Source: a virus
Direction: 5' to 3' (one strand)
DNA length: 23,809 bases
IMG/VR virus record: IMGVR_UViG_3300037189_027064
Span: 1-23,809 of that record
In this document: positions 1 through 23,809 of the stretch, one piece after another
Layout of the letters: each line of letters opens with the position of its first letter
How positions within the stretch are numbered: position 1 is the first letter of the stretch
Program-made: the position numbers and the translations under genes
Notes under the pieces: generated by a model
The model's input: only the letters and a program-made list of their open reading frames with translations
What the model was told of the DNA's origin: nothing
Database searches by the model: none

Positions 1-1
1 C

Positions 2-319
2 GATCTGCACAAAGATGCCTACGGTTTCCGCCCCAGCGAACTGTTCTGGGAAGAGTGGATCGGGGCTACGGATGCTGAGCGGCAGGCCATCTGGGACAGT
101 CTGGAGCGGGCCTTGGAGGTCAGCATGGAGATCGAGCGGGAGAACGAGCAGCGGGCCATTGACAGGTTCGAGGCCCTGGTCCGGGTGAACATTGACGCAG
201 GTGCAGAGGACCGTGAGACCGCACTGCGCTGGATCATGGATGCCAGCCGTGCCAATGGTGACTGGGAGTACCTGTGCTGGGAGTACAGTCTGCCATATCG
301 TTACTTTGAGCGGGGTTGA
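2..319 (+). CDS. Hypothetical phage protein, 5' end outside the window
   Basis: The reading frame is open from base 2 to a TGA at 317-319, giving about 105 visible residues. The true start lies upstream; the ATG at 113 is internal, because the coding sequence before it is equally protein-like (it opens DLHKDAYGFRP). The product is rich in Glu, Asp, Arg and Trp with no signal peptide or membrane segment, so it is probably cytoplasmic and helical. I recognise the DLHKDAYGFRP opening only as a recurrent feature of uncharacterised small phage proteins. The stop codon lies inside the -35 box of the promoter for the next gene. Confidence 0.7.
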   Translation, partial: DLHKDAYGFRPSELFWEEWIGATDAERQAIWDSLERALEVSMEIERENEQRAIDRFEALVRVNIDAGAEDRETALRWIMDASRANGDWEYLCWEYSLPYRYFERG

Positions 320-344
320 CAGGTAAATAGTGTGATAGTACAAT
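316..344 (+). promoter_or_regulatory. Sigma70-type early promoter P1
   Basis: TTGACA (316-321), 17-bp spacer, TACAAT (339-344). The -35 box contains the TGA stop of the upstream gene. It drives the secreted protein gene at 368. An ACACTTA string and AGGAG (355-359) follow, as at several other promoters in this module. Confidence 0.85.
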
Positions 345-367
345 GTACACACTTAGGAGAACACGCG

Positions 368-676
368 ATGAAGAAGATTGCACTTGCCCTTGCTCTTACT
401 GCTAGCCTAGTTGGCCATGCTCACGCTCACGGTGGCTATCGTGGTGCGCCAGTTTGGGGTGCTGTGGCAGCAGGTGCGATCCTCGGTGCTGCCATTGCCG
501 GTGCCCCAGTATATGCTGCTCCTCCCGTGTATGTTGCTCCACAACCAGTTTATCCTCAAGCAGTATATCCCCAAACTCAAGGTTGCCCATATGGCACCTA
601 CCCGTCCTATACTGCCGTGACTACCTATGATGCCTACGGAAGAGCATATAGCCAATATCAATTGACCTGCCGATAA
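368..676 (+). CDS. Small secreted Gly/Pro/Tyr-rich protein
   Basis: 102 aa. The ATG at 368 is chosen because AGGAG lies at 355-359 and the in-frame GTG at 332 lies upstream of the promoter's -10 box. The N-terminus is a classic Sec signal peptide (MKKIALALALTASL core) with a signal peptidase I site after AHA, about residue 20. The mature part has a Gly/Ala-rich hydrophobic stretch, then a low-complexity segment of repeated PVY/VAP/YPQ units, and two Cys near the C-terminus (one in CPYGTYP, one in LTCR), which could form a disulphide. It would be exported to the periplasm or outer surface. It resembles small bacterial exported proteins more than phage structural proteins, so host origin is possible. 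Function unknown. Confidence 0.8.
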   Translation: MKKIALALALTASLVGHAHAHGGYRGAPVWGAVAAGAILGAAIAGAPVYAAPPVYVAPQPVYPQAVYPQTQGCPYGTYPSYTAVTTYDAYGRAYSQYQLTCR

Positions 677-697
677 ACTATTAATTTTATACACAAT

Positions 698-774
698 ACC
701 ACCGTGGTCTAATTGAATAAGGCAACGCTCTTCTAAAGCGTACGATGTGAGTTTGAATCTCGCCGGTGGTACCA
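698..774 (+). tRNA. tRNA-Arg, anticodon UCU
   Basis: Full cloverleaf by hand. Acceptor 698-704 pairs with 764-770 (7 of 7). D stem 707-710/720-723; D loop AATTGAATA lacks the usual GG. Anticodon stem 725-729/737-741 is perfect, loop CTTCTAA with anticodon TCT at 732-734. Variable loop is 5 nt. T stem 747-751/759-763 with loop TTTGAAT. Discriminator A771 and CCA encoded at 772-774. It decodes AGA/AGG. A TTGACC at 662-667 with TTTATA at 686-691 (18-bp spacer) could be a weak promoter. Confidence 0.93.
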
Positions 775-788
775 ATTCTATTCATAGG

Positions 789-817
789 TATAAATACTTC
801 TAACAACCACTTAGAAG
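789..817 (+). promoter_or_regulatory. T4-type late promoter overlapping a 5' hairpin of the HNH gene
   Basis: TATAAATA (789-796) is the exact T4 late promoter core. A 7-bp inverted repeat follows directly: CTTCTAA (797-803), 7-nt loop, TTAGAAG (811-817). The right arm carries the only purine-rich Shine-Dalgarno candidate before the ATG at 827. With the core at -13 to -6, late transcription would start near 802, inside the left arm, so late mRNA could not form the hairpin while read-through mRNA could. Confidence 0.6.
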
Positions 818-826
818 TTAGAACTT

Positions 827-1513
827 ATGAATTATACCAAAATATACGATCGACTTATACTACGAGCACAATCTAGACTTCAAAGTAAAGGCGAGTATTA
901 TGAAAAACATCATATTATACCTCGATGCCTCAGTGGCACAGACGAGAAAGAAAATCTCGTCTCTCTTACCGCTAGAGAACATTTTATAGCACACCTTTGT
1001 CTTGTTAAGATTCATCCAGGTAACGGCTCATTAGTTAGAGCCGCTATGATGATGGCTTGTGAAAGCACTAATCAGAATCGCTCTGCTAATCGAGTATACG
1101 AATGGTTAAGAATAAAGCACTCAAAAGCAATGAGTCAATCACAGACCGGAAAAGGAAATAGCCAGTTCGGAACAAGTTGGATTTTTAACCAAACGACCAA
1201 TACTAATAAGAAAGTCCCAAATGACCAAATATCAAATTATTTGGAATCAGGATGGATTAAAGGAAGAGATGTAAAGTTCTATACCTGTGCGGTTTGTTTA
1301 AAATCTTTTAGTCATCATTTTAAAAAGAACACCTGTAGCAGTAAATGTTCTAAAATAGACAAACGACCGTTTCAAGTATTTGAAGGTAGAGAGCAAGAAT
1401 TCTTAGATCATTATCAAAATCTTAAAAGTATGAACAAGGCGTTACAGGCTATGGGATTCAAAGGAGCAATAAGTCACTACTACAAGTGGGCTAGATCAGT
1501 GCTTGACAAGTAG
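827..1513 (+). CDS. HNH homing-type endonuclease
   Basis: 228 aa. The N-terminal half holds an HNH nuclease core: EKHHIIPRC (about 26-34, catalytic HH), then ENLVSLTAREHFIAH (about 42-56) with the motif Asn and His, typical of phage free-standing HNH enzymes. Residues about 115-147 (GTSWIF ... SGWIKGR) resemble the short DNA-binding motifs between nuclease and C-terminal parts of such proteins. Four Cys (154, 157, 170, 174) form a probable zinc ribbon. The C-terminus (about 190-228) may be a helical DNA-binding tail. It would make a site-specific DNA break to spread its own gene. It is a single gene inserted between a tRNA and the early promoter of the next gene, and is less GC-rich than the small genes around it, which fits transfer. 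Confidence 0.88.
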   Translation: MNYTKIYDRLILRAQSRLQSKGEYYEKHHIIPRCLSGTDEKENLVSLTAREHFIAHLCLVKIHPGNGSLVRAAMMMACESTNQNRSANRVYEWLRIKHSKAMSQSQTGKGNSQFGTSWIFNQTTNTNKKVPNDQISNYLESGWIKGRDVKFYTCAVCLKSFSHHFKKNTCSSKCSKIDKRPFQVFEGREQEFLDHYQNLKSMNKALQAMGFKGAISHYYKWARSVLDK

Positions 1514-1531
1514 ATAATTTTTTGTTATAAT
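1503..1531 (+). promoter_or_regulatory. Sigma70-type early promoter P2
   Basis: TTGACA (1503-1508), 17-bp spacer, TATAAT (1526-1531): perfect consensus. The -35 box encodes the last residues (Leu-Asp) of the HNH protein, whose stop is at 1511-1513. Drives the gene at 1566. Confidence 0.9.
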
Positions 1532-1565
1532 CATCAAAACTTAAACTAGAAAGGAAATAAAGAAA

Positions 1566-1712
1566 GTGCCTAAAATTCCAACTCATCAGATCCTCGATGA
1601 CGAATGGGATGAGCCTAGAACCAAACAAGGCGTCAAACGCCTGCCCAAGCAGGACAAAGAATGGGAAGACCAACGCCGCGATGCTTGGCGTAAGAAGAAC
1701 CGACAAGACTAA
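1566..1712 (+). CDS. Small charged hypothetical protein
   Basis: 48 aa from a GTG start at 1566 with AAGGA at 1551-1555 upstream, and a perfect promoter before it. The sequence is almost all polar or charged (begins MPKIPTHQILDDEWDEP, ends RKKNRQD), acidic in the first third and strongly basic at the end. No Cys, no membrane segment. The basic tail could bind nucleic acid or a host protein, but I do not recognise the family. Short host-takeover proteins of this kind are typical of T4-like early regions. Coding status rests on the promoter, ribosome site and clean placement between neighbours. Confidence 0.65.
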   Translation: MPKIPTHQILDDEWDEPRTKQGVKRLPKQDKEWEDQRRDAWRKKNRQD

Positions 1713-1734
1713 CACACACTGAGAGAGTATACAC

Positions 1735-1881
1735 ATGAACAAACCAGGAACTCAACAACCATCCAGCACCGGCGGCACTATTACCTATACCAAGACCGGA
1801 CTGGTACACACAGCGGGCAAACATTTCAGTGGATCCACCGCCGAAGCAGATAAACCAAAAACTCCTAAAAAGAAAGGTTGA
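1735..1881 (+). CDS. Small Gly/Thr/Ser-rich hypothetical protein
   Basis: 48 aa from ATG 1735, preceded by GAGAG, stop TGA 1879-1881. The N-terminal part is rich in Gly, Thr, Ser and Gln (NKPGTQQPSSTGGT) and the C-terminus is Lys/Pro-rich (KPKTPKKKG). It looks disordered and has no recognisable fold. It follows the 1566 gene by 22 nt and is probably on the same transcript. Its stop codon lies in the -35 box of the next promoter. Function unknown. Confidence 0.6.
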   Translation: MNKPGTQQPSSTGGTITYTKTGLVHTAGKHFSGSTAEADKPKTPKKKG

Positions 1882-1906
1882 CTTTAGGCAGTCTTGATCG
1901 TATAAT
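1878..1906 (+). promoter_or_regulatory. Sigma70-type early promoter P3
   Basis: TTGACT (1878-1883), 17-bp spacer, TATAAT (1901-1906). The -35 contains the TGA of the preceding small gene. ACACTTA follows at 1913-1919, as at P1. Drives the AAA+ ATPase operon at 1943. Confidence 0.85.
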
Positions 1907-1942
1907 ACACAGACACTTAAATAATATTGAAAGGAAACAGAT

Positions 1943-2806
1943 ATGGCCCGTCCAGCAAAGAGTTCAGCAAGTGTAACCGTACTTGAGTTTGATACCGAAG
2001 CGATCAAACGCCGTGAACAAGAAGTGGCTCGTGAATCCGATGAGCAGATTCTTGAGCGACTGGCAGAACGGTTTGACATCCTAGACCACATGACCAAGGC
2101 TGTTAAGAGCGGTACCGTGCGTGCTATGATTGTATCAGGTCCCCCGGGTGTGGGCAAGAGTTTTGGTGTTGAGCGTGTGCTGGAGCGTGATGGTCTACTG
2201 GATCAGATCGCAGAACGCAAACCCAAATATGAAATTGTCAAGGGTGCTATGAGTGCCATTGGTCTATACAAGAAACTCTATGAGTTCAGTGCCAAAGGCA
2301 ATGTTGTGGTGTTTGATGACTGCGACAGTATTCTTATGGAAGACCTGGCCCTGAACATTCTCAAAGGTGCCCTGGACAGCAGCAAAAAGCGATTTATCAG
2401 TTGGAACACGGACAGCAGGATTCTGCGATCAGAAGGTATTCCAGATCGCTTTGAATTCAAGGGTGCTGCAATCTTTATTACCAATATCAAGTTTGAGCAT
2501 GTTCGATCAAAGAAACTGAAAGATCACTTGGATGCACTAGAAAGCCGCTGCCACTACATTGATCTGCAGATGGACACACAGCGAGAAAAGATTCTCCGTA
2601 TCAAACAGATTATCAGCACTGGGATGCTGGACGAATACGAGTTTGAAGACTGTGTTAAAGATGAATTGGTTGACTTTATCGATCAGAACAAAGATCAACT
2701 GCGTGAATTGAGTCTGCGTATGGTACTCAAGATTGCAGATCTACGTAAGAGTTTTCCAACCAAATGGCAGTCAATGGTACGCACAACCTGTATGCGGCGT
2801 GTATGA
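1943..2806 (+). CDS. AAA+ family ATPase
   Basis: 287 aa, ATG 1943 with GAAAGGAAA upstream. Walker A GPPGVGKS at 66-73; Walker B VVVFDD at 121-126; a sensor-1-like Asn in FITNIKF (about 178-184); Arg residues near 187-205 (HVRSKK, ESRC) may be arginine fingers. The N-terminal 50 residues are helical and charged. This is the layout of a single-domain AAA+ motor that hydrolyses ATP to remodel a protein or nucleic-acid partner. Many T4-like phages carry such an ATPase among their small early genes, with unknown partner. It overlaps the next, membrane-protein gene by 4 nt (ATGA), so the two are translationally coupled. Confidence 0.85.
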   Translation: MARPAKSSASVTVLEFDTEAIKRREQEVARESDEQILERLAERFDILDHMTKAVKSGTVRAMIVSGPPGVGKSFGVERVLERDGLLDQIAERKPKYEIVKGAMSAIGLYKKLYEFSAKGNVVVFDDCDSILMEDLALNILKGALDSSKKRFISWNTDSRILRSEGIPDRFEFKGAAIFITNIKFEHVRSKKLKDHLDALESRCHYIDLQMDTQREKILRIKQIISTGMLDEYEFEDCVKDELVDFIDQNKDQLRELSLRMVLKIADLRKSFPTKWQSMVRTTCMRRV

Positions 2807-3045
2807 ACCAGAGATATATTCAAACAGGTCTAGCCCTGATTCTTATGGTAGCGGTACTGTCCCTGTTGGGAGCCGACCTAGACAGCCCGCATTCCTGGGC
2901 TGTTTGGTCTATCCTAGCCCTAGCAGTGGTTCTAGAGTATTTGGCCTACATCCAAGGTATCAATCGGGGCATTGAAATGTACCTAACTCTTACACCAGAA
3001 CAACAGCAAGAAATCAATCGAATTATTCGGGACAACGAAGAATGA
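2803..3045 (+). CDS. Small two-helix membrane protein
   Basis: 80 aa. The ATG at 2803 is chosen because it overlaps the ATPase stop (ATGA); an earlier in-frame ATG at 2764 lies well inside the ATPase gene. Two hydrophobic segments (about residues 6-24 and 32-50) with a short polar turn predict an inner-membrane hairpin, followed by a charged cytoplasmic tail with a Glu/Gln-rich helix. Coupling to the AAA+ gene suggests, without proving, that the ATPase acts at the membrane. Next gene overlaps by 4 nt. Confidence 0.75.
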   Translation: MNQRYIQTGLALILMVAVLSLLGADLDSPHSWAVWSILALAVVLEYLAYIQGINRGIEMYLTLTPEQQQEINRIIRDNEE

Positions 3046-3251
3046 GTACCTGCGAGTGGAGAAGCGGCTGTGATCATCCAGCCCTAGAAGGCAAGAGTTA
3101 CTGTGAAGAACACGTTTGGTTAGTATATCAAAAAGGCAGTGCCCTGAGTAAACGCAAAAAGGATATCAGAGTGGCCAATCGTGTTCATGAACTAGAGAGT
3201 CTGATCAATGATGCGGTTGCTGAGTTGATAGACGAAGGATACTATATCTGA
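3042..3251 (+). CDS. Small putative zinc-binding protein
   Basis: 69 aa, ATG 3042 overlapping the previous stop. C4, C10, C21 and H24 (C-x5-C-x10-C-x2-H) form a probable zinc site in the N-terminal third. The rest is a Lys/Arg-rich then acidic helix ending DEGYYI. I recognise this only as a recurrent short phage protein with no established function; nucleic-acid or protein binding is possible. Third gene of the ATPase run. A 6-bp inverted repeat (CTGAGA 3248-3253, TCTCAG 3269-3274) overlaps its stop but lacks a T-run, so I do not call a terminator. Confidence 0.75.
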   Translation: MSTCEWRSGCDHPALEGKSYCEEHVWLVYQKGSALSKRKKDIRVANRVHELESLINDAVAELIDEGYYI

Positions 3252-3298
3252 GACAACTTCAATTCTTTTCTCAGCTGTGCCTGTATTTGGCTAAATTT

Positions 3299-3397
3299 AT
3301 GTTGATCATTATGATTGTGATACAGATAGTCAAATGGGCAGGTCGCGAGCAAGAACCAAGAATAGAGGAAGATACCTATGAACGACAATCGAATTGA
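3299..3397 (+). CDS. Possible 32-aa hydrophobic-N-terminus peptide
   Basis: ATG 3299 to TGA 3395-3397: a very hydrophobic start (MLIIMIVIQIVKW), then a charged tail. It fills the gap between two genes and overlaps the next start by 20 nt. No good ribosome site is visible and a second ATG (3311) is possible, so this is weakly supported. Confidence 0.3.
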   Translation: MLIIMIVIQIVKWAGREQEPRIEEDTYERQSN

Positions 3398-3680
3398 ACC
3401 TGTGCTAACAGCCACCCAGACCATGCCCAGTATACTGGATACCTTTTCAGATCGTGAACGAGAGTTGCTCAAACAGAACAAGCGGCTAAGAGAATTAGTA
3501 GTCGCAGTGGCTGATCGACTACGACCCGGATGGCGGACCCAGGGATTTGGTTTCGAATCCAGTTGGATGCTGGAAGACATTGACAGCCTAGATCGGGACC
3601 GTGTTAATCTGGAAAGAGGTATGGGCAATCTACTGGAAGTGATCGCACACTACGAAAGGAAGATAAACGATGCCCCGTGA
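3378..3680 (+). CDS. Hypothetical protein, coiled-coil-like
   Basis: 100 aa, ATG 3378 with GAGGAAG at 3365-3371. Residues about 24-48 (RERELLKQNKRLRELV) have heptad-like hydrophobic spacing and probably form a coiled coil. The central part has a Gly/Trp/Phe-rich turn (GWRTQGFGFESSW) and the C-terminus returns to helix. No cofactor or catalytic motif seen. Cytoplasmic. Overlaps the following gene by 11 nt. Confidence 0.7.
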   Translation: MNDNRIEPVLTATQTMPSILDTFSDRERELLKQNKRLRELVVAVADRLRPGWRTQGFGFESSWMLEDIDSLDRDRVNLERGMGNLLEVIAHYERKINDAP

Positions 3681-4089
3681 AACTAAAACCCAGAAACTGG
3701 AAAAGAAACGTCAGCAAGAGTTTGAGCAGTGGAATCAGTTTTGGCTAACCTATCCAGATCGTCTAGCACTCCTAATCTATGGTTATGGGCAAGAGTTTGC
3801 TGAACAGAGTTATACTGTGAGCAAATTTGAATCCGATGAGGGTGTATGGTTTCATCTCAGTGCAGGCTCTGATATCTGGGGTCTACCCCTTAATCTACAG
3901 GCCGAAACAGATCGTATTCTAGCCGGAGAACCCATTAACACAGATCTAATCTACCAATTGGAGAGTGCAGAGAGTGCGCTATGGCGTGCTCAACAGTCTC
4001 GCGATGAAGAACAGCGACTGAAGGAAGTTCGTGCTCAAGCATTGGCCAAACTGTCAGAAGAAGAACGAGCTCTGCTGGGTTTAGAATGA
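3670..4089 (+). CDS. Hypothetical protein
   Basis: 139 aa, ATG 3670 with an AGGAAG-type site (about 3657-3662) just upstream inside the previous gene. The first 20 residues are Lys/Arg/Glu/Gln-rich, the middle is hydrophobic and aromatic (WLTYPDRLALLIYGYG; FESDEGVWFHLSAG) and looks folded, and the last 40 residues are a charged, Glu/Arg/Ala-rich helix. No known motif, signal peptide or membrane segment. Overlaps the next gene by 4 nt (ATGA). Confidence 0.75.
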   Translation: MPRETKTQKLEKKRQQEFEQWNQFWLTYPDRLALLIYGYGQEFAEQSYTVSKFESDEGVWFHLSAGSDIWGLPLNLQAETDRILAGEPINTDLIYQLESAESALWRAQQSRDEEQRLKEVRAQALAKLSEEERALLGLE

Positions 4090-4283
4090 AGAACACCTTC
4101 TTGATCTTAGTACTGGGGTCTATGTTGGTTATTGCGATCACCATATTCAACATCTGGGCCAATCGTGGTCTATACCGTCAATGTCTAGCACAGGGCGGAG
4201 TATACCATCAGAGTGCCGAGGCGTCAAGAAGCCGTTGTACATTTGCCACACAGCCTAAACCGGTTGACAAGACCGGCAGGTAA
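4086..4283 (+). CDS. Small single-pass membrane protein
   Basis: 65 aa, ATG 4086 in an ATGA overlap. Residues 4-23 form one hydrophobic membrane segment (FLILVLGSMLVIAITIF) followed by a soluble domain with two Cys (in YRQCLAQ and SRCTF) that could pair if it faces the periplasm. Lacks a clear signal peptidase site, so it is probably anchored. The next promoter's -35 box lies inside its last codons. Confidence 0.7.
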   Translation: MKNTFLILVLGSMLVIAITIFNIWANRGLYRQCLAQGGVYHQSAEASRSRCTFATQPKPVDKTGR

Positions 4284-4292
4284 TCATATAAT
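4264..4292 (+). promoter_or_regulatory. Sigma70-type early promoter P4
   Basis: TTGACA (4264-4269), 17-bp spacer, TATAAT (4287-4292): perfect consensus. The -35 lies in the last codons of the upstream gene, whose TAA (4281-4283) is in the spacer. Drives the 49-aa gene at 4319. Confidence 0.9.
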
Positions 4293-4318
4293 ACAAGAAC
4301 AGTACACAAGAGGCTGCT

Positions 4319-4468
4319 ATGAAATACATTCTGATCACAAGCCAAGGCCGCGTGATGACCTTTTACTTCAAAAGTATGGCCGAAACTTACCAAAAAACCC
4401 TCGGTGGAGTTGTTGTACCAGAACAACAGATCGAACACATCGAACTGGTTGACATGCCCCAGGAATAG
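4319..4468 (+). CDS. Small hypothetical protein
   Basis: 49 aa from ATG 4319, with AGAGG at 4309-4313 and its own perfect promoter. Composition is that of a small folded alpha/beta protein (MKYILITSQGRVMTFYF opening, acidic end VDMPQE). No Cys and no membrane segment. No family recognised. The last codons overlap the -35 of the following promoter. Confidence 0.7.
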   Translation: MKYILITSQGRVMTFYFKSMAETYQKTLGGVVVPEQQIEHIELVDMPQE

Positions 4469-4477
4469 CAGTACAAT
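4449..4477 (+). promoter_or_regulatory. Sigma70-type early promoter P5
   Basis: TTGACA (4449-4454), 17-bp spacer, TACAAT (4472-4477). The -35 encodes part of the C-terminus of the 49-aa gene; the stop of that gene (4466-4468) lies in the spacer. ACACTAGAGAG follows before the gene at 4504. Confidence 0.85.
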
Positions 4478-4503
4478 ACACACATAGACACTAGAGAGCG
4501 AAT

Positions 4504-4743
4504 ATGACAAACGAACTTCTTTCAGCAGATCAAAGACTTTCCATTTGGGGCGATCGCCTCAAGTATCACGATTGGTATTACGATTACAGTGACGACCATC
4601 GTGTGTGGTCAAGAGGAGACCAAGATAACAGGTGGATCCAAAGCGAGAAGGCGTACCTAAACAGTATGGGACTTGAAGTAGAGGTACAGGCTCTTTGGGA
4701 TCAGTATTGCCCGTGGAGCAGGACCAACGGTCAACCCCAGTGA
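4504..4743 (+). CDS. Small Trp/Tyr/Asp-rich hypothetical protein
   Basis: 79 aa, ATG 4504 with GAGAG about 8 nt upstream and promoter P5. Notable for seven Trp and many Tyr/Asp (KYHDWYYDYSDDHRVW). No membrane segment or catalytic motif. Acidic aromatic small proteins of this sort often bind and inhibit host proteins, but that is inference. First gene of a run of four closely spaced genes (4504-5309). Confidence 0.7.
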   Translation: MTNELLSADQRLSIWGDRLKYHDWYYDYSDDHRVWSRGDQDNRWIQSEKAYLNSMGLEVEVQALWDQYCPWSRTNGQPQ

Positions 4744-4744
4744 A

Positions 4745-4960
4745 ATGGGCACAGGAGTGAGTTATACCGTATACCAGTTTACTGAAGTTCAGCTCAAGAT
4801 CATACACGATTTCATGGAACTGAGCCCGTGGGGTCCTCGTGACGCTTACTGCTGGTTCAAGGGTCTCAAGAGCACTGAGTCAGTTCGCACTGGTGAGGTA
4901 GAAGACTTTGCCTGTGCGTTCTACACACAATACAATCGAACTTACGGAAGGACCTATTAA
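4745..4960 (+). CDS. Small hypothetical protein
   Basis: 71 aa from ATG 4745, one base after the previous stop. The ribosome-site candidate is weak, so it may depend on translational coupling. Contains YQFTEVQLKIIHDFM (probable helix) and a Trp/Tyr/Cys-rich centre (SPWGPRDAYCWFKGL). No known motif. Two bases separate its stop from the next start. Confidence 0.7.
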   Translation: MGTGVSYTVYQFTEVQLKIIHDFMELSPWGPRDAYCWFKGLKSTESVRTGEVEDFACAFYTQYNRTYGRTY

Positions 4961-4962
4961 CT

Positions 4963-5157
4963 ATGAACAAACAGTGGTGCGATCCCCCAGAGGGTTGGCG
5001 TTATGGTTTTCCCAAGATCTGGGATCCTAGCCAAGAACCTAATTACACAGAGTGGTTGATCAAAGAAGGCTATCCTAAACAGGAGATTGATCGACTGGGC
5101 AATAACTTCTGGAGCCGACATTGGGCAGTAACACCCGAAGAGGAGGACGATGCATGA
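4963..5157 (+). CDS. Small hypothetical protein
   Basis: 64 aa, ATG 4963. The upstream GGAAGG (4947-4952) is a plausible ribosome site. Trp-rich, with PPEGWRYGFPKIWDP near the start and an acidic end (PEEEDDA). The middle (TEWLIKEGYPKQEIDRLG) looks like a small helix-turn-helix-sized helical pair, but I cannot claim DNA binding. Overlaps the next gene by 4 nt; its last codons carry the AGGAGG of that gene. Confidence 0.7.
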   Translation: MNKQWCDPPEGWRYGFPKIWDPSQEPNYTEWLIKEGYPKQEIDRLGNNFWSRHWAVTPEEEDDA

Positions 5158-5309
5158 GTTATGTCCTAGTCCTAATTCTAACTGCCACAGGCACTATTAC
5201 AACCATAGAGGGCTTTGGTTCGGAAACTGCTTGCCAATGGGCAGCCCGCCGGTTCCAAGATCAGGCCCGCCCTACTCAGGCCCAGGCCCTGTGCGTGACC
5301 AAAAGTTGA
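5154..5309 (+). CDS. Small exported or membrane-anchored protein
   Basis: 51 aa. ATG 5154 chosen over an earlier in-frame start at 5121 because it sits in an ATGA overlap with a perfect AGGAGG at 5141-5146. The N-terminus (MSYVLVLILTATGTITTI) is hydrophobic and could be a signal or membrane anchor. The remainder has two Cys (ETACQW, ALCVT), compatible with a disulphide in the periplasm. Function unknown. Confidence 0.65.
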   Translation: MSYVLVLILTATGTITTIEGFGSETACQWAARRFQDQARPTQAQALCVTKS

Positions 5310-5518
5310 CCACTGAACGAGCCTGTGCTCTGTGCGGAGCACGGGGCCACTCACCCTCAAATTGTCCTTGGAGAAAGATCATGATTTGGCAAATCCGCTA
5401 TCTATACCGGGGCCGCCCTGGATACCTAGAACTGACTGCACCCACTAGATCTCAGGCCCTGCGCCAGGCAAGATTACGAGTCAAAACCATAGTCAGTTAT
5501 CGGCAGATTAGGGGTTGA
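5306..5518 (+). CDS. Zinc-knuckle (CCHC) small protein
   Basis: 70 aa if read from the TTG at 5306, which overlaps the previous stop. Residues 7-20 are an exact CCHC zinc knuckle (C-x2-C-x4-H-x4-C; CALCGARGHSPSNC), a fold known to bind single-stranded nucleic acid, followed by PWR. An in-frame ATG at 5381 has its own GGAG and would make a 45-aa product lacking the knuckle (MIWQIRYLYRGRPGY, basic, Arg-rich). Either one fused gene or nested products are possible; the open frame and perfect motif argue that the knuckle is translated. The stop lies in the -35 of promoter P6. Confidence 0.6.
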   Translation: MTTERACALCGARGHSPSNCPWRKIMIWQIRYLYRGRPGYLELTAPTRSQALRQARLRVKTIVSYRQIRG

Positions 5519-5543
5519 CAACACACTCACAGACTGCTATAAT
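5515..5543 (+). promoter_or_regulatory. Sigma70-type early promoter P6
   Basis: TTGACA (5515-5520), 17-bp spacer, TATAAT (5538-5543): perfect consensus, with the upstream TGA (5516-5518) inside the -35. Drives the acidic protein gene at 5573 and probably the run to 6330. Confidence 0.9.
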
Positions 5544-5572
5544 ACTTGAACACTAACGCAATGGAGCACGAG

Positions 5573-5752
5573 ATGAACGAAGATTTTGAGTGGGATGACT
5601 ATGCTGCTACCGTGGACCACGACTCGGCCTCCGGTGATCGCGACGATGCCACGGATTACTACCCGGATGAATACAGTGACTGCGAATCGGGCAACGAGGA
5701 CAGTTACTTGGATTCGGCCTACGAAGATCGTTATGATCTGGGCGACTACTGA
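5573..5752 (+). CDS. Highly acidic Asp/Glu/Tyr-rich small protein
   Basis: 59 aa from ATG 5573, chosen because GGAG (5563-5566) is well spaced; in-frame TTG 5546 and ATG 5561 are too close to the promoter start. Roughly half of the residues are Asp, Glu or Tyr (ending YEDRYDLGDY), almost no Lys, one Cys. This charge pattern resembles DNA-mimic phage inhibitors, which block host DNA-binding proteins, but only the composition supports that idea. Confidence 0.7.
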   Translation: MNEDFEWDDYAATVDHDSASGDRDDATDYYPDEYSDCESGNEDSYLDSAYEDRYDLGDY

Positions 5753-5762
5753 GGTGCTGACC

Positions 5763-5942
5763 GTGAAACGAATTTCCGGAATTAGCCTGATCCTAGCCGC
5801 CTTGATGACCCTGACCATACTGGGCTCAGGAGTTGAAGCGGTACCCGAAGATGCCAGTTGGTTGTGCTGGGCAGGTATTTGGTTCACATCCGTGCTGGCT
5901 ATCCTAGTGGGCCTGCTGGGCATTCAACGGCTAGAATCATGA
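5763..5942 (+). CDS. Small two-helix membrane protein
   Basis: 59 aa from GTG 5763 with GAGGT at 5751-5755. Hydrophobic segments at about 5-22 and 36-54 predict two inner-membrane helices joined by a short acidic loop (VPEDASW). The first could instead be a signal peptide. No catalytic motif. Overlaps the next tiny membrane gene by 4 nt, so these two are likely co-produced. Confidence 0.65.
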   Translation: MKRISGISLILAALMTLTILGSGVEAVPEDASWLCWAGIWFTSVLAILVGLLGIQRLES

Positions 5943-6025
5943 AAGTAGGCGTGTTCCTGATCCTAGTCCTTGTGCTGTTCCTGCTGAACTTGGCCCTACT
6001 CTACATAGCCATCGACCGTCTGTGA
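5939..6025 (+). CDS. 28-aa single-pass membrane peptide
   Basis: ATG 5939 in ATGA overlap with the previous gene, stop TGA 6023-6025 overlapping the next GTG. Nearly the whole peptide is one hydrophobic helix (VFLILVLVLFLLNLALLYIA) with a charged end (DRL). Overlap coupling on both sides is the main evidence that it is real. Function unknown; it may modulate its membrane neighbour. Confidence 0.6.
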   Translation: MKVGVFLILVLVLFLLNLALLYIAIDRL

Positions 6026-6330
6026 GCACACAACAACAGATCACTGCTTTTATATACGACCGCAAGGGCCGTGTGCTCTCAGTGGGTCAGAACAGCTATA
6101 TCAAGACCCACCCACTACAAGCAGAGCATGCTCGCAGAGTGGGAGAACCGCACAGGCAGTTTCTACACGCAGAGATCTCCGCGATCACACGCTGTAGGGA
6201 CTTGAGCAGAGCCTATAGAATGCAGGTTATCAGATATAACAGGCAGGGTGAACCAGTACTGGCCCGACCTTGTGCAGTATGCGAGTCAGCCATCCGAGCC
6301 ACTCCTATTCAGAAGATTGAGCACACCTGA
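6022..6330 (+). CDS. Short cytidine/dCMP deaminase-fold protein
   Basis: 102 aa from GTG 6022 (GTGA overlap). It has the zinc-dependent deaminase signature: H49-A50-E51 (HAEISAI), then P83-C84-x2-C87 (RPCAVCESAI). The N-terminus (AFIYDRKGRVLSVGQNSY) matches the first strands of the fold. This family removes an amino group from cytosine or adenine in nucleosides, nucleotides or RNA. It is shorter than T4 dCMP deaminase (Cd) and lacks that enzyme's extra zinc region, so the substrate cannot be named. The C-terminus ends soon after the second motif, so the last helix may be truncated. Last gene of the early run; a role in nucleotide supply or base modification is likely. Confidence 0.75.
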   Translation: MSTQQQITAFIYDRKGRVLSVGQNSYIKTHPLQAEHARRVGEPHRQFLHAEISAITRCRDLSRAYRMQVIRYNRQGEPVLARPCAVCESAIRATPIQKIEHT

Positions 6331-6336
6331 GGGGCT

Positions 6337-6421
6337 CTGGGGCGTAAATTTAAACACGCTAGCTATAACTTGCTAGCCGCTTGCCCTAAATGCCCCAGTG
6401 TTAGATAGAATCACCAGGGGC
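6337..6421 (+). ncRNA. Nested hairpin with a competing alternative hairpin
   Basis: Outer arms CTGGGGC (6337-6343) and GCCCCAG (6392-6398) enclose inner arms GCTAGC (6358-6363 and 6372-6377) with an 8-nt loop; both share the centre 6367.5 with equal 14-nt flanks. GCCCC (6392-6396) can instead pair with GGGGC (6417-6421), with GTG/CAC (6398-6400/6412-6414) extending it. Whether this acts as RNA or DNA is unknown. Confidence 0.4.
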
Positions 6422-6493
6422 CGAGATCTCCAAACCCTAAAAAATTTGCGCGCCCAAAATTTAGCACTGTGTATAGTGACCGGGCCCTGAGTG

Positions 6494-6552
6494 CAGGGAA
6501 GTCTAAAAACCCTTGCTCTAAATAGATTTCCCTGATTAAAAAATTTTTTTAC
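6494..6552 (+). terminator. Possible terminator-like hairpin with A/T run
   Basis: CAGGGAA (6494-6500) pairs with TTCCCTG (6528-6534) across a 27-nt loop, followed by a TTAAAAAATTTTTTTA palindrome to 6552. The long loop makes it a poor intrinsic terminator, but it is at the end of the early gene run. Confidence 0.35.
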
Positions 6553-6863
6553 AGAATTTTTACTCTGCTGCTAAGACCGGTGTGAACCACAACCACGTGG
6601 ACAACCCTTTATTTCCCATAGTACTAGATAAGGACCTGTATGTGCCACACTCATCAGCAGCCACATTAGACTCATAGAGTTTGATGAACCGCACACTATG
6701 CTGTTTAGATTGGGATTAATTATACTGACCGCAAATCCCATCAAAAACAAGGGTGCCGGTGCGTATTTGACCAGTTGTTTTGCGTAGTAAAATAACTGTA
6801 AGCGGCCCCATTTCATATACAAGTTATTTACACTTACTGGGATTTTATATTCATTGTTATACT

Positions 6864-6871
6864 AGTAAATA
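6864..6871 (+). promoter_or_regulatory. T4-type late promoter variant
   Basis: AGTAAATA, ending 7 nt before the ATG at 6879. With late-promoter spacing the start would fall at about 6877, leaving a 2-nt leader. Confidence 0.45.
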
Positions 6872-6878
6872 GTCAATC

Positions 6879-7142
6879 ATGCAGGCCTTTTGGGATCATG
6901 TGCCCCTTTATCCTTATCTAGCTTCGGCTCCTTGGCCTTTAGTAGAGGTCAATGGTGTTATATACTGGTCTTCCACTGTGCACGTTGTAGAGCAGTGGTT
7001 GGAAACTGCTGTGGGGCCGCACTACTGTGAGTGGTCTTGGCAGTTGAGCCATTCTCCCAATCCCTATGTTTGCACAGTCAGTTTTAAGTCTGCCAGTGCC
7101 AGCACACTGTTTTTACTCAAGTTTCATTACTCGCAGAGATAA
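6879..7142 (+). CDS. Hypothetical protein
   Basis: 87 aa, ATG 6879. Aromatic and rich in Trp, His and Tyr (FWDHVPLYPYLASAPWPLVEVNG, partly), with a segment WSSTVHVVEQWLETAVGPHYCEW that looks like a folded alpha/beta core and a beta-rich end. No signal peptide or membrane helix. There is no Shine-Dalgarno sequence, but AGTAAATA lies just upstream, suggesting a leaderless late transcript. A single gene flanked by non-coding DNA on the left. Family not recognised. Confidence 0.6.
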   Translation: MQAFWDHVPLYPYLASAPWPLVEVNGVIYWSSTVHVVEQWLETAVGPHYCEWSWQLSHSPNPYVCTVSFKSASASTLFLLKFHYSQR

Positions 7143-7145
7143 ATA
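7138..7145 (+). promoter_or_regulatory. T4-type late promoter
   Basis: GATAAATA overlapping the stop of the previous gene (TAA 7140-7142). Predicted start near 7151 gives a leader of about 39 nt with the AAGGAGG at 7177-7183 before ATG 7190. Confidence 0.5.
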
Positions 7146-7189
7146 TTTTTCTAATCACATTTATGTGTATATAAAAAAGGAGGCCTAAT

Positions 7190-7423
7190 ATGTCCGAGCA
7201 AAACAAATCACTAGTAGAAGCCACAGCAGAAGCTGTAGAGGGTGCAGTCACAGGCAAGAAGTTTTGGATGAGCAAGACCTTTTGGGTCAATGTACTAGCC
7301 GGTGCAGCCATGCTAGCTCAAATGCGAGTAGGCTTTGTGGTCAGCCCAGAGCTACAGGCCATGGGTTTAACTGTGGTCAATCTAATGCTACGCAAGATCA
7401 CCAAAGAGCCAGTTACCTGGTAA
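7190..7423 (+). CDS. Small membrane protein, possibly holin-like
   Basis: 77 aa, ATG 7190 with a perfect AAGGAGG (7177-7183). A polar, acidic N-terminus is followed by KKFWMSKTFWVNVLAGAAML, one membrane helix, then a second moderately hydrophobic segment (GFVVSPELQAMGLTVVNLML) and a basic end. Short proteins of this layout (SKTFWVN... helix ... LRKITKEPV) occur beside lysis or late genes in phages, and a holin or other membrane role is possible. No lysozyme gene is in this window, so lysis is not supported by context. A strong terminator follows directly. Confidence 0.65.
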   Translation: MSEQNKSLVEATAEAVEGAVTGKKFWMSKTFWVNVLAGAAMLAQMRVGFVVSPELQAMGLTVVNLMLRKITKEPVTW

Positions 7424-7452
7424 TATATACCAATATATATACTGTGTAAGTG

Positions 7453-7489
7453 TGTGTGCATGTTGTCATTGACATGCACACATTTTTTT
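7453..7489 (+). terminator. Strong intrinsic terminator
   Basis: An 11-bp perfect stem (7453-7463 with 7472-7482), 8-nt loop, then seven T (7483-7489). It ends transcription of the 7190 gene. Confidence 0.92.
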
Positions 7490-7496
7490 GTATACT
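7469..7496 (+). promoter_or_regulatory. Sigma70-like promoter nested in the terminator
   Basis: TTGACA (7469-7474) lies in the loop and right arm of the terminator hairpin; TATACT (7491-7496) follows after 16 bp. Start near 7503 would place the AAGGAGGT (7505-7512) at the very 5' end of the mRNA for the gene at 7523. Confidence 0.6.
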
Positions 7497-7522
7497 GTAT
7501 CTGCAAGGAGGTAAGCCTATAT

Positions 7523-8074
7523 ATGGCCAATACATTTTATCTTGACATGGACGGTGTAGTAGCAGATTGGAGTAAGGGTGTTTCCCAACTGTTGGGACAT
7601 GAAATCTCCACCGATCCCACTGCAAGAATGTCCGATTCTGATTGGGCTCGAGTACTGGAGCATCCCAGACTATTTCGTGATCTACCTTTAATGCAGGGTG
7701 CGGATCAATTGGTTGATCTAGCTCGTGCCTATCGTGATCAATTGGGTTGGGAGTTATTGTTTCTCACTGCTATTCCGCATCTCAATGATGTACCGTGGGC
7801 ATTTTGGGACAAGATGTTGTGGGCCCAGCGGTATTGGCCCGATATTCCAGTTCACTTTGGGCCCCATAGTTATGATAAACAGGTGCATTGTACACAGGGG
7901 GATATACTGGTAGATGATCGACCCGATAACTGTGAGCAGTGGCAGTCTGCTGGGGGATTGGCCTTTCAAGTTACGGGATCTTTAGCATCAGTTAGGCCGT
8001 TATTGGAAGAAGATTTTAATCGTAGACACAGTTTACGCAATCAGAATCTTATAATTCTGGATCTTGATCAGTAG
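7523..8074 (+). CDS. HAD-family 5'(3')-deoxyribonucleotidase-like phosphatase
   Basis: 183 aa. ATG 7523 is set by AAGGAGGT at 7505-7512; an upstream in-frame extension to 7454 would run through the terminator. HAD motifs: I, D8-M-D10-G (YLDMDGVVADW); II, T82 in FLTAIP; III, K119; IV, GDILVDDRPDN with D131/D132. The layout and the DMDGVVADW start match the 5'(3')-deoxyribonucleotidase (NT5C-type) family, which removes phosphate from deoxynucleoside monophosphates. A role in nucleotide salvage during infection fits. It is not the GmhB phosphatase of the heptose pathway, by motif context. Cytoplasmic. A terminator follows at 8127. Confidence 0.8.
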   Translation: MANTFYLDMDGVVADWSKGVSQLLGHEISTDPTARMSDSDWARVLEHPRLFRDLPLMQGADQLVDLARAYRDQLGWELLFLTAIPHLNDVPWAFWDKMLWAQRYWPDIPVHFGPHSYDKQVHCTQGDILVDDRPDNCEQWQSAGGLAFQVTGSLASVRPLLEEDFNRRHSLRNQNLIILDLDQ

Positions 8075-8091
8075 AAAAAAATTTTCCCCGG

Positions 8092-8105
8092 GCCGCTGTC
8101 GCGGC
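8092..8105. repeat. GC-rich hairpin
   Basis: GCCGC (8092-8096), loop TGTC, GCGGC (8101-8105), preceded by AAAAAAATTTT. The bases CGCTGTCGC recur in altered form in the terminator hairpin at 8127-8150. It may be a minus-strand termination element or a degenerate copy. Confidence 0.4.
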
Positions 8106-8126
8106 TAGGGAATCTCAAACAATCCC

Positions 8127-8150
8127 AAAGGAGCGGCTGTCGCTCCTTTT
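8127..8150 (+). terminator. Intrinsic terminator, probably bidirectional
   Basis: AAAGGAGCG (8127-8135), 5-nt loop, CGCTCCTTT (8141-8149): 9-bp perfect stem with flanking A and T runs. It lies between the plus-strand HAD gene and the minus-strand ORF ending at 8154, so it can serve both. Confidence 0.8.
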
Positions 8151-8153
8151 AGT

Positions 8154-8339
8154 TCATGCTCCCATTACCTGATCATATCTGGCCAATGCTTTTAATCTGG
8201 CCAACCGCAGTCTATTCTTAACATAGTCCGATAGATCAGTGGGTTCTGGGTCAACGATTCGGCATCTACGATAGCTGACATGTATATCAGTGTATTCAGC
8301 TCCGCTGACTTCGGAATCGTCATCTAGCTCAAGATTACT
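8154..8339 (-). pseudogene. Protein-like ORF lacking a start codon
   Basis: 61 codons read on the minus strand from AGT (8339) to TGA (8154-8156). The product, starting SNLELDDDSEV and ending LARLKALARYDQVMGA, looks like a real small phage protein (acidic start, basic helical end). The frame is open upstream into the secreted-protein gene, yet I find no ATG, GTG or TTG in it before a stop. An ancestral ATGAGTAAT start overlapping the previous stop would need only a few bases restored, which suggests a small deletion. Otherwise it could be expressed by frameshift or from an unusual start. Confidence 0.45.
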
Positions 8340-8538
8340 GCTTTGAAGCAGGAGCCGTAGCTGGCGCCGTTGCGGGCGCGGCTGGAGCTTTAGCAGCGAT
8401 TTCTGGGCTTTTAGTGGCCTCTGCTTTCTTTTCTACCTTTTTCTCGTCCTTCTTGGCAACAGCAGGAGTAACAGCAGGTTGAGCTAGAGCAACAGATGTT
8501 GCTAGGGCGGCAATAACAGCGGTAATGATTGATTTCAT
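8335..8538 (-). CDS. Small secreted Lys/Ala/Pro-rich protein
   Basis: 67 aa from ATG 8538, chosen over the frame start at 8589 because AAGGAAA lies just upstream and the Sec signal peptide starts here (MKSIITAVIAALATSVALA, cut after ALA, about residue 19). The mature part is low-complexity: a Lys/Glu cluster (KKDEKKVEKKAE) then Ala/Pro/Thr repeats (APATAPATAPA). It would be exported and unstructured. It resembles small exported proteins of proteobacteria, so it may be host-derived. Function unknown. Its 5' region contains a long dyad (8562-8594). Confidence 0.75.
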   Translation of the reverse strand: MKSIITAVIAALATSVALAQPAVTPAVAKKDEKKVEKKAEATKSPEIAAKAPAAPATAPATAPASKQ

Positions 8539-8561
8539 TTTAGTTTCCTTTTTGTTATGAA

Positions 8562-8600
8562 ATAGTATGCACAAAATCATTCTGTGCACACTATATTATA
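8562..8600 (-). promoter_or_regulatory. Promoter -10 with an adjacent operator-like dyad
   Basis: On the minus strand TATAAT (8600-8595) is followed at once by a 12-bp inverted repeat, 8583-8594 with 8562-8573, 11 of 12 paired, 9-nt spacer. No good -35 box was found. The dyad covers the expected transcription start, so it could be a repressor site or a 5' mRNA hairpin for the secreted protein. Confidence 0.45.
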
Positions 8601-8639
8601 ACGCACAGGTTAACTGGGTAGTTTACAGGAAATTTTAGT

Positions 8640-9317
8640 CTAGATGCTCAAATCTTGATCATGTGCTTGATCTAGAAAATTAACCAGTTTTTCAACAACT
8701 TTTGCGTTTCTTAGGGTTTTATATACTAGATTAGCTACCCCATATTCACCGGTCTGTTTTAGGCCTAATTTGCGATATTTTCTTAATAAATCTAGAAGTT
8801 TTTTGGCACTTTCGACGTCTTTTGACCTAATTATGAACAGAATTATTTTACGCCACACTCTATACATTCTGTCAATTTCTGCAGTATCTATTTCGATAGA
8901 TTCTGCCGGATTTGGTTCCTTAATCCACTGATTATCTTTTAGACTCCAGCTAGCACCTTTGGCTGGTAATTTTTTATCTTCAACATACAGCTCTACGTCA
9001 ATTCCTCTAATCTTAATATTAGTTTTGGTATTATACAATAATCTTTTAGTGTCGAATAATTCTTCTAGTTCTGTATCGCATTTGATCTTAGCATAATCCA
9101 CGATTAGATGCAGATCTAGATCGCTATGTTTATTATAAAAATACGAAGCCTGACTGCCAGTGATAACAATGTCTTCAACTTCAAAAGGTATTTCTACAAA
9201 CTGTTTAAAGTCAGCAGCGGTCTTTATCAGAGTGGCGCGCACTTCCGGCCTCAGTGTACCGTTTCGCCAAAGCAAGGGATTTAGATCAGATTTCGGAGTT
9301 AACTCAAGTATTTCCAT
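8640..9317 (-). CDS. Nucleotidyltransferase-fold protein
   Basis: 225 aa, ATG 9317. Pol beta-type nucleotidyltransferase core: GSQAS (54-58), then DLDLH (66-70) with two metal-binding Asp, and a third acidic strand DVELYVED (107-114). These are the defining motifs of the superfamily, which transfers an NMP to a protein, RNA or small molecule; the acceptor is unknown. The C-terminal half is helical and basic. Related phage proteins occur in T4-like genomes of aquatic hosts without known role. Starts divergently from the AlgH-like gene with a late-type promoter GATAAATA ending 7 nt before its ATG, and no Shine-Dalgarno. Confidence 0.8.
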   Translation of the reverse strand: MEILELTPKSDLNPLLWRNGTLRPEVRATLIKTAADFKQFVEIPFEVEDIVITGSQASYFYNKHSDLDLHLIVDYAKIKCDTELEELFDTKRLLYNTKTNIKIRGIDVELYVEDKKLPAKGASWSLKDNQWIKEPNPAESIEIDTAEIDRMYRVWRKIILFIIRSKDVESAKKLLDLLRKYRKLGLKQTGEYGVANLVYKTLRNAKVVEKLVNFLDQAHDQDLSI

Positions 9318-9324
9318 ATTCGAT

Positions 9325-9341
9325 TATTTATCGAGTAAATA
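9325..9341. promoter_or_regulatory. Back-to-back divergent late promoters
   Basis: Minus-strand GATAAATA (9332-9325) and plus-strand AGTAAATA (9334-9341) are separated by one base within a 29-bp intergenic gap. Predicted starts are 9319 (minus, ATG 9317) and 9347 (plus, exactly the ATG). Confidence 0.5.
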
Positions 9342-9346
9342 TCCAT

Positions 9347-9910
9347 ATGAATTTATCCAATCTTAAAGGCCAGCTTTTAGCATCTCATCCCAAACGTGCT
9401 GAACCCGCACTACGCAAGGGTGTTATTTTAGTAGTTCGTCATGATGAGACCGGTGCAGTAGGTTTACAAATCAATAAGCAATTTCACGACGAGTCGTTTA
9501 CCTTGTACACCGTTATGAAAAATCAAGGGCTGTACACAGACCTCGACCAACCGTTATATTACGGAGGGGATGATGGTCCCAGTAGAATACATATAATTCA
9601 TTCGCTGGATTGGTATTCTAGCAGTACCGTTAAAATAAATCAAAACATAGGTGTCAGCAACGATGTCAGTATATTAGCTGCGATTTCCGAAAACGAAGGG
9701 CCCGAATATTTTAGAGCAATTGCAGGGTACACCAAATGGGGCCGTGGAAAATTAGATCTAGAAGTTCTAGGACAAGAACCTTATTCTATAGTAGACTCTT
9801 GGAGTTGCGCTCCTGCTTCGATGGAATCAGTATTTGAACTAGACGACATAGACCAGTGGTATAAAGTCATAGATGACTCAACAAAAATTCAAGTATCCGC
9901 CTGGTTTTAA
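9347..9910 (+). CDS. AlgH/UPF0301 (YqgE) family protein
   Basis: 187 aa, ATG 9347; the in-frame extension to 9254 lies inside the divergent gene. Family features: ALRKGVILVVRHDETGAVGL (21-40) followed by QIN, YYGGDDGPSRIHIIHS (71-86), an IAGYTKWGRGKLDLEV stretch and WSCAPAS near the end, matching the order in bacterial YqgE/AlgH (e.g. GxxLNxP, GGP..., GYxGWxxGQLExE). The bacterial proteins have a solved fold but no settled biochemical function; AlgH was named for alginate regulation in Pseudomonas. A phage copy is unusual. Late-type promoter; stop shares TTAA with the convergent helicase gene. Confidence 0.78.
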   Translation: MNLSNLKGQLLASHPKRAEPALRKGVILVVRHDETGAVGLQINKQFHDESFTLYTVMKNQGLYTDLDQPLYYGGDDGPSRIHIIHSLDWYSSSTVKINQNIGVSNDVSILAAISENEGPEYFRAIAGYTKWGRGKLDLEVLGQEPYSIVDSWSCAPASMESVFELDDIDQWYKVIDDSTKIQVSAWF

Positions 9911-11352
9911 TCTCCGGGATTCAATCCTGATCTAATATAGTTTCTAATATCAAATGCTGTTTTAGCATCTTTGATTTTGCCCACGCTGATTCCTTTGGTG
10001 GGATTTATTTCTTGATCCGATGCAGCCTCCGCATTATCATTATTGGTTAAAGAACTTGTTCGTTTTAGTGAGTTAGCTATTGCGCCGGGGCCTGAATTCT
10101 TTGATTCCTGACCATAAGAATCATCCTCTCCGAGGTCAGAGATTCTCAATGTGTCTAGATTAAAATCAAGATCAACTTTTTGTCCCACACCTGAACTATT
10201 TCTAGTTTTCATAAATTGAATTTGATATCTACCCCGCTCTTTCATAGCACGGCTGGTAAAAATGCCAATCACATTATCTGCTGTCATAATCTTACTTAGA
10301 CCGCCGGAAATATGACTGTGATCAAACTCAATCTCTTCAACTGCGCTACGATTTAGCTGACTAGCAGTTACAGTAATACACTGTGTTTCCATAGCTAGGT
10401 TACGAATTTCCTCCGAAACATATTTGTCTTTAACAAATAGATCGCTAGGGCTAACCTTGACACTCAGGGGCATCATTAGGTCTAGATAATCTATCAACAA
10501 CACATCGGGTTTACACCCTTTCTTAACTTGATATTCTTTTAGATATGCGCGTATGTCGTTACAATTTTTTCCCGACGGCATATATTTTACCTGCATATTG
10601 CCGGACTTTTTGCCCAGCATTTTAACCTTGAGTTCTACATCATCGATGCTTTTAAAAATTTCACGAGTACTAATTCCTGTGGTCATGGAATCTAGGCGCA
10701 TTGCCACTAGTCCTTCGCTAAGTTCAAATGTTAGATATAGAACATTCAGACCAGCCAGTGCCCAGTTTACTCCCAGATTAGCCAAGAATAAACTTTTGCC
10801 TCCCCCGGAACCTGCACAGAAAATGTTTAGTTCACCTCGATTAAATCCACCATAAAGTTTTTTATCAATAGTAGGCCAACCAGTACTGATCTGTCCGTTA
10901 CCGTCTTTGAGTTTGGTCAATCTTGATTTTGGGTCTTCAAAGTAATCAGTGCCCATATCTTTATTAAGACTAATTTGAATAGCGTCTTTGACCAATTTCT
11001 CTACTGGACCATACTCGCCTTTTTCTAAAAGATCAGCTGACTGCAAAATCGCTCTTTCAAGAGCCTTGTGTCTTGTAAAATTTTCAAACTCATCCATCAG
11101 CCATTCATAATTTTCTTTTGGTAAAGAGACCGATTGAAAGTCAGAATCGCAAGCCGAGTTCACAATGGTTACCTCGGGCATTACTTTGTATTTGTCAACG
11201 TAGCCGTTGATGAATACCGCAACCTCTTGTAGTTTTCTATCAAAGTTCTCGGGATCAAAAATGTTTTGACAACGAACAAATGTTTCTGCATCTGACAAAA
11301 ACATTTCTAAATATAATTTTTGAATTTCGAGATTGTATTTCGACTTAGCCAT
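9907..11352 (-). CDS. 41: Replicative DNA helicase, DnaB/gp41 type
   Basis: 481 aa. N-terminal helical domain (about 1-135), then RecA-like motor: Walker A AGSGGGKS (180-187), TFELSEG (208-214) with the catalytic Glu, Walker B VLLIDYLDLM (284-293), TASQLNRSAVEEIE (about 329-342), and ISGGLSKIMTADNVIGI (about 348-364). This is the hexameric helicase that unwinds DNA 5'-3' at the fork and works with primase. Overlaps the primase gene by 8 nt, as the two proteins act together. The C-terminal 70 residues are Ser/Asn-rich and probably flexible. No Shine-Dalgarno conflict; ATG 11352 within the primase end. Confidence 0.93.
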   Translation of the reverse strand: MAKSKYNLEIQKLYLEMFLSDAETFVRCQNIFDPENFDRKLQEVAVFINGYVDKYKVMPEVTIVNSACDSDFQSVSLPKENYEWLMDEFENFTRHKALERAILQSADLLEKGEYGPVEKLVKDAIQISLNKDMGTDYFEDPKSRLTKLKDGNGQISTGWPTIDKKLYGGFNRGELNIFCAGSGGGKSLFLANLGVNWALAGLNVLYLTFELSEGLVAMRLDSMTTGISTREIFKSIDDVELKVKMLGKKSGNMQVKYMPSGKNCNDIRAYLKEYQVKKGCKPDVLLIDYLDLMMPLSVKVSPSDLFVKDKYVSEEIRNLAMETQCITVTASQLNRSAVEEIEFDHSHISGGLSKIMTADNVIGIFTSRAMKERGRYQIQFMKTRNSSGVGQKVDLDFNLDTLRISDLGEDDSYGQESKNSGPGAIANSLKRTSSLTNNDNAEAASDQEINPTKGISVGKIKDAKTAFDIRNYIRSGLNPGD

Positions 11353-12340
11353 TGATATGTTCTAACTTTTTCTTTAGTAGTTGTATTTTTATCTCGTTAC
11401 TTTCTCTGTATTTTAAAATCGTGAATAAAGTGTAAACTCTTCCGTATTGTTTAACAGCATCGGCTACATCTTTAACATCGTCTCCCCATTCCGGAAGGCT
11501 AACTGACCAATTATGCTCAATGGCCGCATTAATTATTTTAGATCCTGCTCGATCTCTATCAGGAACAACAACTACCTCTTTGCTCAATGCATTTATTCTA
11601 GTACACTGAATTTCATTGGGGTCATTGTGCATAATAGCCACACCATCTACTGCAATAGCATCCAATTGTCCCTCGACTACTATTAGATATTTTCTATCAT
11701 ATCCCTGTCGATCTAGATTAAACACATACCCAGGTTGAGAGTGTGTAAGATACTTGGGGTTGCCTTCTCGAATTTTTCGACCAGTATAACCAACAATCTT
11801 TCCCTCATGATAAAATGGCACAATCAATCGATCTCGATAACTGTCAGTATTGGCCCACATCCAAGGATACCAATCTAGACTCATTCCTCTTTGATCAACA
11901 TATTCGATAACTGAAAGTAAATCCGCATTATCAACACCTTCTTGAATCCATTCTGATAACGTTTTGCAATTGTCGGGCAATGATCTTACTTCGAGATCAA
12001 AATTCAGTAATTTTTTAGTCGGTGACTGTTCTTCTCTAAATTTCAAAGCAGTTAGTGCCAATCGACCGATTTCAATATCAGAAAGGCCCAACCACTTAAA
12101 CAATTGTCGATTATTAAAACTTAAAAGACTACCCGGAGACCATACTGTGGTATATCCACAATTAAAACAATTATAGCTAAACCCATTATTATGGGTCGGA
12201 AGTATCCCACCCCGTTGCCTATCATCTCGAGATTCTCCCCTATGATGACAGCAAATGGCATTAAAGCTGATCCAACCGCTGGGAGTAGTTTTTCTCTTTG
12301 GAGGCAACAGAGCCATTAAGGTAGCATAGATTTCATCCAC
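11345..12340 (-). CDS. 61: DNA primase, gp61-like
   Basis: 331 aa. An N-terminal zinc-binding region (C30-C31-H32-H33 ... C58-x2-C61, with CFNCGY) is followed by a linker and a TOPRIM catalytic domain: LIVVEGQLDAIA (219-230) with E223, and VVVPDRDRAG (257-266) with D261/D263. The zinc module reads the template and the TOPRIM domain makes RNA primers. Works with the helicase encoded immediately downstream. ATG 12340 has only a weak ribosome site, 9 nt after the upstream stop. TOPRIM motifs and gene order support gp61 strongly. Confidence 0.9.
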   Translation of the reverse strand: MDEIYATLMALLPPKRKTTPSGWISFNAICCHHRGESRDDRQRGGILPTHNNGFSYNCFNCGYTTVWSPGSLLSFNNRQLFKWLGLSDIEIGRLALTALKFREEQSPTKKLLNFDLEVRSLPDNCKTLSEWIQEGVDNADLLSVIEYVDQRGMSLDWYPWMWANTDSYRDRLIVPFYHEGKIVGYTGRKIREGNPKYLTHSQPGYVFNLDRQGYDRKYLIVVEGQLDAIAVDGVAIMHNDPNEIQCTRINALSKEVVVVPDRDRAGSKIINAAIEHNWSVSLPEWGDDVKDVADAVKQYGRVYTLFTILKYRESNEIKIQLLKKKLEHING

Positions 12341-12349
12341 GCTATTAGT

Positions 12350-13186
12350 TTAGCTTCTATATAGAGCTTTGTCAAAAGAACCGTAATAAGCAGGATTGTC
12401 GTTATCCATATCAAGCAAACTTTGGTCAGGAATATGTCTTACTCTGATATAAGAATAAACTCCATTAAAGTTTATGTAATCTCGGCCGGAAAATCCATCG
12501 TATACTCGAGAATTTATAACGCTATAACTGGTATCCTGACTAGGACTATTATCGAGTGTACCTTCAATATATACTGTTCCCCTATAGGCAGATAGATAAA
12601 ATGCTATGGTGTGTAAAGCGGTGTTGCCGTTAAACGCAGGGTCTGCGTAGATATGCCCGCTCTTGTGCTCGTATTTTAATAGGTTGTCATTCCAGTGCTT
12701 GGTGAATGCAGATATTACCACACTGTCCTGTAGAACTGGATAAACTTCATTGGTCAAATGCAGTGTTCCTGCCATTCCATAATAGGTGTTAGAATACGTG
12801 GGCAAATATGTGCCGTCCGAGTCTAACAGTTTGATAGTAAACTGATAACTGGATCTATCTAAGTCTAATGTATCACTTTCGTTTAAGGTTAATAATGCCA
12901 ATCCCTTAGTAGAGGTAGTTGCTGTATCTAGTATTTCAAGTTCTTTTTCTACTAACAGTCTACGGTTAACTGCGTCAAACATACTGAACACAAAAGTTTG
13001 AGTATTATAAATTCTAACTTTCTTTTGATCACTATTTTTGAATTGTATTCTAACTTGATTTTTGATGCCTTTTTGAATTTTAAGGTCTCTCTGATACATA
13101 ACCTGGTTAACTCCTCTTACGGTAGCATCCAAATCTAATGTTACATTTATTACATTGGCGTATAAATAGATTGGTAAATTTTGCAT
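12350..13186 (-). CDS. Probable virion structural protein
   Basis: 278 aa from ATG 13186. A longer in-frame reading to 13225 lacks a ribosome site, and the AATAAATA late-type promoter sits 5 nt before 13186. Beta-rich, with Asn/Tyr/Ser/Asp-rich strands and no catalytic motif (MQNLPIYLYANVINVTLDLD at the start; TYSNTYYGMAGTLHL; DYINFNGVYSYIRV near the end). This composition and the late-type promoter suggest a tail, neck or fibre component rather than a replication protein, despite lying just upstream of primase. Similar uncharacterised proteins are familiar from aquatic T4-like phages. Exact role unknown. Confidence 0.6.
   Translation of the reverse strand: MQNLPIYLYANVINVTLDLDATVRGVNQVMYQRDLKIQKGIKNQVRIQFKNSDQKKVRIYNTQTFVFSMFDAVNRRLLVEKELEILDTATTSTKGLALLTLNESDTLDLDRSSYQFTIKLLDSDGTYLPTYSNTYYGMAGTLHLTNEVYPVLQDSVVISAFTKHWNDNLLKYEHKSGHIYADPAFNGNTALHTIAFYLSAYRGTVYIEGTLDNSPSQDTSYSVINSRVYDGFSGRDYINFNGVYSYIRVRHIPDQSLLDMDNDNPAYYGSFDKALYRS
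13161..13168 (+). promoter_or_regulatory. T4-type late promoter core inside the opposite-strand gene
   Basis: Exact TATAAATA on the plus strand, within the first codons of the minus-strand structural gene. Predicted start near 13174, giving a 34-nt leader to ATG 13208. Confidence 0.45.
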
Positions 13187-13191
13187 ACCTG

Positions 13192-13199
13192 TATTTATT
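13192..13199 (-). promoter_or_regulatory. T4-type late promoter, minus strand
   Basis: AATAAATA (13199-13192). Predicted start is exactly the ATG at 13186, so the mRNA would be leaderless. Confidence 0.45.
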
Positions 13200-13207
13200 T
13201 GAATGAG

Positions 13208-13585
13208 ATGAGAGACCACTTCCAAGAAAATTTCCCCTTTATATCCTGTATTAAATCAAACGATAAAGAATATGTGGGTATAATTATTAATTTTGATAAT
13301 CTTATTGCTAGCATTTATGACTTATCAATGATATCAAATGAAGAATTACGAAAAAATTTCCTCGATATGGGAGAAGTATGGTGGTGGGAATCTAATAGAA
13401 AAATACCCATAAACATTTTTCTTAAATTCGAAATGCAACTTTTCAAACCTTATATTAAAACTTTTAACTCAAAAGATGTTGAGTTATTATTCGGCCCGGT
13501 AGTTAATCTAAGTGAAATCGCTGAAAAAAGAATTAAAAGAAAATCAATTCAATTGGTTCGAACTGTCAAGAATCCCCGTAACTAA
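13208..13585 (+). CDS. Hypothetical protein, convergent single gene
   Basis: 125 aa from ATG 13208; a TTG at 13181 in frame is also possible but lies across the opposite promoter. Mixed alpha/beta, with a distinctive EVWWWESNRKIPINIFLKFE stretch (three Trp in a row) near the middle and a basic C-terminus (KRIKRKSIQLVR). No signal peptide, membrane helix or catalytic motif. I recall similar proteins with a WWWESNR core in T4-like phages of aquatic bacteria, with no known function. Late-type promoter upstream. Its end overlaps the opposite-strand polymerase-like gene by 42 nt. Confidence 0.65.
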   Translation: MRDHFQENFPFISCIKSNDKEYVGIIINFDNLIASIYDLSMISNEELRKNFLDMGEVWWWESNRKIPINIFLKFEMQLFKPYIKTFNSKDVELLFGPVVNLSEIAEKRIKRKSIQLVRTVKNPRN

Positions 13586-14143
13586 CTTTTCACATATAAG
13601 ATTCATTTGAACTACAATTGCAGATGCATATGCAATAGCGTGACTACGTTTGAAATAATATTCATCTGATACAGGTTTAAGCCAAATTTCTTTCAGTACA
13701 TCATCCCAATTCTTACCGATTAGGTATCTTTTAGCTGGTCGAATCAATGCCAAAACTGCCGCAAGTTGTTCTATACTTTGTGGCTTCATTTTTCTAAGAA
13801 TACTTCCCTGTCCATTTACGTGAAACAAAAGATCAGTAAACTCATCTTGTTCTAGAAGATCCCAAAGAGGTTCGGTATTAAGTAATTTAATCAAATGTTC
13901 TTCATCAGTTACTTCTCGGTAAATGCCAACATTTAAAAAATCTATTTTGAAATATCCTCTTGCCTCAGCCTCTTTATATTCGAAACTAGCAGTGCTGGTA
14001 ATAGGATTGACTGGAATTTTTTGAAAGTAAACTCCGGTCTTGTGTTTTTTAAAAGAGTCCTTGTCTTTGATTGTAGCAGGAATATGCTCTAAGATTTCTA
14101 GGATTTTTGATCTATCTGCAAAATCAATATCAATATCAGTCAT
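13544..14143 (-). CDS. Miniature DNA polymerase III alpha (DnaE)-like protein
   Basis: 199 aa, ATG 14143 (ATGA overlap with the kinase gene). It reads like a condensed DnaE palm/fingers: DIDIDF (3-8) matches the PDxDxDF catalytic loop with two Asp; KKHKTGVYF (32-40) matches the RHxAGVV region; YFKIDFLNV (64-72), with D68, matches the KFDFLGL loop that holds the third catalytic Asp; LIRPAKR (133-139) corresponds to the ALxRPGP loop; FKRSHAIAYA (164-173) matches FNKSHAxAYA. Full DnaE is about 1,160 aa, so PHP, most of the fingers and the C-terminal domains are missing. Polymerase activity is not proven; it could be a regulatory or primer-handling protein. It ends the heptose-enzyme run. Confidence 0.65.
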   Translation of the reverse strand: MTDIDIDFADRSKILEILEHIPATIKDKDSFKKHKTGVYFQKIPVNPITSTASFEYKEAEARGYFKIDFLNVGIYREVTDEEHLIKLLNTEPLWDLLEQDEFTDLLFHVNGQGSILRKMKPQSIEQLAAVLALIRPAKRYLIGKNWDDVLKEIWLKPVSDEYYFKRSHAIAYASAIVVQMNLICEKLVTGILDSSNQLN

Positions 14144-14922
14144 TCTAAAACAATAGCAGATAGATCATTTTGTGTCAATGAGTAAACCCCACGATGCCGT
14201 ACCGTGATAGAAGCACATTGATTGGCAAAATTAATCGCACGATCCATACATTGGGATTTGAGAAATTCGAAGGTCAATGCTGCTAAGAATGTATCTCCTG
14301 CGCCGCATACATCAACTACTTCAGTAGGACACGGAGAGTACGATTTGCCTCGATATTGTGCACCTCGGCTGCCTAATGTAACAATAAGATTATTACATTT
14401 TGAAATACTTTGTCGATATTCTTGCTCGTTAATTTTTACATAACACCCTTCAAATCGAGCAAGATCTCTTTTTTTAGTATCAATAAAAATAGGACCTGGA
14501 TAGCAAGTTCGTATTGATTCGACATTTTGGTAGGTCATAAAACCTTTATCGTAATCAGAAATAACTATGGCATCATATTTCTCAAAAGTTGAACCTATTG
14601 GGCCTAAAATTAACGGATCGCTTTGATAATCTTCGTCTACCCGAACAATATGTTGTTTGCTACGTTCGTCTATATATCTTTTTTTGATACTTTGAGTTTG
14701 ACTGGTTATGAACTCAACTTCGCATCCAAAAGATTCGAGATTGTCTTTGACATTTGCTGCCATTCCGGGTTTAGACTCGCGCCTAAGGATTTTAAGAACG
14801 GGTACAGGTGCCTCCGGATTTAATCTATCACAGGTTCCATAGTAATATTCGTCTAGACAACTATCGCCTATCAATAATACTTTGAATTTTTTGTGTGGTT
14901 GAATATTTTTCAAGTCTGCCAT
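14140..14922 (-). CDS. hldE: D-glycero-beta-D-manno-heptose-7-phosphate kinase (HldE N-domain type)
   Basis: 260 aa, PfkB/ribokinase fold. The N-terminus VLLIGDSCLDEYYYG (15-29) and NPEAPVPVLK (35-44) match HldE domain I closely, PGMAANV (52-58) fits the sugar-binding GGAANV loop, and DVCGAGDTFLAAL (204-216) is the ATP/anion-hole motif with catalytic D210. The reaction is phosphorylation of heptose 7-phosphate to the 1,7-bisphosphate, for ADP-heptose synthesis. About 50 residues shorter than the bacterial domain, with a shortened central region. Encoded separately from the adenylyltransferase, with which it overlaps by 62 nt. ATGA overlap with the next gene. Confidence 0.85.
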   Translation of the reverse strand: MADLKNIQPHKKFKVLLIGDSCLDEYYYGTCDRLNPEAPVPVLKILRRESKPGMAANVKDNLESFGCEVEFITSQTQSIKKRYIDERSKQHIVRVDEDYQSDPLILGPIGSTFEKYDAIVISDYDKGFMTYQNVESIRTCYPGPIFIDTKKRDLARFEGCYVKINEQEYRQSISKCNNLIVTLGSRGAQYRGKSYSPCPTEVVDVCGAGDTFLAALTFEFLKSQCMDRAINFANQCASITVRHRGVYSLTQNDLSAIVLE

Positions 14923-15265
14923 AAAATTCTATTCGTTTACAATATTCAGATCCTAAAATCGGTTTTCCTTGATAATCACTGCCCTTGATCATTAGATCAG
15001 GAGAATAATTTTTTATAAGATCAACTAATTCCTGATCCGAATCAAATACATCAACTCTATCTACTGATTTTAGAGAAGCTAAAAAATAGCATCTTTCATA
15101 TTCTGTGTTAACCGGACGAGTCGGACCTTTTAATTCTCGTATTCGCCGATCGCTGTCAGTCAACACATAAACAAAGGAATTAGGCCAGGATTTTGCGTAT
15201 TCCAATAATTTTAAATGTCCAAGATGCAGTATGTCAAATGAACCATTAACTACAATTTTCATCAT
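14861..15265 (-). CDS. hldE: Heptose-1-phosphate adenylyltransferase (HldE C-domain type)
   Basis: 134 aa. Rossmann-type nucleotidyltransferase: VNGSFDILHLGHLKLL (6-21), with the HxGH motif at 14-17; TDSDRRIRELKGPTRPVN (36-53), and DLMIKGSDYQ with EKYSTTQKI near the C-terminus, matching HldE domain II (VNSD...RLKG..RPVN, LLVKGGDY, CSTT). It joins AMP from ATP to D-glycero-beta-D-manno-heptose 1-phosphate, giving ADP-heptose. ATG 15265 overlaps the epimerase stop by 4 nt. The gene order transferase then kinase is the reverse of the domain order in fused bacterial HldE. Confidence 0.88.
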   Translation of the reverse strand: MMKIVVNGSFDILHLGHLKLLEYAKSWPNSFVYVLTDSDRRIRELKGPTRPVNTEYERCYFLASLKSVDRVDVFDSDQELVDLIKNYSPDLMIKGSDYQGKPILGSEYCKRIEFYGRLEKYSTTQKIQSIIDRR

Positions 15266-16032
15266 ATGCTATAGTGTTTTTTTAATTTAGCAGTATCGGC
15301 ACAGGTATATGTTTGATATTGATCTTTTACATTATCGGGCATAGGTATATACTCAATTACTGCATTATATTCTTTGGCAATATCTTCGGCAACCTTTTGA
15401 AATGATCTCGGTTGACCTGTACCCACATTCCATATCCCCGATTCTTTAACGTTAAAAAATTTCTTATGTACATCGACCACAGTTTCTACAGGTACAAAAT
15501 CTCTAAGGTATTGATCAGAATTTTCAAATAGTTTGATTACACCAGTTTCCTGTGCCTGTTTTTTAAATTTATGATATGGACTGGCCTGATCTCCTTTGTG
15601 GTCTTCATAGGGGCCGTATACATTAAAATATCTAAATCCCTGTATATAGATTCCTTTCCAGGCACGACTACGAACATATCTTTCAAACAAATATTTGCTC
15701 CAGGCATAGGGACTTTGCGGACTCACTGGAGCGTTTTCAGAAAAATTTTGCGTTAGTCCGTATACACCGGCACTGCTTGCATATTGCAAATTGACTTGCC
15801 ATAGCCAGCATTCGTTGAGTAACCAACAACTAAAATCGTAATTTTGTTGCATGATCATCTCAATGTTTTTTTCAGTGGTAGAACTGTTAGCACCTAAGTG
15901 AATAACCCAATCTAACCCTCGAACATTTGGCAGATTATCTCCCCATTCGTGAAATGTTAAATCATGGTCTGCTAGGTCCTTGGTCATATTTTGACCAATA
16001 AATCCTCGATAGCCCGTAATTAAAATTTTCAT
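15262..16032 (-). CDS. hldD: ADP-L-glycero-D-manno-heptose 6-epimerase-like (HldD type)
   Basis: 256 aa, extended SDR. NAD(P) site GYRGFIG (7-13); catalytic Ser region YASSAGVYG (84-92); catalytic Y109-x3-K113 (YAWSK); then GFRYFNVYGP (132-141), RDFVPVETVVDV, WNVGTGQPRSFQKVA, and YIPMPDNVKDQYQTYTCAD near the end, following HldD order and sequence closely. Converts the D-glycero to the L-glycero epimer of ADP-heptose, used for the LPS inner core. A little shorter than bacterial HldD (about 310 aa), mainly in the N-terminal half. ATGA overlaps on both sides. Confidence 0.87.
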   Translation of the reverse strand: MKILITGYRGFIGQNMTKDLADHDLTFHEWGDNLPNVRGLDWVIHLGANSSTTEKNIEMIMQQNYDFSCWLLNECWLWQVNLQYASSAGVYGLTQNFSENAPVSPQSPYAWSKYLFERYVRSRAWKGIYIQGFRYFNVYGPYEDHKGDQASPYHKFKKQAQETGVIKLFENSDQYLRDFVPVETVVDVHKKFFNVKESGIWNVGTGQPRSFQKVAEDIAKEYNAVIEYIPMPDNVKDQYQTYTCADTAKLKKHYSI

Positions 16033-16385
16033 TTTTGGCTATCGCCCTTGGCCACTCGATAATTATCTTCTACACTATCCGGAGTACTGACTTCGATGAT
16101 TGTGCCTTCTACAAGACAGATAACCTGATGAGGGAACAAGGGTTCGTTCCTCCAGGTATCACCTGCTCTTAGAATACGACTATCTTGAGATGCATCTTTA
16201 GTATTAATCCATCGAACTTCAAATCTTCCATCAAGAACATACCAAGTTTCATCTTTTTCTGCATGAAAATGCATACTAAATCGAGCACCGGTGTTAAACT
16301 TTAACAGTTTTCCGCAATATTTTTCATTGGTGGCCCAAATTAATTCGTGTCCCCAGCCTTTCTCTACAAACCCTTCTAATCTCAT
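16029..16385 (-). CDS. Cupin-fold protein, mannose-6-phosphate isomerase-like
   Basis: 118 aa, ATG 16385 with AAGGAAA upstream. Opens VEKGWGHELIW, as in cupins of the mannose-6-phosphate isomerase type II group; MHFHAEKDETWYVLDGRFEV (38-57) carries the metal-binding His-x-His ... Glu, and PHQV (about 85-88) supplies the later His. The double-stranded beta-helix binds a metal and often a sugar or sugar phosphate. First gene of the heptose run, overlapping the epimerase by 4 nt, so it probably acts on the same or a related sugar phosphate. It could be an isomerase or binding protein; the sequence does not decide. Confidence 0.78.
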   Translation of the reverse strand: MRLEGFVEKGWGHELIWATNEKYCGKLLKFNTGARFSMHFHAEKDETWYVLDGRFEVRWINTKDASQDSRILRAGDTWRNEPLFPHQVICLVEGTIIEVSTPDSVEDNYRVAKGDSQK

Positions 16386-16399
16386 AATTTTCCTTCAAA

Positions 16400-16615
16400 C
16401 TAACAAAAGGTCAACGCAAATATCATTTCTTTTTTCTTATCACTGATTATCACTGTCCAATAATCTTTTATTAAATGTCCTTTGGGATTATAATCTGTTC
16501 CGGCACTCACAACCCAGCCATCTCCAATGATACTGACCCAATCATCTTTGATCTTTGGTCCGACATTTTTTGTTAACCAATTAATTATTACTTCGAAATC
16601 TTGTTCGACCCTCAT
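16400..16615 (-). CDS. Small hypothetical protein
   Basis: 71 aa, ATG 16615 overlapping the previous stop (ATGA). It has a helical N-terminus (EQDFEVIINWLTKNV) and a beta-rich end (DYWTVIISDKKKEMIFALTF) with a central GDGWVVSAGTDYNP turn. Looks like a small globular alpha/beta protein. No catalytic motif. Similar short proteins are found in aquatic T4-like phages. Lies between replication genes and sugar genes; function unknown. Confidence 0.7.
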   Translation of the reverse strand: MRVEQDFEVIINWLTKNVGPKIKDDWVSIIGDGWVVSAGTDYNPKGHLIKDYWTVIISDKKKEMIFALTFC

Positions 16616-16710
16616 TTTTCAATGTCTTTAAAATAAATTCCATATTTGTAATAGTAGACTTTTTCATTATATGATTTCCAGTAATGATAAATTTTAAGCA
16701 AGATTTTCAT
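16612..16710 (-). CDS. 32-aa Tyr/Lys-rich peptide
   Basis: ATG 16710 overlaps the previous stop and its own TGA (16612-16614) overlaps the next ATG, both as ATGA. This double coupling is strong evidence that it is translated. The sequence is basic and aromatic, with MKILLKIYHYWKSYNEK at the start and seven Tyr. No other motif. Too short for a family call. Confidence 0.65.
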   Translation of the reverse strand: MKILLKIYHYWKSYNEKVYYYKYGIYFKDIEK

Positions 16711-17402
16711 GATATTGTACATTCTTTTAAAATTTCTAAAACCAGAGCAGTATCTGCTGGTCTTTCTTTGAACCTCTTTGTCCAATATTTAACGTCAAAA
16801 ACAGGTGAGATCATAATTAACTGCTCATCACTCATTTTATCTATCATAGTTTTTGCCTGATTACTATTAAGAATAACCCAACAACTAATCTTTCCATTTA
16901 CGATATCGTGTACTGCACGATTAAGACTAGCATATTCAAAATAATGTTCGTAACAGGCGCCTGTTTCATCAGCCCAATCCATCATCGTTTGAATTGATCT
17001 TTGAACTGCCGATTCTACCGGTTCGACCTTAAGAATTTCTTGTAGATATTTTTCATAGAGTTCATCCCTGCACCAATGATCTAATTTAACTCCGCTTTTG
17101 ATTACAAAGTCGATAAATCTATCCGGATACAATGGACTAATATTGTTAATAAAAGAACCAAATTTTACAAAGGCATTATAGTAAGAACTATCAGCGAAAT
17201 CATCATAGGTTTTAGATTTTTTATTGTTTTGTGTTAGTTGCCAAAATCTATTAAATGCTAAAAACCCTGCCTGTACTCTCTTCTCGTCTTTCTGTAGCGC
17301 ACGCCGCTTTCTTTCGCACATATGCGCCACAAGAGTCTTTTCCTTCATGAAGGTCTTGGAACAATGCACACAGACAAAGGGCTGTTCTACCAAAGCGATC
17401 AT
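16707..17402 (-). CDS. Putative helicase loader (gp59-like) with an N-terminal zinc finger
   Basis: 231 aa. C11-x2-C14-x12-H27-x2-C30 (FVCVHCSKTF ... VAHMCERKRR) is a C2H2/C2HC-type zinc finger with a basic tail. From about residue 45 the protein is all-helical, and the order of conserved positions resembles T4 gp59: a YNAFVKFGSFI helix, then FVIKSGVKLDHWCRD, a YEKYLQEIL helix, and later NGKISCWVIL and IDKMSDEQL. gp59 loads gp41 helicase on gp32-coated DNA, and both partners are encoded here. T4 gp59 has no zinc finger. The similarity is by eye and distant, so the name is tentative; it could be another DNA-binding replication protein. Confidence 0.5.
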   Translation of the reverse strand: MIALVEQPFVCVHCSKTFMKEKTLVAHMCERKRRALQKDEKRVQAGFLAFNRFWQLTQNNKKSKTYDDFADSSYYNAFVKFGSFINNISPLYPDRFIDFVIKSGVKLDHWCRDELYEKYLQEILKVEPVESAVQRSIQTMMDWADETGACYEHYFEYASLNRAVHDIVNGKISCWVILNSNQAKTMIDKMSDEQLIMISPVFDVKYWTKRFKERPADTALVLEILKECTIS

Positions 17403-17860
17403 TCATACTCCTTGCGTTGCTTTTTATCAAATCCCATATTATCAAACAGTTCTTCAATATCTTGCTTTGACATTGTTTTGGCTAAAAATTTAATATCTGC
17501 TATTTTCATAGCAGGATATAATTCAGATAATAATTTTTCAATTTTATTAACTTTTTGTTTTTTGCCTGCTGCCAAATATGGATGATATGCCGGGACCCCT
17601 GTCCCGGTACTGGCGAACAGTTTCCAAAGTAGTGCTTTGTGATTTTTACTTAATTCCCAATGATTAATATTTACGCGATTATTAGTCTCTTCTATGAACC
17701 ATTCTTGAACATCTCGATCATTTTGTACATTTGACACATACCTCATTAGTATATACGGACTGAAGGATTTTTTTTCTTCGTCGGTTAAATTATCATAGAA
17801 ATCGTAATCCTTGGTGTCGACTGCCTTGAGTTCTCTTTTGATATCTAATTTAGCTGCCAT
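17399..17860 (-). CDS. Putative clamp-loader small subunit (gp62-like)
   Basis: 153 aa, ATG 17860. The pattern FSPYILMRYVSNVQND, later HWELSKNHKALLWKLF, then a basic turn (GKKQKVNKIEKLLSELYP) and a helical end (MSKQDIEELFDNMGFDKKQ) follows the layout of T4-like gp62, which with gp44 loads the gp45 sliding clamp on DNA. T4 gp62 is 187 aa. No enzymatic motif, as expected for gp62, which is not an ATPase. gp44 and gp45 are not in the window, unlike the T4 order, so this is tentative. Overlaps the zinc-finger gene by 4 nt. Confidence 0.55.
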   Translation of the reverse strand: MAAKLDIKRELKAVDTKDYDFYDNLTDEEKKSFSPYILMRYVSNVQNDRDVQEWFIEETNNRVNINHWELSKNHKALLWKLFASTGTGVPAYHPYLAAGKKQKVNKIEKLLSELYPAMKIADIKFLAKTMSKQDIEELFDNMGFDKKQRKEYE

Positions 17861-17866
17861 TGTTAA

Positions 17867-18370
17867 TTACCAACATTTAGTAAAGTCAATTGTTTCACTT
17901 TGCCTGCTAACTTCTTTTACAAAATATACACACAGCGGCTCGGATCCGGGATGTAATGGGGTACATAATAGTTGTCCAGGTTTCATTTTAGGAAAATACC
18001 ATTTGACGTCTTGATATATATCAATAATATCAATATCTAAAAATTCGGGTTTAAAGCTAGTTAAAGGATTGAATACAAAAGTTTTAAATCCTCTATCATT
18101 TAAACTGGTTAATGGAAGCACCTCCATGTCAGAACTTTCTGGATCACCTACTACTGCACACCAATCTAGAGGCATGTTAATTTCATATTGCCCTATTTTT
18201 AATACTGCGGCTGGGCCAGTAAAACTTTCCAGGAATATTAGAGGAATGAAAAAGTAATCTGGATTCTGATGATCGCTGTTATCCAGCACCGCAAATCTTA
18301 GATCATCATCAATCTCTTCCGGAAGTTCGTTTAGGTAAAATGTTTCGTTGTTTAAATTTAGTATCTGCAT
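17867..18370 (-). CDS. Conserved phage hypothetical protein
   Basis: 167 aa; ATG 18370 shares a base with the UvsW stop (TAATG). Mostly beta, hydrophobic and Pro/Asp-rich: PLDWCAVVGDPESSDMEVLP in the centre, KWYFPKMKPGQLLCTPLHPG near the end, then EVSRQSE. The second motif is suggestive of a binding loop. No nucleotide-binding, zinc or membrane motif. I recall similar sequences in T4-like phages of aquatic hosts, always unassigned. Its place between uvsW and the clamp-loader-like gene suggests a replication or late-transcription role, but this is inference. Confidence 0.7.
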   Translation of the reverse strand: MQILNLNNETFYLNELPEEIDDDLRFAVLDNSDHQNPDYFFIPLIFLESFTGPAAVLKIGQYEINMPLDWCAVVGDPESSDMEVLPLTSLNDRGFKTFVFNPLTSFKPEFLDIDIIDIYQDVKWYFPKMKPGQLLCTPLHPGSEPLCVYFVKEVSRQSETIDFTKCW

Positions 18371-19827
18371 TATATATATTTTACCTTCTGAATCGTGAAA
18401 TTGTATCTAGCATCTTTATAAAATTTTTTTCGTTCTGTTAAATGCCGCTTTGAATATTTGCAGGTACTAGTTATGTCAAAGATATTAACATGATCTTTGT
18501 CGTCGGCTTTACGAAGACCTCGACCGATACTTTGAATTACTCTAACAAAACTTTTACCCGGTTCAACAAGCACCAGATTGAAAAGTCTAGGAATATTAAT
18601 TCCCACGGCGGCAACACCATACGTGGCTACTATAATTTTATTGTCGGCAATCTTTACTTCGTCGTACTCTTCTTTTCTAACTTTTGATTTCATGGAACCG
18701 GAAATGAATACACTATCCGGAATTTCGTTAACCAGTATTTGTCCCGATTCTAATCGATCTACTAATACCAATGTATTGCCAGTTTTTGCAATTTCTTTTA
18801 CAATTCCAGATACCCATGTCATTCTATCAATATCAGTGACTAAAAATTTTAGTTCTTCAGCATATCCTTGAAATTCTTTCCATTCGGCTGTTTGAATAAC
18901 ATTAACTGTACAATCACTAAGGATCCCTTTTTCTTGCAGTTCGTGTGCGGACACTCGATTAACAACTTCGCCTAGACTGGCTCTAAGGCTTTGAAATTCA
19001 AAATCTTGTTTAGGAACAGTACCAGTTAGTCCCCATCGAATAGGGGCATTGTTTAAATTAAAAGTAAGGAGCTTTTTAAGAACCTCTGCTTTGGCCATAT
19101 GAACTTCGTCTACCATAACTGTTTTTATACCATCTAAAAATTCTGCCAATGTTATGATATCTGCTTCATCATTTTTAGTTTTTTTATCTAGTACGTTAAG
19201 ACTTTGCCAGGTACAAATAGTATGTGTTCTGTTAAGCTCTTTTCTATCTCCGTAATACACCCCAACATCTAAACCGCAATTTAAAAAATCTTCTTCAGTT
19301 TGTAATACCAAGTCCTTATTAGGAACAATGGTAATAGTTCTTCCGATTTTTTCACAAACTTTTGCCAAAGTAGCAGTAGTAATTGTTTTACCAAACCCGG
19401 TTGCAATTTCTTGCAGGCATTGAGGATTTTCTAAAAATTTGTTAATGACTTCAACCTGATCTTCTCTAAGACGTATAGGATGACCGGCAAATCGATGTCC
19501 ATCAGGCCAACACTTTTCTCCCCAAAAATCTTCAGAAATTTTTGAAAAAGTTAATTCTAAAGGAACGCGCAGATCCTCGAGCTCAATATAATAATTTTTT
19601 TGTTCTAAATATTCTAGGACTTGAGGCAACATCGAGAGATAAGTTGTCCCACCGAGGCCAAAAAAGCTCACAGTTCCGTCCCAACGACCTAATTTATAGG
19701 CAGGTCGATATCGTGCCGTAGGATCTTCATACTTAAATTTTTTCACCAGAGCTTTTCTAGAATCTAAATCTAGATTTTCTATTTTTACATTAACTTCGTC
19801 TTTGATAATTATTTTACAAGAAGACAA
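18370..19827 (-). CDS. uvsW: UvsW-type recombination helicase
   Basis: 485 aa, superfamily 2 helicase. N-terminal region (1-115) binds DNA. Motor: RLREDQ (119-124, Q-like motif), motif I ATGFGKT (142-148), motif Ia IVPNKDLVLQ (167-176), motif II DEVH (240-243), motif III LTGT (267-270), motif IV-V FISGSMKS and ATYGVAAVGIN, motif VI QSIGRGLRK (about 435). T4 UvsW unwinds branched DNA and R-loops and shifts replication from origin- to recombination-dependent starts. Size and motifs match. Coupled to a 396-aa gene upstream (14-nt overlap) and to UvsY and UvsX genes in the same operon. Confidence 0.92.
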   Translation of the reverse strand: MSSCKIIIKDEVNVKIENLDLDSRKALVKKFKYEDPTARYRPAYKLGRWDGTVSFFGLGGTTYLSMLPQVLEYLEQKNYYIELEDLRVPLELTFSKISEDFWGEKCWPDGHRFAGHPIRLREDQVEVINKFLENPQCLQEIATGFGKTITTATLAKVCEKIGRTITIVPNKDLVLQTEEDFLNCGLDVGVYYGDRKELNRTHTICTWQSLNVLDKKTKNDEADIITLAEFLDGIKTVMVDEVHMAKAEVLKKLLTFNLNNAPIRWGLTGTVPKQDFEFQSLRASLGEVVNRVSAHELQEKGILSDCTVNVIQTAEWKEFQGYAEELKFLVTDIDRMTWVSGIVKEIAKTGNTLVLVDRLESGQILVNEIPDSVFISGSMKSKVRKEEYDEVKIADNKIIVATYGVAAVGINIPRLFNLVLVEPGKSFVRVIQSIGRGLRKADDKDHVNIFDITSTCKYSKRHLTERKKFYKDARYNFTIQKVKYI

Positions 19828-21004
19828 AACCTAACTCCTTTTGGGGTTTTTTCTCAAAAACATTTATAATGTTATGGTGCCACAATAGATATTTCTGTAG
19901 AGTAAAGTGTACATTCACAGAATTAAAATTTATAATACAATTAAAATGTATATTTGATTCGATGATTGATTTTCTTATTTTATGGCTAATAAAAACTATC
20001 TTAGTTGTTTGAGATAGTGGAAAATTTAGCCTATTTTCGCGAATGTAACTACTAAATTTGCCAGAATGTTCGCCGGCTATTCGGAATAAAACGTTCATCT
20101 CATCATTTTTTATACCAATCGAATTTAAAAAATTTACAAGTTGTTCAACTCGTTCCATTTCAGACCCGCTGGGTATAATAACCAGTATTGGAGTCATATG
20201 TTTAATGATAGTTGACAGAGAAGTTAATTTAATATCTTCGAGATTTACCTGAAAAATTTCTCTAGAAGACTGTCTTATAAAAGATAATGTGGTTGTATCT
20301 ATCTGATCGGATATACTTTTTTCTCGAATTTCCTGTTCAACTGAATCTCCCCAGAGATCGATGTGTGTTTTTTTAGCAAAAAATAATGCTTCTAATAAAT
20401 CAGTAGTTTGAAACTTGCTCAAGGAAGGAATTACGTTATTAAATCGATAATTTTTACCTTCTTTAATTAGCATAGGAGCATAATTTTCAATCGCATCTAT
20501 AATAAGTTGAGATCGACGCTCATAATCTAAAAATTCGGGGTCTGCCTCAAACAAAAAATCTTTTTTTAGCTGCATCAACAGCAAAATCGAAGATTCATTG
20601 ATAGAAAAAAACCAAGATTTTTTATCTTTATCCCAAAAACAGTTTCCGAGATGCTCTCTTTTTTTTCGAATAATATCTAAAATTTCTTGATTATAAGGAA
20701 ATTCTAATTTAAAAAGTTTTCCTAATTTTTCATCTTCTATCACTGATATCTTTTTTTCATTAGACGGAATTCTTAGCGGCGTCTTATATTCTGGGGTAGA
20801 AATTGAAGAGGAAATGTCTTTACCGAGTGAAATATTAAGTCGATCTATATGCTTTTTTAAAACTTTAAGAACTATAATTGATTGTTTTTGCGTTAAACCC
20901 TTACCGCTCGAAATTTGTAACAAAATGCTAGACATCAGGTTAGAATCCCAGGCGTTTAGTTTGACTGTACGAACTGCTAACGCAATAAGATCTTCTATAA
21001 ACAT
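19814..21004 (-). CDS. Large hypothetical protein with a HARP-like segment
   Basis: 396 aa, ATG 21004. Residues about 95-145 (KLEFPYNQEILDIIRKKREH ... CFWDKDKKSWFF ... ESSILLLM) resemble the HARP/HepA-related pattern of annealing helicases (hydrophobic strand, helix, then WD-x-K-x-W-x-F), a domain that helps SMARCAL1-type motors recognise forked DNA. No Walker A or B motif is visible, so it is not itself a motor. The rest is helical, with a Ser/Ile/Asn-rich C-terminus. It sits directly upstream of uvsW with a 14-nt overlap, suggesting a DNA-binding partner of UvsW. The HARP link is by eye only. Confidence 0.6.
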   Translation of the reverse strand: MFIEDLIALAVRTVKLNAWDSNLMSSILLQISSGKGLTQKQSIIVLKVLKKHIDRLNISLGKDISSSISTPEYKTPLRIPSNEKKISVIEDEKLGKLFKLEFPYNQEILDIIRKKREHLGNCFWDKDKKSWFFSINESSILLLMQLKKDFLFEADPEFLDYERRSQLIIDAIENYAPMLIKEGKNYRFNNVIPSLSKFQTTDLLEALFFAKKTHIDLWGDSVEQEIREKSISDQIDTTTLSFIRQSSREIFQVNLEDIKLTSLSTIIKHMTPILVIIPSGSEMERVEQLVNFLNSIGIKNDEMNVLFRIAGEHSGKFSSYIRENRLNFPLSQTTKIVFISHKIRKSIIESNIHFNCIINFNSVNVHFTLQKYLLWHHNIINVFEKKPQKELGFVFL

Positions 21005-21026
21005 ATTTTTATTTTAAATAACTCAA

Positions 21027-21482
21027 TCAAAGAGTGATGTCTTCTAGTCCGGCCGCACGTAACTTAATAATATTACTCAACTGCCATTGTTTAATGTCTA
21101 ATGCTTTAATAATCCCCAACCACTGATTGCGAAGCATGGCAAATTCATTAATAATTTTTTCCATATCAACGACATCTGCTTCTCCGTCAACGTACTTTTC
21201 AACATCTCGACTGCTTAGAGCTCGCTGATAATTTTCTAAATATTTCTTAAATGATTTACTACGAATTCTTCGTAATTCGATATTTAGATATTCTAGGATT
21301 GCCTCTATTTCCTGCAATTGATTAAACCTATGTTCAACAATGCCGGGCAAAAGAGCCGAAGCCTTCTCCACATTACCGTGAATTTTGGCCTCGGTCTTTG
21401 CAGTTTCGAGTTCTTTGTAAAAGTATTCTATACAGTCAGGAAGATTAATTATGTCTCTACTAACCTTAGAATACCAAGACAT
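21027..21482 (-). CDS. uvsY: UvsY-like recombination mediator
   Basis: 151 aa, ATG 21482 sharing a base with the previous stop (TAATG). Almost all-helical. The C-terminal part, KYVDGEADVVDMEKIINEFA (116-135 approx.) followed by LGIIKALDIKQWQLSNIIKL and RAAGLED, fits the UvsY pattern in T4-like phages of cyanobacteria and relatives; the T4 protein is 137 aa. UvsY helps UvsX displace gp32 from single-stranded DNA. Located two genes after uvsX in the same operon, together with gp32, so all three partners are present. Confidence 0.75.
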   Translation of the reverse strand: MSWYSKVSRDIINLPDCIEYFYKELETAKTEAKIHGNVEKASALLPGIVEHRFNQLQEIEAILEYLNIELRRIRSKSFKKYLENYQRALSSRDVEKYVDGEADVVDMEKIINEFAMLRNQWLGIIKALDIKQWQLSNIIKLRAAGLEDITL

Positions 21483-21742
21483 TAATAATCCTCGTCGTCC
21501 TCGTCGGGAAACCCGTCAAGTTCATCTAGATCATCATCTTCGTCCGATTCGTATTCTTTAAGAATAAGTTCGATAGCACTATCTAGATGTGAATCATATC
21601 CGAGAAGAGATTCAAAGGTATTTTCATCAACATCTTTACTTGATAAAAAATCAACAAACTGATTTGCCGCAGTATCTCGATTTTTCTCAGGGATATATTC
21701 TTTAAATACATCCCAAACTTCAATAATTAGTTGTTCATCCAT
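21482..21742 (-). CDS. Small acidic phage protein
   Basis: 86 aa; ATG 21742 shares a base with the uvsX stop (TAATG). Helical N-terminal two thirds (EQLIIEVWDVFKEYI; AANQFVDFLSS) and a strongly acidic C-terminal tail (ESDEDDDLDELDGF, then DEDDEDY). The tail could bind a basic partner or mimic DNA. Found between uvsX and uvsY-like genes, so it probably works in recombination or as a regulator of it. Unassigned family. Confidence 0.7.
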   Translation of the reverse strand: MDEQLIIEVWDVFKEYIPEKNRDTAANQFVDFLSSKDVDENTFESLLGYDSHLDSAIELILKEYESDEDDDLDELDGFPDEDDEDY

Positions 21743-22800
21743 TATACGTCCTCTGTTTCACTTGGTGTTGAGATTACTTGTTCTACTAGTGACTCGTCCC
21801 ACTCTTGCATAATCTGCATAAGTTTTTCTTCAGTCCAGTTTTTTCGAAACTCTGCAACAATCTCCCCAGTCTGTTTACTGGTATATGCTAATTTATTGCC
21901 CACTTTAGATAATACATTCATCTTCTCAAACATGTCAACCAATCCTGAGGTCGGAGCCATGCCAGTGGAGTAAGGAATTTTAACCTGTACTGATTCAAAA
22001 GGTTTCGCATAACGAGTTTTCATGATCTTACAAGCACTTCGAATACCCAATACATCACTAACCTTGTTACCGTCCTCATCCTCTTTGAGTTTGAGTTTTT
22101 TCATAGCGACCACAATCGAACTAGCATAGATAAAGCCTTGTCCTCCGCTGATCTTGTCATCGGGATCAAACATATCTTGACTTGCATATGTATGATTTGT
22201 TGCCACTAGACCGACATTGTAAGATCCAAACATATTCACACAATTACGCACCAATGCGGTCAATGCCTTGGGTTTACGACCCATGTCACCTTTAAGGTCT
22301 CCTGCTTCGAATTGATTCAGGTCAGTGGGTGTTAGTAACATGCCAAGACTATCAATTACAAATAGTACCTTGGGACGTTCTTCCTGCGGCATTGTTTTGT
22401 ACTCTTTCATAAACTCTGAAATTGTTTTAGCCACGTCATCAATCATGGCCATATTCAATTTTAATAGTTTATCTTCTGATGTGTCTACTCCCAGTGCGTG
22501 TAGCCATTTTTCGTCGAGTGCGTTTTCGCTATCAACTAGGATGACGTAAATACCTTGTTCCTGTGCATGTCGAATAATATTTCCAGAACAGATATAACTT
22601 TTTCCCGCACCACTTTCTCCAGCAAACACCGTTACCTTGCCAAGGGGGACTCCCTTGAAGAAATCCCCCGAGATAAGATAGTTCAGTGCATAGTTACCAG
22701 TTGAAATCCAATCTGTGGGATCATTAAACCCCACCCCAAGTCCGTCGATGCTTTTAGTTAAAGATTTACGAAACTTGGAGATATCAAATGCCTTCCCCAT
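21742..22800 (-). CDS. uvsX: UvsX RecA-like recombinase
   Basis: 352 aa, ATG 22800 with AGGAG. RecA fold: Walker A GESGAGKS (61-68), VILVDSENALDEKW (86-99) with the catalytic Glu, Walker B VLFVIDSLGML (145-155), TNHTYASQDMFDPDDKISGG (loop with Gln/Gly, about 206-225) for DNA contact. It forms filaments on single-stranded DNA and drives strand exchange in recombination-dependent replication. Size is near T4 UvsX (391 aa). Second gene of the operon, 11 nt after gp32. C-terminus is acidic. Confidence 0.95.
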   Translation of the reverse strand: MGKAFDISKFRKSLTKSIDGLGVGFNDPTDWISTGNYALNYLISGDFFKGVPLGKVTVFAGESGAGKSYICSGNIIRHAQEQGIYVILVDSENALDEKWLHALGVDTSEDKLLKLNMAMIDDVAKTISEFMKEYKTMPQEERPKVLFVIDSLGMLLTPTDLNQFEAGDLKGDMGRKPKALTALVRNCVNMFGSYNVGLVATNHTYASQDMFDPDDKISGGQGFIYASSIVVAMKKLKLKEDEDGNKVSDVLGIRSACKIMKTRYAKPFESVQVKIPYSTGMAPTSGLVDMFEKMNVLSKVGNKLAYTSKQTGEIVAEFRKNWTEEKLMQIMQEWDESLVEQVISTPSETEDV

Positions 22801-22811
22801 CTTTTATCTCC

Positions 22812-23789
22812 TTATTCTTTATTACGATTGCGAATCATTGCGATAATATCAGAAGCACGACTACCGGCAGCAGATCCTGCGGCAGGCTCAGGAGTCTCAA
22901 TCTTCGGTGTCGAAACTGCTTCAACAGAAAGATCATCTTCTTCATCAACTGATTTAGATGGAGCACGAGCTGCGGATGTACTGACATCAGATTCCGTTGT
23001 GTTTCCACTGAATCCCCGGGGTTTAAAATATTGTCCCCAGCGATTCATATCAAAAGCATCGCCGTCGACACTGGCTTCAAACATTTCTTTCATTACTTTA
23101 AGTTCTACATCTGTAGGTTTCTTAGGAAGAAAATCTTTAAGATTAAAGAGACCATATTGTTCAATTGCAGCCTTTTCAGCGTCACTAAGAGCACGTTCGC
23201 GACGTGACCAATTGCTGGTTGTATAGTCAGCATACCCGCCTTTAGACGTCTTAGCAATTTTAAAGTCTAGACCGCGAACATAATCGGTCGGTAGTTCTTC
23301 AATTTCACTATCCATTAATGCATTTTTAACAATGTTAAAAATTTGGCTACTCATAATAAATCGACGAATTGGATTTTCTGGGGTACGATCTTCTTGATAT
23401 TTGCTATCAACCACAAATCCTTGGAAAAGATAGCTTTTCTTTTTCCAATACTTACGACCCATTTCCTCGAGACTCTTATCCTTAAACCAAGGTCGAACTT
23501 CAGTAAGAATCGGACAAGACTCTCCCCACATTTCCATACACGGAACTTGTAATGTAACAGGCTTAGAACCAGTATCTCCTTTTACACCAGCAAAAGGTAG
23601 ATTGATCATTGCACGCTCGATCCAGAAAAAAGTGTTATTTGGATCTGCATCCGGAAGGAATCGAATTGTTGCTGTTTGTCCTTCTGCGATGTTCCAATGT
23701 GCAAAAATTGCGTTGTCACCGCTTTGATTGCCTGCACCTTGTTGTGCAGATTGTTGAAGTTTTGCTCGAATTTCAGCCAAGGTTGCCAT
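22812..23789 (-). CDS. 32: gp32-type single-stranded DNA-binding protein
   Basis: 325 aa, ATG 23789 with AAGGAG upstream. OB-fold core: IAEGQTATIRFLPD (34-47), FFWIERAMINLPFAG (54-68), VPCMEMWGESCPI (82-94), RPWFKDKS. The N-terminal segment resembles the gp32 self-association domain. T4 gp32 has a zinc site with one His and three Cys; here only C84 and C92 are visible in that loop, so the metal site is probably lost or different. An acidic stretch (DEEDDLSVE, near 276) precedes an Ala/Ser/Pro linker and a basic end, unlike the purely acidic T4 tail. It coats single-stranded DNA and works with UvsX, UvsY and gp59. Confidence 0.9.
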   Translation of the reverse strand: MATLAEIRAKLQQSAQQGAGNQSGDNAIFAHWNIAEGQTATIRFLPDADPNNTFFWIERAMINLPFAGVKGDTGSKPVTLQVPCMEMWGESCPILTEVRPWFKDKSLEEMGRKYWKKKSYLFQGFVVDSKYQEDRTPENPIRRFIMSSQIFNIVKNALMDSEIEELPTDYVRGLDFKIAKTSKGGYADYTTSNWSRRERALSDAEKAAIEQYGLFNLKDFLPKKPTDVELKVMKEMFEASVDGDAFDMNRWGQYFKPRGFSGNTTESDVSTSAARAPSKSVDEEDDLSVEAVSTPKIETPEPAAGSAAGSRASDIIAMIRNRNKE

Positions 23790-23809
23790 AATGTTTTCTC
23801 CTTAATGTA

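Follow-up and report, generated by a model that had tools for sequence, protein, structure and literature searches.

A late promoter within a hairpin over the ribosome-binding site probably confines a phage HNH endonuclease gene to late expression

The HNH homing endonuclease gene studied here, which belongs to a large T4-like phage, is very probably expressed only late, through a late promoter placed within a hairpin that hides its ribosome-binding site. The promoter motif, the hairpin, its loss from the shorter RNA and its covariation in relatives were all found computationally. In the mechanism that we propose, early RNA from a promoter at 316-344 would read through a tRNA gene into the HNH gene. 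This RNA would hold both sides of the hairpin, the Shine-Dalgarno sequence and the AUG would be paired, and no enzyme would be made, so that early translation of the HNH gene would be repressed. Once the late sigma factor appears, transcription from TATAAATA would start at about position 802. The resulting late RNA would lack 780-801, neither stem would form and the HNH gene would be translated.

The window (the whole stretch of DNA analysed) is a virus record of 23.8 kb. A stretch of 3112 bp in it is identical to the end of record G001 (67.7 kb), and the two together cover about 88 kb of the same phage. Genes for gp32, UvsX, a UvsW-like helicase and a gp41-type protein are present in the window, and its UvsX was best matched by jumbo phages such as Phosso, Atu_ph07, GAP32 and CBB (about 68%). 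Megablast of window positions 1-8000 against cultured phages gave no match. The HNH gene lies directly behind a tRNA-Arg(UCU) gene, and this tRNA and a small ORF are what separates it from the strong sigma-70 type promoter at 316-344 (Table 1). A terminator scan of the + strand over positions 1-2100 showed no terminator-like site. The upstream promoter is the likely source of an early read-through RNA into the tRNA and the HNH gene, and since this RNA would run on from a sigma-70 promoter without a terminator, a lock on the HNH gene would be needed. The second, perfect sigma-70 promoter overlaps the HNH stop codon and probably serves the downstream genes; promoters of downstream genes are likewise embedded within endonuclease genes in T4 (PMC2988022). 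Elsewhere in the window, a minus-strand ORF cluster among the replication genes (14140-16385) appeared by eye to be sugar-nucleotide-like (epimerase-, nucleotidyltransferase-, sugar-kinase- and cupin-like).

Table 1. Features predicted around the HNH gene, with window positions
Feature	Position	Strand	Basis
Sigma-70 type (host/early) promoter, TTGACA-17-TACAAT	316..344	+	11/12 consensus matches
tRNA-Arg(UCU) gene	698..774	+	ARAGORN; Rfam RF00005, 54.6 bits; anticodon loop 32-38 = CTTCTAA
Outer stem, left strand	780..789	+	RNA fold of 775-845; pairs with 823-832
Putative T4-type late promoter octamer TATAAATA (-13 to -6)	789..796	+	Sequence; sense-strand enrichment of NATAAATA
Inner stem, left strand	796..803	+	Fold; CTTCTAA 797-803 = anticodon loop of adjacent tRNA-Arg
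Late transcription start, inferred +1 (A)	802	+	Octamer start + 13; gene-start distance peak
Inner stem, right strand	811..818	+	Fold; weak Shine-Dalgarno AGAAG (813-817) inside
Outer stem, right strand	823..832	+	Fold; AUG (827-829) inside
HNH homing endonuclease, Mob/MobE type, 228 aa	827..1513	+	phrog_655 homing endonuclease, E 1.5e-48
Perfect sigma-70 promoter, TTGACA-17-TATAAT	1503..1531	+	12/12 matches; overlaps HNH stop codon

A preliminary description of this DNA had reported an exact TATAAATA followed directly by an inverted repeat with arms at 797-803 (CTTCTAA) and 811-817 (TTAGAAG), ahead of an ATG at 827. The octamer, both arms and the ATG were all found at these positions, and the inverted repeat is real. 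However, the full hairpin is larger than had been described, and its outer stem had been missed. The inner stem of 8 bp is nested in this outer stem of 10 bp, and both the weak Shine-Dalgarno sequence (9 nt from the AUG) and the AUG are buried in the full hairpin. The 71-nt RNA 775-845 folded at -15.4 kcal/mol (z -3.89), and 2 of 200 shuffles folded as well. Computed folding showed RNA starting at 802 to be nearly unstructured. The mean computed probability of being unpaired was 0.03 for 811-817 and 0.00 for the AUG in RNA starting at 698 or 775, 0.25 and 0.61 respectively in RNA starting at 802, and 0.61 and 0.81 in RNA starting at 800. An exact TATAAATA with a perfect 7-nt inverted repeat within 0-2 nt was seen in 3 of 400 first-order shuffled windows. 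Counted alone, with at most 1 mismatch, the octamer showed no enrichment over the window (52 sites vs 49 expected), and the exact match therefore carries little weight without its position. The hairpin begins 5 nt past the 3' end of the tRNA, so that 3' processing of the tRNA would leave it whole.

To place the octamer among the promoters of related phages, we compared the window phage with two relatives, G002 (33.6 kb) and G003 (385 kb, with overlapping ends). Upstream of ORFs, NATAAATA occurred in sense versus antisense orientation 17 vs 2 times in the window phage, 12 vs 1 times in G002 and 66 vs 18 times in G003, and octamer enrichment was seen only upstream of genes and in the sense orientation. 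The NATAAATA sites of G003 precede tail tube, baseplate and head genes (virion genes were identified in G003, not in the window phage). G003 also encodes a gp55-like late sigma factor (phrog_12791, E 7e-76); gp55 was not found in G001, the 67.7 kb record of the window phage, which is a fragment. In the jumbo relative CBB, a gp55-like sigma factor and an ATAAATA late promoter, the latter also seen in GAP32, have been proposed (PMC5259590).

Octamer-to-start-codon distances in the window phage, G002 and G003 were bimodal, peaking sharply at 12-13 nt and broadly at 24-40 nt, and A was enriched at octamer offset 13 (67/108). In T4, roughly one helical turn separates the octamer from the transcription start downstream of it (PMC2988020). 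With the octamer at -13 to -6, genes of the 12-13 nt class have their AUG at +1, and this separate class of genes therefore places the +1 at 802 independently of the hairpin. The distance peak and the A at offset 13 thus lend computational support to the earlier proposal that transcription starts near 802 and removes the left arm, and we infer that the octamer at 789-796 is used as a promoter with its +1 at 802.

Of 108 promoter-start pairs from G001 plus the window, G002 and G003 (loci L169-L196), 22 had a distance of 12-13 nt from octamer to start codon; an example in the window is the minus-strand ORF 8640-9317, where GATAAATAATCGAAT is followed directly by the ATG. The same spacing was found at 25 of the 68 promoter-bearing HNH loci described below. 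These leaderless HNH genes showed no excess of pairing with their own arms. About 40% of the promoter-bearing HNH members appear, from this spacing, to use leaderless late mRNAs instead, which is possibly new.

Relatives of the HNH gene were examined for the same arrangement. G002 encodes an HNH protein (locus L003) that is 59% identical and G003 one that is 47% identical, each behind the same tRNA-Arg(UCU). Both leaders carry CATAAATA or GATAAATA and the hairpin arms ACTTCTA/TAGAAGT; L003 was found by protein search with no arms imposed, and G003 by a pattern that fixed the arms. The computed change in accessibility at L003 was modest, with its AGGAG going from 0.49 to 0.70 unpaired, and the L003 AUG does not open. 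In phage phiA8-29, a homologue with 41% identity follows closely on tRNA-Arg(UCU), and its leader contained neither promoter nor hairpin.

We then collected 144 distinct HNH loci by protein-profile searches in which the leader was not constrained. ATAAATA was present within 70 nt upstream at 68 of the 144 loci (15 in the antisense control), lying within 20 nt of the start codon at 27 of these and further away at 41. Within the set of 41 leadered loci, pairing was computed between the promoter-side stretch of each locus and the leader of that locus, and likewise with the leaders of the others. The own-arm pairing sum was -459.9 vs -277.1 for permuted pairs (sd 16.1; z -11.4, 0/10,000), and 20 of the 41 loci were individually at p <= 0.05. 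The excess remained after similar leaders were removed (z -9.7 with 33 loci, z -7.3 with 14 loci) and when tRNA-linked loci were left out (z -7.3, 32 loci). Pairing was kept though the arms differ between loci, for example at L204, L208, L221 and L299. HNH loci without ATAAATA showed a small pairing excess too (z -3.2). When every late-promoter gene with a leader in the three phages was included, the excess was weaker (-442 vs -373, sd 17.5, 0/5000), and the design is therefore not confined to endonucleases.

The preliminary description had named beforehand, as a refuting outcome, that the pairing be absent from related genomes. The pairing was kept in L003, in G003 and in dozens of HNH relatives, mostly with different arms, and this covariation shows that selection acts on the pairing and not on the sequence. 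An exact-pattern scan that returned 81 contigs was dropped as evidence of covariation, because the arms were fixed in the pattern; most of these contigs represent one leader, ahead of the gene start MSKILANQ... described below.

Many of the HNH relatives lie in or beside tRNA genes, in a set whose frequency is biased by having been gathered partly with tRNA-linked queries (A2, A3). At several loci a tRNA-like 5' fragment precedes the HNH gene, and the 3' end of that gene overlaps an intact tRNA, by 9 nt (Gln), 25 nt (Lys), 48 nt (Ala), 20 nt (Trp) and 23 nt (Arg). At L204, L206, L208, L213, L215, L216, L219 and L233 the HNH gene seems to be inserted in a tRNA gene, with the tRNA overlapping its last codons. 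Direct repeats of tRNA sequence flank some loci (L216, 52 nt, 81%; L233, 43 nt, 74%). Two further observations concern single loci. The G003 tRNA-Arg(UCU) upstream of the HNH gene (end of L112, minus strand) received no ARAGORN call and seems to have an extended variable region and no D arm. At L279, a contig filed as bacterial (Mollicutes MAG contig PWOH01000079.1) and possibly a phage contig, a full-length HNH relative (33%) lies between tRNA-Pro and tRNA-Asn.

The tRNA link bears on what the repeat does. In the window, the left arm CTTCTAA and the anticodon loop of the neighbouring tRNA-Arg are identical. Over 33 locus-tRNA pairs, leaders matched the anticodon arm of their own neighbour tRNA above permuted pairs (match sum 201 vs 158.8, sd 6.7, 0/2000), with 7 exact anticodon-loop matches vs 1.2 permuted. 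Both results, and the precedent of I-TevI (PMC2988022), would fit a repeat that is mainly a DNA operator, at which the enzyme binds a copy of its homing site beside the promoter and represses itself, RNA pairing being secondary. However, the left arms with which right arms pair vary widely within the family, something that an operator alone would not require, and the 32 loci without a tRNA link still pair. At part of the loci, moreover, the anticodon match is a mere remnant of the interrupted tRNA. We consider it unlikely that the repeat is mainly an operator.

The same remnants could suggest that the late promoter is genuine and the hairpin a by-product of insertion into inverted or tRNA-derived sequence, without any control of translation. 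Part of the match between leaders and anticodon arms is tRNA remnant, and the arms at L204, L212 and L208 come from tRNA halves. However, the end of the right arm repeatedly falls at the AUG, arms that vary between loci still pair after strict thinning (the z of -9.7 above), and a related mechanism has been demonstrated in both Aeh1 mobE and T4 gene e (PMC3014915), so that a by-product seems somewhat less likely still. It is very improbable that the hairpin ends transcription or marks the tRNA-Arg transcript for 3' processing, beside a TATAAATA that is A+T-rich by chance: its place just past the tRNA 3' end would suit this, but no T run follows it, the pairing reaches over the AUG, NATAAATA shows its enrichment upstream of genes, relatives without a nearby tRNA have the same layout, and the empty + strand scan led us to reject the terminator reading.

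Control by a late promoter inside a translation-blocking hairpin thus remains the preferred reading, and the tRNA sequence in the arms may add a second role to it. In the window, L003, L211 and L221 the copied anticodon sequence is separate from any tRNA remnant. On the strength of these matches, the anticodon arm would be the homing target, and the promoter region may double as an operator, as it does for I-TevI. We suggest tentatively, as a possibility that we hold to be rather doubtful, that the HNH family consists of elements that home to tRNA genes and turn their own target into a regulatory lock. The left arm, carrying anticodon-arm sequence of the invaded tRNA (borne or remnant), would be both operator and RNA lock; several members would rebuild the tRNA at the gene end, where it overlaps the last codons, and sister genes would be late-only by way of leaderless mRNAs with the AUG as first nucleotide. 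The tRNA association of the HNH family, together with a left arm that often matches the neighbouring anticodon loop, is possibly new.

The gene encodes an HNH homing endonuclease of Mob/MobE type, free-standing and predicted to be active. Its phrog_655 profile is also matched by Aeh1 MobE, T4 MobB and T4 MobC, and the window protein is 41% identical to Aeh1 MobE over 108 aa, in a homologous N-terminal HNH domain. The motif E..HH..P.C....N..L.....EH..AH is conserved, and the HNH residues (region of H28, H29, N43, H52 and H56) were invariant in a 19-sequence alignment. The protein matched Pfam HNH only below the cut-off and gave only weak HNH matches to PDB by sequence; a fold search of its predicted structure against PDB returned nothing below E 0.5. 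The enzyme would be active and home to a tRNA-Arg allele.

Control by a late promoter and a hairpin over the ribosome-binding site is already known, including on an HNH enzyme. It has been reported for MobE, SegB and I-TevI/II/III (PMC2988022, PMC3014915; reviews), and an HNH enzyme controlled in this way is therefore not itself new. The preliminary description had seen novelty in an HNH instead of a GIY-YIG enzyme, as convergent or shared regulation; this did not hold, since the arrangement was already described for the HNH enzymes MobE (Aeh1) and I-TevIII and for tRNA-region SegB, and MobE is a homologue of the window protein.

MobE of Aeromonas phage Aeh1 is likewise a free-standing HNH enzyme of the same PHROG family with a homologous N-terminal domain, and its gene has a late promoter on the loop side of a hairpin and a repeat that ends at the ATG (read from the sequence; PMC2988022). 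In contrast to the window gene, mobE lies inside nrdA and has another C-terminal part, an octamer variant (TCTAAATA) and unrelated arm sequences; a variant of the late-promoter consensus has been noted for Aeh1 (PMC2988020). SegB of T4/T6 shares the map: a tRNA gene, a short leader with CATAAATA and a hairpin over the ribosome-binding site and AUG, the endonuclease and the next tRNA. T4 segB, scanned in the same way, showed tRNA-Ile, CATAAATA and a -19.4 kcal/mol hairpin over the ribosome-binding site and AUG. However, SegB is a GIY-YIG enzyme, of another catalytic family than HNH; a tRNA-linked role has been reported for it (PMC13096335). The td intron enzyme I-TevI of T4, likened here by description and not by sequence, also has a late promoter inside a hairpin with read-through RNA hiding the ribosome-binding site, and its promoter overlaps an operator that resembles the homing site (PMC2988022), but it is an intron-encoded GIY-YIG enzyme. 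T4 gene e (lysozyme) and other late genes have a late promoter in the 5' strand of a hairpin that hides the ribosome-binding site (PMC3014915), although gene e is not a mobile element.

The results carry a control scheme known from a handful of T4-type genes over to a broad family of HNH enzymes that are free-standing and come from uncultured phages. Why phage endonucleases are restricted to late times can thereby be tested in many natural replicates. The connection of the hairpin arm with the anticodon loop and the insertion site, and the alternative of leaderless mRNAs, bear on the way in which selfish genes settle in the tRNA clusters of phages; such clusters play a part when phages escape from immunity that cuts tRNAs (PMC13096335).

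Two minor observations concern other genes. At L088-L167, apparently from marine T4-like phages, the leader is conserved (ATAAATACTTCTAG...CTAGAAGT); it stands right before a repeated gene start (MSKILANQ...) and reads as a late promoter with a hairpin on a non-endonuclease gene. Several late-promoter ORFs of G001 and G003 share an N-terminal motif, with the starts MRAREFTS, MRAREFLSE, MKLREILLE, MRLSEFLIE and MFLREIFLSE, which may resemble the capsid-targeting sequence of T4 internal head proteins.

Follow-up and report, generated by a model that had tools for sequence, protein, structure and literature searches.

The window, that is, the whole 23.8-kb stretch of the IMG/VR virus record IMGVR_UViG_3300037189_027064, carries a minus-strand series of replication genes (Table 1), within which a complete open reading frame of 199 aa with an ATG start almost certainly encodes the C-terminal half of a split DNA polymerase III (Pol III) core (hereafter C-half). 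Over the same interval, frame 1 of the plus strand is broken by many stops.

Table 1. Features at and around the C-half gene (positions in the window; E. coli numbering refers to DnaE).
Feature	Position	Strand	Remarks
Predicted C-half of split minimal DNA polymerase III alpha (phrog_11778)	13544..14143	minus	199 aa, ATG start
Codons D3 to D7 (DIDID)	14123..14137	minus	D3/D5 = E. coli D401/D403; D3, D5 and D7 invariant in 86/86
Codons K66-I67-D68 (FKIDF)	13940..13948	minus	= E. coli K553/D555; K66 and D68 invariant in 86/86
UvsW helicase, conserved upstream member of replication/recombination cluster	18370..19827	minus	relatives' loci
C2H2-zinc-finger-like protein (phrog_11058), usual upstream neighbour of C-half	16707..17402	minus	profile match and relatives
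Sugar cassette: PfkB-like (HldE kinase-like), cytidylyltransferase-like (HldE C-part), NAD-dependent epimerase, cupin	14140..16385	minus	profile matches
Small ORF (phrog_11637, unknown)	13181..13585	plus	convergent with C-half, 3' ends overlap
Virion-structural-like protein (phrog_14467), conserved downstream neighbour of C-half	12350..13225	minus	profile match and relatives
DNA primase (gp61-like)	11345..12340	minus	same position in relatives
DnaB-like replicative helicase (gp41-like)	9907..11352	minus	same position in relatives

In the relatives' loci these genes follow a conserved order (UvsW, two small genes, the C2H2-like gene, the C-half, a small opposite-strand gene, the structural-like gene, primase and DnaB). 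A reading made earlier from the letters of the window only (the sequence-only reading) had thought the place of the C-half, at the end of a sugar cassette, an odd one: the cassette does adjoin the C-half, but it is an insertion, found only in this phage and part of its relatives, that separates the C-half from the C2H2-like gene in an otherwise conserved replication cluster. Some of the cassette genes occupy this place in about a dozen of 80 IMG/VR relatives, and in most of the rest the C2H2-like gene is followed by the C-half; the HldE-like kinase and nucleotidyltransferase of the cassette are separate, overlapping genes. The most constant neighbour of all is the small phrog_11637 ORF, found on the strand opposite the C-half in 88 of 91 loci, and a functional link between the two is possible.

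Elsewhere in the window, a 225-aa protein encoded at 8640-9317 (minus strand; the gene lies downstream of DnaB in about 12 relatives) bears a Pol beta-superfamily nucleotidyltransferase-like signature (VITGSQASYFYNKHSDLDLHLIV) and a weak Pfam match to the MTPAP-like palm (E 0.005, below the cut-off). An HNH/homing endonuclease (phrog_655) is encoded in the left part (827-1513, plus strand), and genes for a dCMP-deaminase-like protein (6022-6330) and a 5'-deoxyribonucleotidase-like protein (7454-8074), both on the plus strand, suggest nucleotide-pool functions.

The four motifs whose occurrence in the order of DnaE had been noted earlier are all present in the C-half frame, now assigned to the minus strand. 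In the alignment with E. coli DnaE, DIDIDF (residues 3-8) corresponds to DFDVDF (401-406), FKIDFLNV (65-72) to KFDFLGL (553-559), LIRPAKR (133-139) to ALFRPG (636-641) and FKRSHAIAYA (164-173) to FNKSHSAAYA (756-765); furthermore, a KH..G motif (33-37) aligns with KHAGG (510-514), and the first residue of the C-half matches Met399/Pro400. A survey of homologues, as had been proposed for the Asp residues, found D3, D5, D7 and D68 invariant in all 86 aligned sequences, together with H34, G37, K66, R135, P136, K138, K165, H168 and Y172. The claim that all three catalytic Asp positions are kept was borne out: by alignment, the catalytic triad of the C-half would consist of D3, D5 and D68, corresponding to D401, D403 and D555, which we take to be the catalytic residues of E. 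coli DnaE, whereas D7 aligns with D405 and lies outside these three.

At the level of profiles, the best match of the C-half was to phrog_11778 ("DNA polymerase"; E 1.3e-68, residues 2-187 on positions 7-195 of 197) and the second-best to the full-length phage DnaE phrog_405 (E 1.9e-9, positions 579-678 of 1190), while Pfam returned only DNA_pol3_finger (PF17657; 31 of 166 positions) at 19.2 bits, under the cut-off of 22. HMM-type comparison, suggested earlier as a check, was thus positive for the phrog_405 profile but weak for hhalign against the single E. coli DnaE sequence, where the probability was only 27.6%. Since matches to solved structures were marginal (DnaE at E 0.042 with the single sequence; E 0.0011 with the profile), a structure model was needed for the kinship with DnaE. 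The AF2 model (mean pLDDT 88.6, from an alignment of 37 sequences) was closest to DnaE/PolC by far: the 15 best VIA-align matches were all DnaE/PolC (Z 9.2-5.7, 180-198 residues, rmsd 3.6-5.8), as compared with Z 3.2 for the next unrelated match, and the model spanned residues 400-784 of E. coli DnaE with large parts skipped. Foldseek likewise gave its top 15 places to DnaE/PolC (best E 1.2e-3), though by itself it yielded no match below E 0.001 for either the C-half or the N-half described below. Thus the proposed kinship with DnaE was upheld by profiles and by the comparison of the predicted structure with DnaE/PolC palms, and none of the outcomes named in advance as counter-evidence (no profile match, no palm fold, loss of the Asp residues) was seen.

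On the other hand, the C-half holds only the second part of the Pol beta-type palm, with the Asp triad. It is without the palm part that bears GRGSGAGS, the thumb, PHP, most of the index-finger insertion, HhH, OB and the clamp-binding parts, and at 199 aa it is too short to contain PHP or HhH. In a rough pairwise alignment, the fingers insertion (the region of E. coli R709/R710; the DnaE domain borders and the role of this Arg pair are assumed here from general knowledge) has shrunk to ~25 residues, with no clearly matching Arg pair. Given the lost thumb and the shortened fingers insertion, dNTP binding must differ or be weak, and template handling must differ from that of DnaE.

Clear homologues of the C-half were found in at least 60 GenBank phage records, nearly all of them jumbo phages (including RaK2, 121Q, PBECO4, GAP32, CBB, PA5oct, Atu_ph07, SCTP-2 and XacN1), and relatives were encoded on 106 confirmed IMG/VR stretches. 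The family looks phage-specific, since bacterial and archaeal genome contigs gave just 17 matches, all of them in uncultured/MAG records; the close matches among these are probably phage contigs, and three weak ones are probably ordinary Pol III. In 80 of 80 metagenomic relatives the frame was open and ~190 aa long with constant boundaries. Among the best 80 loci of the scan, no C-half start lay more than a few residues from PDIDIDF, the open frame ahead of it never exceeding 25 codons, and the GRGS motif was absent from the C-half and every homologue examined.

In E. coli DnaE, GRGSGAGS lies at 361-368, well ahead of the motif equivalent to DIDIDF. A PF07733 search of whole relatives revealed a second small gene (hereafter N-half; 157-183 aa) in 13 of 14 jumbo-phage records, the miss being a 166-kb contig; its match was above the cut-off (45.8 vs 23.9 bits), and the genes found in this way had an invariant G.GRGS and ended at or just past EF(L/F). 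Across N-halves GRGSS was nearly invariant, and all of the 76 metagenomic N-halves checked terminated at EFLR/DFLR or close variants. hhalign placed the N-half on E. coli DnaE with 95.5% probability, the alignment ending at residue 393, and residues 71-169 of its AF2 model (pLDDT 89.4) matched DnaE chains (E. coli, M. tuberculosis and others) with Z up to 12.1 (E. coli range 277-393; next unrelated match Z 2.5), whereas no counterpart was assigned to the N-half residues up to about 70. Since the N-half stops at the counterpart of E. coli residue 393 and the C-half starts at that of 399/400, the break in the Pol beta-type catalytic core appears, by alignment and model, to fall after the GS motif and before the Asp motif. 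A natural N+C fusion (Rosetta stone) was sought without success: among the best 80 loci for each half, no N-half frame continued into a C-half, and none of the C-halves left space for a GRGS extension.

Exactly one N-half and one C-half were present in each of 16 large phage records (10 GenBank phages and six IMG/VR contigs of 270-372 kb). Of 60 GenBank phage records listed with a C-half, 59 also carried the N-half; the remaining one was a partial record of 109 kb. The distance between the two genes was 15-224 kb. The N-half opens a fixed series in which a small gene, a GroES-like gene and the gene of the gp44 clamp loader come after it, an order kept in 58 of 58 metagenomic loci long enough to show it and also exemplified by RaK2 and PAC2. 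Within the 23.8-kb window the N-half was not found, nor was it expected there, and the pairing for this phage is drawn from relatives at about 37-71% identity.

A family B polymerase was encoded in 16 of the 16 large records (and was not among the genes identified in the window). This T4 gp43-type replicase has no relation to the C-half, the family B palm fold being unrelated to the family C palm. PHP (PF02811) and HHH_6 (PF14579) were each found in none of the 16 large records, with control genomes positive. A DnaQ-like exonuclease (RNase_T) was present in just eight of the 16 genomes, which does not support it as an obligate partner of the split Pol III.

Like bacterial DnaE/PolC, the C-half has a palm strand with the Asp triad, a conserved Lys, the start of the fingers with the RP motif and the F..SHA..YA helix, and the N-half has GRGS. 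Unlike DnaE/PolC, which are one chain of ~1,160 aa, the phage version consists of two chains of ~170 and 190-200 aa, and it is without PHP, thumb, most of the fingers insertion, HhH, OB and clamp-binding domains. Weak sequence similarity to the C- or N-half was also seen for the "DnaE-like" polymerase of Streptomyces phage Danzina and the Pol III of Bacillus phage G and Chryseobacterium phage MA9V-3. In Danzina and MA9V-3 the enzyme is one full-length chain, unlike the split Pol III, and phage G has been described with a host-like Pol III (PMC7824862); the weak Streptomyces and Bacillus phage matches were rejected as members of the split family, being Pol III of the ordinary kind.

For group 2.2 jumbo phages, a split minimal Pol III alpha was already described by Iyer, Aravind and colleagues in 2021 from genome comparisons (PMC7824862), with the same split (phrog_11778 as C-half, phrog_11127 as N-half) and the same family B company. 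Judged by its sequence, the window gene is a member of this phrog_11778 family, known since 2021, and nothing fundamental differs. The details added here are the exact boundaries, the invariance counts, the one-to-one co-occurrence, the place of the N-half just upstream of gp44, the 15-224 kb spacing and the sugar insertion beside the C-half. In the literature searched, no biochemical test of the split Pol III was found, and in public records its genes are poorly annotated ("hypothetical", "putative membrane protein"). The CBB paper of 2017 reported a "truncated" 172-aa Pol III alpha, CBB_328 (PMC5259590), which by size, number and position is probably the N-half, since the C-half of CBB is CBB_287; the Atu_ph07 paper of 2018 also lists a Pol III alpha subunit (PMC6102473).

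Taken over sequences and models, we consider it probable that the window gene encodes the C-half of a two-polypeptide minimal family C core, which would have one active site and work beside the family B replicase. Several lines of evidence point to this split core: i) the homology of C-half and N-half; ii) the clean cut between them; iii) their co-conservation; iv) their setting among replication genes; v) the family B polymerase in 16/16 large records; and vi) the same reading having been published. Alignments and predicted structures show the C-half to supply the putative Asp triad (D3, D5, D68), K66, the palm part that starts with the active-site Asp motif and the shrunken fingers, and the N-half, in every large relative examined, to supply the first palm part with GRGSS. 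The two halves probably assemble, and we lean towards their assembly being catalytic. The earlier suggestion of a tiny polymerase-like enzyme stands as regards a Pol III-type protein with the catalytic triad, but the protein is half of a split core, the missing palm piece being a second conserved gene in relatives.

In the proposed mechanism, the N-half and C-half chains would associate and rebuild one Pol beta-type active site: GRGSS would bind the nucleotide triphosphate to be added, and two metal ions would be held by the Asp triad. Acting at the phage fork beside the T4-like family B replicase, as its specialised partner, the pair would then attach nucleotides to a primer or a DNA end, for example in primer extension, gap filling or one-strand repair. 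Counted against the split-core reading are the family B replicase in the same phages, which leaves the need for a second polymerase unexplained, the weak similarity of the C-half to solved DnaE (E 0.0011; hhalign 27.6%), and the loss of the thumb together with the reduction of the R709/R710 fingers insertion to ~25 residues.

The main rival, which we hold to be unlikely, is that the halves do assemble but their complex serves as a structural or regulatory replisome part that has kept the palm fold, e.g. in binding primer ends or clamp-loader partners. The loss of the thumb and of the dNTP-binding fingers region, the constant presence of another polymerase and the location of both halves in replication clusters would all suit such a role; however, the Asp triad and Lys are invariant in 86/86 sequences and GRGSS nearly so, and a pure scaffold would have no need for such side chains. 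That the C-half alone acts as a template-independent or very simple nucleotidyltransferase (a mini-polymerase or terminal transferase) appears very unlikely: although all three metal-binding Asp residues are present and a single-chain fold is confidently predicted, the protein has no GS motif, by which Pol beta-type enzymes hold the nucleotide triphosphate, and this motif resides in a second gene of matching distribution.

Phages do attack host replication, and the resemblance of the C-half to part of host Pol III alpha, together with this general knowledge, would fit a decoy or hijacking factor, i.e., a DnaE mimic that binds and disturbs host Pol III or its partners, as the sequence-only reading had also offered. 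However, little is left of the epsilon, clamp or tau contacts (no PHP or HhH), the gene belongs to a core cluster, and the family is shared by phages whose hosts differ widely; given moreover the invariant catalytic residues and the strict co-conservation of the two halves, a decoy became less likely, and we regard it as very unlikely indeed. The small size of the gene and the remoteness of its second half might also be taken for those of a decaying fragment of an acquired DnaE gene, to which the open ~190-aa frame with constant boundaries in 80/80 metagenomic relatives and the invariant motifs leave practically no chance.

Within the split-core reading, a template-directed family C DNA polymerase that consists of two short chains, does without thumb, PHP and full fingers and shares the fork with a family B replicase is a tentative extension that we rate as somewhat doubtful. 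If true, it would be a two-chain polymerase much smaller than any known family C polymerase, and a natural split polymerase that may serve as a model for the ancestral core of Pol III. If the N+C pair is active, the ~360-residue complex would define how little of Pol III nucleotide transfer needs, and two unrelated polymerase families would share one phage fork. As the split Pol III family is widespread in jumbo phages of hosts that can be handled in the laboratory (E. coli, P. aeruginosa), the question is directly testable.

Among the public records of C-half genes, CBB_287 (1450-2100 of the CBB locus) is annotated as "putative membrane protein", and for the C-half of Atu_ph07 (5992-6567 of the locus) the RefSeq start, at 6073 of the locus, omits the DIDIDF motif.
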